From: Saprospirales bacterium
GTDB lineage: Bacteria > Bacteroidota > Bacteroidia > Chitinophagales > Saprospiraceae
Reading direction: 5' to 3'
Assembly: GCA_007695145.1 (NCBI GenBank)
Contig: REEI01000080.1
Location: 48,718 to 112,717 of the forward strand
Length of the DNA stretch: 64,000 bases
The notes beneath the pieces were generated by a model, which was not told the DNA's origin, did not search any database, and saw only the letters and a program-made list of their open reading frames with translations. The translations under genes were made by a program, and so were the position numbers. This document shows, piece after piece, positions 1-64,000 of the stretch (the first letter of the stretch is position 1; the number at the start of each line of letters is the position of its first letter).

Positions 1-282
1 AAGCCCTATCGTAAGGTTTTGTTTGTTAGAATATTGAGTATTCTTATATTCCGGTCAAATAAGGACTCGAATTATTATATTCACAACCATTTCAAAAATA
101 TACCTTTCAAAACCTTAATTTCCCCTATTTAATAAGGGCTTAATTTGCTTGCATTGGTCTGAAAGAGATGTAGTTAATGTCCTCATTGGAGTTTTGGATG
201 GGGATTGAGCATAAGGCGGAACCAATAAATTGGGTTAACTTGCAGTTTCAAACTTGAATTCAATCACAATCAGAATATACAT
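1..282. other. Left-edge non-coding stretch
   Basis: AT-rich sequence with no convincing ORF and no gene running in from the left edge. It holds the upstream region of the desaturase gene. A TACATTTG match to the Bacteroidota -7 element lies at 278-285 and overlaps the proposed TTG start codon, so the working promoter may lie further left. A weaker TAACTTG occurs near 236. Confidence 0.5.
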
Positions 283-1371
283 TTGGACAATTACACATCA
301 TTCAAATCAGTAAAGTTCGATCGGGGAAAGAATGAATTTTCCCGTGAACTGAAAAAAGCGGTCAGTCAGTATTTTAAGGAAAAGGGGATTCATCAAAAGG
401 GCAATTGGCGGCTTTATTTGAAATCTACCTTTTTTTTGCTTCTTCTGCCTACTCTTTACCTCACATTGCTTTTCGCAGGTCTGCCAGTCTGGATCAACTT
501 CATCCTATGGGCAATGATTGGCCTGACCTTAGCTGGAATTGGCTTCAATATCATGCACGATGCCAGCCATGGAAGTTTTTCAACCCATCCCAGAGTCAAC
601 AGGCTTTTCACCGGGACTCTTGATTTGATGGGTGGATGCGGTTTTATCTGGAAGCAAAAGCACGGAGTAAATCACCATACTTTTACCAATATTGAAGGAC
701 TGGACGATGATCTCGACATTCAGCCCTGGATCAGGACCAATGTCAATCAGAAGAAGTTTTGGTTTCACAAGTATCAGCATTACTACTCTATTGTGCTCTA
801 TAGCATGACCTATCTCCTTTGGGTGTTTGTGCAGGATTACCGGAAATATTTCAGCGGTCGTATCGGTACGACCAGGATGAAAAAAATGCGCATCTTGGAC
901 CATATTTATTTTTGGGCCGGCAAAACCACCTACCTTACGCTATTCATTGTCCTGCCTGTCCTGCAGTTGGGTTTATTTCAGGCTTTGGTGGGTTACCTCA
1001 TAGCAGCCATGGTCTGCGGATTGCTGCTGGCCATTGTCTTTCAGCTTGCACACCTTGTCGAAGACACTCAGTTCCCACTACCGGACAGCAATAATAAGAT
1101 AGAAAATGACTGGATGATCCACCAATTACAAACCACAGCAAATTTCTGTACCCAGAACAAATTGATTTCATGGTTTACAGGGGGCCTTAATTTTCAGGTG
1201 GAGCATCATTTGTTTCCCGGCATTTCACATGTTCATTATCCGGCTATTAACAAACTGACCAGGAATATTTGCGCTGAATTCAATATTCCATACTACGAAT
1301 ATCAAACCTTCAATGCTGCATTTAGGTCGCATTTGTCTCACCTAAAAGTTGTAGGCCGCTTTTCCAGCTAA
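283..1371 (+). CDS. Membrane fatty acid desaturase (front-end / linoleoyl-CoA desaturase type)
   Basis: Di-iron membrane desaturase that would introduce double bonds into acyl chains. The three histidine boxes are visible: HDASH at residues 92-96, HGVNHH at 127-132 and QVEHH at about 305-309. The glutamine-led third box is typical of front-end desaturases, although no cytochrome b5 domain is present. Hydrophobic segments lie around residues 48-90 and 215-255. Length 362 aa is normal for bacterial members. The start is a TTG; there is no in-frame ATG or GTG before residue 78, and the frame is open upstream only to a stop near 226, so TTG is the best choice. A good -7 promoter motif overlaps this TTG, which is odd. 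Substrate specificity cannot be read from sequence. Confidence 0.85.
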   Translation: MDNYTSFKSVKFDRGKNEFSRELKKAVSQYFKEKGIHQKGNWRLYLKSTFFLLLLPTLYLTLLFAGLPVWINFILWAMIGLTLAGIGFNIMHDASHGSFSTHPRVNRLFTGTLDLMGGCGFIWKQKHGVNHHTFTNIEGLDDDLDIQPWIRTNVNQKKFWFHKYQHYYSIVLYSMTYLLWVFVQDYRKYFSGRIGTTRMKKMRILDHIYFWAGKTTYLTLFIVLPVLQLGLFQALVGYLIAAMVCGLLLAIVFQLAHLVEDTQFPLPDSNNKIENDWMIHQLQTTANFCTQNKLISWFTGGLNFQVEHHLFPGISHVHYPAINKLTRNICAEFNIPYYEYQTFNAAFRSHLSHLKVVGRFSS

Positions 1372-1377
1372 AAGAAG

Positions 1378-1385
1378 TACCTTTG
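1378..1385 (+). promoter_or_regulatory. Putative -7 element TACCTTTG
   Basis: Exact match to the Bacteroidota -7 consensus TAnnTTTG, 19 nt before the ATG of the nucleotide-sugar dehydrogenase. No clear TTTG lies at the usual -33 distance. Confidence 0.5.
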
Positions 1386-1404
1386 TATTCCTAACTTTTG
1401 GTCA

Positions 1405-2700
1405 ATGTCTATATTCAGTGCGCTGAAAAATAAGGAAAAGTCTATTTCAATAACCGGTTTGGGTTATGTAGGTCTTCCCCTCGCTTTAGAATTGGCCTCT
1501 CAATTTAGGGTGATCGGGTTCGACAAGTCCTCTGAGCGGATTGAAAAGTTGAAAAGAGGTGAAGATCCCAGTCGGGAAATGACGGCAGAAAAATTTATCG
1601 ATAAGGATATATTTTTCACGGCCGATCCCGGACAATTAAAAAGGGCCCATTTTCATATAGTTACTGTCCCCACTCCTATAGACAGACAAAAAATTCCTGA
1701 TCTTACCAACCTTTTTGGAGCCTGCCGAGATATTGGTAGAAACCTAAAGCCAGGAGACTGCGTAGTTTTTGAATCCACCGTTTACCCGGGATGCACCGAG
1801 GAGGACTGCCTCCCAATTTTGGAAGCTGAATCCGGCCTGAGCTGCGGCACGGACTTTATGTTGGGCTATTCTCCAGAAAGGATTAATCCTGGAGATAGAG
1901 AACATACTGTAGATCAAATCATAAAAGTAGTGGCGGGTGCAGACCCGAAAGCAACCGCTGAAATCTCTAAAGTGTACTCCACTGTGACCAGAGCAGGGGT
2001 GTTTAAGGCCTCCTCCATAAAGGTAGCCGAAGCTGCTAAAGTGATTGAAAACACCCAGCGCGATCTCAATATTGCCTTCGTAAATGAACTGGCCATCATT
2101 TTTGCTAAGATGGATATTTCAACCCTCGAAGTGCTGGAGGCGGCTTCGACCAAATGGAATTTCCTCAACTTCAAGCCCGGCCTGGTAGGCGGTCATTGCA
2201 TAGGAGTGGACCCCTATTATCTCCTTCACAAATCCAGACAAACAGGCTATGAACCGGAGGTTATCAATTCGGGACGGCGACTCAATGACTCCATGCCACT
2301 TTGGATGGCCAAGCAATTGGTTCAGAGGCTTATCAGAAAAAAAATCAACCCCGGCACATCTAAAGCCCTGATCATGGGTATTACCTTCAAAGAAAATGTC
2401 AGTGACATTAGAAATTCAGGAGTGATGGTACTGGCCTCTGAACTGAGAAACTTTGGCCTCAAAGTAGAGCTCACAGACCCTCTCGCTGATCCTGAAGAAG
2501 TAAAGTGCATTTATTCTGAACGACTTATTGACGTACCAAGACCCCCTTACGAGTTGATCGTTGTGGCAGTTGCCCAAAACCATTTTAAAAACCTCGACGA
2601 ATCGCACTTCAAGAATCTGCTCTCAAAAAATGGACTGCTTGCTGACCTAAAGGGCCTTTACAAAGGAAGGTTTAAGGATTGCGATTATTTTACGCTTTGA
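1405..2700 (+). CDS. UDP-N-acetylhexosamine 6-dehydrogenase (WbpA/WbpO/TviB family)
   Basis: NAD-dependent enzyme that oxidises C6 of a UDP-N-acetylhexosamine to the uronic acid, an early step for acidic sugars of capsule or O-antigen. The N-terminal Rossmann motif GLGYVGLPLA is near residues 18-27. The catalytic cysteine is C265 in GGHCIGVDPYY, followed by the C-terminal UDP-binding domain with GITFKENVSDIRNSG. Length 431 aa fits the TviB/WbpA group. The short spacing and the PYYL after the active site separate it from the UDP-glucose dehydrogenase downstream. It begins a + strand sugar-nucleotide block. UDP-GlcNAc versus UDP-GalNAc preference is not decidable here; the nearby WbpB- and WbpD-type genes favour UDP-GlcNAc. 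Confidence 0.9.
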   Translation: MSIFSALKNKEKSISITGLGYVGLPLALELASQFRVIGFDKSSERIEKLKRGEDPSREMTAEKFIDKDIFFTADPGQLKRAHFHIVTVPTPIDRQKIPDLTNLFGACRDIGRNLKPGDCVVFESTVYPGCTEEDCLPILEAESGLSCGTDFMLGYSPERINPGDREHTVDQIIKVVAGADPKATAEISKVYSTVTRAGVFKASSIKVAEAAKVIENTQRDLNIAFVNELAIIFAKMDISTLEVLEAASTKWNFLNFKPGLVGGHCIGVDPYYLLHKSRQTGYEPEVINSGRRLNDSMPLWMAKQLVQRLIRKKINPGTSKALIMGITFKENVSDIRNSGVMVLASELRNFGLKVELTDPLADPEEVKCIYSERLIDVPRPPYELIVVAVAQNHFKNLDESHFKNLLSKNGLLADLKGLYKGRFKDCDYFTL

Positions 2701-2749
2701 ACAGCTGTAACAACATTGACATGTCTGACCCAATCAACTGAAATTACCT

Positions 2750-2757
2750 TATATTTG
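2750..2757 (+). promoter_or_regulatory. Putative -7 element TATATTTG
   Basis: Exact TAnnTTTG match upstream of the UDP-glucose dehydrogenase gene, giving a predicted 5' leader of about 65 nt. The -33 partner is weak. It suggests that this gene and the next form a unit separate from the first dehydrogenase. Confidence 0.5.
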
Positions 2758-2828
2758 CGACCGAATAAAAAACAGGGCGCATCATATTGCGTTCTCCATC
2801 TGTTGATAAATAAAACCACAACCACCAT

Positions 2829-4142
2829 ATGAAATTAACTGTAGTAGGTACCGGATATGTAGGTCTGGTAACGGGTACTTGTTTTGCTGAAACCGGCAAT
2901 CACGTTACTTGTGTAGATATAGATGCTGAAAAGGTGAGGCGAATGAAGGCCGGTGAAGTACCCATTTACGAGCCAGGGTTGGATGTCCTCTTTGAGCGAA
3001 ACACCCGACAGGGAAGATTGAAGTTTACCACCGATCTTGAGTCTTCAATTGAGGAAGCGCAAATCATTTTTCTCGCACTGCCAACCCCACCCGGAGGAGA
3101 TGGATCAGCAGATTTGTCCTTCGTGATGAATGTAGCCGAGGAGCTTTCCGGAATGATTGAAGACTACAAGATAATTGTAGATAAAAGTACAGTGCCGGTA
3201 GGCACTGCAGAGAAGGTTCATGAAATATTGGCAAAAAAGCTGGATGAATCGCTTTTCGATGTGGTTTCCAATCCCGAGTTTTTGCGTGAAGGGGTAGCTG
3301 TGGATGACTTTATGAAGCCTGACCGTGTGGTAATCGGAACTTCTTCTGAAAGAGCAAAAGAGTTGATGCGGAGACTTTACGAACCTTTTGTCAGACAGGG
3401 CAATCCAATTATATTCATGGATGAGCGATCAGCCGAAATGACCAAGTATGCCGCCAATTCCTACCTGGCAACCCGTATCAGCTTTATGAATGAAATAGCC
3501 AATCTCTGCGAGAAACTGGGTGCCAATGTCGATATGGTCCGTATCGGAATGGGCTCAGATAATAGAATTGGAAAGAGGTTTCTTTTTCCCGGCGTTGGCT
3601 ATGGTGGGTCATGCTTTCCTAAAGATGTGCAGGCACTGGCAAAAAGTGCGGAAGAATCCGACTATGACTTCCGCATCCTCAAGTCGGTTATGCAGGTAAA
3701 TCTGGACCAGAAGTCCATTTTGACCAAAAAAATCAGCAACTACTTTGGTGGGGAGCTGAAAGGAAGAAGAATAGCCATTTGGGGGCTTGCATTTAAACCG
3801 GAAACGGATGATATCAGGGAGGCACCTGCCCTTACCATCATCGAGGGCCTGATCAATATGGGAGCAGAGGTTATTGCTTTTGACCCCGAAGCGACGGATA
3901 ATGTCCGCAGAATGTTTGGGGATCGCATTTCTTATGCTGACGATCAGTATGAAGCCATCAATAATGCGGATGCACTGGCCATCATCACGGAATGGAGTGT
4001 TTTCAGAACTCCGGATTTCGAAAAGATAAAGTCAGGATTGAAACAACCCGTGATTTTTGATGGAAGAAATGTTTACAGCATCGAAATGATGAAAGAATAT
4101 GGCTTCCACTACGAAAGTATTGGGAGGGTTCCCATCCAGTAA
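2829..4142 (+). CDS. ugd: UDP-glucose 6-dehydrogenase
   Basis: Converts UDP-glucose to UDP-glucuronate with two NAD, supplying glucuronic acid for surface polysaccharide. Rossmann motif GTGYVGLVTGTCFAE near residues 7-21, catalytic cysteine C262 in GGSCFPKD, and the C-terminal UDP-binding domain with IWGLAFKPETDDIREAP. Length 437 aa is typical of bacterial UGD (TuaD/RkpK type). The ATG follows an A-rich leader. Its stop lies 11 nt before the acetyltransferase gene, so the two are probably co-transcribed. The distinct active-site context (FPKD rather than VDPYY) shows that the window holds two different nucleotide-sugar dehydrogenases, not a duplication. Confidence 0.92.
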   Translation: MKLTVVGTGYVGLVTGTCFAETGNHVTCVDIDAEKVRRMKAGEVPIYEPGLDVLFERNTRQGRLKFTTDLESSIEEAQIIFLALPTPPGGDGSADLSFVMNVAEELSGMIEDYKIIVDKSTVPVGTAEKVHEILAKKLDESLFDVVSNPEFLREGVAVDDFMKPDRVVIGTSSERAKELMRRLYEPFVRQGNPIIFMDERSAEMTKYAANSYLATRISFMNEIANLCEKLGANVDMVRIGMGSDNRIGKRFLFPGVGYGGSCFPKDVQALAKSAEESDYDFRILKSVMQVNLDQKSILTKKISNYFGGELKGRRIAIWGLAFKPETDDIREAPALTIIEGLINMGAEVIAFDPEATDNVRRMFGDRISYADDQYEAINNADALAIITEWSVFRTPDFEKIKSGLKQPVIFDGRNVYSIEMMKEYGFHYESIGRVPIQ

Positions 4143-4153
4143 AACTCTTTAGT

Positions 4154-4726
4154 ATGGAAGCCTACATCCATCCCACTGCAGTTATTGACGAGGGCGCCTC
4201 AATTGGGGCAAATTCCAAAATTTGGCATTTTTGCCATCTGATGAGCGGCTGTATTATTGGAAGAAATTGCATCCTGGGACAGAATGTTTTTGTCGCCCCA
4301 CGTGTATCTATAGGGGACGGAACCAAAATTCAGAATAATGTCTCACTGTACGAAGGGGTAGTCTGCGAAAAAAATGTGTTCATCGGCCCTTCTGCCGTTT
4401 TCACCAATGTAATCAACCCGAGGGCAAATATCGAGCGCAAAGAGGAGTTCAGGTCAACAATAGTCAAAGAAGGGGCAACCATAGGTGCCAATGCTACTAT
4501 AGTTTGCGGAGTTACCATTGGTAAGTACGCATTTGTAGGAGCTGGTTCGGTCATCACCCGGGATATTCCCGATTTTGCCCTTTTTTTTGGCAATCCGGCT
4601 CGGCACAGGGCCTGGGTAAGTAAGCGAGGAGAAAAACTAAGCTTCCGACTTGGCGCAGTTGCCACCTGCCCGGTCAGCGGAGAAGAATATCGATTGTCTG
4701 AAGGAAGGGTTGTTTGTGAAGCATAG
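4154..4726 (+). CDS. UDP-amino-sugar N-acetyltransferase (WbpD/WlbB type, left-handed beta-helix)
   Basis: Acetyl-CoA dependent transferase predicted to acetylate the 3-amino group of UDP-2-acetamido-3-amino-2,3-dideoxyglucuronate. Hexapeptide repeats of the left-handed beta-helix fold run through most of the protein, for example GASIGANSKIWHF, VFIGPSAVFTNV and GATIGANATIVCGVTIG, with FFGNPARHRAWVSKRGEKL closing the helix. Length 190 aa matches WbpD-like enzymes. A short C-terminal tail carries two cysteines (CPVSGEEY and VVCEA). It sits 11 nt after ugd and just before the WbpB-type oxidoreductase, which supports the pathway assignment. A general sugar O-acetyltransferase role is the alternative. 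Confidence 0.85.
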   Translation: MEAYIHPTAVIDEGASIGANSKIWHFCHLMSGCIIGRNCILGQNVFVAPRVSIGDGTKIQNNVSLYEGVVCEKNVFIGPSAVFTNVINPRANIERKEEFRSTIVKEGATIGANATIVCGVTIGKYAFVGAGSVITRDIPDFALFFGNPARHRAWVSKRGEKLSFRLGAVATCPVSGEEYRLSEGRVVCEA

Positions 4727-4947
4727 GGTTTTTGATTTTTTGGATGCCTGGCAAAATAAAAAAGACCTAATTTTGATTGACGGATTTACCCCCCTGTCAA
4801 AAGGAAGTTTTGAATGGTGAATAAGTCCGATGCTATAATGGCTTTTGACTGGATGAGAGATGGGGGACACAAAATTGCCCAATTGGCAAAAAACTACAAT
4901 CTTTACAGTATTTAAACCCTATGCCATCTTTATTGGCCGGAAAAAAA

Positions 4948-4955
4948 TACATTTG
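4948..4955 (+). promoter_or_regulatory. Putative -7 element TACATTTG
   Basis: Exact Bacteroidota -7 match 13 nt before the ATG at 4969. It lies inside the first codons of the longer ORF that starts at 4921, so it decides for the downstream start. Confidence 0.6.
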
Positions 4956-4968
4956 GTGCGATAAAAAC

Positions 4969-5964
4969 ATGAAAGAAATTAAAGGAAAAAAGTTTGCGCT
5001 AATTGGTGCTTCCGGTTATGTAGCACCCCGCCACATGAAAGCTATTGCCTCTAATGATGGTGAATTGATCGCTGCCTGTGATCCTTACGACGGAGCGGGG
5101 GTAATCGATCGGTGGTTCCCAGAAGCGGGTTTTTTCACAGAATTTGAACGATTTGACCGACATGTTGAAAAACTAAAGAGAGCGGGAGTAAAAGTTGACT
5201 ATTTTTCTATCTGTTCACCCAATTATCTTCACGATGCCCACGTGCGTTTTGCCCTCCGCTACGGAGCGGATGCAATATGTGAAAAACCTCTGGTGCTCAA
5301 CCCCTGGAACCTGGATGCTCTAGAGGAAGCAGAATCTCAAAGTGGTGGTAGGATTTTCAATATCCTTCAATTGCGTTTGCACCCTGAAATCATAGCCCTG
5401 AAAAAAAAGGTGGAAGCATCCGATAGGAGTAAAAGATTTCTCCTTGACCTCACTTATATCACCTCCAGAGGTAAGTGGTACTTTGCCTCCTGGAAGGGAG
5501 ACACCTATAAATCTGGCGGGGTCGCCACCAATATTGGCATTCACTTTTTCGATATGCTCATTTGGATTTTTGGTGGAGTAAAGGATATGCAGGTACATTG
5601 TCAAAGCCACGATAGAGCAGCCGGTTGGATAGAGCTGGAAAGGGCTGAAGTCCGATGGTTTTTGTCTATTAATGCAGAAACCCTCCCCCCTCAAATAAGG
5701 GAAAAAGGTTTGAAAACTTACCGCAATATATCCATGGATGGAAATGAAATTGAGTTTAGCAGCGGGTTTGAAGACCTTCACGACAAAAGTTATTCAGCCA
5801 TTCTTCATGGACAGGGGTTTGGAATTGAAGACAGCCGACCCTCCATAGAGTTGGTTCATCGAATCCGCACAGCTGCCTCTATTCGCTCAACGGATGATCG
5901 GGAACACCCACTGACAAATCTTCAGCAATCGCCCCACCCCTTTGGCAACTATCCTCAGTTTTAA
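4969..5964 (+). CDS. Gfo/Idh/MocA oxidoreductase (WbpB/WlbA type)
   Basis: NAD-dependent sugar-nucleotide oxidoreductase, predicted to oxidise C3 of UDP-GlcNAc-uronate before transamination. The N-terminal nucleotide-binding motif FALIGASGYVAPRHM is close to the start, CEKPLVLNP is the usual EKP catalytic-lysine motif, and GGVATNIGIHFFDMLIWIFG is the conserved helix with the active-site histidine. The ORF track starts at 4921, but ATG 4969 is preferred because the Rossmann strand begins a few residues later and a -7 element precedes it, leaving 331 aa. With WbpA- and WbpD-type genes upstream it gives three of the four activities for UDP-2,3-diacetamido-glucuronate; the aminotransferase is missing locally. 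Confidence 0.82.
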   Translation: MKEIKGKKFALIGASGYVAPRHMKAIASNDGELIAACDPYDGAGVIDRWFPEAGFFTEFERFDRHVEKLKRAGVKVDYFSICSPNYLHDAHVRFALRYGADAICEKPLVLNPWNLDALEEAESQSGGRIFNILQLRLHPEIIALKKKVEASDRSKRFLLDLTYITSRGKWYFASWKGDTYKSGGVATNIGIHFFDMLIWIFGGVKDMQVHCQSHDRAAGWIELERAEVRWFLSINAETLPPQIREKGLKTYRNISMDGNEIEFSSGFEDLHDKSYSAILHGQGFGIEDSRPSIELVHRIRTAASIRSTDDREHPLTNLQQSPHPFGNYPQF

Positions 5965-6152
5965 TAACTTAGCCATCGATTTGTGAAATAAAAATCCTGT
6001 AGCCCCGTATGCTGAGAGAACCGATAAACAGGCGGGTTGGCCAAATAGTGAGGTACAATAATTGTGCTTAACTGGAAAAGGAAAAATGATAGACTGAAGC
6101 CAAAATTCTAGTGATTACATTGGATTTACTTGAACAAATAAATTTGCCTAGT
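5965..6152. other. Intergenic region before the antitoxin remnant
   Basis: No ORF. The only signal is TAAATTTG at 6139-6146, an exact -7 match that stands at the right distance from the inferred first codon of the degraded antitoxin gene. Confidence 0.45.
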
Positions 6153-6432
6153 GTGCTGGTTTCAGTAATTCAAGGGGGCAACTCAAATGGGATTAGATGA
6201 AGGGAAACCCTTTTAGACAAATACCAATCACGAATAAGGTAGAACTTGTTTAGGGGATGATTGTATTGTGATCAATCCTATTGCCGAGGTCTGAAAAAAT
6301 TGGGTAAAAGCCTTTGCAGAAATGCACAAAAACGGAAGCGTCAGCTTGCTCATAGATAGTGTTTTGAAAGGTAAAATTGGGACTAATGAAGGCAGATTGT
6401 GCTCAGTACGGGAGACTGTTGTTGCCAATTGA
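6153..6432 (+). pseudogene. Degraded AbrB/MazE-type antitoxin gene
   Basis: This stretch is absent from the ORF track but reads as a broken protein gene when frames are joined. Frame one from 6153 gives VLVSVIQ, GGNSNGIR, a TGA at 6198-6200, then RETLLDKYQ. A one-base shift near 6227 gives ITNKVELV. A second shift near 6250 gives LGDDCIVINPIAEV, a TGA at 6292-6294, then KNWVKAFAEMHKNG and LLIDSVLKGKI. This order matches the SpoVT/AbrB-fold antitoxin pattern: V-x-IGNSKGIRLxKTLL-x-KYxI, DKVELxLE, then PRxxWxxAFxxMHxxGDDxLLI. Two stops and two frameshifts make it non-functional. No MazF/PemK-like toxin was seen next to it. The ORFs at 6228-6467 (-) and 6377-6589 (+) are shadows here. Confidence 0.75.
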
Positions 6433-6530
6433 GAAAAAACGCCCAAAGAAACCCACCCACCCCACATTCAAGCCTAACGCCATCAACCATCACCTATGCC
6501 ACTTGTTAGACAAGCAAACTATCAATAGAA

Positions 6531-8018
6531 ATGGACTTTTTCCCTGCAAAAGAACTCCAGAATTCACGGATAAGCGGTTGGAACTTTGACAACAGCTACC
6601 TTCGACTACCAAAGGAATTCTATACCCGTCTGGATCCTGTAAATGTAAAGGAGCCTCATATGGTTGTATTCAATCGGGAGTTGGCAGAGGAGTTAGGGCT
6701 GGAGGTAGACGGTGCAGTCGGAGAGAGTTTACCTGCTGTTTTTTCAGGCAACTCACTGCCAAAAGGTGCCCAACCTTTTTCACAAGCTTATGCTGGACAC
6801 CAATTTGGGCACTTTACCATGCTGGGTGATGGCAGGGCGAGTGTTTTGGGTGAACACCTGAGCCCCCAAGGTCAGAGGGTAGATATCCAACTCAAGGGAT
6901 CGGGCAGGACTCCCTATTCAAGAGGAGGAGACGGAAGGGCCACGCTTAAATCGATGCTTAGAGAGTACCTCATAAGCGAAGCTATCCACTATTTGGGAAT
7001 ACCGGGAACCAGGAGTTTGGCAGTAATCTTTACCGGAGAAGGGGTGCCACGGGAACGTCTGCATCCCGGGGGCATTCTTACAAGAGTTGCTGCAAGTCAC
7101 TTGAGGATTGGAACCTTTGAATACGCCATTAAATTTACTTCCTTGAAAAAAATGCGCTTGTTGCTCGATTATACTATTCAGCGCCACTACCCGCAGCTAG
7201 CAGATGCCCCAATCCCGGCACTGGCACTATTGCAGGAGGTCATGATCCGACAGATCGATCTGGTGGTTCACTGGCTGCGGGTCGGCTTTATTCACGGGGT
7301 GATGAATACAGACAATACCACTATATCGGGAGAGGCCATTGATTACGGCCCTTGCGCATTTTTAAATGTCTATGACCCGTCCACTGTTTACAGTTCGATC
7401 GACACAGCAGGCCGCTACTCCTTCGGCAATCAACCCAAAATTTTACATTGGAATCTCTCAGTTTTCGCCGGAGCACTCTTACCATTGATAGATGCCAACC
7501 TGGAAAAGGCAAAAGGTATGGCCGCTGAAGTGCTGGAGCGGTTTAACAGTTTATACCGGGAAAAATGGTTAGCTGCTATGGGTCAAAAATTGGGTCTGAT
7601 TGAGATCAATTCAGGGGATGAGGCAATGATTCAAGATTTTCTGGACTGGATGAAGGCCAACAAAATGGACTATACCAATGCCTTTCATTCACTGCTTTTG
7701 GAGGAAAAAATTACCCCAACTGAGGAAAATGACCAACAGTTCAGTCAGTGGTATGAGCGTTGGTACCAAAGAATAAATTCCGGACAAACCCGACAGAGGG
7801 CTGCCGACTGCATGAAAAAAGTGAATCCGGTCTATATTCCTCGAAATCACCTTGTGGAAAAAGCTTTGGATGATGCTGGACTAAAGGGTGACTTCACACT
7901 TTTTAATGAGCTCATGAACACTCTTAAACGACCCTATGAGATTCAAAATGTAGACGAAACATTCATTAAAGTACCGGAAGGCTTTGATCGATCATACCAA
8001 ACCTTTTGTGGCACATAA
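6531..8018 (+). CDS. selO: Protein adenylyltransferase SelO (YdiU/UPF0061 family)
   Basis: Pseudokinase-fold enzyme that transfers AMP to Ser, Thr or Tyr of target proteins; in E. coli it is linked to redox stress. Diagnostic segments are NSYLRLPKEFYTRLDP near the N-terminus, the long conserved block KGSGRTPYSRGGDGRATLKS then REYLISEAIHYLGIPGTRSL, HGVMNTDNTTISG (metal and catalytic loop) and IDYGPCAFLNVYDP. The C-terminus ends FCGT with a cysteine third from last, as in family members where that cysteine forms a regulatory disulfide. Length 495 aa is close to E. coli SelO (478). It stands alone between the antitoxin remnant and a MarR gene, with no clear promoter motif seen. Confidence 0.95.
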   Translation: MDFFPAKELQNSRISGWNFDNSYLRLPKEFYTRLDPVNVKEPHMVVFNRELAEELGLEVDGAVGESLPAVFSGNSLPKGAQPFSQAYAGHQFGHFTMLGDGRASVLGEHLSPQGQRVDIQLKGSGRTPYSRGGDGRATLKSMLREYLISEAIHYLGIPGTRSLAVIFTGEGVPRERLHPGGILTRVAASHLRIGTFEYAIKFTSLKKMRLLLDYTIQRHYPQLADAPIPALALLQEVMIRQIDLVVHWLRVGFIHGVMNTDNTTISGEAIDYGPCAFLNVYDPSTVYSSIDTAGRYSFGNQPKILHWNLSVFAGALLPLIDANLEKAKGMAAEVLERFNSLYREKWLAAMGQKLGLIEINSGDEAMIQDFLDWMKANKMDYTNAFHSLLLEEKITPTEENDQQFSQWYERWYQRINSGQTRQRAADCMKKVNPVYIPRNHLVEKALDDAGLKGDFTLFNELMNTLKRPYEIQNVDETFIKVPEGFDRSYQTFCGT

Positions 8019-8171
8019 GGTGAGTCTGTTTATAGATCGTTTTGGGATGATCTGTTCTTCATTCTTCTTCAGTGGGGAAGCCTTAAATTAATTCGACTTT
8101 GAATGCACTGAAGCATTGGACTTTTTCCCAACCAAATAAAAAATAAGCTTCATAGAAAATTTGAATTACCC

Positions 8172-8633
8172 CTATCTCTCTGGATTTTCTCTAATCTTGT
8201 GCAATAGTTTGTTCAATATCCCGGCCTCTTCTTCACTCAGGTTATAGTGCGGCTTATATACACTTTCCCAATCTCGAGTCATCGTTTCTAAAAGTCGGTT
8301 CCCTTTAGGGGTAGTTTTGAGTTGAATACTTCGGCGGTCATTGGGACAACTGTATCTGGAAATCAACCTCCTCTCTTCCAGAAAATTAGCTAATCTGGTA
8401 AGGTTGGGGTTTCTATCCATCATTCGGGCTTTGAGATCTGAAACAGAGGTTTTGTCCTTATCAAGTGCAATGGCCCACAAAAGATTGTACTGTTGAGTAG
8501 TCAAGCCATAATTTTTGAGAAAATCGCTGTAAGTTTTGAGCAGCCAGTTTCCTGTAAATATCACATTCAGCATGGCATTTTCCCTTTGATTGTCAAAGGC
8601 TGAAAGAGGATTTTCGCGCTGGATTTTATTCAT
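8172..8633 (-). CDS. MarR family transcriptional regulator
   Basis: Small winged-helix repressor-type regulator. The recognisable region is NYGLTTQQYNLLWAIALDK followed by SVSDLKARMMDRNPNLTRLANFLEERRLISR and the wing CPNDRRSIQLKTTPKGNRLL, which is the classic MarR helix-turn-helix and wing. The ORF track starts at 8699, but the first 22 residues are hydrophobic and unlike the family; MNKIQRENPLS at 8633 is a better start and gives 153 aa. No target operon lies beside it: the nearest genes are selO, convergent, and a divergent PAP2-like gene. Confidence 0.85.
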   Translation of the reverse strand: MNKIQRENPLSAFDNQRENAMLNVIFTGNWLLKTYSDFLKNYGLTTQQYNLLWAIALDKDKTSVSDLKARMMDRNPNLTRLANFLEERRLISRYSCPNDRRSIQLKTTPKGNRLLETMTRDWESVYKPHYNLSEEEAGILNKLLHKIRENPER

Positions 8634-8995
8634 AGCATTATTTTTTGAGAAACTAAAAATAAATACAACCACGCCTAAATAATGTTTTAATAAGTGCATC
8701 TAAAAACCCACTTTTTTTCCTCAACATTCAAGCATCTACCGCCAAAAGTAAATTACCATCTTAAGAAAAGATCAAAGTACATTTTGCAAAAGCTCATCCC
8801 TTCAAGCCTTTGACAAATCCATGGCACTCTTTCTCCCATGAATCCTAAAGCTTAAAAGCAAGCGGTATTTAATTGAATTCAGGTATCAAAAGGCCAACCT
8901 TCAAGTCCTCAATAAGAATTCACCATAAGCATTTATAAATCAGATAAGTAACTTTAAAATTCACCTCTTTGGAATTATTTTTTGATCTTTGAGCC
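8634..8995. other. Intergenic region between divergent MarR and PAP2-like genes
   Basis: About 360 nt without an ORF. It must hold both divergent promoters, but no clean TTTG / TAnnTTTG pair was found; TACATTTTG near 8778 and a run ending in TATTTTTTG near 8980 are imperfect matches. Confidence 0.4.
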
Positions 8996-9670
8996 ATGAA
9001 AAACCTGAACAGAGCTTTCTATCAACTGGTGAGTATAGTCTTTCACCCCTTGCTGATATTTCTGTATCTGCTGTTTATCATGTCCGCCATAAACCCTTAT
9101 GATTTCACTGCATTTCAGGGAGAAAACCGGTTTTTGCTCTACTTTCAAATCATCATAAGCAGTCTGTTATTACCTGCCATTGCTATTGTAATGATGTATA
9201 GCCTGGGCCTGGTCTCTTCGGTAGAGTTGGGCGACTCTAAAGAGAGGATGTTTCCGTTCATTGCAGCCGCAGTATTCTACCTATGGTTATTCGCCAACTT
9301 TATTTACAACCCCAATATCCCCAAAATGCTGAACGTCATACTTTTCGCTGCCATTTTGGGTTTGTTTTTTTCCATGGTGATCAACCTTTTTGTCAGGTTG
9401 AGCATTCATTGCCTGGGGATGGGGTCTCTACTGGGAGCGCTGGTTTTAATTTATTTTGACTGGATCACACTTTTCAGCAGAGATTTATTTTGGGGCGCTG
9501 AAAGCATGGTTTACTTGATAGTACTGGCCATTATTTGTGCAGGTTTGGTGGGCACGGCCCGACTTCAACTTGGAGTGCATACCATCAAAGAAGTTTATGT
9601 TGGCTATTTGGTGGGCCTGATTTGTCCCTTTTTATCTTTTTTTCTCATTGACTGGTTGTTTTATGGCTAA
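8996..9670 (+). CDS. Multi-pass membrane protein, PAP2-like
   Basis: Integral membrane protein of 224 aa with about six hydrophobic segments. The last third contains ARLQLGVHTIKEVYVGYLVG, which resembles the third PAP2 phosphatase motif (S-R-x-x-x-x-x-H-x-x-x-D). The canonical phosphatase residues are only partly present, so catalytic activity is uncertain. It could be a lipid phosphatase relative of the envelope or a non-catalytic homologue. The 3' end overlaps the nadD start by 8 nt, which indicates translational coupling. Confidence 0.6.
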   Translation: MKNLNRAFYQLVSIVFHPLLIFLYLLFIMSAINPYDFTAFQGENRFLLYFQIIISSLLLPAIAIVMMYSLGLVSSVELGDSKERMFPFIAAAVFYLWLFANFIYNPNIPKMLNVILFAAILGLFFSMVINLFVRLSIHCLGMGSLLGALVLIYFDWITLFSRDLFWGAESMVYLIVLAIICAGLVGTARLQLGVHTIKEVYVGYLVGLICPFLSFFLIDWLFYG

Positions 9671-10244
9671 AAAAACTGGATTATTTTTTGGGTCGTTCAA
9701 TCCGATACATATTGGACATTTGATTATTGCAAATTTCATGGTGACTAAAACCGATCTGGAAGAGATTTGGCTGGTTGTATCTCCCCATAACCCTTTCAAG
9801 AAAAAAAGCAGTCTTGCTCCTGAAAGGGACCGTCAACACCTGGTTGAACTGGCCGTGAATGACAATGCATTGCTCAGATGCTCAGACATAGAGTTTTATC
9901 TACCCCAACCATCCTACACCATCGATACACTTGTTCATCTGAGAGAGAAATTCCCTACAAAATCCTTCAGCCTGATAATGGGTGCAGATAACCTCAGACA
10001 CATACACAAATGGAAAAATGCTGAAATACTGGTAGAGAATTATGAAATTTACCTCTACAACCGCCCCGGATACGATGTTGAAATGCTCCAGCTACCACCT
10101 AAAAAGCTCCGTGTTTTTGAATCGCCCCAAATTGCTATTTCCTCCACCTACATTAGAGAATGTCTGAAAAATGGCCACTCCGCCCGCTACTTACTGCCAG
10201 AGCCGGTTTATAATTATCTCCTGGAGCACAACCTTTATAAGTAA
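9663..10244 (+). CDS. nadD: Nicotinate-nucleotide adenylyltransferase
   Basis: Adenylates nicotinate mononucleotide to form deamido-NAD in NAD biosynthesis. It shows the nucleotidyltransferase signature GLFFGSFNPIHIGHL with HIGH at residues 16-19, the NadD block VVSPHNPFKKK, FSLIMGADNLRHIHKWKN, and the C-terminal ISSTYIREC (ISSTxIR motif). The ORF track starts at 9648, but ATG 9663 (MAKKTGLFFG) puts the first beta strand in its usual place and gives 193 aa, the normal size. It overlaps the upstream membrane gene by 8 nt. Confidence 0.95.
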   Translation: MAKKTGLFFGSFNPIHIGHLIIANFMVTKTDLEEIWLVVSPHNPFKKKSSLAPERDRQHLVELAVNDNALLRCSDIEFYLPQPSYTIDTLVHLREKFPTKSFSLIMGADNLRHIHKWKNAEILVENYEIYLYNRPGYDVEMLQLPPKKLRVFESPQIAISSTYIRECLKNGHSARYLLPEPVYNYLLEHNLYK

Positions 10245-10332
10245 ATGTTCACTTATGCCCACATCATGCCAATTTTATCAACTATCGATAAAGAATACCG
10301 GTTGAAAATTCAATAAGCCACAAAATAGAAAG

Positions 10333-10968
10333 ATGAAATTTATTGACGAAAGACTTGAAAACTACTGCAGAGATATGAGTTCTGCTCCTGCAGAATACCT
10401 CAGCGAATTGGATAGGGAAACACATTTGAGAGTGCTTTCTCCGGTAATGCTTTCTGGGCATTTACAGGGCAGGTTCCTATCCATGATCAGCAAGCTTATC
10501 TCACCCGGTAAAGTGCTGGAGATAGGCACTTACACAGGCTATTCAGCACTTTGTATGGCCGAGGGCCTGAAAGAGGGAGGAGAATTACACACCATAGAGG
10601 TTAATGATGAATTGGAGCCCTTCATCAGGCAATTTTGGGATAAATCCCCTTACAGTCATCTATTGCACCTCCACATTGGCGATGCTTCAAAGGTTATTGC
10701 AGAACTGGAAGGAGACTTTGACCTTGTTTTTATCGATGCAGGAAAAAAGGACTACCCACTTTACTTTGATCTAATAATTGATAAGGTCTCTTCAGGTGGG
10801 GTCATTTTGGCGGATAATGTGCTCTGGAGTGGCAAAGTACTGGAGGAAAAAGTAGATGAAGAGACGGAGGCTTTGGTTTCCTTTAGCAAGAAAGTGTTGG
10901 AAGATATAAGGGTAGAGGTGGTTGTGCTTCCCATCCGAGATGGTATATCCGTGATCAGGAAGTTGTGA
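10333..10968 (+). CDS. SAM-dependent O-methyltransferase (family 3, CCoAOMT-like)
   Basis: Cytosolic class I methyltransferase of 211 aa. The SAM-binding motif VLEIGTYTGYSALCMAE begins at residue 61, HTIEVNDELE holds the acidic ribose contact, and DLVFIDAGKKDYPLYFD followed by GGVILADNVLWSGKV contains the metal-binding Asp, Asp and Asn of the caffeoyl-CoA O-methyltransferase family. The acceptor is unknown; bacterial members methylate small catechols or have unknown substrates. It follows nadD after 88 nt in the same direction. Confidence 0.88.
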   Translation: MKFIDERLENYCRDMSSAPAEYLSELDRETHLRVLSPVMLSGHLQGRFLSMISKLISPGKVLEIGTYTGYSALCMAEGLKEGGELHTIEVNDELEPFIRQFWDKSPYSHLLHLHIGDASKVIAELEGDFDLVFIDAGKKDYPLYFDLIIDKVSSGGVILADNVLWSGKVLEEKVDEETEALVSFSKKVLEDIRVEVVVLPIRDGISVIRKL

Positions 10969-10982
10969 GCAATTCAGTTACC

Positions 10983-11012
10983 TTTGTTATTGCCATCTTT
11001 TATTTACATTTG
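10983..11012 (+). promoter_or_regulatory. Bacteroidota promoter TTTG-N18-TACATTTG
   Basis: TTTG at 10983-10986 and TACATTTG at 11005-11012 are separated by 18 nt, a full match to the sigma-A promoter pattern known for Bacteroides and Flavobacterium. The ATG of the next gene is 20 nt further on. Confidence 0.75.
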
Positions 11013-11031
11013 GCTTTTACAAGTATGACCT

Positions 11032-11988
11032 ATGTCCTTTCAACTGATTCCCGGCACTAGAATTGACAAAGAGCGTTGGCAACAATTGATTGAGTCTTCA
11101 CAAAATGACTCTATATATGGAATGCCGGATTATCTCGACATTCTCTGTAATGCTAACTGGGCTGCAGTGATCAGTAAGGACTACCAATTGGGAATGGTTG
11201 TGTTTCCAACTTCAAAATGGGGTATGAAATACACTTCACATCCCCCCTTTTATCAGGTGAGTGGAGTATTTTCTAATGTCCAACTGACAGAATCCCAATT
11301 TTCAGAGCTTATGCTTTTTCTTAAAAGGCGATTCCACTTCTTTTCAGTATCCTTTTCCCAAAGACCCGCTCTTAAGCTCGGCTCTTTGCAGGCCATTAAG
11401 ATGGACAATTATATTCTGCACCTCAACAAGCCCTATGAGTCTTTAAAAGAGCAGTATTCTTCAACTTTGAAACGGAAAATTCGGAAGTGCATGGAAGGCA
11501 GAATCAGGGGTACTGATGAGATTGTAGATGTAAGTGCATTTGTTGAGTTTGTAAAAGCCCATTTCCCGCCCGTCAATAAGGGTATGCTGAGTGGATTCAC
11601 AATGGAGTCATTCATTAAGAATACCATTGATAGAGGCTTAGCAGGCTTGATTGTTGCCGAAAACGAGCAATGTGAATTGATGGCAGGACTTTTGTATCTA
11701 AACTACAAAAACCGCATTTATCTCATCTTGCCGGTCTCCAATGAATTGGGTCGACAATCCAATGCAATGCACTTTTTAATCAATTACCTCATCAGGGAGA
11801 AGGCCGGTGGAGATACCATAATAGATTTTGAGGGTTCGGTCCTCCCGGGTGTAGCCAGGTTCTACAAAAGTTTTGGACCTGAACTTCAGCACTATTGGAA
11901 CATTCGAAAACCCTTGGTTTCTGATGGATTTGAAAATGTCTTCCGTAAAGCGAGAAAATTGTTGGAGGGAGGGTCAAATTTGTGGTAG
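11032..11988 (+). CDS. GNAT/FemAB-like acyltransferase, function unknown
   Basis: A 318-residue soluble protein. The N-terminal half (YGMPDYLDILCNANWAAVIS and TSKWGMKYTSHPPFYQVSG) and the C-terminal half (FIKNTIDRGLAGLIVAENE, then LYLNYKNRIYLILPVSNE and IIDFEGSVLPGVARFYKSFG) follow the double GNAT layout of FemAB/LPG-type proteins. The closing GVARFYKSFG is the segment that in such proteins contributes to the acceptor site. A substrate cannot be named. It has its own strong promoter and is followed by a glycosyltransferase, so an envelope or lipid-linked role is possible but inferred. Confidence 0.6.
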   Translation: MSFQLIPGTRIDKERWQQLIESSQNDSIYGMPDYLDILCNANWAAVISKDYQLGMVVFPTSKWGMKYTSHPPFYQVSGVFSNVQLTESQFSELMLFLKRRFHFFSVSFSQRPALKLGSLQAIKMDNYILHLNKPYESLKEQYSSTLKRKIRKCMEGRIRGTDEIVDVSAFVEFVKAHFPPVNKGMLSGFTMESFIKNTIDRGLAGLIVAENEQCELMAGLLYLNYKNRIYLILPVSNELGRQSNAMHFLINYLIREKAGGDTIIDFEGSVLPGVARFYKSFGPELQHYWNIRKPLVSDGFENVFRKARKLLEGGSNLW

Positions 11989-12030
11989 AAGACAGTTGAA
12001 ATACCCCAATAATGTGGAAATTTGCATTTG

Positions 12031-13173
12031 ATGCGGTTGGCGATTATTTCAGATGTGGTGCATTACAAATCCGGAAACAGTTATCTGGCCAATCCTCCCT
12101 ATGTCAAAGAAATGGAAATTTGGGCGAAGAAAGCAGATGAAGTCCTTTTATTGACTCTACTTTCTAAGGACAGGCCATCCGACCACTTTTTATCATCTTA
12201 TAAACACCCCAGGATTTCTCATCGTCCTATTCCGCCATTTGGTATCAATAAGGCTGCAAATTTCTTTAGAATACTGTTTTTTATGCCAATCTTGTTGTGG
12301 AAGACCTACAGTGTAATGAGGCAGGCCAACCACATCCACATCCACTGTCCGGGCTATGTGAGTTTGGTTGCAAGCCTAGCTCAAATATTGTTCCCCTCAA
12401 AACCAAAAACCATTAAGTACGATGGCAACTGGTCTTCCAGTACAACCCAGCCTTGCTCCCATCGGCTCCAAAAATGGATAATGAGATCAAGTTTTTTGAC
12501 AAAGAATGCCAAGGTTTTGGTTTATGGGGACTTTGATGAATCCAACTGCAATGTGATCCCTTTCTTTAATCCTATCTATTCCCTGCGGGAAAAGATCAAC
12601 TGCCCAATTAGACAAACTGAGGGGCGATTGAGGTTTCTCTTTGCTGGAGAACTCACTGATATAAAAAATCCGCTTCTGGCTTGTAAGGTAGTCTATCTAC
12701 TCAACGAAAGTGGTATGGATTGTGAGTTGAACCTCTTTGGAGAAGGGCCGCTCCAAGCTGAAATTGAAAGCTTTATCCAGAGCCATGGATTGAGTGAATC
12801 TATTAATATAATGCGGACTTCAAATAAAAATACACTGATCGAGGCCTATAGTAGCAGCCACTTTCTTTTATCACTGAGCAGGTCTGAAGATTGGCCAAAA
12901 GTGGTGGCTGAAGCTATGTGGTGGGGCTGCCTACCTGTGGCAATTCCGGTGAGCTGTATTCCCCAAATGCTGGGATATGGAGAGAGGGGGCTCCTGGTGT
13001 ATCCCTACCCGGAGAGTGTTATTGCCAACATTAGAGCTTGTCTGAACAATCCTGCTACCTATCTGGAGATGTGTAGGAAAGCCATGAAGTGGAGCAGAAA
13101 TCACACCCTTGAAAAGTATGAATTGGAGGTGCACAAGTTGTTGGGTTCCTTTGAAGTTTACCAGAAAAAATGA
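12031..13173 (+). CDS. Glycosyltransferase, GT-B fold (GT1/GT4-like)
   Basis: Predicted retaining GT-B glycosyltransferase for surface glycans. The C-terminal domain shows RLRFLFAGELTDIKNPLL, then LNLFGEGPLQAEIESF and the donor-binding EX7E-type motif SEDWPKVVAEAMWWGCLPVA, ending IPQMLGYGERGLLV. The N-terminal acceptor domain begins MRLAIISDVVHYKSG. The ORF track starts at 12022 with a TTG; the ATG at 12031 is preferred and gives 381 aa. Donor and acceptor are unknown. It may act with the sugar-nucleotide genes elsewhere in the window. Confidence 0.85.
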   Translation: MRLAIISDVVHYKSGNSYLANPPYVKEMEIWAKKADEVLLLTLLSKDRPSDHFLSSYKHPRISHRPIPPFGINKAANFFRILFFMPILLWKTYSVMRQANHIHIHCPGYVSLVASLAQILFPSKPKTIKYDGNWSSSTTQPCSHRLQKWIMRSSFLTKNAKVLVYGDFDESNCNVIPFFNPIYSLREKINCPIRQTEGRLRFLFAGELTDIKNPLLACKVVYLLNESGMDCELNLFGEGPLQAEIESFIQSHGLSESINIMRTSNKNTLIEAYSSSHFLLSLSRSEDWPKVVAEAMWWGCLPVAIPVSCIPQMLGYGERGLLVYPYPESVIANIRACLNNPATYLEMCRKAMKWSRNHTLEKYELEVHKLLGSFEVYQKK

Positions 13174-13240
13174 CCTGATTGAAAGCGACCGAAACGATTG
13201 ATACATTTAAAAACAACACCTCTATTATGATCTTTGAGGA

Positions 13241-13270
13241 TTGACATATCTATAAATATTGTTACTTTAG
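13241..13270 (+). promoter_or_regulatory. Putative promoter (T)TTG-N19-TACTTTAG
   Basis: ATTG ending at 13243 and TACTTTAG at 13263-13270 are 19 nt apart. The -7 element differs from TAnnTTTG at one base (TTAG), a variant also seen before the giant-protein gene. Confidence 0.5.
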
Positions 13271-13288
13271 CAGCTGTTAAAAGTCGCC

Positions 13289-13828
13289 ATGAGTCAACTG
13301 CAAAATATAGAGCCTGCACTGGCTTTTAGACCTCGCTTTACTTTGGAGAGTTCACACTCGCCTGATACCTTGATTTCAGTAATCAACGAAGCGCTGAGTC
13401 GAGAAGATTGCAAAATAAAAGGATTGGCAATATCCGGCCATGCTACTTTTAAATTGCCTGTGGAGCAACAAAAATTGTGGTCTCCTCAGCTCAGTTTGGA
13501 AATTCTCCCGGCTCCGTCCGGCCATGGCAGTTTGATAAAAGGAGTCTACGGTCCTGCTGCCGGAATATGGACCCTATTTATGTTTCTTTATGTAACTATA
13601 GGCTTTACCATTTTTGTCTTGCTATTTTGGGGTATGGCTTTGATCAGTCTCGGTGAATCTGCGCCAATGATTTGGTTTGCCTTGCCTCTGACGGGGATTT
13701 TGGTGGTTCTTTGGATTTCAGCCCAGACAGGACAACGCCTTTCGCGACATCAAATCAATGTGCTACATGATTTCCTCATGGTTGCAATCGAACAACCGTC
13801 GGCGGAGGAAAATAAGGGTAATAGGTAA
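13289..13828 (+). CDS. Hypothetical membrane protein with two central transmembrane segments
   Basis: Not recognised. The 179-residue protein has a soluble N-terminal region of about 95 aa, two hydrophobic segments around residues 97-122 and 127-148 (FMFLYVTIGFTIFVLLFWGM and IWFALPLTGILVVLWISA), and a short C-terminal tail rich in Arg and Gln. There is no signal peptide. A promoter-like motif precedes it. It is convergent with a small membrane protein gene 6 nt beyond its stop. Confidence 0.6.
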   Translation: MSQLQNIEPALAFRPRFTLESSHSPDTLISVINEALSREDCKIKGLAISGHATFKLPVEQQKLWSPQLSLEILPAPSGHGSLIKGVYGPAAGIWTLFMFLYVTIGFTIFVLLFWGMALISLGESAPMIWFALPLTGILVVLWISAQTGQRLSRHQINVLHDFLMVAIEQPSAEENKGNR

Positions 13829-13834
13829 CGTTCA

Positions 13835-14035
13835 TCACGGAATGGGAATCTTGTCATTGTCTTCTCCCGGAATTTCAGATCGATCGGTAAGAACCAAATA
13901 GGTAATCCAAAAAAAAATGAGGGTGGAAATCATCACGGAGAGAAAGATGATCTTATTGGAAGGGAAAACAGCAGGTAGAAACACAAACAACAGCAGAATG
14001 AGTGCGAGAATGATCATTTTGTTGTAGAAAGTCAT
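13835..14035 (-). CDS. Small membrane protein (66 aa), two transmembrane segments
   Basis: Two strongly hydrophobic segments occupy most of the protein (MIILALILLLFVFLPAVF and IIFLSVMISTLIFFWITYLVL), followed by an acidic tail SEIPGEDNDKIP. The clean membrane topology and the tight fit between neighbours favour a real gene. No family was recognised and no promoter motif was found upstream. Confidence 0.5.
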   Translation of the reverse strand: MTFYNKMIILALILLLFVFLPAVFPSNKIIFLSVMISTLIFFWITYLVLTDRSEIPGEDNDKIPIP

Positions 14036-14117
14036 GGGTTGCTTTTAATGGTTTAACCCAACTTTAAGGTAAAATGTTTCCAAGTAGGTGACTCAGTAGG
14101 TTTTAAGTACTTTTGTA

Positions 14118-15899
14118 TCAGAAAAGGCTTAAGTAACCAAAGTGAATTTTTGCCCTTCTGAAGTCTGCAGGGTTGTTGCTCTGTCGTCCAACTGCTGCTG
14201 ACAGACTGAAAATACCAGCCGCAGTATCGAATGTAATACCTGCACCAAAACCCATGGGCCAGTCGCTGAAGCCCTGACCTGCAATACTGTTGTTTTCAAA
14301 GTAAGCAGCATCCCAAAACGCAAAAACATAGGATCGCCTACCGGTTAACAAACGGAATTCCAATGTACTCACTGCATAGGTCGATGCAAAAATGCTCTCC
14401 TCATCAAAGCCCCTCAACAAGCGATTACCACCAATTCGGTAGAGTTCATTGGTAAGTATTTCTTCATTGTTGTAAATATGGGCTGACTTTAACCCAAGCC
14501 GGAGGGTCATCAAATTTGCCAATCTGAAGAACCTGTTTACCGACAAGCGGAAATTAATAACCGTAGTTTTAAGACTTAAATCGTCATAGAGCTGACTGAA
14601 ATCTACTTCTTCATCACTGAGGTCCAGTATGCGATCGTTCTTTTCTATGGTTCTCTGTCCAATGGATACATCTGTTTGAAAAGTCCAGCCTGTTGTAGGG
14701 TTCAATGCAAAATCCAGTCTTGTCAATCGATAGGCCAACCCAAGCCCGGTTCTGCTAAAGTCCAGCCTGTCGGGAAGCATACCTGAGGTTTTTATGCTTC
14801 CCTCATCAATACTAAGTAGTCTCGATCTTCTGTTGTCCAAAAAGAGCCGAACGCTACTGGTGCCGGTAAACAAATATTCTATACCTAAATGAAATGAAAG
14901 ATCTAAAAAAAGGGAATCCTGCCTTGAAAATTCCGCTCGTGTATCCAATCCAAAGGGCATATCTAGCAGATAGGGATAGGTAAATGCAAGCTCCAACTCC
15001 TGAGTTTGAGGCCGCAGCCTTTCAAAATCTATGAATATTCTTTCGCCCAGCCCCAGTTGATTGTAAAATTCACCTGTAATATTACCTGTAATGATTAACT
15101 TTCTATCCAGTTCATCTCTTGGTAGGAAGCCCAACACAAAATCCAGTCTGCTGGCATTTACTCTTCCCAATTCAAGTTGAATAATAGCGCGATCTTCAAT
15201 GAAACGTATGGTAGGGTCTGAAAGCAGTTCGATAAACGGTATTTCTTCCAGCCTGTTTTTGAGCGCTCTTACCTTTCTCATATCAAAGGGGCTCCCCGGC
15301 TTGACATCGAGAAATGAGGCCAGATAATAATCAGCTATATTTGCATCGCCCTGGATATCAACTCCATCAAAAAAAATCAGTGGACCTCTATCCAATATGA
15401 GATTGGCCCTTATTCCTTCACCAAGGATTTCAATGCTGTCCAAACGAATGGAGGCAAAAGGATACCCTCTGTTTTCGGCCACTGTGACCAATGATGAAAA
15501 TACGGTAACCAGGTCTTCACTTGATACAGCATCTCCCTGCAGCACTTCACCTCTGAGCCCGGCTGAACTTTTCCAACGTTCGGAAATCCCATCTGTATTT
15601 AATCTGGCCCACCTATAGCGCGGACCTAGAAAATAATAAACCTTCCAAATTGAATCATTGCGATGAATTGCATCAGCTGAGGCGGCGAGATAACCCTCCT
15701 GACGGCGTTCATTCAGCCAATCTCTGATGAGCTGAAGGGATTCAGCTTCTCCCATTGCCTTCTCTGGAAATTTGTCCCGCCAATCTTCTTCATCTACCTC
15801 TACCCACCATATTTCAATTTCTTGTTGACAAGATAAGGTAGTAGCCATAAAGCTCAAATATCCAAATAGCAGTATAACCGTAAAATAGTAGCGATTCAT
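14118..15899 (-). CDS. BamA/TamA-like outer membrane protein (POTRA plus beta-barrel)
   Basis: Outer-membrane protein of the Omp85 superfamily, 593 aa from ATG 15899. MNRYYFTVILLFGYLSFMATTLS is a signal peptide; the cysteine after it does not fit a lipobox well. Residues to about 270 resemble POTRA modules (FPFASIRLDSIEILGEGI, then FFDGVDIQGDANIADYYL and KPGSPFDMRKV). The rest alternates like barrel strands and contains GGNRLLRGFDEES, the conserved RGF loop motif, with a terminal aromatic SLF. It is shorter than BamA, so it is more likely a TamA-like or lineage-specific Omp85 protein. It reads alone on the minus strand. The ORF track start at 15917 is 6 codons longer. Confidence 0.82.
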   Translation of the reverse strand: MNRYYFTVILLFGYLSFMATTLSCQQEIEIWWVEVDEEDWRDKFPEKAMGEAESLQLIRDWLNERRQEGYLAASADAIHRNDSIWKVYYFLGPRYRWARLNTDGISERWKSSAGLRGEVLQGDAVSSEDLVTVFSSLVTVAENRGYPFASIRLDSIEILGEGIRANLILDRGPLIFFDGVDIQGDANIADYYLASFLDVKPGSPFDMRKVRALKNRLEEIPFIELLSDPTIRFIEDRAIIQLELGRVNASRLDFVLGFLPRDELDRKLIITGNITGEFYNQLGLGERIFIDFERLRPQTQELELAFTYPYLLDMPFGLDTRAEFSRQDSLFLDLSFHLGIEYLFTGTSSVRLFLDNRRSRLLSIDEGSIKTSGMLPDRLDFSRTGLGLAYRLTRLDFALNPTTGWTFQTDVSIGQRTIEKNDRILDLSDEEVDFSQLYDDLSLKTTVINFRLSVNRFFRLANLMTLRLGLKSAHIYNNEEILTNELYRIGGNRLLRGFDEESIFASTYAVSTLEFRLLTGRRSYVFAFWDAAYFENNSIAGQGFSDWPMGFGAGITFDTAAGIFSLSAAVGRQSNNPADFRRAKIHFGYLSLF

Positions 15900-16104
15900 T
15901 GGAAATTTTCCGATCAACTAATTAACGAAAGGCCCATTCAATAATTTTAGCTTAACTTTTACACCCTAATTCAAGAGGAGTCGAAGTACATTTGGACATA
16001 GAAAAATAACCGCAATATCAAACTATTTACAATAGAATGCGAAGCTCTCTGAACCTATAAAAGAAAGCTGATGTTTAAATCTGAACACAAAAAGAATACT
16101 TTCG

Positions 16105-17061
16105 GTGAACTTTGATCCACTTTTGGCAAAGAATGATCTGTTGGAGGCTTACAAACTCCTTCAACCTCATGTTCACAGAACTCCCGTACTCAGTTCCCAC
16201 CTCATCGACGAATTGGCCGGCTGTAAACTTTATTTCAAATGCGAGAATTTCCAGCGGATGGGAGCATTTAAAATGAGGGGTGCGGTAAATGCCATCATGA
16301 ATCTATCCCCCGGACAACAAGCCCGTGGGGTAGTAACACATTCATCGGGAAACTTTGCTCAGGCTCTTTCACTGGCGGCAAAAAGTCTTGGAGTAAAGGC
16401 CTATATTGCCATGCCCTCCAATGCCCCCGAGGCAAAAAAGGCCGCTGTAAGGACTTATGGGGGCATAATTACTCTATGTGACTCCACTCCCGAAGCAAGA
16501 GAAAGCACAGCGGCAAAAATATGTCTGGAAACAGGGGCTACATTTATTCATCCCTCGAATGATTATCAGGTGATTTTGGGTCAGGGTACGGCGGCCCTTG
16601 AGCTAATTCAGGATCACCCCAATTTGGATGCCCTTTTTGTGCCGGTTGGCGGTGGAGGATTGATTGCCGGATCAGCAATAGCAGCTAAATATTTCAGTCC
16701 GGTTTGCATTGTTATAGGTGCAGAACCGAAGGGGGCTGACGATGCTTTTCGGTCACTAAAATCAGGAAAAATAGAATTGAATCAGGATACAGATACCATA
16801 GCAGACGGACTTCGCACCAATTTGGGAGATGTCAACTTTCCCATTATCAGGGAGTTGGTGAAAGAAATAGTCCTTGTTTCAGATAGTGAAATTGTTGAGG
16901 CCATGAAATTGATTTTTGAGAGGATGAAAATAGTTATTGAACCCTCAGCTGCAACTGCTCTTGCCGGTTTGCTGCGACATAAGGAGAATTTCAAGGGGAA
17001 AAGAGTCGGAATTGTTCTCTCCGGAGGAAATGTTGATCTTTCCAAACTGCCTTTTTATTAA
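16105..17061 (+). CDS. PLP-dependent serine/threonine dehydratase family (ammonia-lyase or racemase)
   Basis: Fold-type II PLP enzyme of 318 aa. K56 in FQRMGAFKMRGA is the Schiff-base lysine; HSSGNFAQAL holds the substrate loop, PVGGGGLIAG the phosphate-binding glycine loop and VLSGGNVDLSKLP the C-terminal cofactor contact. It lacks the ACT-like regulatory domain of biosynthetic threonine deaminase, so it is closer to catabolic dehydratases, serine racemase or threo-3-hydroxyaspartate ammonia-lyase; the GAFK context agrees with the last group. The start is GTG at 16105, since the first in-frame ATG is too far inside the fold. A TACTTTCG -7-like motif ends directly before the GTG. Confidence 0.85.
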   Translation: MNFDPLLAKNDLLEAYKLLQPHVHRTPVLSSHLIDELAGCKLYFKCENFQRMGAFKMRGAVNAIMNLSPGQQARGVVTHSSGNFAQALSLAAKSLGVKAYIAMPSNAPEAKKAAVRTYGGIITLCDSTPEARESTAAKICLETGATFIHPSNDYQVILGQGTAALELIQDHPNLDALFVPVGGGGLIAGSAIAAKYFSPVCIVIGAEPKGADDAFRSLKSGKIELNQDTDTIADGLRTNLGDVNFPIIRELVKEIVLVSDSEIVEAMKLIFERMKIVIEPSAATALAGLLRHKENFKGKRVGIVLSGGNVDLSKLPFY

Positions 17062-17270
17062 TCCTTTTCCAAACTAAAATGAGTGTGTCACCACACTTTA
17101 TATTTGGGCCCTAAGGGAACTTCTATATTGAAAAGCAGAAAATTTTACAGCAGGATTCAGAATCACCTGACCAAAATAAATTGTAAACTACCATCTCATT
17201 CATGAAGGCAATGGCATATTTATTTTGTACCTGGCAATACTCCTATTATGAATTTGTTGATCTGGCTTAT

Positions 17271-17278
17271 TAAATTTG
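17271..17278 (+). promoter_or_regulatory. Putative -7 element TAAATTTG
   Basis: Exact TAnnTTTG match 17 nt before ATG 17296 and inside the longer ORF that starts at 17248, which favours the downstream start for the epimerase. Confidence 0.5.
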
Positions 17279-17295
17279 CACAAACAACCACTTCC

Positions 17296-18246
17296 ATGAT
17301 CTTTAATAAGCTTAGGATATTGATTACCGGAGGAGCAGGGTTTATTGGCCATCATCTGGTACGCGGTCTCCTGGAAGAAGAAAGAATATACTCAGTTACG
17401 GTAATGGATAATTTGTCCACCGGAAAAATGATCAATGTTCATCGATATGAGGATCACCCGAAGTATCATTTTACAGAGGGTGATATAAGAGATTATGAGT
17501 GGTGTCTGCAAATGGCTGAGGGGATGGATGTCATCATTCATCTCGCTGCACTTGGGTCGGTGCCCCGCTCTATAAAGGACCCTGTAAGTACTCACGAGGT
17601 CAATTTAAGCGGAAGTCTAAATGTATTAAAAGCAGCCGTCGCACGGAAAGTACCCCGAGTCATTATGGCATCGTCCTCAAGTGTCTACGGAGACCTAATG
17701 AATTTACCGCAGAGAGAAGAAAAAACAGGAAACCCCCTCTCTCCTTATGCTGTTTCGAAAAAGGGAATGGAAGACTACACCCGTGTTTTTCACAAAACCT
17801 ATGGACTTGAATACATCATCTTCCGATATTTCAATGTCTTCGGACCCGGACAGGATGCCCACAATCCCTACGCTGCTGTAATGCCCTTATTTTGCAAAGC
17901 TTTTGCCCGTGAGGAGCGACCGGTGATTTATGGCGATGGCCAAACAAGTCGCGACTTTACGTATATAGAAAACCTTATCAGCGCGAATAAGCTCGCCATC
18001 TTCAATAGTGATGAAAAGGCCTGGAACCAAACTTATAATATTGCCTGTGGAAATTCAGTAAGTCTGCTGGATGCTATCCAAATTCTTCAAAGAGAGAGTG
18101 GAAAAAATCTTCTTCCTATTTTTCAGGCAGAAAGACAAGGAGATATTCGACACTCCAGGGCTTGTATCGACAGGGCAGAAAAGCTTTTGGGATATCGACC
18201 GCTTGTGCATTTTGAAGAGGGTTTGATTAAGCTGATTAGTAGCTGA
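17296..18246 (+). CDS. NAD-dependent UDP-sugar 4-epimerase (extended SDR, WbpP/TviC-like)
   Basis: Extended short-chain dehydrogenase predicted to interconvert UDP-GlcNAc and UDP-GalNAc or the uronic acid forms. RILITGGAGFIGHHL is the nucleotide-binding motif, SSSSVYGDL holds the catalytic serine, and Y151/K155 in SPYAVSKKGME are the catalytic pair (numbering from ATG 17296). RYFNVFGPGQDAHNPYAAVM is characteristic of the WbpP/TviC group. ATG 17296 is preferred over 17248 because the fold begins there and a -7 element intervenes; this gives 316 aa. It lies 11 kb from the dehydrogenase block but would act on the same sugar-nucleotide pool. Confidence 0.85.
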   Translation: MIFNKLRILITGGAGFIGHHLVRGLLEEERIYSVTVMDNLSTGKMINVHRYEDHPKYHFTEGDIRDYEWCLQMAEGMDVIIHLAALGSVPRSIKDPVSTHEVNLSGSLNVLKAAVARKVPRVIMASSSSVYGDLMNLPQREEKTGNPLSPYAVSKKGMEDYTRVFHKTYGLEYIIFRYFNVFGPGQDAHNPYAAVMPLFCKAFAREERPVIYGDGQTSRDFTYIENLISANKLAIFNSDEKAWNQTYNIACGNSVSLLDAIQILQRESGKNLLPIFQAERQGDIRHSRACIDRAEKLLGYRPLVHFEEGLIKLISS

Positions 18247-18293
18247 TTTTGACTTGTAACATCACATGCCAACTCAGATTCCCAACAATCCTA

Positions 18294-19622
18294 TTAGTCT
18301 TCCGCTCTGGAAAGTTGAAATTCCATTCCGCCCTGCCGCAGTATCACGATGTCCTTTTGTGGTTCAAATCGAAGCTCCAATCCGGCCTGATCAAAAGCAA
18401 AAACATGATCTCCTCTGGCCTCCAAAGGAAATGAAGGTTGTCCACTTGCCTGAGCATAAAGGGTGTTGTTCTTTACGATAATGAGTATATCGAGAGGGAA
18501 TTGAGGAGAGGTGTAATTGCCGGGGTATTGATTCAGTTCTTCAATATCCAGTATGACGGCCTCTTTAAATTCTGGAAGTTCATAATCCCTGCCAAAAAAT
18601 ATACTCAATATGCCTATGAGCAAATCATTTCCTGAGGTGGCCAATCCATTGAAGGTCACTGAAAGAACTACTTCATCTTCTGGAAAATAGCTGAAAACTG
18701 CGAAAAATCCATCGATTCCTCCTGTATGCCCCCAACTGATTTTGTCGTAAAAGGGTATTGGGGCAATTCCAAGTCCAAAACTACCGGTAACTGTTATCAT
18801 TTTTTCCAGGCTTTGCTCCTGAAGTATTTTTCCGTTGAAAAGACTGTGAAGAAATTGATTCAGCTCTCTTACATTGGAGGACAGGGCACCCGCTCCCATT
18901 GGAATCCCTGGGTTGGTTTCGGCTTCCAGTTCCCAGTTTTGTAGTTTGTGGTAAGAAAAAGCGTGATTGTCCACTGAGGACAGGCCCCTCGCAATAAATG
19001 TGTTATTCAACCCAAGGGGTAGGGCGATATACTCCTCCAGAAGTTGTTCGTAGGTTTTCCCACTTACATCTTCTGCGATAAATGAAAGCAGTAGGTAATT
19101 TGTATTGCTGTATTCCGTGCGATCGCCCGGATTGAATACGGGTTCGAAACCATAGAACATCTCAAGAAGTTCTTCTCTACCTTTTTCCTTCGTCATCCAA
19201 TTGGAGTAATCCTCCGCATTGGTAAAATTATAAATTCCACTGCGGTGCAGCAAGAGGTGGTCAAGAGTAATCTCTCCGGAATTGGCTATTCCGGGAAAGT
19301 ACTTTTCAAGGGCATCACTGGTTTTTAAAAGTCCTTTTTCCTCGAGTAAAAGTATGATTACTGCTGTAAAAGTCTTGTTGAGTGACCCAACACGGTAGAT
19401 GGTCTCTTCATTGGCTTTTTTCTCATCTTCAATGCGTGCATAACCAATACTGTGAAAAAAGACCTCTTCGCCTGATTGCCAAATTGATAGTGACCCCATT
19501 GCTCTGTCAGCAGTTTCAATATGCTTGAGAAATTCAACCATTCTGTCGCTGTCAAAGGTCTGCGCCCCAAGGCCCATTATCGGCAAAATCATTCCTAACA
19601 ATAGCTTTACTCTTTTTATCAT
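18294..19622 (-). CDS. Exported serine hydrolase (beta-lactamase class C / PBP-like)
   Basis: Periplasmic or secreted serine hydrolase of 442 aa with a signal peptide (MIKRVKLLLGMILPIMGLGAQ). The catalytic SxxK is S80-L-N-K83 in YRVGSLNKTFTAV, the YxN motif is YSNTNYLLL, and the third motif is HTG in SWGHTGGIDGFFAV. A C-terminal domain of about 100 aa (LDIEELNQYPGNYTSPQFP) is the lipocalin-like or DUF3471-like domain frequent in such hydrolases. Probable roles are D-amino peptide or ester hydrolysis; beta-lactam resistance should not be assumed. CAAAAGTA at 19645-19652 reads TACTTTTG on this strand, a -7 match 22 nt upstream. Confidence 0.85.
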   Translation of the reverse strand: MIKRVKLLLGMILPIMGLGAQTFDSDRMVEFLKHIETADRAMGSLSIWQSGEEVFFHSIGYARIEDEKKANEETIYRVGSLNKTFTAVIILLLEEKGLLKTSDALEKYFPGIANSGEITLDHLLLHRSGIYNFTNAEDYSNWMTKEKGREELLEMFYGFEPVFNPGDRTEYSNTNYLLLSFIAEDVSGKTYEQLLEEYIALPLGLNNTFIARGLSSVDNHAFSYHKLQNWELEAETNPGIPMGAGALSSNVRELNQFLHSLFNGKILQEQSLEKMITVTGSFGLGIAPIPFYDKISWGHTGGIDGFFAVFSYFPEDEVVLSVTFNGLATSGNDLLIGILSIFFGRDYELPEFKEAVILDIEELNQYPGNYTSPQFPLDILIIVKNNTLYAQASGQPSFPLEARGDHVFAFDQAGLELRFEPQKDIVILRQGGMEFQLSRAED

Positions 19623-19644
19623 CTCAAAAGGATTTTGATCAATG

Positions 19645-19652
19645 CAAAAGTA
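19645..19652 (-). promoter_or_regulatory. Putative -7 element TACTTTTG for the serine hydrolase
   Basis: Exact TAnnTTTG match on the minus strand, 22 nt before the start codon. A short inverted repeat GGCT-GTT-AGCC lies just upstream at 19659-19669. Confidence 0.5.
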
Positions 19653-19964
19653 AAAAGTTGGCTGTTAGCCTGAAGGTTAATCAGATGAGTTCCCGTATAT
19701 TATCGACCTGTAAACTGAATCCTCACACTTTTGTAAAAAAAACAGGATAAAAATTATGGATTGCTTCTTGCAAAGTCTCTAATTCTTCTTCTTAAGCGAT
19801 TCAATACCTTGTACAATTATCCATCATAAATCCGGATCAAAGGGACTAATTTGCTCTTTGAGGGCCCCATCCACTCAATGAATAATCCCTCTAAAAAAAA
19901 TGATAAGGCAGGCAACGAAATGTTAAATCCGGGCCTCTCACTTTTAAAATTAATTCTGAAAGGC
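19653..19964. other. Intergenic region between divergent hydrolase and giant-protein genes
   Basis: About 310 nt with no ORF of note and no RNA gene recognised. A purine-rich stretch and an A8 run occur; nothing else stands out. Confidence 0.4.
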
Positions 19965-19994
19965 TTTGTTTATCAGAACGATATAGTATCTTAG
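19965..19994 (+). promoter_or_regulatory. Promoter TTTG-N18-TATCTTAG of the giant surface protein
   Basis: TTTG at 19965-19968 and TATCTTAG at 19987-19994 with an 18-nt spacer. The -7 element differs at one base from TAnnTTTG. The predicted leader is about 30 nt to ATG 20034. Confidence 0.65.
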
Positions 19995-20033
19995 CCGTCC
20001 GATTTTTCTTAATCAATATTTAACTGGTTGACA

Positions 20034-23000
20034 ATGTTTAGACTTTTTACAATTTTTTTAATGTTTACCTTTCTTGCGGTCAATGTCTTACAGTCCCAAT
20101 CTTACGATACTCCCTGTGAGGCAAATGACAATCCGACTAATTTCGGGACCGGAGAAAGTTCAGTAAATCTGAATGGAAACATCGAAGAGGTGACCCCCTT
20201 TATTACCGATCTTTCCGGAGCCAACGTTCAAAATTTTGGAATCACTGACGCAGATAGTGCGCTTTTCTACAAATTAAATCTCGATGCTCAGACCTCTTTT
20301 TTGAGAATCAGCTGGGAGGGCGGCACTGTCCCCGAATTATGGGTGGGTCTTATAGGGTTTGAAGAACTCTGTCCTGCTGCTACTGAATACGGCGAATTTG
20401 TCTACCAGAATTTGGATGACGAAGAATTGCTTTCAGACGACATTCAGGGCGGGGAAGTGATCTTTGAACTCTGCCGTTTGGATGTGGATGAAGGTGATTT
20501 TGACAATCTGTTTTTGTGGGTGGCCAGTTCAGAAGCCGGCACCTTCCAAATAGAGGTTACTCAGCACATCCGGCCGGTTAACGACGGCTGTGAATCCACT
20601 CCCATAAACCTTGGGACTTTGCAACACGGAGATGACCTGGAAGAAGACTTCAGTAATGTCTGGGCCTGTCGTCAGAATTTTCAACCGGGATCAGCTGCTT
20701 GTGCACTCGAATTTAACGATGGAGCTGCAGTTTGGTTTGAGTTTACTACGGGCACTGAAGTGGGCGAGATCAATGTGTTGATCGAAAATCCCGATGAAGT
20801 ACCGGTGGATGTTGCTATTATAGAAAATGAGTCCGGCGATTGCGAGAGTTTTACCCTCGCGAGACGCGGCTGCGAGAATGGTGAGGACGATGAGGAGATA
20901 TTATTGGAACACATAGCTGTAAAGCCCAATACTACCTACTTGATTATTGTAAATACCGACCCAGAAGACTGGAGTGAGAATTTCACCATCACCGTATCAG
21001 CCTGCGATCCACCGGATAATAACCTAATTTGTGATGCAACTGCTCTTAATTTTCCCTCTCTTGGAGACTACAATCCCGACAATGCCATTAACTTTCCGGG
21101 TGGAATAGGTTCAGTGGTGGAGGGAACTACAGAATGTGCTTACGCTTTCTACAACAATGATCCCACTGCTGAAAACTCGTGGATTGACTTCAATTGCGGT
21201 CATGCAGAGGTTGAGAGAGCTGTATTCTATAAGTTGAATGTGGATGATTACGCGACTAAACTCTATGTTGAATTTGAAAATTCCAATCTGGCAGGGAATC
21301 TGGCCGTGCAGGTATTTTTGGTTCAGGCGCTGCCTGGTGATTGTAGTGATTTAATTTTTGATGAGGGTTTGTTCGTGCCACCTGCTGAATGGGGTAGTTG
21401 CAACTTTTCAGGTGGTGATGTACTGGAGATCGATCTTTGTGAAGTCGATAATGAAGACTATGGGAACCTCTATCTGTGGGTGGCCTCTGCAATTGACGAT
21501 GAGGGGGAGTTTGAATTGAGTTTTAGGCAAGAGATTGCTCCTTACAATGACCTCTGTGAAGACGAGACCAGTGGAGATCGCGGTGCCGGCGATTTTGGGA
21601 CAGTTAATTGGAACTTTCAGAATTGTTTTGATGGTGAAACTACAAGAGGAGCATGTCCTATTCCCGGTTCATTCGTGGGACTGCCAGCATGCTTTGACTT
21701 CTTTGAGGATAATCCCACAGTATGGTATGAATTCACTACCGGGTCCAATGTTGAAGCAGTAGATATAGAAATAAATTTTCCAGGAGTAGATTTTTCTGTT
21801 GCTATATTTCAATTAGATGAGCCCTGTGGAACTCAACTTACTGCTCCCGGAGACTGGGAGGATTACTGTTCACAGGAAAGCGGATCAGTTGAGTTCGAGC
21901 AACTGCGAGTTAAGTCCAATACTACCTATTATATATTGGTGAGCACCTCTGAAGACGATTGGGGTGAGTTTGATATTTGTTTGGAGGTGTGTGAAGCCCC
22001 GGAAAACTACAGTATTTGCGAGGCAGAGCAGGTGGATTTTCCCGCTCCCGGCTACAATCCTAACAACCCTGCAGCAAGTACATCCGGAACCACTGAGTGC
22101 GCATATGGATTTTGGAACGATGCAGAATTAACAGATCTCATTGAGTTTGATTGTGGAGACGAGTACGAGCATGCAGTTTTATACAAGTTGAATATTAATG
22201 AGTTTGCTTCGAAGATTGAGATAGTCATTGATCCAGGAACAGCTGGGACTATGTCAGCACATGTGTTTTTCTGGGAAGGCAATGAAGATTGTGACGACAG
22301 AGGTTTTGACATTATAAACTTCGTAAATCTTGAACTAGGGGTATGTGATTTTACAGGTGAAACCAGCATAGAAATTGATTTTTGTCCACTTTGGGCAGAT
22401 CCAATCTGGGGAGATTTTGAGTTTCATGAATATATGTACTTGTGGGTGGCTACCGATTTGGAGAATCAGGGTAATTTCAACATAGATATCTTTCAGGAGA
22501 TTGCACCCTATAATGACGATTGTGAAGATGCAGGAAACAGAGGGCCAGGAGACCTGGGGACTATAGAGGTTGGCGATGAGGTATGTGAGTTGATGGAGAC
22601 CACCAGAGGAGCCTGTCCAATATTGTATAGTGGACCCAGCGCTTGCCTTGAGGGATTTCCAGAGGAGGACCAGGCAGGTGTTTGGTTTAGATTTGAGACT
22701 GGAGAGAATGTTGAACTTTTGACAATAGAGGTGGATCATTCCAATAATGGCCCGGTGCGAATGGCGATGTTTGAGCTTCCCGACGGATGCGGAGAAACTG
22801 GCTTTTTCCCTCCTAATCAGGATGTTGAAGAATATTGTGTGGAAGCAACCAATGGAGTGGATAGTATATGGAATATACTTGTTCAGGAAAACACTGAATA
22901 TTTTATTTTGGTCAGCACTCCTATTGACGATTGGGGCGACTTCAGTATTTGTGTGCGCAATTGTGAACCACCTGAAAATGATCGTCTCTGTGACGTATTC

Positions 23001-26000
23001 GAATCCAGCAATTCTGAAATTTGGGTTTATCCTGGAGAGGAAAGTATTGATAACGGTGTTTATAACCGAAATGAGCTTGAGCTGGAGGGAACAACCCGCT
23101 GCGCAAGTAATTTCTTCCTGGATTTTGATCTGAACTTCGAAGATTTTGGTTGTGGGCCAGATTTTGAAAGCGCTGTCTTTTACCATATACGGGCAAATCC
23201 TAATGCAACAGAAATAACTGTTACGGGAAGGGCTCTTGGGGACCTAAATACCCTTGCCTTTGGATTCTTTTCAATAGGGGAGGAAGCTTGTGACGGAGAC
23301 CGAAACTTCATGCCTGAAATATGGTTAGACCCGGAATTCGATGAAATGATCGATTGTAATGCTGCTTTTGATGGAGAAATAGTCTTTGATTTATGCGGTC
23401 TCACCGATGAAGAAAAGGAAAACATTTTCCTCTGGGTAGCGACCCCTCGTTTTGAACAAGGAGACTTTGAGATAGAACTCAGCCAGAAAATTGGTCCTGT
23501 AAATGACGATTGTGAAGAGCCTTATGATTTTGGAGTCATTGAAAGTGATGAGGACGAAATCATTTGCTTAGAGGAAATCAATGCTCCAAGCACCAACTTA
23601 TGGGGTTGTGCAGAGACCTATGACCCCTCTCTTGTCGACAATGAGTTGCAGTATGAATTTGAGTGTTTTGAAGATCCCATAGAGCCCAATATATCAGGTG
23701 TTTGGTATCGATTTGAAACAGATGATGAAGCCGGTCGTCTGGATATGGATTTCTTCCACTACAGCGAGGGAGATGAAGTTAGGTTTGTATTGTTTACTCC
23801 TGATCCTGATGCAGGGGAGGAGTGTGAGGCATGGGTAATTATTATGTGTGAAGAGACCGAGGATGGAGAGATTTTCTTCGAGAATGAGGCCATAGAACCC
23901 AATACGGTCTATTACATGCTTTTCTACTCGGACAAGGAAATTGCAGATGATTTTGATCTATGCATCAATGTAAAGCCACCAAGAGAGTGCCTGGGTATTG
24001 CACCTTATTATTACAACCATACAGAGATTATTTGTGGGTTGAGTCAACTAGAAGGTTTTTGTTTATTTATGGGACCCCCGTTTCCACCTTCTTTTATCAA
24101 TTGGCCGGGATGTAATCCTCCTTTTGGAGTTGCCTTTCACAATCCGCAGTGGTTTACCTTCGTGGCAGGAGAGGCCAATCAATTGAGTATTGACGTAGAA
24201 ATTACCGAGTGTATTGGACAGGGAGTTCAGATTGCCATGTACGAATTAGACTGCAATGTAGAGTTTGATCCCTCTGAACAATCGCCGGGTATTCAACCGA
24301 CTGCTGATATGCTGGTCTCTGACTGTATACTTACAGCCACTCCTCAAATAGGGATTGTTAACTTTACGGTGAATAATGTGGTACCCGGGACTGTTTATGG
24401 AATTGTTGTTGATGGATGGGCCAATGCGGTATGCAAGGTCGAGGTATTGAATGTGTTAGTGGGAGGTGATCCACCACAAATTGATGACGACCTGCTTGGT
24501 GAGCCTGAGTTTGACAATGAAGGATATGGGTTCCAACCAGGAGATACCATTTGTGCAGGGGCAACAGATGTTTTATTTGCTCTGGCTCAGGAAGTAGAGG
24601 GAGCTTGTACCTATCGTTGGACCTTGAATGGTGAAGAATTAACAGATTTAGATGACCCTCTTGCCATTACACTTGACTTTCCGGATCCCGGAGTTTATGA
24701 GGTTTGCGTATCAGCTACCAATTTGTGTGAGTTTACTGCGCCTAAGTGTATTGAAGTGGTAGTAGCCCCGCTCGATCCCGACATTCAATTTGACACCATC
24801 TGTAGAAGGCAGGATTATTTATGGGAAGAGGATGTGTTTGGCATCATTGATCTGCTGGGTCCTTTTGATGACTCCGGCGATTATGAGTTTGAAGATCTTA
24901 TTATAAGTCCAACCGGTTGCCAAATTGAGGCCTTTTTGAACTTGCATGTCATTCCCGATAATTTTGATAACCCAACAGAATTATTTGAAGTGATTTGCTG
25001 GGACGACCCAGATCCAGTTTATGTGCCTTTTGAAGATCACCCTCAGGCTCAGTTTTTTAATTTCACCGGAATATACGGTGAGGACAGAGATCTTTTTATC
25101 ACTCAAGAGGGTTCTCCAGGGAATGAATTTGAGTGTGACAGCTTTTTCATCTTAGAGCTCGTTAATTTGGATATTTTATTCTTCTTTGATGAGCCATTCT
25201 GTCTCGATAGCCTTATTTATATAGGCGGTAGTGATTTCGTATTCCCGGGAGGACTGGAGGATTTTGGATATGATGCCGAAATCGAGATATACTATGAACT
25301 AATTAGAGAGAGCGATGACTCCATTATTATCTCAGGAACCAGTATCGGGCTGACCGATTTATTTGGAGGGATTTTTGTCGAACTTCCGGTTTCAGAGTTT
25401 TTTGGAGAGGTTCAGGTGTTCCGTGTCGATTTTTACCTACAGTATCAGGGACTACCCGAAGAGCCTTGTGCGAGAAGTTTTTCTATTGAGGTCGATCCGG
25501 CAGAATTTGTTCCTCCGGTACCTGAAGTGGATGCGCCAGATATTGCCTGTATTGGCGATGAAGTTGAACTGGAGGTAACCAATCATCGCTTCATTCCTGA
25601 CGAAACTTATGTTTGGTCTTTTAGCCAGCAACCAGATACCATTATCGGTGATCCAGAGGGTCATCAACTGACTGCAGTGTTTAGTGAAGCAGGAATCGTT
25701 GAAATTTGTGTTAATTCTACCAATCGCTGTGCAGATAGCGATCCTCATTGTTTTGAAATCGACATTAATGAGCCACCAGTAACCGATGCCGGTCCCGATG
25801 GCATTTCTTGCTCCTTTGAGCATACCTTTGAAGGAGGTGGTGATGACGGATTTTGGACCATGGTTTCAAGCCCCGTAGGAGCGACTGCAACCTTTGCTGA
25901 CAATAATGATCCACAGACTACAGTGACGGTTTCACTTAAGGGGAGTTACCAGTTTATGTGGACCGAAGTCATTGGTGATTTGGTCGGTTGTAGAGGCAGA

Positions 26001-29000
26001 GACACCATGAGTGTTCAGTTTCTCGAAATACCGGAACTATTGAATTTATCATATGAATGCGATTCGTTGGGACTTGAATATGTAGCTACTTTTGAAATCT
26101 TAGGTGAAACAGGTCCTTTTATTGTAATTAATGTGGCAACAGGAGAGGAATTCGGAACGGTTGACAGCAACATATTCACTTCTCCACCAATTCCAGATCT
26201 TCAAGCGGTAGAGGTGGCAATTATAGATGGAAACGGATGTGAATCTGAAGTGATACTGCTCAGAGAAAGGTGTGATTGTCCCACAGCAGTAGGTCAGTTG
26301 GAACCAACTGCATTAAACTTGTGTGATGGTGAGTGCATAGAGACGTTGGATTTTTATGACGATGCTACCCAGGTGTTTGTGCCGGGCCAGGATACGGTTT
26401 TGTTTTTCCTTCAAACTACCAACTCTTTTTCTGTTAATGAAGATGATTGGATTGATGTAAATAATCATGGGGTATTTTGCAATGAAGATTTGGATGTGGA
26501 TATTGGAACCACCTATTATGTGTATGTAGCAGTTGGACCCATAGATACGCTGACGGGATTTATCCAATTGTTTGAAGACCCCAATGATATTGATAATTGT
26601 ACAAGAACTGCTCGTAAGCCGGTAACATGGAGAGGGCAACCTGAAGCAATGGCTCTGCCTGACACCATTTGTGGGGAAGTGCTGCCGGCCTTGACCGCTA
26701 TCACGTCTATAGGTGCCGGTTCATGGTCGCAGGTGAGCGGCCCCGGAGAATTGACCTTTGATAATGTAGCCGATCCCAATAGTGGAGTTGAGGCAGATCT
26801 CTGTGGCACCTATACCATTCAATGGCGCGAACAGAACTTCCAGTGTGTTGATTCAATTCAGGTGGATATACAGCTAAATTGCATTCCCCAATTGGGTAAT
26901 GTTGATTTCCAGTGTGACAATGAGGATATTTCTTATTTCCTTCAATTCCAAATAGTTTCAGGAACTGCTCCATTTACGCTGGTAGAGCCTGAAGAATATG
27001 CTGATTTTCTGGATGGAAATGTTTTCACGCATCCTGAAATGCCAAACAGCGGTGAAGAATTGGACATCTTTTTCTTTGTGGATGCCAATGGCTGTGAACT
27101 GGAGGTTGTAATCGATGTAAATTGCGACTGTCAGCCATTTCCGGGTATAATGGATGATGAGCAAATCAATGTATGTATCACTCAGACCCAGGTGACAGCC
27201 GGGCCATTTCAGGAAGATCCCGAAGGGGAACCCGGAGATATAGGAACTTACGTTCTACACACCCTTCCCGGAGATCAGTTGGGAACCATCTTGGGGATCA
27301 ACGATAATGGGGTGTTTAACTTTAATGCTGCCGAAGGTATGGTTTGTGGAACCATCTATTATATCTCTTATGTAGTGGGCCCTCCGGATAATGATGGCAA
27401 TGTTGATTTCGAAAATGGTTGCACCAGAGTTGCCCCCGGTCAACCGGTTCTGTGGTATTGTGAGCCCACTGCCGATGCAGGAGATGATGTGACCGTTTGT
27501 GGTTCTGATCTTGCGCAATTAAATGGTAGTTCTACCTTTGGTACAGGCCAGTGGAGTGGAGGCGCCGGAACTCTGACTGATCCTGACAATCCGAATACGA
27601 CTTACCTACCGGATGATTCTGAATTTGCCGGTACTGTGACGCTTACTTACACCACATTTGCCGACGATGGAATTTGTCCGAACGTTTCAGACCAGATGGT
27701 GATAACAGTAGAACGGCCACGAGTGGCTGACGCCGGCCCTGATCAGGTGTTCTGTGAGATTGAAGATGTGCAGTTGAATGCTGATTCAGAAGGTGTATCC
27801 GGTATGTGGTCAGGGGGTGCAGGATCCTTTAATGACCCCAATCTGAACAATGCAGTATATACACCGGATGCATCAGAGCAGGGAACAACTATCACATTGA
27901 CCTGGACCACAGATGCCGGAAATGAATGTCCCGCGGTAAGTGATGAGATGACTATTCAGATTGTAGATGAATTGGTATCGGATCCGGGTGAAGATCGAAT
28001 TGCTTGCTTCCTGTCAACCCAATTGGAGGCATCACTTCCCGGTAATCTCAACGGGCAGTGGTCTGGTGATGCAGGAGTTTCATTCAGCGATGTCAATGAT
28101 CCCAATGCGGTTGTAACGGTACCTTCACTTGGCACCTTCTGCTTTGAGTGGACGATTTCCATAGGAGATTGTGAAGATACCGAACAGGTGTGCATCACCT
28201 TTGTGGATGCACCTGAAGCGACCTGGGAACTTGAATGTAATGACATAGCAACAGAGTATAGAGTGATCTTTACCATTTCAGGTGGCGATCAGTCCACTTA
28301 TACGGTGAATGGAACCACAGTAGGTGGTGGTGTTGAATTTGTCTCAGATTGGATAACATCAGGAGATCAAGTTACTTTCACCATTGACGATGCCAATGGT
28401 TGTGATCCCTTTGTAGTTCAGATAGAACACGAGTGCGATTGCCTCACCGAAGTGGGCGAAATGTCCGATGAAGATGCTGTTACTCTATGTGAGGATCAAT
28501 CATTTGATTTCAGTGTTTTCTATGATTCCAGCACTGAATTTCTGGATCCAAACGATATTCGTGTATACCTGCTACACGATGGAAGTGTCACCGATGTTGG
28601 AAACATTATTTCACAAAACACTTCAGGTCAGTTTGGATTCCAGGCTGGAATGAATCTGGAACAAAGCTACTTTGTAACAGTAGCCGTTGGTGATGAACTT
28701 GGCTCTACCGGTACGATTGATTTCAGTGATGCTTGTTTACTATACTCTACCGGAGTTGAGGTAATTTGGTACGGATATCCCGATCCGGGCATTGAACTGC
28801 CGGCTATCCTCACCTGCGCTGTTACGGAAGTTACCATAACCGCAGTCACGCCGGATGCTGATCACATATCTTATCAATGGAGTGGTCCTGGAATTGTATC
28901 CGGGCAAAATGAAAGAACCGTAACAGTTGGAGCTGTCGGAACTTACACTTTGATAATTACAGATACTCGTGCAGGTTGTGAATCTACCGAATCCGTTGTT

Positions 29001-30317
29001 GTGACTGGTGATTTTGAAGAGCCTGATGTAATTATTGAGGTACCTGATGTACTTACTTGTGCAGTAACTGAAGTCACCGTTGATGGAAGTGGGTCAAGTA
29101 CCGGAAATATGACGTATGAGTGGACCGGGCCCGGAATAGTTTCAGGAGCTAGTACCAACACTATTGTTGTTTCCGAAATCGGAAATTATACTTTGACAGT
29201 AATTGACAATGAAAACGGATGTTCAGCTTCTGCTTCTATGTTGGTAGAGGAGGATGTTGACTTCCCTGCAGCCAATGCTTCAGTTGATGCAGAGCTGGAT
29301 TGCAGTACCGATCAGGTAACGCTTTCAGGAGCCGGAAGCAGTCAGGGTGCTGACTTTGTTTACAGTTGGTCTGTGGTGCCCGGCACCGGAGGAAATCTGG
29401 TAGGGGCAACAGATGGTCAAAACGCCACTGCTAATCAGGCAGGATTATATGTCATAGAAGTATTAAACACTGGGAATGAATGTCGCTCCACTGACACCGT
29501 GGAAGTAATATTGATCGATGATGTAGTTACGGATTTTGCTCTCGAAATAGATGGTATAAATTGCTTTGGTGACAGAGATGGTATTATCACTATTGCTGAA
29601 GTAATAGGTGGCACCGCCCCCTATGCCTACTCTTTTGATGGCGGAGCTACATTTGGGACCAATAATCAAGTGACCGGATTATCACCAGGGACATATACCA
29701 TTGTAGTGAGAGATGATAGGGGTTGTCTGCACAATCAAACGGTTACTCTTGTCGAGCCCCCATTGCTTGAGGTGGACTTGGGTCCAACAATAGTAGTTAC
29801 TCAAGGTGAATCTGCTGTTTTGGTGGCTACAGTTAATGTGGACGAGGAGAGCATAGTTGAGTGGAACTGGGATCCCTTATTGGATGCAACTTGTCCCAAT
29901 TGTCCGGAACAGGTCTTTACTCCGGAGCGTGAAACCTTTGTTCAAATCGAAGTAGTGGATTCGTCCGGCTGTGTAGCTAACGCAAGTGTTCAAGTTCTGG
30001 TTAGGGTTATCAGAGAGGTTTACATACCCAATGCCTTTAGTCCCAACATAGATGGAATCAATGATTTTATTGGTGTTTACTTTGATCCTCAAAGGATTAA
30101 TGAAATTAAGGAATTCAGAATCTTTGACCGCTGGGGCGAACAGGTGTTCATGCGTGAAAATATTCCGGTGTATACGGAATTGAATGAAACCAATGCCTGG
30201 GATGGAAACTTCAATGGAGAGCCCATGCAGCCTGGTATATTTATCTACCATATTGTGATTGAGTTTGCCGACGGCGTTGAGGAAACCTTCCAGGGTGACT
30301 TTATGCTGATCCGGTAA
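20034..30317 (+). CDS. Giant T9SS-secreted repeat protein (3427 aa) with CHU_C-type C-terminal sorting domain
   Basis: Secreted or cell-surface protein. MFRLFTIFLMFTFLAVNVLQSQS is a signal peptide; ATG 20034 is preferred over the TTG at 20028. Four tandem modules of about 300-335 aa begin near residues 24, 326, 654 and 978, each with VFYKLN, LWVA...GxFEL, (A/G)PxNDxCE, VWxxF(E/T)TG, NTxYxxLVST and a closing C-x-PPEN; a shorter fifth unit starts near 1314. PKD-like domains follow (about 1476-1585 and 1830-1913), three units opening with CDC (about 2081, 2365, 2802), DAGPD-type Ig-like domains (about 2480-2720), three more Ig-like repeats (about 2917-3163) and one SprB repeat (about 3165-3244). 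The last 100 residues, starting YIPNAFSPNIDGINDF and ending DFMLIR, are the gliding-type T9SS tail. It is very rich in Asp, Glu and Cys. An adhesin or surface-filament role is inferred. Confidence 0.9.
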   Translation: MFRLFTIFLMFTFLAVNVLQSQSYDTPCEANDNPTNFGTGESSVNLNGNIEEVTPFITDLSGANVQNFGITDADSALFYKLNLDAQTSFLRISWEGGTVPELWVGLIGFEELCPAATEYGEFVYQNLDDEELLSDDIQGGEVIFELCRLDVDEGDFDNLFLWVASSEAGTFQIEVTQHIRPVNDGCESTPINLGTLQHGDDLEEDFSNVWACRQNFQPGSAACALEFNDGAAVWFEFTTGTEVGEINVLIENPDEVPVDVAIIENESGDCESFTLARRGCENGEDDEEILLEHIAVKPNTTYLIIVNTDPEDWSENFTITVSACDPPDNNLICDATALNFPSLGDYNPDNAINFPGGIGSVVEGTTECAYAFYNNDPTAENSWIDFNCGHAEVERAVFYKLNVDDYATKLYVEFENSNLAGNLAVQVFLVQALPGDCSDLIFDEGLFVPPAEWGSCNFSGGDVLEIDLCEVDNEDYGNLYLWVASAIDDEGEFELSFRQEIAPYNDLCEDETSGDRGAGDFGTVNWNFQNCFDGETTRGACPIPGSFVGLPACFDFFEDNPTVWYEFTTGSNVEAVDIEINFPGVDFSVAIFQLDEPCGTQLTAPGDWEDYCSQESGSVEFEQLRVKSNTTYYILVSTSEDDWGEFDICLEVCEAPENYSICEAEQVDFPAPGYNPNNPAASTSGTTECAYGFWNDAELTDLIEFDCGDEYEHAVLYKLNINEFASKIEIVIDPGTAGTMSAHVFFWEGNEDCDDRGFDIINFVNLELGVCDFTGETSIEIDFCPLWADPIWGDFEFHEYMYLWVATDLENQGNFNIDIFQEIAPYNDDCEDAGNRGPGDLGTIEVGDEVCELMETTRGACPILYSGPSACLEGFPEEDQAGVWFRFETGENVELLTIEVDHSNNGPVRMAMFELPDGCGETGFFPPNQDVEEYCVEATNGVDSIWNILVQENTEYFILVSTPIDDWGDFSICVRNCEPPENDRLCDVFESSNSEIWVYPGEESIDNGVYNRNELELEGTTRCASNFFLDFDLNFEDFGCGPDFESAVFYHIRANPNATEITVTGRALGDLNTLAFGFFSIGEEACDGDRNFMPEIWLDPEFDEMIDCNAAFDGEIVFDLCGLTDEEKENIFLWVATPRFEQGDFEIELSQKIGPVNDDCEEPYDFGVIESDEDEIICLEEINAPSTNLWGCAETYDPSLVDNELQYEFECFEDPIEPNISGVWYRFETDDEAGRLDMDFFHYSEGDEVRFVLFTPDPDAGEECEAWVIIMCEETEDGEIFFENEAIEPNTVYYMLFYSDKEIADDFDLCINVKPPRECLGIAPYYYNHTEIICGLSQLEGFCLFMGPPFPPSFINWPGCNPPFGVAFHNPQWFTFVAGEANQLSIDVEITECIGQGVQIAMYELDCNVEFDPSEQSPGIQPTADMLVSDCILTATPQIGIVNFTVNNVVPGTVYGIVVDGWANAVCKVEVLNVLVGGDPPQIDDDLLGEPEFDNEGYGFQPGDTICAGATDVLFALAQEVEGACTYRWTLNGEELTDLDDPLAITLDFPDPGVYEVCVSATNLCEFTAPKCIEVVVAPLDPDIQFDTICRRQDYLWEEDVFGIIDLLGPFDDSGDYEFEDLIISPTGCQIEAFLNLHVIPDNFDNPTELFEVICWDDPDPVYVPFEDHPQAQFFNFTGIYGEDRDLFITQEGSPGNEFECDSFFILELVNLDILFFFDEPFCLDSLIYIGGSDFVFPGGLEDFGYDAEIEIYYELIRESDDSIIISGTSIGLTDLFGGIFVELPVSEFFGEVQVFRVDFYLQYQGLPEEPCARSFSIEVDPAEFVPPVPEVDAPDIACIGDEVELEVTNHRFIPDETYVWSFSQQPDTIIGDPEGHQLTAVFSEAGIVEICVNSTNRCADSDPHCFEIDINEPPVTDAGPDGISCSFEHTFEGGGDDGFWTMVSSPVGATATFADNNDPQTTVTVSLKGSYQFMWTEVIGDLVGCRGRDTMSVQFLEIPELLNLSYECDSLGLEYVATFEILGETGPFIVINVATGEEFGTVDSNIFTSPPIPDLQAVEVAIIDGNGCESEVILLRERCDCPTAVGQLEPTALNLCDGECIETLDFYDDATQVFVPGQDTVLFFLQTTNSFSVNEDDWIDVNNHGVFCNEDLDVDIGTTYYVYVAVGPIDTLTGFIQLFEDPNDIDNCTRTARKPVTWRGQPEAMALPDTICGEVLPALTAITSIGAGSWSQVSGPGELTFDNVADPNSGVEADLCGTYTIQWREQNFQCVDSIQVDIQLNCIPQLGNVDFQCDNEDISYFLQFQIVSGTAPFTLVEPEEYADFLDGNVFTHPEMPNSGEELDIFFFVDANGCELEVVIDVNCDCQPFPGIMDDEQINVCITQTQVTAGPFQEDPEGEPGDIGTYVLHTLPGDQLGTILGINDNGVFNFNAAEGMVCGTIYYISYVVGPPDNDGNVDFENGCTRVAPGQPVLWYCEPTADAGDDVTVCGSDLAQLNGSSTFGTGQWSGGAGTLTDPDNPNTTYLPDDSEFAGTVTLTYTTFADDGICPNVSDQMVITVERPRVADAGPDQVFCEIEDVQLNADSEGVSGMWSGGAGSFNDPNLNNAVYTPDASEQGTTITLTWTTDAGNECPAVSDEMTIQIVDELVSDPGEDRIACFLSTQLEASLPGNLNGQWSGDAGVSFSDVNDPNAVVTVPSLGTFCFEWTISIGDCEDTEQVCITFVDAPEATWELECNDIATEYRVIFTISGGDQSTYTVNGTTVGGGVEFVSDWITSGDQVTFTIDDANGCDPFVVQIEHECDCLTEVGEMSDEDAVTLCEDQSFDFSVFYDSSTEFLDPNDIRVYLLHDGSVTDVGNIISQNTSGQFGFQAGMNLEQSYFVTVAVGDELGSTGTIDFSDACLLYSTGVEVIWYGYPDPGIELPAILTCAVTEVTITAVTPDADHISYQWSGPGIVSGQNERTVTVGAVGTYTLIITDTRAGCESTESVVVTGDFEEPDVIIEVPDVLTCAVTEVTVDGSGSSTGNMTYEWTGPGIVSGASTNTIVVSEIGNYTLTVIDNENGCSASASMLVEEDVDFPAANASVDAELDCSTDQVTLSGAGSSQGADFVYSWSVVPGTGGNLVGATDGQNATANQAGLYVIEVLNTGNECRSTDTVEVILIDDVVTDFALEIDGINCFGDRDGIITIAEVIGGTAPYAYSFDGGATFGTNNQVTGLSPGTYTIVVRDDRGCLHNQTVTLVEPPLLEVDLGPTIVVTQGESAVLVATVNVDEESIVEWNWDPLLDATCPNCPEQVFTPERETFVQIEVVDSSGCVANASVQVLVRVIREVYIPNAFSPNIDGINDFIGVYFDPQRINEIKEFRIFDRWGEQVFMRENIPVYTELNETNAWDGNFNGEPMQPGIFIYHIVIEFADGVEETFQGDFMLIR

Positions 30318-30353
30318 GGCGAAAATATTGTCAAACACTTTGATTAGGAAGAG

Positions 30354-30384
30354 GGGAGTCCAATTGTCAGGGCTCCCTTTTTTT
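30354..30384 (+). terminator. Intrinsic terminator after the giant protein gene
   Basis: GGGAGTCC and GGGCTCCC form an 8-bp stem with one G-T wobble around an 8-nt loop, followed by seven T. It lies 37 nt after the stop codon. Confidence 0.8.
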
Positions 30385-30578
30385 GTGTCTGATAATTCGC
30401 CAGCCCAAGTTCCTTGCTGGCAAAACAGCATAAAGTGGAAGAGATATCGAGCACGTTTTTATCTTGGATTTTCACGGACAGGACCTACCTTTTTGATTAT
30501 TGTGGTCCTGGTCAGTTCGGCTTTTAAAAATAGCACAAAGATTTTTTATAAAAAACATTATTATTTCCAGCAAGACAT

Positions 30579-30586
30579 TAACTTTG
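30579..30586 (+). promoter_or_regulatory. Putative -7 element TAACTTTG
   Basis: Exact TAnnTTTG match 22 nt before the TTG start of the TetR gene. The -33 partner is not evident. Confidence 0.5.
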
Positions 30587-30608
30587 TAAATAAATACTTA
30601 CCTACATT

Positions 30609-31184
30609 TTGACTGAACGACAAATTCATATTATTGAAGCAGCTGGAAAAATTCTCACAAGGTCAGGGATTAATGGGTTGACCATTAAGAATTTGGCCCT
30701 GGAAATGGGGTTTACTGAAGGTGCAGTTTATCGGCATTTCAAGAGCAAGGAGGATATGATTCTGAAGATGTTGGAATTCCTCGCTACAAATATGAATGAG
30801 CGACTGAGTGAGCTACCACTTAAGGGATTACAGCCGGACCAAAAAATTCAGCTGCTATTTAAAAATCAAATGGAGTTTTTTACAAAAAAGCCGTATTTTG
30901 TTGTAGTGGTTTTTTCGGATGGATTGATGGAAGACAGTCAATCTGTAAACGAGAAAGTCCTTGGTATAATGGCGGTCAAAATTCGCCACTTGCTCCCAAT
31001 AGTTCTGGAAGGTCAGTTAAAGGGATTTTTTACTCGTGAGATTAGTGCAGAAGATTTGGCACAAATAATTATGGGAAGTTTTCGGCTTCAAATGTACAGG
31101 TGGAGGAGCATGAACTTTCAATATGATATCGAGGATAGCGGCATGCGAATTATTGAATCGCTTCTGAAAATGATTAAGGTTTAA
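30609..31184 (+). CDS. TetR/AcrR family transcriptional regulator
   Basis: DNA-binding regulator of 191 aa. The N-terminal helix-turn-helix is clear: IIEAAGKILTRSGINGLTIK then NLALEMGFTEGAVYRHFKSKEDMI. The C-terminal ligand-binding domain is not specific. The start is a TTG that directly precedes the usual T-E-R-Q beginning; the first in-frame ATG lies inside the helix-turn-helix, and the frame is closed by a stop near 30591, so TTG is the only sensible start. It may regulate itself or the two exported proteins downstream; no operator was identified. Confidence 0.9.
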   Translation: MTERQIHIIEAAGKILTRSGINGLTIKNLALEMGFTEGAVYRHFKSKEDMILKMLEFLATNMNERLSELPLKGLQPDQKIQLLFKNQMEFFTKKPYFVVVVFSDGLMEDSQSVNEKVLGIMAVKIRHLLPIVLEGQLKGFFTREISAEDLAQIIMGSFRLQMYRWRSMNFQYDIEDSGMRIIESLLKMIKV

Positions 31185-31259
31185 ATTTGCCTACCCGTTA
31201 ATTTTGGGTGGTCAATTGTGAGAATAAATGATGGTTGTTGATATAAAAATAATTTAGAT

Positions 31260-31709
31260 ATGATGAACTCAATTAGGTTTCTTGTTGGGATTGCCCTTCT
31301 TATGATGGCAACTGGCTATTTATCTGCTCAAAGTGAACAAACTGTCGTCACTGCATTGGAACGTGCAAATGAGTATGAAATACTAAGGCTGAACGATGGA
31401 GAAAAGTGGTCTATTGATGCCGAAATGATCAACTACATTCGGGAAGGCGAAGCTATTTTTGTAAAATTTATAAAGTCCGGAAGCCGGGACTTTAAAGGTT
31501 TGGCAAATAAACTGTCGGAGGCCAATTCCAATCTTATTCTCTCCTGCTCTATGACTGGGGAGGCTCACAATCAATTGCATCTTTGGTTGAATCCACATCT
31601 CGATCTAAGCCGAAAACTTCAAGATGCCGACGAGGTGAATACGGCCCTTTTAATTATTCGCCAGATTGAACATTCTTTCGAGGTATTCAACACGTACTTT
31701 AAGGGATGA
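31260..31709 (+). CDS. Exported hypothetical protein (149 aa)
   Basis: Not recognised. MMNSIRFLVGIALLMMATGYLSAQS is a signal peptide with an AxS-type cleavage site. The mature part is about 125 aa, of mixed charge and with no cysteine pattern; it has one conserved-looking core, FVKFIKSGSRDFKGLANKLSEAN. ATGATG offers two start codons at 31260 and 31263. It follows the TetR gene by 75 nt in the same direction. Periplasmic location is inferred. Confidence 0.55.
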   Translation: MMNSIRFLVGIALLMMATGYLSAQSEQTVVTALERANEYEILRLNDGEKWSIDAEMINYIREGEAIFVKFIKSGSRDFKGLANKLSEANSNLILSCSMTGEAHNQLHLWLNPHLDLSRKLQDADEVNTALLIIRQIEHSFEVFNTYFKG

Positions 31710-31760
31710 AGGTCTAGTGGCTTCTAGTATTGAAAGGTTTTATTTACCTTTAAGTCCAAA

Positions 31761-32504
31761 ATGAGAGGCTTTATTTTTTTGCTCCCTGTTTTACTCTATT
31801 CGTCCATTCTCTATTCGCAATCAGATGGCTTGATCAGGCATTTGAAAACACCAGAACCCACTGAAGGCGATTTTTCAACAGAGAATACGTTAAAGTTGAG
31901 TATTGGCTTATTTTACGACCACAGTCCTCAAGATTTTTTGGGATTTTTTCCTGAGTTGGAATTTTACAATATTCGCATGCTCAATCAGGGAGAGGAATTC
32001 TTTGGACTTGAAAGTATGGTGGAGTACAATAATTTTAAAGGAGGACTTCAATTTGGCTTTGGTCGATACACAGGAGAAGAGGAGAATGAATTGAGACTTG
32101 GCTTGTATACCTTTATGAGTTCTTTCAATCTGGGCTATCAGTTGAACCCCAACGGACGATTATCGATAGTGCCCTTTTTTAGCCTTCGTTATTTTAGATA
32201 TAGACTGACCAATGAATCCCTGCAGTATGATATTAGCCTGGAGGAATCCCTTCTTAATAACGATCTCGATCTTCGTTTTCACAGGGTGACCGGCTTATTG
32301 GGAGCGAGGATTGGATACAGAGTATTTGATACCGGCACCCCACTTATTGATACCTATACATTTGGCCTGTACGGAGGTTACTTGTTTCCAATTCATTATA
32401 ACACGCTTCTTTATTCGCGTAGAAACCGACTTTCCCACAATGGAAACATGCGTTACGAAGGTTTTTCCATGGGTATATTTTTTTCCATTGATCTTTGGCT
32501 CTAA
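31761..32504 (+). CDS. Exported beta-barrel-like hypothetical protein (247 aa)
   Basis: MRGFIFLLPVLLYSSILYSQS is a signal peptide. The rest alternates hydrophobic and polar residues with many aromatic positions (FGFGRYTGEEENELRLGLY, RLSIVPFFSLRYFRYRLTN), as in small outer-membrane barrels, and ends with FSMGIFFSIDLWL, an amphipathic terminal strand. No family could be named. TACCTTTA at 31745-31752, one base off the -7 consensus, lies 8 nt before the ATG. It could form a pair with the exported protein just upstream. Confidence 0.55.
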   Translation: MRGFIFLLPVLLYSSILYSQSDGLIRHLKTPEPTEGDFSTENTLKLSIGLFYDHSPQDFLGFFPELEFYNIRMLNQGEEFFGLESMVEYNNFKGGLQFGFGRYTGEEENELRLGLYTFMSSFNLGYQLNPNGRLSIVPFFSLRYFRYRLTNESLQYDISLEESLLNNDLDLRFHRVTGLLGARIGYRVFDTGTPLIDTYTFGLYGGYLFPIHYNTLLYSRRNRLSHNGNMRYEGFSMGIFFSIDLWL

Positions 32505-32999
32505 TTTTTTAAGTTTTTGAGGTCCTTCACTCCCCACTGATCAATTTATTTTGTCAGCCACGCAGTCCGGACTTTGGTTGATCCATAATTTTCGAGTGAA
32601 TACCTTTGCCTTCCATCGTTTAAGGAAGTCGGGAAATCTAAGTCCTGATTATCCCAGCATTAGATCCGCGTAGAACCACTCATCCCAATCGAATAACTAA
32701 TATCGAATAGGAAGAGATTAGAGTCCCGAAGGGGTGGATTGATTATAGAAAGAAGCTAGACGACCGATAAAAACCCTAAAGGTGTGATATTTTTCTGCAA
32801 GTATTTTAAACGCTTTAATTTTCCAATCTTGTTTCTCACTGACTCCCTCTTGAATTTATAATGGTTATGCATTTAATGGTCTTTAAATGAAGGATTATAG
32901 GAAGAGAAGAGTAAGACTTGGAACATGAGTGTCCATTGCAGCTGTGTAACACCCATTACTAAAAAAGGCTTAACTTCGTGCTTGTAAAAAATTTGGGTT
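32505..32999. other. Intergenic region with promoter-like motif and REP-like element
   Basis: About 495 nt without a supported gene. It holds TACCTTTG at 32601-32608 with TTG 20 nt upstream, a promoter-like pair with no ORF behind it; a two-part REP-like element at 32721-32797; and a -7-like TAACTTCG at 32971-32978 before pdxA. Confidence 0.45.
32721..32797. repeat. REP-like intergenic element (two related halves)
   Basis: CCCGAAGGGGTGGATTGATT and CCCTAAAGGTGTGATATTTT are related half-units about 45 nt apart, with GATTATAGAAAG after the first. Small imperfect palindromes of the CCCxAAGGG type are familiar from multi-copy intergenic elements in Bacteroidota genomes. Only one copy of this arrangement was noticed in the window, so its repeat status is inferred. 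Confidence 0.35.
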
Positions 33000-34067
33000 A
33001 TGAGTAATAAAATCAGGTTGGGAATTTCAATTGGAGATGTGAACGGGATCGGAATGGAGATTATTTTAAAATCCGTTGGAAGTGATGCGGTTCTTAAGTC
33101 CTGCATACCTGTGATTTACGGTTCTTCAAAAGTGGTTTCATATCATCGAAATATCGTTGAGAATGTTAATTTTCAATACCAGAATCAGCGCTCTGCTGAT
33201 CGTTTGCACCCGGAGAGGGTCAATATTGTAAATATCTGGAATGAAAGTGTAAATATCGATCTGGGTAAGCCTACAGAAGAGAGTGGAAAGTTTGCCATTC
33301 TGTCATTGGATGCTGCTGTAAATGACCTCATGGATGGGAAAATAGATGCCCTTGTTACTGCACCTGTGAGTAAGACAGCACTTAAAATGGCGGGCTTTCG
33401 TTATCCGGGCCACACTGAATATCTTTCTGAACGCATGGGAAGCCGCTCGCTGATGTTAATGCTCAGTGAAGAGATGAAAATGGGTGTGGTAACCGGGCAT
33501 ATGCCACTCAAGGAAGTTCCGGAAGTACTGACCAAAGAATTGATCAAAGATAAACTGGACATTATGATCAATACACTGAAGGTTGATTTTGGAATCCAAA
33601 AACCACTCATTGGTATTTTGGGACTCAACCCTCATGCTGGAGAGGAGGGAAATATTGGAAAGGAAGAAGAAAATATTATTCGACCACTGATTATAGAAAG
33701 TAAAAAAAGCGGAGAACTGGTCATGGGACCTTTTCCTGCAGATGGTTTCTTTGGAAGCGGTAGCTATAAAAAGTTTGACGGGATACTCGCAATGTATCAC
33801 GATCAGGGACTCATTCCCTTTAAGTCACTTTCCTTTGGTCATGGGGTAAACTTTACTGCAGGCCTCGATTGGATACGAACTTCCCCGGATCACGGTACTG
33901 CTTACGAAATTGCAGGAAAAAATGAGGCCAATCCAAGGTCTATGATGAGAGCGATCTTTAACGCCATTGATATCTACCGCTCTCGAAGTCAATATGCAGA
34001 GGACACTAAAGATCCGGTGAAAAAAGAACCAAAACCATCGGAAGAAGAGGATGGGACCTCCACGTAA
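33000..34067 (+). CDS. pdxA: 4-hydroxythreonine-4-phosphate dehydrogenase
   Basis: Oxidises and decarboxylates 4-phosphohydroxy-L-threonine in DXP-dependent pyridoxal phosphate synthesis. GISIGDVNGIGMEIILK opens the fold. The metal-binding histidines lie in VTGHMPLKEVP, LNPHAGEEG and MYHDQGLIPFK, and LDWIRTSPDHGTAYEIAGK is the closing signature. Length 355 aa includes a charged C-terminal extension of about 24 aa (DTKDPVKKEPKPSEEEDG) beyond the catalytic fold, predicted disordered. The ATG has an A-rich leader. It stands alone between two long intergenic spacers. Confidence 0.95.
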   Translation: MSNKIRLGISIGDVNGIGMEIILKSVGSDAVLKSCIPVIYGSSKVVSYHRNIVENVNFQYQNQRSADRLHPERVNIVNIWNESVNIDLGKPTEESGKFAILSLDAAVNDLMDGKIDALVTAPVSKTALKMAGFRYPGHTEYLSERMGSRSLMLMLSEEMKMGVVTGHMPLKEVPEVLTKELIKDKLDIMINTLKVDFGIQKPLIGILGLNPHAGEEGNIGKEEENIIRPLIIESKKSGELVMGPFPADGFFGSGSYKKFDGILAMYHDQGLIPFKSLSFGHGVNFTAGLDWIRTSPDHGTAYEIAGKNEANPRSMMRAIFNAIDIYRSRSQYAEDTKDPVKKEPKPSEEEDGTST

Positions 34068-34947
34068 AAAAAGATAAGGTTTATTATCAATTTCAAGATT
34101 GGTTTATTGTCCCGACGGTTCTGGTTCTAAAGTTTACTGTTTGTATTTTTTAACCAGTACAAGGTTATCAAAATTGCACCGATTACGTCTTTAAATACAT
34201 TCTCAGCAACAACCGCGCCAGTTTAATGGTTCCATTGTTTTTCCATGTAAAAATTCTTTAATTTGTAATCCATTGCCCCCCAATATCTAATTGATTATCA
34301 GCTCTAAAAATATTTTTTAATTAAATTTTATTGCTCCAGGTGATTTTTTACTCAATGGCCTTATTAAAGATCTCTTATGATAACTCAAGTTTCGCATTTC
34401 TTTATAAATTAGATATAGTTTGGCTTACGATACAGTTTATCGAATCCTATAAGGTAGGCAATGGTTTTATTTCCTTTAATTTTGGTAGCAGAATATATCC
34501 AATGAGCTTCTCGGTTCGCAGTCTTCCAACTTTTAGGTAGGGAAGTCATTTTTTAGCCAAATACTTGACAGCCTTGATTTTTTTGTTACTTTTTGAACTT
34601 GTGCTGAGTTTATCGAAGCACTTGTGCTGAGCCTGTTGTAGCATCAAGACAAAAAGTAAGAAGAACCCAATGAATACGATATAATTATAGTAATACCAAA
34701 AAGGAGTTAATTGATGAGAAGCGAAAAATGAGTACAAGTCATTGATGCACATTGGATAAGGTAATTAAATTATGTCATTTATTACTATATAAAAACTGAT
34801 CTTAAAGTAGTTAACCAATCAGAAACTTTAGTTAGTAATTCTCAAATGGGCGTTTGTTGATCGGTGTTAACTTTTTGAGATTGCCTCTCATTCATTTATT
34901 GACACCCATTGGTGAGTTTAGTTGGAAAAGTGCGAGAACTCTGTGAT
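34068..34947. other. Long AT-rich intergenic spacer (880 nt)
   Basis: No convincing gene. The small ORFs at 34331-34540 (+) and 34546-34752 (-) lack start signals and family resemblance, and the second reads across a tandem repeat. The region contains the 23-nt direct repeat at 34597-34642 and an adjacent stretch (about 34553-34596) that, read on the minus strand, resembles sequence often seen beside such repeats in Bacteroidota. Confidence 0.5.
34597..34642. repeat. Two tandem 23-nt units of the GTGCTGAG...TCGAAGC family
   Basis: ACTTGTGCTGAGTTTATCGAAGC is followed directly by ACTTGTGCTGAGCCTGTTGTAGC, differing at five positions. The unit matches the widespread Bacteroidota intergenic sequence whose other strand reads CTTCGA-CAAGCTCAGCAC. 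The second copy is the more decayed. Confidence 0.6.
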
Positions 34948-35496
34948 TTATTGCAACTCCTTAAGCCCTTTTACATCGTACTGGTAGAGTTCGTATCGTT
35001 CTATCAACCTAATGAGAATTTCTGAATATCTTGGATTTGTGGCATATCCTGCGGATTGCAAACCTCTTGCCCAGGAGCGATAATCTGTAATTTCCAGTTC
35101 AAAAAGTGGTGCATAGTGGTTGCTGAATCGAAGGAATATTGAGTGATCCCGGTAAGAGTCAACTACAGATCGATATACTCGAAAGCACGAATCAATTAGA
35201 TTTCCCTCAGGACAGTAATCATCGTCCGGATGGTAGTAAGCCGGACCTATCCAATAGTTTTTACATTTTATTCCGAAGTGGTTCCTGCTATTGGTGGCTA
35301 ACTCGCTTCTTCCCGAGTCTGATTCCAATATGGCTTGTGCCAATTTTATCGAAGCAGGGATACCGTGAAGTCTCATCTCCTCTATTGCTATTCTGTAGTG
35401 TTTCTCAATGTAACTTATTGGAGCTTCCGGTTCTGCAGTTACTGATTCAATTAGCCCAAGGGTCAAAGTCAACATGAGGAGGTAGCATTTAATCAC
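34948..35496 (-). CDS. Exported glucosaminidase (GH73, FlgJ-like)
   Basis: Peptidoglycan hydrolase predicted to cleave N-acetylglucosaminyl bonds. MIKCYLLMLTLTLGLIESVTA is a signal peptide. The GH73 core is seen as GIPASIKLAQAILESDSGRS with the catalytic glutamate E58, NSRNHFGIKCKNYW, CFRVYRSVVDSYRDHSIFL and WARGLQSAGYATNPRYSE. Length 182 aa is a bare catalytic domain without LysM or SH3 modules. It probably acts in septum or wall remodelling in the periplasm. Confidence 0.88.
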   Translation of the reverse strand: MIKCYLLMLTLTLGLIESVTAEPEAPISYIEKHYRIAIEEMRLHGIPASIKLAQAILESDSGRSELATNSRNHFGIKCKNYWIGPAYYHPDDDYCPEGNLIDSCFRVYRSVVDSYRDHSIFLRFSNHYAPLFELEITDYRSWARGLQSAGYATNPRYSEILIRLIERYELYQYDVKGLKELQ

Positions 35497-35638
35497 AGAT
35501 ATTATAGTTTTAAGGTGATGGTTTACCGGGATTTCGTTTTCGTCCCCCTTGATTTCAATTCACATTCTTTATCTGCAAATGATATGCCATTCATTTTCTT
35601 TCTCAAAACAAATTATACCTGAAGCATCCTTTACATAA

Positions 35639-36019
35639 TCAAGATCCATATCCTTTGGGTGGTCCTTTATAGGGTATATTCTCATCGAGTTGAATAGCCT
35701 CTTGGAGAACCAGGTCTAACTTTTCAAAAGGGATCTTTTGGGTATCCATAATTCGTATGCCTGCTACCATTTTTCTTCCTTTTGAGTCCAATATTCCATC
35801 CATATTTTCGAACTCTTTTGCTCTGAGAAAAACCAGTTCTACCCCCTTTCCTCTTTTGGGGTTGAGGTAACAGACCCAGGATTTTCTGTAAAAAAATGGG
35901 ATGGAGTATCTCAGCTTGGCTGTCATCTGTGGATAGGTGAGTATCCACTCTGTTAGCGACCTCATTATTAGACCCTCTGTGCCGCCATATTCTTCTATAT
36001 ATAGATCTACTTCATTCAT
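35639..36019 (-). CDS. DUF1801 (YdhG-like) protein
   Basis: Small soluble protein of 126 aa. The DUF1801 pattern is visible in LTEWILTYPQMTAKLRYSIP and FFYRKSWVCYLNPKRGKGVELVF; members share the fold of the Bacillus frataxin-like YdhG proteins, but their role is not settled. The ATG overlaps the dinB stop in ATGAATGA (8-nt overlap), so it is translated from the dinB message. This coupling suggests expression under DNA-damage control; that is inference. Confidence 0.75.
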   Translation of the reverse strand: MNEVDLYIEEYGGTEGLIMRSLTEWILTYPQMTAKLRYSIPFFYRKSWVCYLNPKRGKGVELVFLRAKEFENMDGILDSKGRKMVAGIRIMDTQKIPFEKLDLVLQEAIQLDENIPYKGPPKGYGS

Positions 36020-37178
36020 ATTGATTCATTTGTGTTGGCATCCAGGAGGCCCTTTGCAGGAGTTTTCGCCCAAATTTAGTTCGAATTTCATCCATTTTTT
36101 GGAGGAGTGCTATTTCTTTTGGATGATCTTCAAAAAGGCTCAGCTGTTGATTTCCCTGAACAAGGCCTGAAAATCGCAGACCGATAAGTCTTATGAGTTG
36201 CCTTCGAGTGTACAATTGATCGAAAAGTTCTCTTGCAATGGATGCCAGCCTTTTATCAGATGCTGTCAGAGAGATTTTTTTCTGACGGGTAAAGGTGTTG
36301 AAGTCGGCATACCGTATTTTGACGGTAAGGCAGGATGTCATTTTGCCGGATTGGCGAAGGTCGTAGGCCAGATCGCCGGCCATTGAAGAGAGTAGACTGT
36401 GGATGTGGGTGATGTCTAGAGTGTCTCGTTCAAAAGTGCGCTCGGAGGATATAGATTTTTTTTCAGAATAGGGTTCCACCGGGCTGTGGTCAATCCCATT
36501 GGCCTTTTCCCAGAGTTTTTGACCGTTTTTGCCAAACTCCGACCGGAGCAGAGCGGGCGGTATTTGGCTGAGTGTTTCTATTTTTCTCACTCCCATAAAG
36601 CTCAGCCTGGTAGCTGTTTTGTCCCCTATACCGGGCAATTTTTTAATTGGCAGTGGATTGAGAAAAGATTTTTCACCGCCACTTTCGATTTGTATGCTAC
36701 CGTTCGGTTTTGCCTCTCCCGTCCCTACTTTTGATACCAACTTGTTTACCGCAAGGCCAAATGAGATGGGCAGACCCGTTTCCCGAATAACTTTATCCCT
36801 GAGTTGCTTTCCCCACAAATAACACCCAAAGTAGCGATCCAGTCCACTGAGATCCAGATAAAACTCATCTATGGAAGCTTTTTCGTAAAGTGGCGCCTCC
36901 TCCCTGATTATTTGGCTTACCACAGTGGAGTAATTCGTGTAGGATTCCATGTCTCCCCTTATAAAAATTGCATCCGGACACAAATAGCGAGCCATCTTAA
37001 TGGGCATGGCCGAATGAACCCCAAACTTTCTAGCCTCATAGCTGCAGGAGGCAACTACCCCTCTGTTGCTTCCGCCTCCTATTATAAGAGGCTTTTCCAT
37101 GAAGGCACTGTTTTTCAGCCGCTCTACAGACACAAAAAATGAGTCCAGGTCCATATGAATGATTGCCCTATTAAACAT
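36012..37178 (-). CDS. dinB: DNA polymerase IV (Y-family translesion polymerase)
   Basis: Error-prone polymerase that copies past damaged bases. The catalytic carboxylates are in MDLDSFFVSVE (residues 9-19) and KASIDEFYLDLSGLD. GLAVNKLVSKVGTGEAKPNG and LPIKKLPGIGDKTATRLSFMG are the palm and helix-hairpin-helix segments; the little-finger domain follows. The C-terminus lacks an obvious beta-clamp QLxLF motif at the very end, but QQLSLFED is present about 38 residues before it. ATG 37178 (MFNRAIIH) is preferred to the track start at 37199, because the latter would lie within the palindrome over the predicted transcription start. Length 388 aa. Confidence 0.93.
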   Translation of the reverse strand: MFNRAIIHMDLDSFFVSVERLKNSAFMEKPLIIGGGSNRGVVASCSYEARKFGVHSAMPIKMARYLCPDAIFIRGDMESYTNYSTVVSQIIREEAPLYEKASIDEFYLDLSGLDRYFGCYLWGKQLRDKVIRETGLPISFGLAVNKLVSKVGTGEAKPNGSIQIESGGEKSFLNPLPIKKLPGIGDKTATRLSFMGVRKIETLSQIPPALLRSEFGKNGQKLWEKANGIDHSPVEPYSEKKSISSERTFERDTLDITHIHSLLSSMAGDLAYDLRQSGKMTSCLTVKIRYADFNTFTRQKKISLTASDKRLASIARELFDQLYTRRQLIRLIGLRFSGLVQGNQQLSLFEDHPKEIALLQKMDEIRTKFGRKLLQRASWMPTQMNQYE

Positions 37179-37181
37179 AAA

Positions 37182-37204
37182 TGTTGTTTTAAACAACAAA
37201 AGTA
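37182..37204 (-). promoter_or_regulatory. dinB promoter with 17-nt palindrome over the start site
   Basis: Plus-strand CAAAAGTA at 37197-37204 reads TACTTTTG on the gene strand, an exact -7 match. TGTTGTTT-T-AAACAACA at 37182-37198 is a perfect inverted repeat with 8-bp arms and one central base, placed where transcription should begin and overlapping the -7 element by two bases. A repressor bound there would block transcription. The repressor is unknown; a LexA-like or XRE-type protein is a guess. Confidence 0.6.
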
Positions 37205-37463
37205 TGATTAATAATACAACAATTAAAAAACAGAATAGTATTTTTTCAAAAAATCATGGGCGAAACCCAGAGAGTACGGAGACCACTTTTGCCAAAATGA
37301 CCAAAAGCAAGAATGCTTAGGGAGATTCTCTTAATAATGCGCTGGAAAAATGATGAATAATCAGTAGATAGCCAATTGATTGGATTTCACCCATCCTATG
37401 TGTAGTTGAGTGAATGGCTCGCTCTCACGATTTTGGAAAAAGCTGGCATCACGATTTGTGCAA

Positions 37464-38432
37464 TCAGAGGATCTTATCGATGATTTCATCTTCCGACATC
37501 CCTTCTGCTTCTGCTTTAAAGTTTCTGACAATTCGGTGTCTGAGCACATTTTTGGCTATGGCCTGTACATCTTCTATATCAGGGGCATATTTTCCGTGAA
37601 TGGCTGCATGGCATTTGGCGCCCAGCACCAAATACTGAGATGCCCTTGGTCCTGCGCCCCATCCAATAAATTCATTGACAACCGGGTCTGCCTTTGGGGT
37701 GTTTGGCCGGGTTTTACTTACAATCCCTACAGCATATTCGAGCACATTGTCGGTAATCGGAATCTTTCTGACCAGTTCCTGATACTCCAGGATTTGCTCT
37801 GCAGACAATATGTGAGACAATTCTACTTTCTTTTCTCCCGTAGTTGTCTTTACAACGACCAATTCCTCTTCGTAAGTGGGATAGTCCAGTGGTATATTAA
37901 ACATAAAGCGGTCTAGCTGGGCTTCCGGGAGAGGATAAGTACCCTCCTGTTCAATGGGGTTTTGGGTGGCGAGAACGAAAAATGGTACGGGCAATTTGAA
38001 AAATCCGCGTCCTGTGGTCACCTGTCTTTCCTGCATGGCTTCCAGCAGAGCCGCCTGGGTTTTGGGCGGGGTTCTATTGATCTCATCGGCCAATACAATA
38101 TTGGCAAACAGAGGTCCTTTATTGAATTGAAATTGACGATTTTCACCCAGAATTTCAGAGCCGGTAATGTCTGAGGGCATGAGGTCAGGGGTGAACTGAA
38201 TTCGCTTGAAATCGAGATCTAAAACTTCAGCTATGGTACTTACGAGCAGTGTTTTTGCAAGACCGGGTACACCCACCAGCAGACTGTGACCATTGGAAAA
38301 CAGGGAAATAATGACCCCCTCAACTACGGCCTCCTGTCCAATGATTACCTTGCCAATTTCGGCTTTGAGATCCTGGTAGGATGACGCCAGTGCATCAACA
38401 GCTTCAACTTCTGAACCAAAACTTTTCGTCAT
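37464..38432 (-). CDS. MoxR family AAA+ ATPase
   Basis: AAA+ chaperone-like ATPase of 322 aa. Walker A is GVPGLAKT at residues 54-61, Walker B is VLADEINRTPPKTQAALLEAM with ERQVT, and NPIEQEGTYPLPEAQLDRFMF carries sensor and arginine-finger elements. MoxR proteins usually work with VWA-domain proteins in envelope complex assembly (BatA-like operons in Bacteroidota). No DUF58 or VWA gene follows here; the next minus-strand gene is dinB after 285 nt, so the usual partners are absent locally. A complete promoter is present upstream. Confidence 0.93.
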   Translation of the reverse strand: MTKSFGSEVEAVDALASSYQDLKAEIGKVIIGQEAVVEGVIISLFSNGHSLLVGVPGLAKTLLVSTIAEVLDLDFKRIQFTPDLMPSDITGSEILGENRQFQFNKGPLFANIVLADEINRTPPKTQAALLEAMQERQVTTGRGFFKLPVPFFVLATQNPIEQEGTYPLPEAQLDRFMFNIPLDYPTYEEELVVVKTTTGEKKVELSHILSAEQILEYQELVRKIPITDNVLEYAVGIVSKTRPNTPKADPVVNEFIGWGAGPRASQYLVLGAKCHAAIHGKYAPDIEDVQAIAKNVLRHRIVRNFKAEAEGMSEDEIIDKIL

Positions 38433-38479
38433 AATTTTTTCAAGCTAGTTTTAAAATAATAAACCCTCTCAATGGAGGG

Positions 38480-38510
38480 CAAATATAATTGAAACGAACG
38501 CAACCCCAAA
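38480..38510 (-). promoter_or_regulatory. Promoter TTTG-N19-TATATTTG of the MoxR gene
   Basis: On the minus strand, TTTG (plus CAAA 38507-38510) and TATATTTG (plus 38480-38487) are 19 nt apart, a full sigma-A consensus. The leader of about 45 nt begins with a small CCCTC/GAGGG hairpin. Confidence 0.75.
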
Positions 38511-38637
38511 TTCAAAGCTCGGTTGCCGATAGTACGTTCTTTCAAACGAGACAAGACCGAAAATGTTTTTTCCCATAAGATTAATTAGCAGCTAAGCAAT
38601 GGTATTGAGTTCTTGTTCAAAAACAAGGTTATTGGAC

Positions 38638-40773
38638 TCATCCCTCTATTAATGAATAAAATTCCTCCTCTGAAAGAATCTGAACGGTACCAATATTCTG
38701 AGCCTTTTTCAGCTTGGATCCCGCCTTTGCCCCGGCAACGAGTATATTGAGATTGGATGAAACAGCAGACAGGTTTTTTGCACCGGCATTTTCAGCCAAT
38801 GTTTGGGCTTCCTTTCGACTCATTTTTTCCAGCGAACCGGTGAACAGTATCGTTTTTCCACTGAGTGGGCCTTCTTTTTTTGCAGTTGGCTTATCATCGG
38901 CAGTGCTATTCATGTTCAGACCTAATTGTTCCAGTTCGATCAGCATTTGAAGATTGTCTTCAATCTGGAACCAGGAACGGATATTTTTCGCTACTACTGG
39001 TCCAATATCGCGCAGCTCCAGGTATTTATCCTCTTCCCAGTCCTTGAGGTCTATGATGTGTTCAATCTCTGAGGCGATGATGGAAGATGCTCTTTTGCCG
39101 AGATGATGGATCCCCAAAGCATACAACAGTCTCTTTAACGGCCTGTTTTTGGAATCCTCTATTGCTTTTTTCAAATTCTGTGCTGATCGTTGTCCAAAGC
39201 CCTCCATTTTACTGATAGCGTGATAGTCCAAACGATAAAGATCCGGTATTGAGCGCACCATTCCATTCTTGAAAAAGCGCTCTACTAGACTTTTTCCAAG
39301 ACCGGCTATATCCATGGCGTCTTTACTGACAAAGAAAATCATTTTCTGTAATTCCTGTGCTCCACAAACACATTTTGAACACCTCCAGGCCGCCTCTTCT
39401 TCCATCTTGATGAGTGGGACTTCGGTGTCGGTATCGTTGACCGGACAATATTTTGGGAAGCGCATAGGTACTTCTTCACCCGTCCTAAACTCAGGCAAAG
39501 ACTTCACGATATAGGGTATCACATCTCCTGCTCTTTCAACAAGTACCCTATCCCCAATACGGATATCCTTTGAGTTGATGAACTCTTCATTGTGCAGGGA
39601 AACCGACGAGATTGTCACTCCAGCCAGGGGAACCGGTTGTATTTTTGCAACCGGGGTAATAGTCCCCACCTTTCCCACCTGATAATCGACTCTCAAAAGT
39701 CTTGAAGTGGCCTGCCTGGCTTTGAACTTATAAGCTATGGCCCATCTGGGATGATGGCTGGTACTCCCAATTTTTTGCTGTAGGCTCAAATCGTTGACTT
39801 TTACGACCATTCCATCCAGCTCAAAAGGGTAATCACTTCTTTTAGCTTCCCATTTTGTAAAATGTGCTATCATTTCTTCCAGATCAGAGTGAATTTTGTG
39901 ATCCGGATAGGAAGATTTAAAGCCTAGTTTATCTAACAACTCCAGCGTTTCTGAATGCGTGCCAAAATTCTCCATTAGATTATTTCCTTCAACATCTGCC
40001 ACATAGCCAATTTGATAAACAATCATTTCCAGACCCCTTGAAGCTGCTTCGGATGGATCCTTCATTCTCAGCCCACCCGCCGCTGCATTTCTGGGGTTTG
40101 CAAAAAGGCTCATTCCCTTCTGCTCTCTTTCCTTATTCAGTTTCTCAAAAACATCCAACCGGATCATTGCTTCCCCCCTGAGTTCTGCTGTGTGGATACC
40201 GTATTTAGAAAAACTTACCCTGAGAGGAACTGTCTTAAGAGTGCGAACATTGGAGGTGATTTCCTCCCCTTCAGCCCCATTTCCTCTGGTTGCAGCCCTC
40301 ACCAGCCGATCTTCAACATACAGTAAAGAAATACTGCTTCCATCGTACTTGGGTTCACTTGCAAAAGCAATATCCTGCTTTTCTTCATTCTTTAGTATAC
40401 GCCCAATCTGGTCGGAAAAATTTTGCAAATCTTCAAGATTGTAAGAATTGCCCAAAGAAAGCATTGGGACCAGGTGCTTTACTGTTGAAAAATTTGAAGA
40501 AAGGTCGCTTCCCACTCGCTTTGTTGGTGAATCTTCCAACTGCCAGCCCGGCTTTTCGGTCTCCCATCGCTCTAGCATTTTATAAAGTATGTCGTATTCC
40601 CGATCGGTAATTGCAGGATCATTTTTCACATAGTATTTCCATTCGTGATACCTCAGTACTTCCACTAGATCTGACAATTCTTCCCTAGTGAAATTCCGAC
40701 CGCTATCCTCGGCTATTTTCAATAAATTTTCAGTGGAGTTGAGTATCTCCATTTCTTCCTGTTTGCTGTACAT
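38638..40773 (-). CDS. ligA: NAD-dependent DNA ligase LigA
   Basis: Seals nicks between Okazaki fragments and in repair. The adenylation motif is K142 in EPKYDGSSI; an N-terminal Ia domain (HEWKYYVKNDPAITDREYD), OB fold, zinc finger, helix-hairpin-helix domain and BRCT domain (GKTILFTGSLEKMSRKEAQ) follow in order. Length 711 aa is slightly long. The zinc finger is unusual: the pattern CPVN...RCSKCVCGAQ has Asn446 where the second cysteine should be, and an extra cysteine at 468 between the third and fourth ligands. The gene starts 16 nt after the acyltransferase gene stops, so they form a likely operon. Confidence 0.95.
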   Translation of the reverse strand: MYSKQEEMEILNSTENLLKIAEDSGRNFTREELSDLVEVLRYHEWKYYVKNDPAITDREYDILYKMLERWETEKPGWQLEDSPTKRVGSDLSSNFSTVKHLVPMLSLGNSYNLEDLQNFSDQIGRILKNEEKQDIAFASEPKYDGSSISLLYVEDRLVRAATRGNGAEGEEITSNVRTLKTVPLRVSFSKYGIHTAELRGEAMIRLDVFEKLNKEREQKGMSLFANPRNAAAGGLRMKDPSEAASRGLEMIVYQIGYVADVEGNNLMENFGTHSETLELLDKLGFKSSYPDHKIHSDLEEMIAHFTKWEAKRSDYPFELDGMVVKVNDLSLQQKIGSTSHHPRWAIAYKFKARQATSRLLRVDYQVGKVGTITPVAKIQPVPLAGVTISSVSLHNEEFINSKDIRIGDRVLVERAGDVIPYIVKSLPEFRTGEEVPMRFPKYCPVNDTDTEVPLIKMEEEAAWRCSKCVCGAQELQKMIFFVSKDAMDIAGLGKSLVERFFKNGMVRSIPDLYRLDYHAISKMEGFGQRSAQNLKKAIEDSKNRPLKRLLYALGIHHLGKRASSIIASEIEHIIDLKDWEEDKYLELRDIGPVVAKNIRSWFQIEDNLQMLIELEQLGLNMNSTADDKPTAKKEGPLSGKTILFTGSLEKMSRKEAQTLAENAGAKNLSAVSSNLNILVAGAKAGSKLKKAQNIGTVQILSEEEFYSLIEG

Positions 40774-40789
40774 TTACCTTTAATTGTGT

Positions 40790-41341
40790 TTATTGAAACC
40801 CCTTTTTGGGATATAATGCTTTCATCGACCCCCAAAACTTCCGAATTTTTTCTTCCTCTACTTCGTAATTATCACCGGGCATAAAGGGCTCTGAAAAAGT
40901 AACGGTCCTGGTTCCAAAATCCATACCTGCAAGTTGTAAGGGAACCTTGGCCTGCCTGGCTATGTGATAAAAACCTGATTTCAGCCGGGTAGTTCTCTTC
41001 CGGGTGCCCTCAGGTGTGATGGTTATTGCAAACTTATCTCTATTATCAAACATTTCTACTATCTTATTGACCAGCCCTTTTTTTTCTGATCTGTCTACAG
41101 GATATCCTCCCAACCACCGTAAAATCCACCCCAATGGTGGAAAGAAGAGGGAGTTTTTTGCCAAATAGTAGATGTGTCTGCCCTCTGCCATTCTCACAAA
41201 GAGACCTACAGGAAAATCTATAAAAGAGGTATGAGGACCGGTGACCACTATCAATTTCGGGCACTCCGCCTCTGTAGGCACTCGGCCCTTGACTTTCCAA
41301 CCAAAAAGCCACAAGAAAAATGAACCTGTTTTTTTCCGCAT
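40790..41341 (-). CDS. 1-acyl-sn-glycerol-3-phosphate acyltransferase-like protein (PlsC family)
   Basis: Membrane-associated acyltransferase of 183 aa. The HX4D catalytic box is H37-TSFI-D42, and PEGTRKRTTRLKSGFYHIA is the second conserved motif (EGTR) with the phosphate-binding arginine. It is shorter than canonical PlsC and lacks long N-terminal membrane helices, like the short acyltransferases common in Bacteroidota. It would act in phospholipid or ornithine-lipid synthesis at the inner membrane. It lies directly upstream of ligA and divergent from the sigma factor gene. Confidence 0.85.
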   Translation of the reverse strand: MRKKTGSFFLWLFGWKVKGRVPTEAECPKLIVVTGPHTSFIDFPVGLFVRMAEGRHIYYLAKNSLFFPPLGWILRWLGGYPVDRSEKKGLVNKIVEMFDNRDKFAITITPEGTRKRTTRLKSGFYHIARQAKVPLQLAGMDFGTRTVTFSEPFMPGDNYEVEEEKIRKFWGSMKALYPKKGFQ

Positions 41342-41392
41342 TTTATTACTGCCATTAGGAAACCAGTGGCAAGGTACGGTATTTTCAAAAAA

Positions 41393-41400
41393 TACATTTG
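41393..41400 (+). promoter_or_regulatory. Putative -7 element TACATTTG for the sigma factor operon
   Basis: Exact TAnnTTTG match, with a predicted leader of about 40 nt to the TTG start at 41447. No clear -33 element. Confidence 0.5.
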
Positions 41401-41446
41401 AGTCGATTAAACGTTTTTACTATTCCATCGTCAAAGAATAAAAACA

Positions 41447-41995
41447 TTGGATAATGCCACTGACATAGCAATAATCGAATTGCTCAGTACCGCGAGGACT
41501 GCCGACAAGGGCATTAACCTACTTCTCGATCATTATGGCTCCGGCATGTACGGATTTATATTGTCTTACATCAAGGAGGAAATGGATGCAGATGATGTTT
41601 TTCAAGAAGTGCTTATTAAGGTCTTGAGAAAAATTGGCACCTATAATGGTAGTTCAGCATTGAAAACCTGGCTTTGGACAGTCTGTAGAAATGAGTCCAT
41701 TGATTTTTTGAGAAAGAAAAACAGACAAATGAAGATAGTAGACCCCAAATTTCAAGCTTATGGAAATCCAATGATCAGTGACTCTTTTTTCAATGGTGAT
41801 GAAGCCCTCAGGCTCTTGCACGCAGCAGTTGATCATTTGCCGACAGTTCAGAGGGAAGTTTTCTATCTGAGATATTTCAGGGAAATGAGCTACCGCGAAA
41901 TGGCAGAAATGACCGGAAAAAGTGAAGGCAGTTTGAAAACCTCGTTTTTTCAAGCCTCAAAAAAAGTTAGCGACTATTTAAAAACACAGGCATGA
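41447..41995 (+). CDS. ECF-type RNA polymerase sigma factor
   Basis: Sigma-70 family factor of 182 aa with regions 2 and 4 only. Region 2 is seen as LLLDHYGSGMYGFILSYIKE then DADDVFQEVLIKVLRKIGTY and TWLWTVCRNESIDFLRKKNR; region 4 as LPTVQREVFYLRYFREMSYR then EMAEMTGKSEGSLKTSFFQA. The start is TTG at 41447; no ATG or GTG precedes the conserved region. Its stop overlaps the next ATG (ATGA), so the downstream membrane protein is co-translated. With a Spy-like gene third in the operon, an envelope-stress role is likely. Confidence 0.92.
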   Translation: MDNATDIAIIELLSTARTADKGINLLLDHYGSGMYGFILSYIKEEMDADDVFQEVLIKVLRKIGTYNGSSALKTWLWTVCRNESIDFLRKKNRQMKIVDPKFQAYGNPMISDSFFNGDEALRLLHAAVDHLPTVQREVFYLRYFREMSYREMAEMTGKSEGSLKTSFFQASKKVSDYLKTQA

Positions 41996-42480
41996 ATAAC
42001 AAGAGAATAAAAGAGAGGTCGGAAATTTCAAAGGAGGTCGGCAATTTGCATCCCGATCTCCAGAAGTTTATCGGCCGGGATGGGGTTGAAATTCCGCCCG
42101 CAAAAATGGATCAATTCCGAAGGACTGATTCTACCATAAAATCCATAAGGACCAGTGAGAGTATCATTCCTCTGTGGTTGAAATGGAATTCCAGAGCTGT
42201 TGCAGCTGTATTGGTACTTCTGATTGGAGTTGGATCGATCCTTTTGATGCAGAAAAATGATGGCCTTAGAAACTTCAATGAAGTGGCAGATCACCTTGTA
42301 ATGCTCGAGTATTTAATAGAAGAGGCCGAATATATGGATGGGGACTTTTTAATTGATGAGATCGGAACCTTCTATTTGGAATCGCTAGAGTTGGACAAGT
42401 TGGGTGAAGATGATGAATTATATTTTAGAGATTCCTATTTCAACACGAGTGACCTTTCAGGACAAGAATTTTATAACTAA
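41992..42480 (+). CDS. Single-pass membrane protein, candidate anti-sigma factor
   Basis: No family recognised by sequence. The 162-residue protein has a charged cytosolic N-terminus of about 70 aa, one transmembrane segment (AVAAVLVLLIGVGSILLM, about residues 70-87) and an acidic C-terminal part of about 75 aa. This layout and the 4-nt ATGA overlap with the ECF sigma gene make it a candidate anti-sigma factor. No zinc-binding HxxxCxxC motif is present, so it would be a non-ZAS type. The assignment rests mainly on position. Confidence 0.65.
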   Translation: MNNKRIKERSEISKEVGNLHPDLQKFIGRDGVEIPPAKMDQFRRTDSTIKSIRTSESIIPLWLKWNSRAVAAVLVLLIGVGSILLMQKNDGLRNFNEVADHLVMLEYLIEEAEYMDGDFLIDEIGTFYLESLELDKLGEDDELYFRDSYFNTSDLSGQEFYN

Positions 42481-42492
42481 AACTTTGATATT

Positions 42493-43035
42493 ATGAAAAC
42501 CACAGTAATTTTTGCGTTCCTTTCCTTTGTTGTATTGCTTACTTCAAATCCGGCAACAGCACAAACTGAAAGGGGAGAATTGAGCCCGGAACAGCGGGAG
42601 CGAATTGAAGCCATGCGGGTTGCTTTTATCACCCGGGAAATTCAATTGACCTCAAAACAGGCAGAAGTATTTTGGCCGGTTTATCGCGAAATGAAGGCCG
42701 AATTGGATGAACTTAGAGAGGATAGTGATCTGATTGGAAAGAATCCCATGGAGATGGATGATGCCGAAGCGGGAAAGCATCTGGATCAATGGTTCGAAAG
42801 ACGTCAGCGTGAATTGCACCTGCGTGAATCCTATCGAGAACGACTTCAAAATGTAATCAGCCCTAAACAAATACTGGCTCTGTATCAGGCAGAAAATCAA
42901 TTTCGCCGGCAAATGTTGAGACAGGTAAGACAAGGGGAGAGAATGCAGAGAGGCAGAGGCGATGGTAGTGAGATTAATAGAAGGGAGCGCATCAGAGAGC
43001 ACAGGGACGAAGGAGACTACAGAAGAAGAAATTGA
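42493..43035 (+). CDS. Periplasmic Spy/CpxP-like protein
   Basis: MKTTVIFAFLSFVVLLTSNPATAQ is a signal peptide. The mature part is nearly all helical and highly charged, with ITREIQLTSKQAEVFWPVYREM and an LTxxQ-type pattern repeated near ISPKQILALYQAE, as in the Spy/CpxP and heavy-metal sensor-like proteins that follow sigma/anti-sigma pairs in Bacteroidota. The C-terminal 40 residues are strongly basic and Arg-rich. It starts 12 nt after the anti-sigma-like gene. Chaperone or stress-sensing activity in the periplasm is inferred. Confidence 0.75.
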   Translation: MKTTVIFAFLSFVVLLTSNPATAQTERGELSPEQRERIEAMRVAFITREIQLTSKQAEVFWPVYREMKAELDELREDSDLIGKNPMEMDDAEAGKHLDQWFERRQRELHLRESYRERLQNVISPKQILALYQAENQFRRQMLRQVRQGERMQRGRGDGSEINRRERIREHRDEGDYRRRN

Positions 43036-43567
43036 ATCTGGCAGTTCTCAGGGAGAAATTATCCCCTTAATCTGAGAAGAAAAAGCTGGACCCGGAGAAC
43101 ACATTCCTAGATTTTGTTAACCAGGTATTGGGGAAATATAAGGTTGGTTTTGTCGCCGGTGGAGAACTTCAGTTTCTCTTCTGCGACAAAACCACTTTTT
43201 TTTTGCACCACACTTGTAAATAGTTGCAAAGAAGGCGCTCAAAAACCTGTTTTTTCCCAAAATCAACCAAAAATTATTCCAATACCCTACGATTGAAAAT
43301 TTTTTTTAAAAAATCTTTCAATTAACATTAAATTCATCTCTATGTGTTCCGCTGTAATAAATAGGTGATTAGAATTGCAGCATTTTCTAATTTTAATTTT
43401 TTTAGTTATGTAAACTGTTGAAAAACAGTGATTACTTTGAAATTAACATTATCTTTAATGTTAAAAATACCACCCTGCCAATCCTTTTCAGATTCAAAAA
43501 TAAACCTCATCTTTGAGGTCGGAATAAGTAAATCATTTTTGGACTAATGTAATCCCGTGTAATAAGC
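43036..43567. other. Intergenic region after the sigma operon
   Basis: About 530 nt. The first part contains the nested hairpin terminator; the rest is very AT-rich with no ORF, RNA gene or clean promoter seen ahead of the TPR gene. Confidence 0.5.
43145..43204 (+). terminator. Intrinsic terminator with nested hairpin
   Basis: TGGTTTTGTCGC (43145-43156) pairs perfectly over 12 bp with GCGACAAAACCA (43183-43194). The 26-nt interior contains a second hairpin, GAGAA-CTTCAGT-TTCTC. Nine T follow from 43196. It would end the sigma/anti-sigma/Spy transcript about 110 nt after the last stop. Confidence 0.8.
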
Positions 43568-44974
43568 ATGCGACAAAAGCATAAGAGAGATACTGCCCTC
43601 CATTCTCTGGCTAACGAGTTTGAGTCCATGAGTAAGAGGGGCAATTCAGCCTATTTTGAAGACCGACATTTGTTTCAGTTGATTGGGTACTACGAGAATG
43701 AGTATTCTCCTGAGAAGGCTATGGAGGTAACTGATTACGCGCTGAAGCAATATAAGTATCGGGTAGATTTTTACATCATTAAGATCAGACTCTTGATGCA
43801 GTTTGGTGAATATGAATCAGCCCTTGATCTCATCACTCAAGCTGAGAATATTTCCCCAATGGAGTGGGATTTGAAATTGATGAAGTGCCGAATTTATGCC
43901 CGTTTAAAAGACTTTTCAGGTGCACTGGCCTATATCAATGAGTTGAAGGAACTCAACATGGGTCAGCAAGATTTCCTGGATTTGTTATTGGAGGAGGCCT
44001 ATGTGTATGAGCAAATGAAACAGTTTGACAAAATGTACGATGTTTTGAGAAACATCCTATTGTCAAAACCTGACCATCCAGAGGCTTTGGAGCATATATG
44101 GATGAGTGTTGAAATCTGCAAAAATTACCGCGAGAGCATTGCCCTTCATCAGGTGCTGATAGAGAGCAATCCTTACATTTATCAAGCGTGGTACAACCTT
44201 GGCCATGCCTACTCCTGTCTTGGCGAATATGAAAAAGCGATCCAATCCCTTGAATACTCATTTATCATCAATCCCGAATTTGAGTTTGGATACAAGGATT
44301 GTGCTGACCTTTGCTTTCAGATCAAAAACTACGATCAGGCATTGGAGGTGTACCTGGAATATCTGGATCGATTTGGACCTGAGTCTGAGGTAATGGTTTC
44401 CATTGGTCACTGCTATCAGGAAATCGGTGATTATTTTCAGGCGCGCCATTTCTTAAAAAAGGCCAATCGACTGGACCCTTATAACGACGAAGTTCACTAT
44501 TGTTTGGGTATTTGTGACTTGAGGCAGGGAAAATTTGATCAAGCCGTAAAGAACTTTCAAAAAGCAATACGAATAGAGGATAGAAGAGAAGAGTACTTTG
44601 CCCATCTGGCAGAGGCTTATGTCAATCTCGGTGATCTTGACAAAGCGGATTTTTACTTCCGCAAAGCAACAGAAACCGGTCCCGAACAATCCGAATACTG
44701 GTACAAGCACGTTCAGTTTCTGCTCACTATAGAAGAGCCGCAGATGGGACTTGAAGTATTGGATGAAGCTGAGTACTACACTTGTGGTATGGAGTTGATG
44801 TATTGTAGAGCGGCTTGCCTGCTTTTGAGTGATTCTAAAGAAGAGGGTCTGCTGGTACTCCACGATGCTCTCTCCGATTATCCCGAAGGAAGTTACCTCA
44901 TCTATGAATTGGTTCCTTCCTTCAGGAAAGATTCGGAAATTTCCGCCATCATTAATTATTTAAGTGGCGAATAA
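43568..44974 (+). CDS. Tetratricopeptide repeat protein
   Basis: Cytosolic protein of 468 aa made almost wholly of TPR-like helices. Clear repeats include YESALDLITQAENISPMEWD, HQVLIESNPYIYQAWYNLGH, YEKAIQSLEYSFIINPEFEF, FQARHFLKKANRLDPYNDEV, FDQAVKNFQKAIRIEDRREE and LDKADFYFRKATETGPEQSE, spaced at about 34 residues. There is no signal peptide. TPR proteins mediate protein-protein contacts; no partner can be named. A strong terminator follows, and recA lies convergent downstream. Confidence 0.88.
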   Translation: MRQKHKRDTALHSLANEFESMSKRGNSAYFEDRHLFQLIGYYENEYSPEKAMEVTDYALKQYKYRVDFYIIKIRLLMQFGEYESALDLITQAENISPMEWDLKLMKCRIYARLKDFSGALAYINELKELNMGQQDFLDLLLEEAYVYEQMKQFDKMYDVLRNILLSKPDHPEALEHIWMSVEICKNYRESIALHQVLIESNPYIYQAWYNLGHAYSCLGEYEKAIQSLEYSFIINPEFEFGYKDCADLCFQIKNYDQALEVYLEYLDRFGPESEVMVSIGHCYQEIGDYFQARHFLKKANRLDPYNDEVHYCLGICDLRQGKFDQAVKNFQKAIRIEDRREEYFAHLAEAYVNLGDLDKADFYFRKATETGPEQSEYWYKHVQFLLTIEEPQMGLEVLDEAEYYTCGMELMYCRAACLLLSDSKEEGLLVLHDALSDYPEGSYLIYELVPSFRKDSEISAIINYLSGE

Positions 44975-45009
44975 GATACGCGTTTTTTATATTTAACTAC
45001 TTGGTGTTT

Positions 45010-45049
45010 CTCCCGGACCATTCGTTCTTTTGATCCGGGAGTTTTTTTT
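45010..45049 (+). terminator. Intrinsic terminator after the TPR gene
   Basis: CTCCCGGA (45010-45017) and TCCGGGAG (45034-45041) form an 8-bp perfect stem, followed by eight T. It lies 36 nt beyond the TPR stop and reads in the + direction, between convergent TPR and recA genes. Confidence 0.85.
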
Positions 45050-45087
45050 GCAAGCTGCTTTGCAGACGCATAAAACTTACTAATAAA

Positions 45088-46092
45088 TTAGCCTGCCAGT
45101 TTTTCCTTGATCTTTGTTTCGATCTCATCTGCCACTTCAGGATTGTCAACCAGGAATTGCTTGGCTGCATCCCTTCCCTGAGCTATTTTTGAATCGCCGT
45201 AACTGTACCATGAACCCGATTTCTGAATGAGGTCAAACTGAACTCCGAGGTCCACAATTTCACCGGTTTTGCTGATTCCTTCTCCGTACATGATATCAAA
45301 TTCGGCAGTTCTAAAAGGGGGCGCGAGCTTATTTTTAACCACCTTAACCTTCACGTGATTTCCAATTACATTGCCCTCTTTGTCTTTGATGGCTGAGCCG
45401 GATCGCCTGATGTCCAACCTGATGGATGCGTAGAATTTGAGCGCGTTTCCGCCTGTGGTCGTTTCTGGATTCCCGAACATAACACCGATTTTCTCCCGGA
45501 GCTGATTGATGAAAATGCAGGTGCAACCGGTTTTTCCAATGGTTGCCGTCAACTTCCTCATTGCTTGTGACATCAGCCTGGCTTGAAGACCCATTTTTGA
45601 GTCGCCCATTTCCCCTTCAATTTCTGATCTCGGAACCAATGCCGCTACGGAGTCAATTACAATGATATCAATAGCACCGGACCGTATGAGGTTTTCCGCA
45701 ATTTCCAAAGCCTGCTCTCCATGGTCGGGCTGTGATATGAGTAAATTTTCTGTATCTACCCCTAATTTCTGTGCATATGTTCTGTCAAAGGCATGTTCCG
45801 CATCAATAAAAGCAGCTATCCCCCCCTTTTTTTGACACTCTGCTATACCGTGTATGGCCAGAGTGGTTTTTCCCGAAGATTCAGGCCCGTAAATTTCTAT
45901 TACCCTCCCTCTGGGAAATCCGTGAATTCCCAGAGCAATATCCAGCCCTAATGATCCTGTGGAAATAGTGTCCACTTCAACCACCTGCTGGTCTCCCATC
46001 ATCATAACAGCTCCTTTCCCATATTGCTTATCCAAGCGATCGAGGGTCATTTTTAGGGCTTTCATCTTTTCTGACTTATTGTCTTTACTCAT
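45088..46092 (-). CDS. recA: Recombinase RecA
   Basis: Strand-exchange protein of homologous recombination and SOS co-protease. Walker A is GPESSGKT at residues 69-76; [21 protein letters not shown] is the Walker B and L1 region, and [21 protein letters not shown] the L2 DNA-binding loop. Length 334 aa is normal. The N-terminus [20 protein letters not shown] and the core [12 protein letters not shown] agree with the family. It stands alone; upstream sequence holds only a weak TATAATTG -7 candidate. No palindrome like that of dinB was found in its upstream region. Confidence 0.98.
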
Positions 46093-46394
46093 AATCAGTA
46101 GGTTTTATATTTGGCACAATTATATTAATATTTTTTAGATACGTCTTACTATGAATAGCATTTTCTGAAAAAAAGTTTTAGCGATCGACTTTTGGACCTA
46201 ATTTGCATGACTTTAAATAGGGGAAACCGAGCGCTTCAAAACTTGATTGAACAGTATCTCCCGAATCCAAAATAAGGTGTATTGAGCCTTGAAAATGTAC
46301 CCTGGAATTGGGAAATTATTTAAAGTAGGGATAGTGGTCTTGATTTTGAACCTTGAAGGATAGACGTATTTATTGCAATATGCTAAATAAAAAA
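46093..46394. other. Intergenic region between recA and the 74-aa gene
   Basis: About 300 nt without a gene. The track ORF 46213-46419 (-) runs through the terminator described next and has no start signal, so it is not taken as a gene. Confidence 0.5.
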
Positions 46395-46429
46395 CGTCGG
46401 TGCCTTGATAGTATTTCAAAACACCGACG
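46389..46429 (-). terminator. Intrinsic terminator of the 74-aa gene (minus strand)
   Basis: On the minus strand CGTCGGTG and CACCGACG form a perfect 8-bp stem around a 19-nt loop (plus 46395-46402 and 46422-46429), followed by a T-rich tract TTTTTTATTT. It lies about 48 nt after the stop at 46477. Confidence 0.8.
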
Positions 46430-46476
46430 CCGACCTTTATGAAGCAAAAAGTAAGTTTATTATCTCCCCGGTTTTA

Positions 46477-46701
46477 TTATCTGAATTCTTCTCTACTGAG
46501 ATTGATCAGGTTGGAAAGGGTCTCAGCTGAGGGATGAAAAGTAACCTTTGGCAATGCCTTTCTGGCATTTCTCAAATTTTTAAACTCTTCAAAAACCTCC
46601 CACTCGTTCTCTATACTGTGGTTGATGGCGAGATATTGTTGAACATCTACTTCTCTGTAAAGGAATCGGACTAAATCATTTTGTGTAAAGTTTTGTACCA
46701 T
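46477..46701 (-). CDS. Small soluble hypothetical protein (74 aa)
   Basis: No function recognised. The protein begins MVQNFTQNDLVRFLYREVD and continues as charged, probably helical sequence (EWEVFEEFKNLRNARKALPK) with a C-terminal segment FHPSAETLSNLINLSREE. The beginning resembles short proteins seen in Saprospiria and Cytophagia genomes (a pattern recalled, not searched). A clean terminator directly behind it and an independent position between recA and a DUF2147 gene support a real monocistronic gene. A regulatory or anti-sigma-like role is possible but unsupported. Confidence 0.65.
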   Translation of the reverse strand: MVQNFTQNDLVRFLYREVDVQQYLAINHSIENEWEVFEEFKNLRNARKALPKVTFHPSAETLSNLINLSREEFR

Positions 46702-47077
46702 ACAGTTACTTTAAAGATTGATGAAAAAAACAATTAATAAGCGCCCTTTAAACGACAAGCTTTTGTCTTATTATTGTATGGCTCCTGATAATTAAGCGAT
46801 TATGGAGAGATTTTAACATATGGAGAAAGTTTAAATATCACAGAATGCAGCGTTCCCATAAGTTTTATGAGCTTTTTTCTAAAATCTTTAAAATTGGGCA
46901 ATAAATTTTGAACCTGAAAAAGTAATCACAGGATGAAAAAACTCGAAGATTTAGGTACTTGAATGAACTTTTAACCGCACCCATTATATCAACTTCAACT
47001 AACTACTGCCTACTATTTGGCTGTTTTTCGAAATCTTCTTCTTTTCAGGTTTACGGCCAGAGCAATAATACGGCATC
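46702..47077. other. Intergenic region upstream of the 74-aa gene
   Basis: About 375 nt with no gene. GACAA-GCTT-TTGTC is a short inverted repeat about 50 nt upstream of the 74-aa gene. The ORF 46959-47159 (+) overlaps the 3' end of the DUF2147 gene and is rejected. Confidence 0.4.
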
Positions 47078-47524
47078 CTACTCTTGTTTGCGGATCCATT
47101 GGACGGTTCTTCCAAATATTGGTCTTCCGATGTATCCCCGGATTTCAACAGTGTTTTGATCAAAAGAATTGATTCTACAATTATAGACCTTCGCATCGTC
47201 GACATCGATGATTGATCCACCGCTCCACCTGCTGCCATCCCACTGCAAATCCCAGATGAGATTCATTCCCTTTAGTCTGGCACCATTAAGCTCTCCCGGA
47301 CAATTTTTACATCGGGCATTTTCATGACCCTCCTTCACATTTAAAATCCTGGCGAATAGTCGATTTCCTTTTTTGTAAAATTCGACCTCTGATCTTGTTT
47401 CTCCGGTTTCTTCATCTAGAATTAGCCAGATTCCTGTGGGAACCTCCGGATTCATAGTAAAGCTGCCTTCTAAACTGTTTGTGCTGGAGATAAAAAATAG
47501 ACAAATAATCAATAACTTCATCAT
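47078..47524 (-). CDS. Exported DUF2147 protein
   Basis: Small exported protein of about 149 aa. MMKLLIICLFFISSTNSLEG is a signal peptide; the track start at 47665 adds 47 residues unlike an export signal, so ATG 47524 is chosen. The DUF2147 pattern is clear: PTGIWLILDEETGETRSEVE, KNCPGELNGARLKGMNLIWD, WSGGSIIDVDDAKVYNCRIN and IRGYIGRPIFGRTVQWIR. Members are periplasmic or surface beta-barrel-like (lipocalin-fold) proteins of unsettled role. The two cysteines in ARCKNCPG are typical. Confidence 0.82.
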   Translation of the reverse strand: MMKLLIICLFFISSTNSLEGSFTMNPEVPTGIWLILDEETGETRSEVEFYKKGNRLFARILNVKEGHENARCKNCPGELNGARLKGMNLIWDLQWDGSRWSGGSIIDVDDAKVYNCRINSFDQNTVEIRGYIGRPIFGRTVQWIRKQE

Positions 47525-47760
47525 TCTTTGTCGCGTTTGATTGGCACATTGAAAAAGGCTTTGTTCAGTGAAATGTTTAAAGCCATGGTGAGTTTTGAAA
47601 AAAACCATTGATATCAAAGGCTTTTTTGGCAAGGGTAAATTGATAATTGACGGTGAATTCCTCATGGCTATTTTAGAACCGTATCCTTCTCAGGAATCCA
47701 TTCGAATCAATCCCTAAAACTGAAAACCCAATAATAAAGCGTTGGCTACCTGGATTTAAC

Positions 47761-48081
47761 TCATAAAAGGTGATCAGCAGGAATCCATAGGAGTTTCTCA
47801 AAATCCTTAACTTTATTATCCACAACAACAATTCCTTCAGCCTCCAATCTCTCCTGCATAACATTTTCGCCTGGGAAGTGATGTCTTCCGGACAATTCAC
47901 CTTTTCGATTGACTACCCGGTGTGCGGGAATTTCCAAACCAGATTGATGGCTTTGATTTAATGCCCAGCCGACCATTCTAGCCGATCCCAATGCTAAGAA
48001 ATCAGCTATAGCCCCGTAAGTGGTTACCCTTCCGCAAGGAATGCGCATAGTCGTCTCATAAACCCTGTCGTAAAAGTGCAT
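47761..48081 (-). CDS. Alkyltransferase-like protein (ATL, MGMT family without catalytic Cys)
   Basis: DNA-binding relative of O6-methylguanine methyltransferase, 106 aa, lacking the N-terminal domain. The active-site motif PCHRV is replaced by PAHRV in LEIPAHRVVNRKGELSGRHH, so methyl transfer is not possible. RIPCGRVTTYGAIADFLALG and ARMVGWALNQSHQ keep the recognition helix and arginine finger. ATLs bind O6-alkylguanine and hand it to nucleotide excision repair. The gene begins 12 nt after the AbgT stop and is probably co-transcribed with it, which is a surprising pairing. Confidence 0.9.
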   Translation of the reverse strand: MHFYDRVYETTMRIPCGRVTTYGAIADFLALGSARMVGWALNQSHQSGLEIPAHRVVNRKGELSGRHHFPGENVMQERLEAEGIVVVDNKVKDFEKLLWIPADHLL

Positions 48082-48093
48082 AAAACCGAAGGA

Positions 48094-49713
48094 TTACTGT
48101 ATGCTGTAATAGGTTGGCGCATCTGGCCCCACCGGCATACCAAGTGCAAACACCCACACGTAAAACAGTATAACCCATCCAACGAAAAACAACATGCTAT
48201 AGGGAAGCATCATGCTGATAATTGTGCCTATCCCTAAATTTTTATCGTACTTATTGGCAAAGGCCAGAATAAGACCAAAGTAACTCATCATGGGGGTGAT
48301 GATATTGGTGACAGAATCCCCAATCCGATAGGCAGCCTGAATCACTTCCGGACTGTAACCAATGAGCATCAGCATGGGAACAAAGATGGGGGCAGTTACA
48401 GCCCACTGAGCTGAAGCGGAACCCAACATTAGATTGACGGATCCTGAGATGAGGATAAAGCCGAAAAAGACCTCTGGTCCGGTCATTCCAATATTGTCGA
48501 GAAACTCTGCTCCTTTCACGGCGAATATTTGACCTAAGTTACTCCATCCAAAAAAGGCAACAAACTGAGCCGCGAAAAATACGATTACAATATAAAGACC
48601 CAAGGTAGACATAGCATTGGCCATTCCATCAATTACATCCTTATCATTTTTCATACTGCCGGTGACCTTTCCATAGACAAAACCGGGGATGAGGAAAAAT
48701 ATAAAAATAAAGGTCACAATTCCTCGAAAGAAGGGTGAATTGAGTGTTTCTCCTGTTTCCGGATTTCTCAAAACCCCATTTTCAGGCAGTATTGTAAGAG
48801 AAAGTAAAATCAACATAATTAATACTGTCAGTCCTGTCAATTTCAATCCTTTGATCTCAGTTTTGGTCAACGGCTCCATGATGGATTGATCTGACAGGTC
48901 CTCCATGGCAATGCTTGAATCGTATTTTCCAAGTTTGGGTTCCACTATTCGCAGTGTCACAAGGGTGCCTACCAGAGTAATCATAAAAGTACTGATCAGC
49001 ATAAAATAGTAATTGACCGCTGCGTGTACTTCGTATTCCGGATCAATTATATTAGCGGCTTCCTGTGTCAAACCGGCCAATAGAGGGTCTATGGTTCCAA
49101 TTAGAATATTGGCACTGTAACCCCCCGATACGCATGCAAAACCACAAGCAAGACCGGCGAGTGGATGTCTACCCATGGAGTAAAAGACAACGGCAGCAAG
49201 AGGAACCAATACCACATATCCCATTTCCGATGCTGTATTGGAGACCACTGCAGCAAAACAAATAGCAACTGTGACAAGAGTTTTTGCAGATTGATAGGAA
49301 GCAGCTTTTAAAACCAATCCTCTGATACATGCTGAAATCAACCCCGACCGCTCAGAAACGCCCACTCCCAGAAGAGCTACCAAAACCACCCCGAGAGGAG
49401 CAAAACCTGTAAAATTTGGGACCAGATTGGCCACTATTCTTCGGAAACCTTCTCCATTGAGTAGGCTCACAGCTTCGATAATACCATCCTCTGCTCGCCC
49501 TGGTGCTCCCGGAGGTCGTGGGTCCTCCGCACTCCAACTAAACCAGTCAGCTACACCACTCAGGAAAATCACACCAAGGGCAAAAATTGCAAACAAGGTC
49601 ACGGGATGCGGGAGTAAATTTCCCAACCACTCTACAAAATCGAGAAATTTGGTGAACCACCCCCTTTTTTGAGATGATCCATATTTAGTCTCTGTTGGCT
49701 CCTTTTCTTCCAT
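48094..49713 (-). CDS. AbgT family transporter
   Basis: Integral membrane protein of 539 aa with about 12 hydrophobic segments. The opening WLGNLLPHPVTLFAIFALGV and the internal ISGSVNLMLGSASAQWAVTA then PIFVPMLMLIGYSPEVIQAA and DSVTNIITPMMSYFGLILAF are typical of the AbgT/MtrF family, which imports p-aminobenzoyl-glutamate or, in some members, exports sulfonamide-like antimetabolites. No AbgA/AbgB hydrolase genes are adjacent, so import for folate salvage is not supported by context. It is followed after 12 nt by the ATL gene. Confidence 0.92.
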   Translation of the reverse strand: MEEKEPTETKYGSSQKRGWFTKFLDFVEWLGNLLPHPVTLFAIFALGVIFLSGVADWFSWSAEDPRPPGAPGRAEDGIIEAVSLLNGEGFRRIVANLVPNFTGFAPLGVVLVALLGVGVSERSGLISACIRGLVLKAASYQSAKTLVTVAICFAAVVSNTASEMGYVVLVPLAAVVFYSMGRHPLAGLACGFACVSGGYSANILIGTIDPLLAGLTQEAANIIDPEYEVHAAVNYYFMLISTFMITLVGTLVTLRIVEPKLGKYDSSIAMEDLSDQSIMEPLTKTEIKGLKLTGLTVLIMLILLSLTILPENGVLRNPETGETLNSPFFRGIVTFIFIFFLIPGFVYGKVTGSMKNDKDVIDGMANAMSTLGLYIVIVFFAAQFVAFFGWSNLGQIFAVKGAEFLDNIGMTGPEVFFGFILISGSVNLMLGSASAQWAVTAPIFVPMLMLIGYSPEVIQAAYRIGDSVTNIITPMMSYFGLILAFANKYDKNLGIGTIISMMLPYSMLFFVGWVILFYVWVFALGMPVGPDAPTYYSIQ

Positions 49714-50043
49714 TCAGCAAAATTTTCATGGTTTCTTCGGATTTATTGCAAGGCAATAGACCGACGGATTAATTGAAAAAACGCTAAATTATGAAATTCC
49801 ACCAATATCAATGTTCAGGCATTTTTGATAGCAAGTCTTTTCCTGTTCTACATCTCAATACTTTTAGGAGCAATAATGCAAGCTATTATAGATTGGAAAC
49901 TTTTTTAAACAATTAACATGCAATGGCCTTTGCAGTAATAATGGAATGGTATTTTTGATTATCAAGTTTGAATAAATGATAGAAAGGACCTTTTTTGATG
50001 AATACAAGGATCGTTTAAATTTTGAAAGTTATCCTCACAAAGA
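49714..50043. other. Intergenic region between divergent AbgT and TonB-receptor genes
   Basis: About 330 nt without a gene. A short inverted repeat TATTGC-AAG-GCAATA occurs at 49744-49758 upstream of the AbgT gene, and an imperfect -7 element TAAATTTTG lies near 50014 upstream of the receptor gene. Confidence 0.4.
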
Positions 50044-52527
50044 ATGCCTCTGATACGAATGATAAAATTGGATATGCACTTATTTTTTCAAGCCTGCGAA
50101 AGAACTCTACAAATTTTTGTAATGGCAGCCTGCTTTTTGCTATTGATTCAATATCTGTCATTCGCTCAAGCACAGTCTCTGATATCAGGACAAATTGTTG
50201 ATGAGTCGAGTGGAGTTGCAGTTGATTTCTCTAATGTTTCCCTGCTCAATTTTTCAGACAGTAGTTTAGTCAGAGGAACAACTACTGATTTCGATGGGCG
50301 ATTTGAGCTCTCAGCTTCCCCCGGAGAATACTTAATGCGCGTTTCCTTTTTGGGGTATGAGACCTATTTTAAAAAAATAAATCTCCAGGAGGAGCATTTG
50401 GACCTTCGTACTATTGAAATTCGGGAATCGGCTGCAATGCTTCAGGAGGTTTCTGTGGAGGCAGCTGCTTTGATGTTTCGCACTGAAATTGACAAGAGAG
50501 TTTACGATGTCTCCAATACCATAGCGGCTGAAGGTGGTTCCGCTATTCAGCTGCTCGAAACCCTACCGTCCATTCAAGTAGATGATGAGGGGCAAATAAA
50601 CCTAAGGGGCAGCAGCAATCTCCTCATATATATCAATGGCCGCCCAACCAACCTGACCTCTGATGATACGGAGTCCATACTCGAACAATACCCGGCCAAC
50701 GCGATAAAAAGTGTGGAGGTGATTACCAATCCCTCGGCCAGGTTTGATGCCGAAGGTGTTGGAGGTATAATCAATTTGATTCTCAATGAATCTGAGCTGA
50801 ATGGTTTGAATGGTCAGGTGACAGCAGGGGTGGGAACCGGGAATAAATTCAATGTTGGAACTACCCTAAATTACCGCAGCAACGGTTGGAATTTCACCCT
50901 TGGATATAATTTTCAATACAGAGAGAGGTGGGAGTATAGCGAAAGTTTGAGAGAGAGTTTTCGTGGGAATATTTCTCCGGTACTCGACCAGCAGTACGAT
51001 ACTGAGAATTGGGACAGAACCCACCTTTTGCGACCGGGAATAGAGTATCAATTCAACGAGCACTCAAGTATAAACCTTTTTTCATCCATGAATCTGAGAT
51101 CACGCGATCGGGAGAGGGTCTATCAGATTCGTAGCAGGGATGTCAACCACCGTCAAGACAGCGCATATATTCGGCTCCTTGAAGAAGATCAATCGCGAAT
51201 CAATCTGGAAGGAGGCTTGAGCTTTCAGACGAATTTTGGCAGAGAGGGGTATGACTTTCGCGCAATGTTTACTCATTCATGGTCGGATCAGGATCGAATC
51301 GAATACTTCGATCAGGAATTCAGAGATGAAGATGATCTACCTGTTGCATCAAAAAGAGAGTTACAGACTTATGAGCGACCTCTTGAAAGTAGATTGAGTC
51401 TTTTTCAGTTGGATTTTTCCATGCCATTGAATGAATTCCAATTTGAAATCGGTTGGAAAACCACTTTTTCCAGTGAATTCAGGGAGCAGATATTCAACGA
51501 CTTTGATTTTTCAGAAAACTCCTTTAAACAAAACGCCTTGTTAACCGATCAATTCGACTTTGACGAAAATATCCACGCAGCCTATCTCATCCTGGGAGGG
51601 AATACTGGCCGTTGGGGATATCAGGCCGGACTGAGAGCTGAGTACACCAATACTGAATCCTACCAACCTCGGATTGATTCTACACATACTAACAATTATT
51701 TCGACCTCTTTCCCTCTGCCTTTCTTTCTTATGAATTGGCAGAAAACACCATTATTCAGGCTAGCTACAGCCGAAGAATTAGCCGACCAAGCATGGGGAG
51801 GCTTATGCCATTTCTGAATGCTCAGGACCTGCTCAATATGAGACTGGGCAATCCCTATCTTGAACCTCAGTACACGGACAACTACGAGCTTTCCTTTGAT
51901 AAGATGTGGGAGGAATTCTTTTTTACTGCCTCTCTCTTCCACCGAAATGCTAAAAATACATTTACCAGGGTTTATCAGCTGTTTGAAGATCGCTCCTCCG
52001 TAGTCACCTGGCAGAATGCAGACAACAGACAAAGTACCGGTTTAGAGATAGTCAATCAGTGGTTTGTAAACAGAAATACCGACCTGTCGCTCACTACCAG
52101 TATTTACCACAATCGAATAAGTGGTGAAGATGAAAGTGGGAGATACTCCAACTCCCGGATGAGTTGGACTGTCAATTTGATGGGAAACACACGCATCAGT
52201 AACTGGTTCTCATTTCAGTTAATTGCCAACTACCGAGGTCCTATTGTCCTTCCTCAGGGAAGCATAGATCCTAGATATTCCTTAAATATTGGATTTAGAA
52301 GGGAAGTGCTGAATAGAAATGGCACCATAAGTCTAAGCGTGTCTGATGTATTAAAAACCAGAAACTTTACCTTGAATACCGAGAGTCCGGACTTTAATCA
52401 AAGGAGATATTTTGAAAGAGAAAGCAGGGTACTGAATCTGTCTTTCACCTATCGATTCAGAGGATACCAGGATAGATCAGACCGCAGACAGCAGCAAATC
52501 AATGGCGGCGAGGACGCGGTTTTTTAA
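50044..52527 (+). CDS. TonB-dependent receptor-like outer membrane protein (OMP_b-brl_3 type)
   Basis: Outer-membrane protein of up to 827 aa. An N-terminal signal segment (FVMAACFLLLIQYLSFAQAQS) is followed by a carboxypeptidase-regulatory-like beta domain (SGQIVDESSGVAVDFSNVSL, FDGRFELSASPGEYLMRVSF), a plug domain (LLETLPSIQVDDEGQINLRG, VEVITNPSARFDAEGVGGII) and a long barrel with GYQAGLRAEYTNTES and SYSRRISRPSMGRLMPFLNA. The protein ends GGEDAVF. The precise start is uncertain: ATGs at 50044, 50059 and 50074 are all possible. It has no SusD partner, so a polysaccharide utilisation role is not indicated; the ligand is unknown. Confidence 0.88.
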   Translation: MPLIRMIKLDMHLFFQACERTLQIFVMAACFLLLIQYLSFAQAQSLISGQIVDESSGVAVDFSNVSLLNFSDSSLVRGTTTDFDGRFELSASPGEYLMRVSFLGYETYFKKINLQEEHLDLRTIEIRESAAMLQEVSVEAAALMFRTEIDKRVYDVSNTIAAEGGSAIQLLETLPSIQVDDEGQINLRGSSNLLIYINGRPTNLTSDDTESILEQYPANAIKSVEVITNPSARFDAEGVGGIINLILNESELNGLNGQVTAGVGTGNKFNVGTTLNYRSNGWNFTLGYNFQYRERWEYSESLRESFRGNISPVLDQQYDTENWDRTHLLRPGIEYQFNEHSSINLFSSMNLRSRDRERVYQIRSRDVNHRQDSAYIRLLEEDQSRINLEGGLSFQTNFGREGYDFRAMFTHSWSDQDRIEYFDQEFRDEDDLPVASKRELQTYERPLESRLSLFQLDFSMPLNEFQFEIGWKTTFSSEFREQIFNDFDFSENSFKQNALLTDQFDFDENIHAAYLILGGNTGRWGYQAGLRAEYTNTESYQPRIDSTHTNNYFDLFPSAFLSYELAENTIIQASYSRRISRPSMGRLMPFLNAQDLLNMRLGNPYLEPQYTDNYELSFDKMWEEFFFTASLFHRNAKNTFTRVYQLFEDRSSVVTWQNADNRQSTGLEIVNQWFVNRNTDLSLTTSIYHNRISGEDESGRYSNSRMSWTVNLMGNTRISNWFSFQLIANYRGPIVLPQGSIDPRYSLNIGFRREVLNRNGTISLSVSDVLKTRNFTLNTESPDFNQRRYFERESRVLNLSFTYRFRGYQDRSDRRQQQINGGEDAVF

Positions 52528-52608
52528 TTGCTTTCGAGGCAATGCCACTGACAGATGGAAACCCAGATCCTTTGTCATTGAGTAATTTTGAACAATTCAG
52601 CTTAGAAA

Positions 52609-53328
52609 TTAATGTGCGGGAATCAATAGATGGCTTTCCGCCCCCGGTCCACCTATGATTTGCGGTTCGCGGTAGTAGAAAATCCTTCCTCTCGAGTAAA
52701 GTTCTACAAAAAGCTCTTCGATCGGGTATACATGGAAGTCACCGGTGCTATTGTGGTGAAGGTGCATTTTTTTAGCTATCAATTCCTCTCCGAATACAAA
52801 GCCAGATCCGAAGTGGTAGATGTAAAAATTCTCACAGCTTCCACTCAGATAGAGGTCAGGTGAACCTTTTTCCAGCAAAAAGCGCAGATATTGGAAGTCA
52901 CCTGACAGGTGGATATCTCTACCCGATCGCAATGAATTGAACTCAAGAGTATCCATTTTAAGATCATAAGCGTGAAAGTCTCCGTAATTATACAAATTTA
53001 CAATTCTCAAAAGATTGGTGTAGATTTCAACTTCAGTTCTGGAATTTCCCGACCAATTGCATGAATTATTGTCTCTTATAATCAGCTCCTTTCCATTGGA
53101 GTTTATGGAAATATTTTCCAGACGATTTTCTTTACCCCTGATTACTGCCTTACTTTTATCGGATTGAATGATATTGATATCAAGATAATCGTGAATGGTG
53201 ATAATCTCGAATTCAGGTATCTCCAGTTCAATTTCTTTGACAGAGGCGGATGAATTGAAACAGGGGCTGTCACTACATGATTGGATGCAGAAAACAATTG
53301 CAAAAATGGCAAGATATGGTACTTTCAT
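52609..53328 (-). CDS. GIN-domain (DUF2807) lipoprotein
   Basis: Predicted lipoprotein of about 239 aa. MKVPYLAIFAIVFCIQSC ends in a usable lipobox (IQSC). The rest alternates as in the GIN/DUF2807 right-handed beta-helix: EIITIHDYLDINIIQSDKSK then AVIRGKENRLENISINSNGK and LEFNSLRSGRDIHLSGDFQY, ending in AESHLLIPAH. It is often called a putative autotransporter-adhesin head domain; function is not established. ATG 53328 is used rather than the GTG at 53334. It begins 2 nt after the stop of the PagL-like gene, so the two are translationally coupled. Confidence 0.82.
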   Translation of the reverse strand: MKVPYLAIFAIVFCIQSCSDSPCFNSSASVKEIELEIPEFEIITIHDYLDINIIQSDKSKAVIRGKENRLENISINSNGKELIIRDNNSCNWSGNSRTEVEIYTNLLRIVNLYNYGDFHAYDLKMDTLEFNSLRSGRDIHLSGDFQYLRFLLEKGSPDLYLSGSCENFYIYHFGSGFVFGEELIAKKMHLHHNSTGDFHVYPIEELFVELYSRGRIFYYREPQIIGGPGAESHLLIPAH

Positions 53329-53330
53329 AA

Positions 53331-54452
53331 TCACTGTGCACTTATGGTATAGCCGATGCCAAAGTCCAGAAAATTGGCCTTGAAATAGTTGGAAAATATA
53401 CCGGCATGATAGAAGAATGAAGGGTGAAACTGTCTCCTGAAGGCAAAGCGATGATAAAATCCGGCTGTTGGTCCGGAATAACTGATTACTGTATAACCCT
53501 TGGTTAGCACCAGGCTGGACTTACCTACTCGCATACCTACCCCGCCAAATAGTCCCACTTGATAGTTGTTGCTGCGGGAGAAAGAACCATTGTTTCTGAT
53601 TTCAAGGTCTCGTCTGTTGGAGGCATTGTAAACCAGGTCAATTCCGGTAGTGAAAAAGAATTTTCTACTGAATCTACGGTTGAAATGACCGTTGAGAGTT
53701 CCCACTCCAAAAACAGAATTGGTGTTTATGTGAGGCGAATTCAAGGCCCCCGTCAGCATTACCTTCCATTCCCTTTTGGGTATGAAGTCCTGCAAAATCT
53801 CGGGAGTTTTGTTGCCCCGATTAAAGACGCGATAAAAACCAGCACTGGCTTGAGCGTAATTGATCCCCTTGTTGGGTTTTCTGTAAGAACCATTCGAAAA
53901 GTGGCTCATGCTGAAACCGATAGCTGCGTCCCATTCATTGTTTATCTGAATGCTGTATTCGAACATCAACTGCACAAAGACATTTAGGTGGGATCCAATA
54001 GCCAAATTCCGGTGGTTGGTTTGCTCATCAAAGGGCCTCTCCAGATAGAGTCCGCCACCAGCCAGGCGAATTTGGGCTGTTGAGTTTGAGCTGATTGAGA
54101 ACAGAGGCAACCTAAAGTAGGTTGCCAATGCATAGGAGTTTCCAAGTTTTTGAGGGTCGCCATAGTCGGAAAACCTTGCAATAAAACCTATGCTTGGGTA
54201 ATTGTAGATTTTATGCCAACGGTGACTCCCATCCACCCTCCATTCATAGCTCAACTCAAAAGATTGATAAGGTCTTCTATTGAGGTAGTACAACTCCTCC
54301 TTGTGAGGCATTAGAATTCCGTTGCTATAACGTAAACTAAGACTCCATTCCGAAGCAGTCTCCAAAGTGTCAAAAGCAGAAAAATACTCATTTGCCCATA
54401 TGGGAAATACAACAGCAACCACCCACAATATGCTGAGTAAACCTCTATTCAT
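53331..54452 (-). CDS. Outer-membrane acyloxyacyl hydrolase (PagL-like lipid A deacylase)
   Basis: Predicted outer-membrane barrel enzyme that removes acyl chains from lipid A. MNRGLLSILWVVAVVFPIWA is a signal peptide. The family active site is seen in AAIGFSMSHFSNGSYRKPNK with the His-Ser pair in HFSNG, followed by the usual N-x-G-I-N (KPNKGIN). Length 373 aa is longer than Pseudomonas PagL, as in other Bacteroidota members. TATATTCG (plus CGAATATA 54478-54485) is a near-consensus -7 element upstream. The GIN lipoprotein gene follows after 2 nt. Confidence 0.82.
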   Translation of the reverse strand: MNRGLLSILWVVAVVFPIWANEYFSAFDTLETASEWSLSLRYSNGILMPHKEELYYLNRRPYQSFELSYEWRVDGSHRWHKIYNYPSIGFIARFSDYGDPQKLGNSYALATYFRLPLFSISSNSTAQIRLAGGGLYLERPFDEQTNHRNLAIGSHLNVFVQLMFEYSIQINNEWDAAIGFSMSHFSNGSYRKPNKGINYAQASAGFYRVFNRGNKTPEILQDFIPKREWKVMLTGALNSPHINTNSVFGVGTLNGHFNRRFSRKFFFTTGIDLVYNASNRRDLEIRNNGSFSRSNNYQVGLFGGVGMRVGKSSLVLTKGYTVISYSGPTAGFYHRFAFRRQFHPSFFYHAGIFSNYFKANFLDFGIGYTISAQ

Positions 54453-54477
54453 TGAAAATACTCATTTACACTTAATG

Positions 54478-54485
54478 CGAATATA
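54478..54485 (-). promoter_or_regulatory. Putative -7 element TATATTCG (PagL-GIN operon)
   Basis: On the minus strand TATATTCG, one base off TAnnTTTG, with a TTG 18 nt upstream. Predicted leader about 20 nt. Confidence 0.45.
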
Positions 54486-54564
54486 TAAAACATTACTTGG
54501 ATTCAATCAAATACCCAATCGAACAATTTGACTTTTGGCTTTAAAGATTAGATCACTGATTTTT

Positions 54565-54596
54565 TTTGTCAATTAGAGAATTTGACATTAACTTTA
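54565..54596 (+). promoter_or_regulatory. Putative promoter TTTG-N20-TAACTTTA
   Basis: TTTG at 54565-54568 and TAACTTTA at 54589-54596 are 20 nt apart; the last base of the -7 element differs. The metalloprotease ATG is at 54630. Confidence 0.5.
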
Positions 54597-54629
54597 TGGC
54601 AATTTTTTATTCAATTCTAAACGTGCCTC

Positions 54630-55949
54630 ATGGAGAAATTTATTTCAATCAGTTTCCTTTTAGGATTTATCTTAATCTGCTTTCAGAGTATACAGGTAAA
54701 TGCCCAGATGAAGATGATGTGTGGAGATGGCCTGTTAAAGGCTCAGATGGAGCGCAATTATCCCGGCTATAATGATGTCCTTGAAAAGACTTTTGAAGAT
54801 GCCAGAGCGCGGGCGATTACCCCCTACAGGGGTCAGCCTGTTTACACCATACCCGTAGTTGTGCATGTGGTATGGAAGGAAGAGGAAGAGAATCTCCACG
54901 ATTCGATCATCATCAATCAGATTGAGGTTTTGAATGAAGACTTTCGAAGGTTGAATGCTGACGCGGGCAATCTTCGGGCAATTTTTGCCGACAGGGTAGG
55001 TGATCCGGGAATCGAGTTTGAGTTGGTTGCAATCGAAAGGGTTCAGACAAATGCTGAGTTTACCCCAACCTTATTGGGCCTTCCCGATCAATTGAAAATT
55101 TCAGAACAGGGTGGAAGTGATGCGTGGGATACTGAGAGGTACATGAATTTATGGGTTTGCAAAATACAACCTTTGAGTATTTTTGGCGTACCACTTGGAC
55201 AGGTCCTTGGATATGCCTATCCTCCTGCTGATCTTGATAATTGGCCCGAAGGGGCGTCAGCTCCCAGTCCTGAGGTAGATGGGGTAGTTGTAGATTACAG
55301 AATATTTGGTCGAAACAATTCCTTGAAGATAGATCCGGGAATCGGTGATTCTATCAGTGGTTTTGGAAGGACAGCTGTACATGAGATTGGACACTATCTG
55401 GGCTTGCGACACATTTGGGGAGATGCCTTATTCGGTGATGGATGCGCAGTAGATGATGGAGTAGATGATACCCCCAATCAGGAGGCCTCATCTAATTGGG
55501 CTTGTGATACCACTGCAAATACCTGTATAGATACCATCAATGATCTTCCCGACATGATAGAAAACTATATGGACTATTCTGATGAGAGGTGTATGAATAG
55601 TTTTACACTGGGGCAGATTGCCATAATGAGGGCTGTACTTGAGGGCCCGAGAAGTGGATTGATTGAACCGATTTCCACTGTAAGGATCAACTATGAAAGT
55701 GTGAGGATTAGCCTATATCCGAATCCTTCCTCTAACGGCAGCTTTCAACTTTCAATTGGAGGGATAAGGACAGGAGATTTAATGGTTGAAGTTTTTGACG
55801 GGATTGGTAAGATGGTCTATCAGCGCAGCAAGCTCGATTCTCTTGAAAAGATAAGCCTGGAGAACACACGGCCAGGATTGTATTTTGTAAGGATTTCAAA
55901 TATAGAAACAGGCCATTTGATAGCAACTGAAAAACTTCTTATCCATTGA
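54630..55949 (+). CDS. Secreted zinc metalloprotease (M43/pappalysin type) with T9SS sorting tail
   Basis: Extracellular protease of 439 aa. MEKFISISFLLGFILICFQSIQVNAQ is a signal peptide. The zinc motif is H251-EIGH255-YLGLRH261 (HExxHxxGxxH), followed by cysteines and the Met-turn NYMDYSDERCMNSFT, which place it in M43. The last 80 residues, from ISLYPNPSSNGSFQLSIGG to the end LLIH, are a Por-type C-terminal T9SS signal with the usual YPNPS opening. The secretion route is therefore Sec followed by T9SS. Its 3' end overlaps the convergent alpha/beta hydrolase gene by 11 nt. Confidence 0.92.
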   Translation: MEKFISISFLLGFILICFQSIQVNAQMKMMCGDGLLKAQMERNYPGYNDVLEKTFEDARARAITPYRGQPVYTIPVVVHVVWKEEEENLHDSIIINQIEVLNEDFRRLNADAGNLRAIFADRVGDPGIEFELVAIERVQTNAEFTPTLLGLPDQLKISEQGGSDAWDTERYMNLWVCKIQPLSIFGVPLGQVLGYAYPPADLDNWPEGASAPSPEVDGVVVDYRIFGRNNSLKIDPGIGDSISGFGRTAVHEIGHYLGLRHIWGDALFGDGCAVDDGVDDTPNQEASSNWACDTTANTCIDTINDLPDMIENYMDYSDERCMNSFTLGQIAIMRAVLEGPRSGLIEPISTVRINYESVRISLYPNPSSNGSFQLSIGGIRTGDLMVEVFDGIGKMVYQRSKLDSLEKISLENTRPGLYFVRISNIETGHLIATEKLLIH

Positions 55950-56772
55950 TTGCCAAATCTTTGGGATAGGTAAGGCTTTTTATGAATTCGATAGAATAGC
56001 GATTGAACAGTTCAGGCTGATCGACATTGCATACATGACCACTATCTGAAATCACCTTTAGGATTGACCGCGTGTGTTTTTGGGCCAGTGTTTTTACAGA
56101 AGGCAGGAACATATAATCCTCATCGCCCATCAAATAAAGGACCGGTATAGGTAATTCCCTTTCCCTGAAGTACTTCATTATGGGATGAATGTTGGTAGTT
56201 ATCCTTATCCATCGCATGAATTCCTTTTGGTAGAGTTTTTTCGCCTCTCTTACAAAGAGGTTTCTGGATTCTGTATGTCTCCTTTTTGGCAGTAGAATCC
56301 ATGCGTAAATTTTATAAATCCACATGTAGGGAACAAAGCTCTTTATTTTTCTCGCAAACCAAAGGAGGAATTTAGAACGTGTGTTGAAACGAATGATCGC
56401 ACCTCCCATAATCATAGAATGTACCCTTTCCGGATAGAGCTCTCCGATAACCCTAATGATAATAGTTCCCAGTGAAATGCCTACAAAGTGTGCTTTTTCA
56501 ATGCCGCGCTTATCCAGCACATCAATCACATCCTGACTCACTTCTTTAAAGGTATACTGGTTTTTTCCTGTCCAATCTTTAAAAATATTGGCTGATTTGC
56601 CATGACCTCTCAGGTCTACCAGCAACACATTAAAGTTCTTTTTGTAGTCGCGGATTTGTTTAAACCAAATAGCTGAACTGCCACCGGCCCCGTGTATCAA
56701 CACTACCCAGGGGTACTCCTTCCCCTTGATATATGCTTTGTTGTAAAGTACAGGTGGATTATTGTAGTTCAT
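55939..56772 (-). CDS. Alpha/beta hydrolase
   Basis: Cytosolic serine hydrolase of 277 aa. The oxyanion segment is VVLIHGAGGSSAIWF, the strand-turn VDLRGHGKS follows, and the nucleophile is S100 in HFVGISLGTIIIR. The acid is probably in LYLMGDEDYMFLP and the histidine in ISDSGHVCNVDQPELFN. The substrate is unknown; the layout resembles esterases and bromoperoxidase-like hydrolases. The C-terminus overlaps the metalloprotease gene on the other strand by 11 nt. Confidence 0.85.
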   Translation of the reverse strand: MNYNNPPVLYNKAYIKGKEYPWVVLIHGAGGSSAIWFKQIRDYKKNFNVLLVDLRGHGKSANIFKDWTGKNQYTFKEVSQDVIDVLDKRGIEKAHFVGISLGTIIIRVIGELYPERVHSMIMGGAIIRFNTRSKFLLWFARKIKSFVPYMWIYKIYAWILLPKRRHTESRNLFVREAKKLYQKEFMRWIRITTNIHPIMKYFRERELPIPVLYLMGDEDYMFLPSVKTLAQKHTRSILKVISDSGHVCNVDQPELFNRYSIEFIKSLTYPKDLAING

Positions 56773-56889
56773 ACTTATACGCTAATGTTGGTTGTAGTTT
56801 TCTTCTTACAGCTTTTCATCCGACCAATTAAGTAACTATAAGTTTAATCAAAAGTGGCGCAAATATGACAATTTTTACTGAAAGTGTTA

Positions 56890-57630
56890 TCATAACTTCA
56901 ATAATGGCCCATTTGTTTTTAGCCATTTGGTGTGAATTTTATAATCCGGATCCACTTTTTCCAGCAGCGACCAAAACTGGTGGCTGTGATTGGCATGCAC
57001 CAGGTGGCAAAGCTCGTGTAGAATTACAGCGTCTAATACCTTTTCAGGTGCCAGGATAAGGCGGGTATTGATGCTAAGCTTTCCCTTGGTTTTTGAGCAG
57101 GAGCCCCATTTAGTCGTCATATACCTCAATGAAAGGTCAAAATCACCCGGCAACCCGGCCTTTGAAGCCAACTCCATTCCCTTTAGAAAAATGATTGGTC
57201 TGTATACCCTTGCGAATAATTTCTGAAGAGTTTTTGAGACTATTTCACCTGAGACCTTATCCAGACCTTCCCTTTCAGCAGGTATTTTGATTAGACCCGA
57301 AACAAGGTTTACTTGAAAATGTCTGTGGTCAGGTGTTGAAAGCGAAATCGTATAGTCCCTATCAAAACACCGCAGCGATTGACCGTTCACATAAGTTTTT
57401 TCGCTAAATCGAGAGAGTAGACCTGGATTTTCATCTATTACCTTAGCAACCCAGGCTTTACCCTGCTCCAGGAATTCAGCCCTTTTGAAAGGACTCATTC
57501 TGGTGGGAAATCTCAGGATGAAGTTTTTTGATGCGAGTGAAAAGTATACATTCTTCCGAGCTTCATATACGAGTCTGGCCGGAATCTTGCACTCATTTAT
57601 ATCCAGGTAAACATAAGTTGACGAACTCAT
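56890..57630 (-). CDS. YgjP-like zinc metallopeptidase (M48/DUF45 type)
   Basis: Cytosolic protein of 246 aa. The zinc motif is H205-ELCH209 in DAVILHELCHLVHANHSHQF, with a further histidine in NHSHQFW, and RYMTTKWGSCSKTKGKLSIN is the diagnostic YgjP/DUF45 block. The N-terminal half is beta-rich and less conserved. It is a relative of the WLM/SprT-like peptidases; a substrate is not established. It starts 15 nt after the desaturase stop, so the two are probably co-transcribed. Confidence 0.88.
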   Translation of the reverse strand: MSSSTYVYLDINECKIPARLVYEARKNVYFSLASKNFILRFPTRMSPFKRAEFLEQGKAWVAKVIDENPGLLSRFSEKTYVNGQSLRCFDRDYTISLSTPDHRHFQVNLVSGLIKIPAEREGLDKVSGEIVSKTLQKLFARVYRPIIFLKGMELASKAGLPGDFDLSLRYMTTKWGSCSKTKGKLSINTRLILAPEKVLDAVILHELCHLVHANHSHQFWSLLEKVDPDYKIHTKWLKTNGPLLKL

Positions 57631-57645
57631 TGATTTAAAAGAGCG

Positions 57646-58377
57646 CTATCTGTTGGGTGCCAATCTGATGATCCTCAGCTTGTTGAAGAATAAGATGATG
57701 GGATAAATTGGGTCAAACTCAAACCATTTGAATCCAAAGTTTGGACTAGAGGCATTCTTGTGGTGATTATTGTGAAACCCTTCACCCAACATCAAGATGT
57801 CAACCGGCATAAGATTTTTGGAGGTATCTTTTACCTTGAAGTTGGTATAACCGTACTTGTGGGCGAACCAATTGATAATTACTCCATGGAATGGGCCCAT
57901 GACTGCGTGAATAGGGATCAATAGAAACATCCACCACTGAGTGGCAAAGGCCAGGTAGAAAAGGGCATAAAGAACTACCCACATGGTTCTTGAAATATTG
58001 TGAGATGCAATGCGGTCAAAGCTGTGCCATTCAGGTACTTCCTTTTTAAACTTCTCCTCCACTTCAATTTTTCCGGTGAATATGGCATCATATACAGTCT
58101 TGGTTCTCCACATCATGGAGAAAAAATTTGAGTCGTACTTTGGCGAATGAACGTCCTTCTCCGTATCTGCATAAGCGTGATGCATGCGATGCATAATACC
58201 GTAAGCATAAGGACTCAGGTAAGACGAACCCTGAAAAATCCAGGAAATTATAAAAAAGAATTTCTCCCAGAACCTCGACATATTAAACTGCTTGTGGGCA
58301 GCATATCTGTGGTGAAAAAAGGATTGGGTAAAAAGTGACAAATACCAGTGAGCTACAAAAAAACCTAAAATAACCAT
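57646..58377 (-). CDS. Acyl-CoA delta-9 type fatty acid desaturase
   Basis: Di-iron membrane desaturase of 243 aa. Its histidine boxes are HRYAAH at residues 23-28, HRMHHAYAD at 63-71 and EGFHNNHHKN near 203, the pattern of stearoyl-CoA / delta-9 desaturases. It is short at the N-terminus, as in other Bacteroidota members. It differs in all boxes from the front-end enzyme at the left end of the window. The gene probably forms a unit with the YgjP-like peptidase downstream. Confidence 0.9.
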   Translation of the reverse strand: MVILGFFVAHWYLSLFTQSFFHHRYAAHKQFNMSRFWEKFFFIISWIFQGSSYLSPYAYGIMHRMHHAYADTEKDVHSPKYDSNFFSMMWRTKTVYDAIFTGKIEVEEKFKKEVPEWHSFDRIASHNISRTMWVVLYALFYLAFATQWWMFLLIPIHAVMGPFHGVIINWFAHKYGYTNFKVKDTSKNLMPVDILMLGEGFHNNHHKNASSPNFGFKWFEFDPIYPIILFFNKLRIIRLAPNR

Positions 58378-58421
58378 ATAAATATTACTGTACCAAAAAT
58401 TACAAATGCTTTACAGCTGCG

Positions 58422-58429
58422 CAAAGATA
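58422..58429 (-). promoter_or_regulatory. Putative -7 element TATCTTTG for the desaturase gene
   Basis: Exact TAnnTTTG match on the minus strand with a leader of about 40 nt. The -33 partner is not clear. Confidence 0.5.
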
Positions 58430-58712
58430 GGAAAAAGGACCGAATATCCAGCCATCTGACGAGACATTATGTGTCTATTAATTGTAAAATAGTTATTGCT
58501 CAAGAAATGCTTTGAAATGATATGGAATAATGATGATTGCTTCCGAATAGAATTCCTGGCATGATATAATTTGTCGGTAAAGTGATCATATTTACATTTA
58601 GTCGACCACCTGAGAACTGGGGATGGAAGAAATTGTGAGGGATGGATTTATATATACAAGATTTTACCAGCTGATTTTTTTACCTGACTCTTGAAAATTT
58701 TTCCCCCTAGTT
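58430..58712. other. Intergenic region between desaturase and clpS
   Basis: AT-rich sequence without a gene. TACATTTAG near 58591 is another -7-like motif with no ORF behind it. Confidence 0.4.
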
Positions 58713-58744
58713 TTTGGCAGTTAGAACGAATACCCCTACATTTG
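58713..58744 (+). promoter_or_regulatory. Promoter TTTG-N20-TACATTTG of clpS
   Basis: TTTG at 58713-58716 and TACATTTG at 58737-58744 are 20 nt apart. The pair overlaps the first codons of the longer track ORF and so supports ATG 58768 as the start. Confidence 0.7.
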
Positions 58745-58767
58745 ATTGCGAGAAAAAACCTGTGAAC

Positions 58768-59079
58768 ATGGACAAGTATTTGTACTACGCATTTCCCCGG
58801 GAACAGGAAGAAGTTTTAGTAGAGACTGAAGTGGATTCCGGATATAAGGCACACCTTATAGTGTACAATGACGATTTCAATACCTTTGATTGGGTCATTC
58901 AGTGCTTCGTTGATATATTGGGTCATTCCTCTGAGCAGGCTGAGCAGCTGTCTCTCATTATTCACTACAAGGGGAAAGCCCGGGTAAAAAGCGCTACTAT
59001 GGAGGTCTTGAAACCTCTTAAGTCTGCACTGATAGACAGGGGTTTATCTGCTGTAATTGAAAGTGATGAAGGCAACTAG
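58768..59079 (+). CDS. clpS: ATP-dependent Clp protease adaptor ClpS
   Basis: Recognises N-degron substrates (N-terminal Leu, Phe, Tyr or Trp) and delivers them to ClpAP. The core YKAHLIVYNDDFNTFDWVIQ holds the conserved YNDDxxT motif, and the rest of the fold continues with HYKGKARVKSATMEVLKP, where the usual HxxG region appears as HYKGKA. The ORF track starts at a TTG at 58714; ATG 58768 is preferred because a full promoter lies between, giving 103 aa. It is 93 nt upstream of aat, which generates ClpS substrates. Confidence 0.9.
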   Translation: MDKYLYYAFPREQEEVLVETEVDSGYKAHLIVYNDDFNTFDWVIQCFVDILGHSSEQAEQLSLIIHYKGKARVKSATMEVLKPLKSALIDRGLSAVIESDEGN

Positions 59080-59144
59080 AGGGCCTAAAGTGGCCAAAGT
59101 CTATGGCATTCCTATCATTTTGCACTGAAAATTTACAAACCCCT

Positions 59145-59157
59145 GCGGTTTAACCGC
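59145..59157. promoter_or_regulatory. Short palindrome GCGGTT-T-AACCGC before aat
   Basis: Perfect 6-bp inverted repeat with one central base, 16 nt upstream of the aat ATG. It could be a small operator or a leader hairpin; it lacks a T-run, so it is not a terminator. Confidence 0.4.
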
Positions 59158-59172
59158 CCCAGTTCAATCGGC

Positions 59173-59868
59173 ATGATACTTGCTTTTCCACACCCGCTTA
59201 CAGCACTTTCAGATGGTGTGCTTGCATTTGGGGCAGACCTTCATCCTGACCTTCTCGAGGCAGCTTATTCTTTTGGCATCTTCCCATGGTTCGATCCGGG
59301 AGAGACACCAATATGGTGGTTTCCCAACCCGCGAATGGTAATTTTTCCACGCAATCTAAGAATCGCCAAAAGCATGCGGCCTTATTTTAATCAACAAAAG
59401 TTTTCTGTGACTTTTGACCACTCATTCAGAGAGGTGATGGAGCATTGTAAAGAGGTATACCGGCCCGAACAATTTGGGTCGAGCTGGATAAGCGATGAAT
59501 TGATCGATTCGTTTTGTGAGCTTCATGCAAGAGGGCTTGCTCATTCTGTTGAAGTATATGAAATGGGCGAACTGGTGGGAGGCCTTTATGGCGTGGCAGT
59601 CGGTAAGGTGTTTTTTGGCGAATCCATGTTTAGTTTGAGGCCGAATGCTTCAAAGTTTGGATTAATTTCGCTGGTCAGAATGTTGGAACGCAAAGGATTT
59701 GTACTCATCGATTGTCAACAAGAGACAGATCATATTGCCAGCCTGGGTGCAGAACCAATTCCAGCTGAAGATTTTTACCGGGTGATTAAAAGCAATTTGC
59801 TCAATTATGGATACCTCAAACACAAGTGGAGCAAGTGGAGGGTGAATCCATCTGATATCATTGAGTAA
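59173..59868 (+). CDS. aat: Leucyl/phenylalanyl-tRNA-protein transferase
   Basis: Adds Leu or Phe from aminoacyl-tRNA to proteins with N-terminal Lys or Arg, creating ClpS-recognised N-degrons. The family start FPHPLTALSDGVLAFGADLH, the core AAYSFGIFPWFDPGETPIWW with the classic WWFPNPRMV, AYSFG and GGLYGVAVGKVFFGESMFS, and ending LIDCQQETDHIASLGAEPI are all present. Length 231 aa is normal. It is in the same direction as clpS, with 93 nt between them. Confidence 0.96.
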   Translation: MILAFPHPLTALSDGVLAFGADLHPDLLEAAYSFGIFPWFDPGETPIWWFPNPRMVIFPRNLRIAKSMRPYFNQQKFSVTFDHSFREVMEHCKEVYRPEQFGSSWISDELIDSFCELHARGLAHSVEVYEMGELVGGLYGVAVGKVFFGESMFSLRPNASKFGLISLVRMLERKGFVLIDCQQETDHIASLGAEPIPAEDFYRVIKSNLLNYGYLKHKWSKWRVNPSDIIE

Positions 59869-59910
59869 TTTAACCGAAGGCCGTTCAGCATGATTTGACT
59901 CACTCAATTG

Positions 59911-60732
59911 CTAAGTATCTTGCTTCTTGTCTTCCAGCTCCCATTTTTTACGGTTTTTCAGCACCAGGCTATCTAGTAGTCCAGGAAAAAAGCGCTTTAT
60001 ATACAATCCTGTTTTCTCAAAACCCCCGAAGGCTATTTCCTTTTTGCCCTTTAAAATGGCCTTACCAATAATTCGCGCAGCCTTTTCGACAGGAACACCT
60101 TTAGCTGTGGTATCGTCTATGGTTCCCTGTGGAGAGCCATCGGCAGTAAGAGCATTGGCCGTTACATCGGTCTGAACAAATCCAGGACAAACCATGGTGA
60201 CCCTGGTATGGGGGTGTTCTTCCATTCGCAAACCATCAAAAAAACCGTGCAGTGCGTGCTTTGAACCACTGTAGCCGGCCCTTCCGGGTGAAGAAAATTT
60301 GCCCATAAGTGAGGAGATGACCACAAAGTGCCCCTGGCCTGCCTTTTTGAACTCAGGTATTACAGCAAGCGCATGTGCCACTGAACCCAGATAATTTACG
60401 TCTATCATTTTCTTAAATACCTCAAAATTGGTATCCCTGATATATGACCGATGACTGATACCCGCATTCAATATGCAGCAATCTATCCTCCCAAACTTAT
60501 CCAAAACCTTCTGAGTGAGTTCGGGAAATTGATCGTATTGAGTTACATCCAAAGGCAGCACCATTATATTCGCCTGCTCAGGCAATTGCTCAGCTACTTT
60601 ATTAAGTTCTCCAACCCTTCTGGCAGAAATGACCACCCTCCAGTTTTTCCCGGCAAACCATTTGGCAAGGGCTTCACCTATCCCGCCGCTTGCACCTGTA
60701 ATCCATACCACCCTGGAACTTTCCGATTGCAT
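59911..60732 (-). CDS. Short-chain dehydrogenase/reductase (SDR)
   Basis: Classical SDR of 273 aa. The cofactor motif is TGASGGIG at residues 12-19, NAG is in CCILNAGISHR, and the catalytic residues are Ser140/141 and Y154-x3-K158 in GYSGSKHALHGF. The substrate is not predictable; the length and C-terminus resemble DltE-like or YqjQ-like membrane-lipid SDRs. It begins 3 nt after the serine hydrolase stop, so the two form an operon. Confidence 0.9.
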   Translation of the reverse strand: MQSESSRVVWITGASGGIGEALAKWFAGKNWRVVISARRVGELNKVAEQLPEQANIMVLPLDVTQYDQFPELTQKVLDKFGRIDCCILNAGISHRSYIRDTNFEVFKKMIDVNYLGSVAHALAVIPEFKKAGQGHFVVISSLMGKFSSPGRAGYSGSKHALHGFFDGLRMEEHPHTRVTMVCPGFVQTDVTANALTADGSPQGTIDDTTAKGVPVEKAARIIGKAILKGKKEIAFGGFEKTGLYIKRFFPGLLDSLVLKNRKKWELEDKKQDT

Positions 60733-60735
60733 AGT

Positions 60736-62007
60736 TTATTGATTGTCTTTACTGTAATCAAATTTAAATGAATTCAAGTCCGGTGTAATGGATCGGTCCC
60801 TTTCCAACTCATATTCATAGATCAGCTTTCCCAGCTCTGCGAGAAATGGCAGGCCGATTTCGTCGTATTCGTACTGATTGTCATTGAAAATATCGTTCTC
60901 ATTGGTGTACACGGTTGCGCTGAGCAAGAACTCCACGCCATTTTCAAAATCGACAATGTAAGCTACATCTGTGAGGTATCCATATGCCCTGCCCACTTTA
61001 TTAAATATCCGTATGTTTTCTGGTATTCTTTCCTGCTTCCCACCGTATTTCAGGTATTTGACAAAGCTATCGTGGTAAATGGTTGAATCGTAGGCGGGGT
61101 AAATGCTCTCTCTGGGATACATACTCATAGCTTTATAGATGAGTTCGTACTGTTCGGGTTTGAGGTAAAACCTTTTAAAAACTTCCTGACTTTCAGGGAA
61201 CAATAGTGTTTTCAGGCACTGATGAAGGTCTTCCAATGAACTGTAGTTTCTGGTACTGAAATCAAAGGGCTCTTCTATCAGCTCCCCACCCCAAATATAG
61301 CCACTTCCCTGCCGCAAGTTTCTCAGATTCATGTTGTGCAATATAGGCTCAATCCAATTGTTTGATTCGGATCGATAATAAAGCAATTGGCCATTAGAAA
61401 TAAAGTAGACAGGATTGACACGTCTATTAGCCTGATGGTCAAATTCAGGTGCGGAGAGACGGTGAATAATTCGCGTATCCTCCAGACCCTTTTGCCAAAG
61501 CAATTCATTCAACCACTTTTGACCCAGCATTTCATACAACCTGTTGAACCCATCATTGTCACTGACCAGAAAGATTTTTTTGATGTAATGTTCTACGGTA
61601 GGAAGCTTGCCCGGTGCTGAGAGGTCGTATTTTACGGCTGTTTGGGGTTCGCTTCCCGCTCCGGTCAGAAAAGTGGTATGCTCATTCAGGCCCTCGATCC
61701 CCACTTTGTTGATCAACTCAAGGGCAATAAGTGCAGTTGGCATTTTCACCACACTGGCAGGATAGAAATACCTTCCTTCCCAGGCATTGAAGCGATGATG
61801 AGAAAAATGTGGTTGGTTTTCTTTGTCCCTTTCAATTTGTGTGTAGATAATCTGGACTCTGTGCTTTCTGCTGTCTATTGCCGGTTCACCAAGTCTTTCC
61901 ACATTTTGTTCCAATAAGTCAATCAAAAAATCACTGTTTTGAGCATAATTTGTACTGATCATTAGTGACAAAGCAAGTGTGAAGCAAACCGAGACAGTAG
62001 ATTTCAT
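60736..62007 (-). CDS. Exported class A beta-lactamase-like serine hydrolase
   Basis: Exported serine hydrolase of about 423 aa. MKSTVSVCFTLALSLMISTNYAQ is a signal peptide; ATG 62007 is chosen over the track start at 62034. The catalytic SxxK is S85-VV-K88 in YYPASVVKMPTALIALELIN-type context, SDN is in LVSDNDGFNRLYE, and the KTG-like motif is NKVGRAYGY. The layout is that of the beta-lactamase2/class A fold, but an Omega-loop glutamate typical of resistance enzymes was not identified, so the physiological role is unclear. Confidence 0.82.
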   Translation of the reverse strand: MKSTVSVCFTLALSLMISTNYAQNSDFLIDLLEQNVERLGEPAIDSRKHRVQIIYTQIERDKENQPHFSHHRFNAWEGRYFYPASVVKMPTALIALELINKVGIEGLNEHTTFLTGAGSEPQTAVKYDLSAPGKLPTVEHYIKKIFLVSDNDGFNRLYEMLGQKWLNELLWQKGLEDTRIIHRLSAPEFDHQANRRVNPVYFISNGQLLYYRSESNNWIEPILHNMNLRNLRQGSGYIWGGELIEEPFDFSTRNYSSLEDLHQCLKTLLFPESQEVFKRFYLKPEQYELIYKAMSMYPRESIYPAYDSTIYHDSFVKYLKYGGKQERIPENIRIFNKVGRAYGYLTDVAYIVDFENGVEFLLSATVYTNENDIFNDNQYEYDEIGLPFLAELGKLIYEYELERDRSITPDLNSFKFDYSKDNQ

Positions 62008-62154
62008 CTGCAGATTTTTGAGAAAAAAGACCACGAATTATAATTTTCAAAGGTAATACTCTTTGATAAATTTTATAAAAAAAAGCTCTCAAGTATCTGA
62101 ACCCCACTGATTCGATTTAAGATAATGGTAACCTAAAGTTTGGACTTTTTGTGA

Positions 62155-62162
62155 TACATTTG
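62155..62162 (+). promoter_or_regulatory. Putative -7 element TACATTTG for icd
   Basis: Exact TAnnTTTG match 20 nt before the icd ATG, in the 175-nt divergent spacer. The -33 element is not at a standard distance. Confidence 0.55.
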
Positions 62163-62182
62163 CGTCCCAAACAAAAAAAACG

Positions 62183-63622
62183 ATGATAGAAAAGAGAATA
62201 ACAGTTGCTAAAGGAGATGGAATAGGCCCCGAAATAATGGATGCTACCCTTGCCATAATAAAGGCAGCCGGTGCCAAACTTGAAATAGAGGAAATAGAGG
62301 TGGGTGAAAAGGTGTATTTGTCAGGGAATACCAGCGGTATCAGCGGCGATGCATGGGACTCTATTCGCAATAATAAGGTCTTTTTGAAAGCGCCGATAAC
62401 CACTCCTCAGGGAGGTGGATATAAAAGTCTCAATGTCACCATGCGAAAGTCCCTGGGCCTTTTTGCAAATGTTCGTCCTTGTGTCAGTTACGACCCCTAT
62501 GTACGAACCAAACACCCCGAATTAGATGTCGTAATCATTCGCGAAAACGAGGAAGACCTTTACGCGGGTATAGAACATCAACAGACTGACGAAGTGGTGC
62601 AATGTTTGAAGTTGATCTCCAGGCCCGGATGTGAGAAAATTATCCGCTATGCATTTGAGTATGCCCGTGCCTACGGGAGGAAAAAGGTGAGTTGTTTCAC
62701 CAAGGATAATATTATGAAGCAGACCGATGGAATGTTTCACAAAATATTCAATGAAATTGCTCCTGAATATCCGGATATTGAAACTGACCACTGGATTATC
62801 GATATTGGTACTGCAAGACTGGCCGACACTCCCGAAATTTTTGACGTAATTGTCACCTTAAATCTCTATGGTGATGTGCTCTCTGACATCACAGCCCAGA
62901 TTTCAGGGTCCGTGGGTCTGGGTGGGTCTGCCAATATTGGTGCATCCTGCTCAATGTTTGAAGCTGTGCACGGTTCTGCACCTGATATAGCTGGAAAAAA
63001 CATTGCCAATCCTTCGGGATTGCTCAAAGGAGCTATTCTAATGCTCAATCATCTCGGTCAGTCCGATGTGGCCACAAAGGTGGAGAATGCATGGCTGGTC
63101 ACTCTTGAGCAGGGTATTCACACAGGCGATATTTTCAAAGAAGGCATTAGTACAAGAAAAGTTGGTACTGCTGAATTTGCTGAGGCGGTTATCTCCAACC
63201 TGGCAAATAAACCGCAATACCTCAACGCGGTAAATTATGAGACAGGCGCCGACTTTCCGCTTCCCGTTTACAAAAGGAGTACTCCTGCAAATAAGGTTTT
63301 AAAGGGGGTTGATGTATTTGTCGACTGGAGCGGTGGAACCCCGGATGACCTGGGAGCAATTCTCCAAAATCTCAATGGCAATGCAGAACTCATCATGATT
63401 ACCAATCGCGGAGTAAAAGTCTGGCCGGATGGAATGGAAGAGACCTTTTGTACTGATCACTGGAGATGCCGCTATCAGGCACCTGATAATGCAGATTTAA
63501 AAAAGGAGGATATTTTGGAAATACTCCAAAAAGCCATTGAACACAAAGTGGATGTCATCAAGACTGAAAACCTCTATGAATTTGATGGGGTGAGGGGTTA
63601 CTCCCTGGGACAGGGACAGTAG
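62183..63622 (+). CDS. icd: NADP-dependent isocitrate dehydrogenase (long form with C-terminal domain)
   Basis: Decarboxylates isocitrate to 2-oxoglutarate in the TCA cycle. ITVAKGDGIGPEIMDATLAI opens the fold, NVTMRKSLGLFANVRPCVSY is the substrate loop with the regulatory-site serine, IIRENEEDLYAGIEH follows, and NLYGDVLSDITAQISGSVGL plus VHGSAPDIAGKNIANPSGLL are the metal and cofactor signatures. Length 479 aa exceeds the E. coli enzyme because of a C-terminal domain of about 130 aa (KVLKGVDVFVDWSGGTPDDL onwards), as in Thermus-type enzymes. The cofactor preference is inferred from the family. Confidence 0.94.
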   Translation: MIEKRITVAKGDGIGPEIMDATLAIIKAAGAKLEIEEIEVGEKVYLSGNTSGISGDAWDSIRNNKVFLKAPITTPQGGGYKSLNVTMRKSLGLFANVRPCVSYDPYVRTKHPELDVVIIRENEEDLYAGIEHQQTDEVVQCLKLISRPGCEKIIRYAFEYARAYGRKKVSCFTKDNIMKQTDGMFHKIFNEIAPEYPDIETDHWIIDIGTARLADTPEIFDVIVTLNLYGDVLSDITAQISGSVGLGGSANIGASCSMFEAVHGSAPDIAGKNIANPSGLLKGAILMLNHLGQSDVATKVENAWLVTLEQGIHTGDIFKEGISTRKVGTAEFAEAVISNLANKPQYLNAVNYETGADFPLPVYKRSTPANKVLKGVDVFVDWSGGTPDDLGAILQNLNGNAELIMITNRGVKVWPDGMEETFCTDHWRCRYQAPDNADLKKEDILEILQKAIEHKVDVIKTENLYEFDGVRGYSLGQGQ

Positions 63623-63651
63623 TAAGGCATTGACCCCTCCACTGCAACCGC

Positions 63652-64000
63652 TTATTTTAAGCGTGTGCGCATAAAAATCATTAATTCAAAAACAGCTATA
63701 GTAATTATTGTATAGCCCAGCAGTTCGATGCTTTCTTCTGAGGCATCCTTGACCGTGCGAACATAGGCATCATCGAGCAGGTTTTGCCAATTGGAAGTTT
63801 TTCCGTACAATCGTGAGAAAACATGTAGTATCACCAATCCGACCAAGAGCACTCCAAATGAAAATTGATGGTGAACAACAGTCAGTTGGCTAACAAGTTT
63901 TTTAAAATTCTTAATTGTTATAAAACCTGCAACAGCTACAGTCAACCAAACTATTAATTGCCAAAAACCATCAAAAAAATTTTCGTCAAAAAAACTGTCC
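63652..64000 (-). CDS. Membrane protein, N-terminus cut by the window edge
   Basis: Not recognised. The track starts at a TTG at 63945, but the frame stays open to the right edge (reading DSFFDENFFDGFWQLIVWLT before it), so the real gene is longer and partial here. At least three hydrophobic segments are visible: LIVWLTVAVAGFITI, FSFGVLLVGLVILHVFS and LLGYTIITIAVFELMIFM. A basic tail MRTRLK ends the protein. It is convergent with icd. No family could be named. Confidence 0.6.
   Translation of the reverse strand, partial: DSFFDENFFDGFWQLIVWLTVAVAGFITIKNFKKLVSQLTVVHHQFSFGVLLVGLVILHVFSRLYGKTSNWQNLLDDAYVRTVKDASEESIELLGYTIITIAVFELMIFMRTRLK

Follow-up and report, generated by a model that had tools for sequence, protein, structure and literature searches.

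Among the closest described systems to the protein analysed here are the giant T9SS type B adhesins of the SprB kind, with which it has in common a Sec signal, giant size, PKD/Ig-like and SprB-like repeats and a type B domain. Type B cargo is often, though not always, encoded beside a PorP/SprF gene. PPC-like domains, another point of comparison, are not all ligand-binding, and many occur in secreted peptidases. Type B substrates bind PorP-like proteins at the surface, their presumed anchors (PMC9143113); they are adhesins, either established or predicted, some of which move while others are static (PMC12618676). The collagen-binding domains of ColG form a subclass of PPC domains (PMC4356367). 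Looking through the literature for T9SS proteins with PPC domains returned no papers. Set against SprB-type adhesins, our giant protein is distinguished by an N-terminal PPC-like array of paired domains, here called A and B, and by the lack of a linked PorP/SprF gene. Its parts are mostly of known type, and its A domain type is seen in a single soda-lake genus.

Repeat architecture of the giant gene

The window, the whole 64,000-nucleotide stretch of DNA that was analysed, contains a 10.3-kb gene for a T9SS type B protein as a single stop-free frame of 3427 codons (20034–30317, + strand) with an ATG at 20034. A Sec signal peptide, MFRLFTIFLMFTFLAVNVLQSQS (20034–20102), was assigned by eye from the sequence. 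The first-pass annotation had described four tandem modules with a period of about 325 residues, and a score-based autocorrelation run on residues 1–1330 agreed, giving maxima at lags 318–340 with harmonics at 650–654 and 972–991. At lag 330 the real protein yielded 50 matching windows versus at most 4 at any lag in 50 same-composition shuffles; the repeat is therefore real. The motifs named in that annotation likewise occur once per module in the giant protein: a VFYKLN-type motif at residues 77, 397, 715 and 1048, LWVA at 161, 481, 803 and 1133, NDxCE at 183, 505, 827 and 1157, and VWxxF at 233, 563, 883 and 1223. CxPPEN lies at residues 324, 653 and 977 and is missing ahead of copy 1, where the start of the module is shorter than in the other copies.

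Because self-BLAST of the whole protein gave zero off-diagonal pairs, we compared the domains one by one, and pairwise BLAST then recovered A2–A3 at E 7e-37, A2–A4 at E 3e-20 and B2–B3 at E 1e-34. The resulting layout is A1B1-A2B2-A3B3-A4B4 followed by a lone fifth B domain, nine beta-sandwich-type domains in all. A1 (residues 25–182, 20106–20579) was delimited from the A-half alignment, and the next seven domains from alignments and profiles: B1 (183–323, 20580–21002), A2 (324–504, 21003–21545), B2 (505–652, 21546–21989), A3 (653–826, 21990–22511), B3 (827–976, 22512–22961), A4 (977–1156, 22962–23501) and B4 (1157–1315, 23502–23978), all on the + strand. The four AB pairs had thus been described correctly, but B5 (residues 1316–1475, 23979–24458), which has no A partner, had been overlooked; it is matched by B2 in BLAST at E 1e-5 and by the window-B profile at E 1e-39, a profile that itself contains B5. 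In the alignments, four cysteines are invariant, or almost so, among B domains (C4, C49, C94 and C108 in B2), and A domains have two conserved ones (C10 and C146 in A2), and this conservation makes disulfides likely in both.

The remainder of the protein, also on the + strand, is a tail of further repeats. A PKD-like domain at residues 1522–1563 (24597–24722) matches PF00801 at E 0.0019, under the Pfam cut-off. Self-comparison revealed a composite unit present about three times across residues 1909–2917, with copies at 1909–2220 (25758–26693), 2229–2516 (26718–27581) and 2641–2917 (27954–28784); residues 1939–2070 match 2229–2355 at E 1e-17. Next come PKD_6 and K319L-like PKD domains (residues 2927–3159, 28812–29510; PF19408 E 1.3e-10, PF22352 E 1.8e-6) and a single stretch of SprB-like repeat (residues 3175–3206, 29556–29651; PF13573 E 2.1e-5), which at 24.5 bits falls slightly under the cut-off of 28. 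The C-terminus was previously called a CHU_C-type T9SS domain, and rightly so: residues 3331–3427 (30024–30314) exceed the cut-offs of both PF13585 (45.5 bits versus 27) and TIGR04131 (38.7 bits versus 35).

Family ties of the A and B halves

We examined how the two halves relate to each other and to described families. Compared directly by BLAST, A and B match weakly, with a best E of 0.009. A model built only from the window's B domains matches the A half of a relative (L018) in register at E 3.5e-4, a non-circular comparison, and hhalign of 49 B against 14 A sequences aligns them over nearly their full length (probability 94.8, E 5e-8). The A and B halves are homologous, as the first-pass annotation had supposed, with the qualification that the relation is visible at profile level only. 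Evidence from iterated profiles was set aside, since A and B rows had been mixed in them; this is why the separate profile–profile comparison and the non-circular model were used.

That annotation could assign the module to no named family, and for direct matches this stands: no curated model exceeds its cut-off on the window's AB modules, PF04151 (PPC) has no match to the giant gene up to E 5, nor to that gene at E 1 when the whole genome was searched, and PF23759 (GBD_T9SS_assoc) has none in the giant gene even at E 10. Among 14 AB modules, one matches PF04151, at E 0.053. The A half matches no Pfam family. The B half, however, is linked to named families through its relatives, so the module is not wholly unassignable. 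Wider B relatives score above the curated thresholds for PF23759 and for PF04151 (a single wide B member in the latter case), and at E ≤0.1 the two models are found in 8 and 4 of the 49 B members, respectively. With 2luw, a PPC domain of solved structure, the wide B profile reaches E 4.5e-4, which indicates profile homology to PPC; against a microbial collagenase domain the B profile gives E 0.32, a chance-level value. Length and core are similar to those of these families: B relatives that have in common with B the ND-x-C start, VW(Y/F)xF, NTTYY and a C-terminal F-x-(I/L)-C-(I/L/V) pass both PF23759 and PF04151. Judged from these profiles, the B half is PPC-like by linkage through relatives and the A half is a diverged B homologue, neither of them filed in Pfam families; curated Pfam models overlook both in the giant gene.

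Structure prediction points to the same fold class. A model of A2B2, like that of A2 alone built from a shallow alignment (14 rows), has a mean pLDDT of 83.3 and a pTM of 0.79 and contains two mostly-beta domains; A2 alone (pLDDT 81.7) gives weak jelly-roll matches in Foldseek (top E 7e-4, TM 0.42). For A2B2, Foldseek returned tandem beta-sandwich proteins, among the best of them the ColG s3a–s3b pair (5iku, E 1.6e-7), at a low TM of 0.24. With TM-scores this low, it is the E-values and profiles that carry the fold assignment. The earlier suggestion of a likeness to PPC-type beta-sandwiches is upheld. As predicted, A2B2 resembles ColG s3a–s3b in consisting of two tandem beta-sandwiches of the PPC class; identity is about 12%, and the likeness gives no grounds for assuming collagen binding or the ColG-type calcium site, which occurs in some PPC domains. 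Foldseek matches to botulinum haemagglutinin, CUB and SIDT1 indicate no more than a common fold type. Matches to DUF6265, Sipho_tail and S-adenosylmethionine synthase were dismissed as weak and partial, and PDB sequence matches to the AB and A profiles were at chance level.

These folds raise the question of whether the beta-sandwiches are carbohydrate-binding modules that collect polysaccharide for uptake. Some Foldseek matches of A2 and A2B2 are indeed carbohydrate-binding modules or surface glycan-binding proteins, and the linked family PF23759 is labelled galactose-binding-domain-like. The fold is generic, however, the matches are weak and the PF23759 label was given by fold, and the near neighbours that were scanned include no glycosidase or SusC/D-type cluster. 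We consider glycan or polymer scavenging unlikely.

Distribution and history of the array

No relatives emerged when the genome collection was first scanned, and a repeat with a conserved alignment found three. Their records are Saprospiraceae or Saprospirales metagenome bins. The third, DLM2.Bin58, presumably originates from a soda-lake mat. The other two are CSSed bins, a label used in papers on Cock Soda Lake sediment (PMC6704655, PMC6146748). At the level of profiles, AB is found in 50 of 199 Saprospiraceae genomes at E 1e-10, with matches outside the genus covering essentially the B half. The A profile, at E 1e-6, is confined to six of the eight genomes of this Saprospiraceae genus, with none among about 390 others, and at the same threshold the B profile occurs in 35 of 393 genomes across the phylum, scattered among Bacteroidota T9SS proteins. 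The previously unnamed module can thereby be placed, with B in a PPC-like family of many Bacteroidota T9SS proteins and A in a diverged branch of one genus. The A half may have arisen within the genus as a duplicated and diverged B-type domain. A bolder version, in which A is a new genus-restricted family that gained its own ligand in haloalkaline mats and sediments, so that the two halves of AB would bind as one unit with no counterpart among characterised PPC domains, seems to us rather improbable.

In domain trees, A1 groups with the A1 of other species, A2 behaves likewise, B1 groups with B1, A4 and B3 cluster with copies from genome G007, and B4 with the B4 of a paralogue. These position-specific clades across genes and species imply that the array predates the species split and has not been freshly homogenised; as read from these trees, it is long conserved. 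A paralogue, C123:7658, matches the window gene in A1 (72% DNA identity) and after that only from B4 on (79%); the changeover is confined to 18 bases of the A/B linker. By this alignment, the paralogue is a shorter version without B1 to A4, or else the window gene is its expansion; either way it would be a clear case of giant surface proteins growing and shrinking by modules through recombination at domain linkers. As the assembly is a draft in 144 contigs and genes related to this one stop at contig edges inside repeats, repeat numbers in the relatives are lower bounds.

A rival reading makes the protein a structural surface coat or sheath, in which AB arrays would polymerise, laterally or end to end, to form a layer outside the cell that the tail anchors. 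A large, repetitive protein with several paralogues and with domains rich in Cys, four of them in each B being invariant or almost so, would suit this role, but module number (one versus four) and tails differ among paralogues, which is unusual for a lattice subunit, and no S-layer or sheath family was matched. We regard a coat as very unlikely.

Several observations were made on related loci. In three related genomes (L082, L083 and L084), the gene that begins with A1B1 sits downstream of one for an aminotransferase-like protein. The window has a different arrangement, so synteny at this locus does not extend through the genus. The adjacent T9SS genes at L011:3595–7311 and L011:7589 onwards (contig C123) have 1080 bases in common, 100% identical, at the 3' end, which suggests that one was recently duplicated or converted by the other, or that the assembly is at fault here. 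The neighbouring giant secreted genes at L013:1251–5225 and 5597–12757 (contig C138) each have three N-terminal B-type domains and no A, and look like tandem duplicates with differing tails. L011:3595–7311 and L085:938–1744 encode secreted proteins with T9SS tails and GAPGEG-x-C-x-x-CHGG at the start, a motif resembling a haem-binding CxxCH site.

Secretion, a probable adhesive arm and acidity

We then considered how the protein may be exported and what it may do. The genome encodes SprA (2345 bits), 11 PorP/SprF-type genes (12 matches) and 38 CHU_C domains above cut-off. The window's contig, C123, has no PorP/SprF match, and no such gene lies beside the giant gene, whose near neighbours are mostly housekeeping genes and hence offer no operon clue to function.

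The reading we favour, with somewhat better than even confidence, is an adhesin-like arm, comparable to SprB, that is secreted and anchored at the surface and that originated by domain duplication and linker recombination. The protein would enter the periplasm by the Sec route, cross the outer membrane through the T9SS by means of its type B C-terminal domain, and be anchored at the surface, probably via a PorP/SprF-type protein encoded elsewhere in the genome. A stalk of about 1850 residues, made of PKD/Ig-like and other beta repeats, would then keep the N-terminal string of nine PPC-like beta-sandwiches (ABABABAB+B) at a distance from the cell body, and there many weak contacts might attach them to surfaces, polymers or other cells; array length would shift by recombination at A/B linkers. 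Supporting this are features computed here (the anatomy, the type B signal, the SprA and PorP/SprF genes, the B–PPC link and the A–B homology), together with the conserved array, and from them we infer the surface location, the anchoring, the tail as stalk and the binding of a ligand. It counts against an adhesive arm that no ligand, binding site or catalytic motif was found for the giant protein, that no PorP/SprF gene adjoins its gene and that ligand binding is not universal among PPC-like domains. Of the earlier proposal of a long adhesin or sheath protein, the adhesin would be the likeliest role, and the sheath is left without support.

An adhesin could also be a counterpart of SprB in the full sense, moved along the cell by gliding machinery. 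The type B signal, SprB-like repeat, giant size and SprA in the genome all accord with this; yet some type B proteins are static (PMC12618676), the SprB-repeat match falls under its cut-off, the best GldJ match in the genome does too, which leaves the gliding genes uncertain, and the surroundings of the giant gene lack an SprF-type gene. A gliding adhesin thus seems quite improbable, and the adhesin-like arm remains our preferred reading.

The giant protein is strongly acidic, with a pI of 4.05, 18.9% Asp+Glu and 0.5% Lys, which had been taken to suggest calcium- or salt-dependent folding. That suggestion was not borne out. The other giant secreted proteins examined in the genome also have a pI of 4.05, with 0.2–0.8% Lys, versus a median pI of 6.5 for the other proteins of the window; since every giant secreted protein examined is equally acidic and has less than 1% Lys, acidity is no evidence for calcium or salt binding by the module. 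B-bearing proteins of other genera are lysine-poor as well, and Asp+Glu is higher in this genus (median 16–18% versus 12.6%). By composition, the acidity agrees with a trend across the secretome that may stem from haloalkaline life, rather than with a module-specific calcium site.

Two further genes in the window encode envelope or secreted proteins: an Omp85-superfamily outer-membrane protein with a POTRA-like domain (14118–15917, − strand), four genes before the giant gene, and an M43-type metallopeptidase carrying a type A sorting tail of the T9SS (54630–55949; Pfam E 4e-17 and 1e-8).

Follow-up and report, generated by a model that had tools for sequence, protein, structure and literature searches.

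The DNA studied here carries a perfect palindrome in the promoter region of dinB, the gene for DNA polymerase IV, and the question raised by this locus is whether the palindrome is a repressor operator and, if so, which protein it serves. The window, by which we mean the whole 64,000-nucleotide stretch that was analysed, contains dinB on the minus strand (36012–37178; 388 aa; Pfam IMS and IMS_C, NCBIfam DNA polymerase IV), and no other Y-family polymerase was found in the genome. A gene matching Pfam DUF1801 (35639–36019, minus strand) shares 8 nt with the 3′ end of dinB, and the two are presumably co-transcribed; the related dinB loci fetched showed no DUF1801 gene as a neighbour, so that the coupling looks species-specific. 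Elsewhere in the window (20028–30317), 10 kb are taken up by a single open reading frame of 3429 aa.

Two candidate operators at the dinB promoter

The palindrome, TGTTGTTTTAAACAACA, occupies positions 37182–37198 and consists of two 8-nt arms separated by one central base; on the dinB (minus) strand it reads TGTTGT-TTAAA-ACAACA, ends 3 nt upstream of the ATG (37178–37176), and constitutes the start-proximal 17-bp candidate operator, O1. It has two bases in common with TACTTTTG (37197–37204, minus strand), read directly from the sequence and assigned as the −7 element on the basis of TAnnTTTG, which we take to be the Bacteroidota −7 consensus. Both the perfect palindrome upstream of dinB and its overlap with a −7 element had been reported in the first-pass annotation, and both are present; of the extent reported there, 37182–37204, the start holds, but the palindrome itself ends at 37198, and 37204 takes in the remainder of TACTTTTG.

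Taken alone, the palindrome is barely above chance and only mildly non-random. No other odd palindrome in the window has arms of 8 nt or more; a second-order Markov model expects about 1.07 per 64 kb, and dinucleotide shuffling gives p ~0.01 for a palindrome in the 90 nt upstream of dinB; since about one per window is expected by chance, TGTTGTTTTAAACAACA by itself proves little. The exact sequence was found once in the 3.7-Mb genome, a 99% complete assembly placed in Saprospiraceae by its nearest named relatives, and its one-mismatch dyad variants, searched genome-wide, all lie inside genes in a number equal to the control, so that the exact or near-exact palindrome was rejected as a regulon marker.

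Upstream of O1, at a distance of 23 bp centre to centre, lies a second, imperfect 17-bp candidate operator, O2 (37205–37221, minus strand; TGTTGT-ATTAT-TAATCA), and the 6-bp spacer between the two is exactly the first six bases of TACTTTTG. When scored with a matrix that had no training sequences from the genus, O1 (5.3) and O2 (4.9) are the best and second-best sites of the dinB upstream region, and together they rank first of 191,886 position and spacing combinations in the window. The position and spacing of O2 are identical in all five same-genus relatives whose dinB is intact, and the arrangement in which the final TG of TAnnTTTG opens O1 is likewise the same in relatives of the genus. 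Without mismatch, the half-site pair TGTTGT-N17-TGTTGT is unique in the genome to dinB; with one mismatch allowed, the counts equal the control, and this search was discarded. Among the remaining one-mismatch matches, only a dnaE promoter was worth following, and its box pair is located elsewhere in that promoter; this lead was partly luck, and the real test is provided by the dnaE promoters of relatives. The earlier proposal of a repressor operator at the dinB promoter is accordingly kept in substance, an operator of the SOS type being very probable, and amended in form, in that O1 is not a single operator but one of a pair spaced by 23 bp.

A family box and a conserved spacing

A palindromic expectation-maximisation motif search, run once on dinB promoters and once on lexA promoters from Saprospiraceae of genera other than the window's, arrived in both sets at one 17-bp box, TGNCGAATAATTCGNCA (TGNCGA-N5-TCGNCA), with log-likelihoods of 91.5 for the dinB promoters (25–31 when shuffled) and 116.6 for the lexA promoters (26–34 when shuffled). 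The window palindrome agrees with this box in its length and its centre; in each half T1, G2, and G5 are retained, and C4 and A6 have both become T. The start-proximal dinB box of the genus is TGACGA-N5-AGGTCA in G007, TGATCA-N5-AGGTCT in G006, TGTTTG-N5-AGAACA in G002, G003, and G004, and TGTTGT-N5-ACAACA in the window, always at the same place, with its first TG forming the end of the −7 element. The outer pairs covary among these relatives (G-C kept, T-A to A-T, T-A to C-G), and such joint change of paired positions is as expected for what would be a dimer site. Family-matrix scores are much lower in the window's genus (5.3) than in other genera (typically 10–20), so that position, spacing, and register count for as much as the letters in linking it to the family box; the genus box is probably a drift product of the 17-bp Saprospiraceae box.

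A search across relatives for the exact TGACGA-N5-TCGTCA returned few matches, with GC-rich centres, and was useless for defining a regulon; palindrome strength, also tried as a discriminator, did not differ between genomes with and without the repressor considered below, because perfect symmetry is lacking in the family boxes. Enrichment of GAC/GTC words in dinB promoters is confined to genomes in which the repressor gene is present (Mann–Whitney p 1.6e-4), and the box signal follows genomes encoding a CI-like XRE–S24 repressor. In some dinB promoters from repressor-bearing genomes, L042, L043, L045, L047, and L061 among them, no box was found within the scanned 90 nt.

Under the family matrix, the two top-scoring sites of a promoter are separated by 21–23 bp in 27 of 32 cases (against a null mean of 2.7 and a null maximum of 10 in 500) and, after similarity filtering, in 16 of 19; these promoters were the training set for the box letters, the training imposing no spacing. 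In the held-out genus, 23-bp pairs occur upstream of dinB in all six genomes (individual p 0.005–0.02), three of the six promoters being from close relatives and hence not independent, and 22–23-bp pairs occur upstream of the accessory dnaE in five of five (individual p 0.01–0.08, combined 8.6e-5). Control promoters gave no group signal, neither those from genomes without the repressor (combined p 0.15) nor those with dnaE inside an operon (0.81). The SOS-type operator first suggested for this locus was the right kind of idea. A second site at 20–23 bp is also found in 7 of 10 lexA promoters of the CTAA type, a small sample that suggests the pair geometry to be older than the box letters. By a slight balance of judgement, we favour the wider proposal that, across Saprospiraceae and perhaps Bacteroidota, a phage-derived LexA acts, like lambda CI, through operators paired at about 23 bp, with the geometry conserved, the letters drifting quickly (TGNCGA, TGATCA, TGTTTG, and TGTTGT in one family), and the dinB and dnaE boxes of each genome remaining in step.

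The candidate repressor and its probable regulon

An XRE–S24 repressor gene divergently adjoins dinB in several related genomes; its ortholog in the window's genome, L118, is located on another contig and is 67% identical to that of a same-genus genome. Loss of the LexA ortholog from this genome was considered and rejected, the S24 Pfam search having missed L118 and a protein search having found it. L118 contains HTH_3 (PF01381, 7e-14) and Peptidase_S24 (PF00717, 3e-9) domains, and Ala105–Gly106, Ser142, and Lys181, the cleavage site and Ser–Lys dyad, are invariant in nine orthologs. Sanchez-Osuna et al. (NAR 2021, PMC8565304) showed that proteins with an XRE/CI-like HTH and S24 are the Bacteroidetes SOS repressors, 'non-canonical LexA', and bind CTAA-N5-TTAG or GGA-N5-TCC; relatives of this repressor group shift such boxes in gels, and the targets are mitomycin-inducible. 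The opinion that SOS boxes of Bacteroidota are poorly known thus overlooked these published motifs, of which the window box is a diverged variant. Many order-level orthologs carry an exact CTAA-N5-TTAG in their own promoters; it is present in none of the Saprospiraceae lexA ortholog promoters, and the letters of both published boxes are absent from the lexA promoters of the family and from the window dinB promoter. Diverged boxes with the same dyad–spacer structure, for example TTAC-N5-GTAA, are documented within the group (PMC8565304), so that box letters cannot decide membership. One residue of the recognition helix is Asp in most Saprospiraceae, Gly in the window's genus, and Ala in the CTAA group; its correspondence with the box change is loose, and it was set aside as evidence. 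With good confidence, L118 is predicted to be the non-canonical LexA that regulates the dinB pair. In some relatives, a second XRE–S24 type lies divergently beside dinB (L031, L035, L036, and L097), and the shared region of L031 contains a GGA-N5-TCC box (TATGGAATTATTCCATA), as in the published Flavobacteriaceae group.

The window's genome also encodes a separate S24 type, the 275-aa paralog L079, which has an Ala–Gly pair and a GDSM serine motif and could in principle own the operator as a DNA-damage switch for dinB. This assignment is very unlikely, since Pfam reveals no HTH in L079, and many genomes have its type and yet no box in the dinB promoter, the box following the other S24 type. The L079 promoter is strongly conserved in the genus, but in another pattern (ATATATG...TTTACAGTAATATG) with no TG-N13-CA pair, suggesting that this paralog may have its own, different operator. 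Striking genus-wide conservation with the same pattern was observed in the upstream regions L079, L093, L089, L087, L086, and L090.

Returning to L118, we hold it to be highly probable that O1 is half of a tandem SOS operator, O2–(−7 element)–O1, at which this non-canonical LexA represses dinB and the DUF1801 gene. From the features observed directly, namely the sites, their pairing, conservation, and covariation, the repressor gene, and its catalytic residues, we infer repressor binding, repression, RecA-dependent cleavage, and induction. In the predicted mechanism, two L118 dimers would bind the two 17-bp boxes, 23 bp apart and flanking the −7 element, and would exclude RNA polymerase from the dinB promoter, an occlusion suggested by the promoter anatomy. 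When DNA is damaged, RecA filaments would cause L118 to be cleaved at its Ala–Gly bond, and the cleaved repressor would permit transcription of dinB and the DUF1801 gene. The two dimers may act cooperatively, as their spacing suggests by analogy with lambda.

Probable further targets of L118 are the accessory dnaE and, under weaker control, the L118 gene itself. The accessory DnaE gene (L221/L251; G000:C136, ATG at 36709, minus strand) encodes a 976-aa member of the DNA polymerase III alpha superfamily, a second DnaE of 1182 aa also being present, and carries the pair TGATTAAAAAATAAACA / TGTTTATAATAACAACA at −72 and −49, 23 bp apart. In several other genera it is the apparent operon partner of dinB, and in the window's genus it is separate from dinB. 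The dinB and dnaE boxes are of the TGATCA/TGATTA type in G006 and of the TGTTGT/TGTTTA type in the window's genome; being alike within each genome, their letters appear to drift in step. The promoter of the genome's own lexA contains TGTTGTTTTACACATTG, an imperfect site with the half-site TGTTGTTTTA plus ACA that matches O1 at 13 of 17 positions (p 0.003 to 0.034, depending on the null model); that promoter has no significant 23-bp pair (p 0.23), and pairs at p 0.005–0.05 are found in four of seven genus members. No boxes were found in the recA region of the window, whose pair score is far below that of dinB, in agreement with the first-pass observation that the motif is lacking upstream of recA. 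A recA without boxes is atypical for a full SOS regulon; regulon contraction has been described in PMC8565304, and the small regulon predicted here is in line with it.

With a 23-bp pair upstream of the accessory dnaE both in the window's genome and in relatives, the earlier suggestion of a regulator specific to dinB and the DUF1801 gene is probably wrong. A related reading, that the site belongs to an unrelated local repressor (e.g., of the TetR, MarR, or Fur-like type) acting on dinB–DUF1801, can appeal to the uniqueness of the exact sequence in the genome and to the species-specific DUF1801 neighbour, and the perfect 17-nt palindrome TTGTTTATTATAAACAA found ~48 nt upstream of dinB (L020) in G015, a genome without the LexA ortholog, means that other regulators may use similar sites. 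We nevertheless give such a repressor very little weight: the position, length, and 23-bp pairing are shared with same-genus relatives and dnaE promoters and are continuous with the family box, and the list of open reading frames between 33 and 42 kb of the window shows no obvious regulator gene beside dinB. Occurrence of the motif only here had been taken to speak against damage control; the exact sequence is indeed unique, but uniqueness is the wrong test, because the genomes of the genus have their own diverged boxes and keep length, register, and spacing. It is extremely improbable that the palindrome reflects chance, as the roughly one such palindrome expected per 64 kb might allow, or is a structural element of the 5′ transcript end without a regulatory protein: O1 coincides with the single position at which boxes occur in relatives, has a partner 23 bp upstream, and shows covarying outer pairs among relatives.

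Comparison with known systems

The L118-dependent arrangement proposed here resembles the non-canonical LexA system in the domain architecture of L118, in its Ala–Gly and Ser–Lys residues, and in having dinB and an associated DNA polymerase III alpha gene as predicted targets; like the published boxes, the window palindrome has a 5-bp centre, and boxes stand upstream of error-prone polymerase genes, here at dinB and, as a pair, at the accessory dnaE. In contrast to those boxes, the dyad is TGTTGT here and TGNCGA in other Saprospiraceae, the symmetry extends over 17 bp, and the pairing is strict at 21–23 bp, whereas the main text of PMC8565304 notes only that several promoters contain at least two instances. 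That main text makes no mention of Saprospiraceae; our literature search found no paper on SOS control in this family, and no description of this box variant or of its strict pairing was found in the literature searched. The class of system is known, the box variant is new, and its paired layout is newly noticed. The Bacteroidetes SOS system would thereby be extended to Saprospiraceae with a box that the published motifs would miss, paired operators around the −7 element would be a candidate mechanism, and a single genus would offer a fine-grained case of repressor–operator co-drift, in which exact-box genome searching fails, the conserved elements being length, register, and 23-bp spacing.

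With the canonical LexA of Escherichia coli (CTGT-N8-ACAG), the predicted system has in common its role and the S24 cleavage chemistry; the box differs. The canonical winged-helix domain LexA_DNA_bind (PF01726) has no match in the window's genome (G000), control genomes being positive. A 221-aa frame in an order-level relative (G049:C145:9075–9632) has adjacent LexA_DNA_bind and S24 matches; this canonical LexA-like frame, in a phylum said to lack such proteins, could be due to horizontal transfer or to a contaminating contig.

In phage lambda, CI is a RecA-cleavable repressor, and its operators OR1, OR2, and OR3 are 17 bp long, overlap promoters, and are separated by 6–7-bp spacers (23–24 bp centre to centre). 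O1 and O2 are like these operators in their 17-bp length, 6-bp spacer, promoter overlap, and predicted CI-type repressor. Unlike the lambda operators, the dinB pair would serve a chromosomal DNA-repair target, and no third site is in evidence there.
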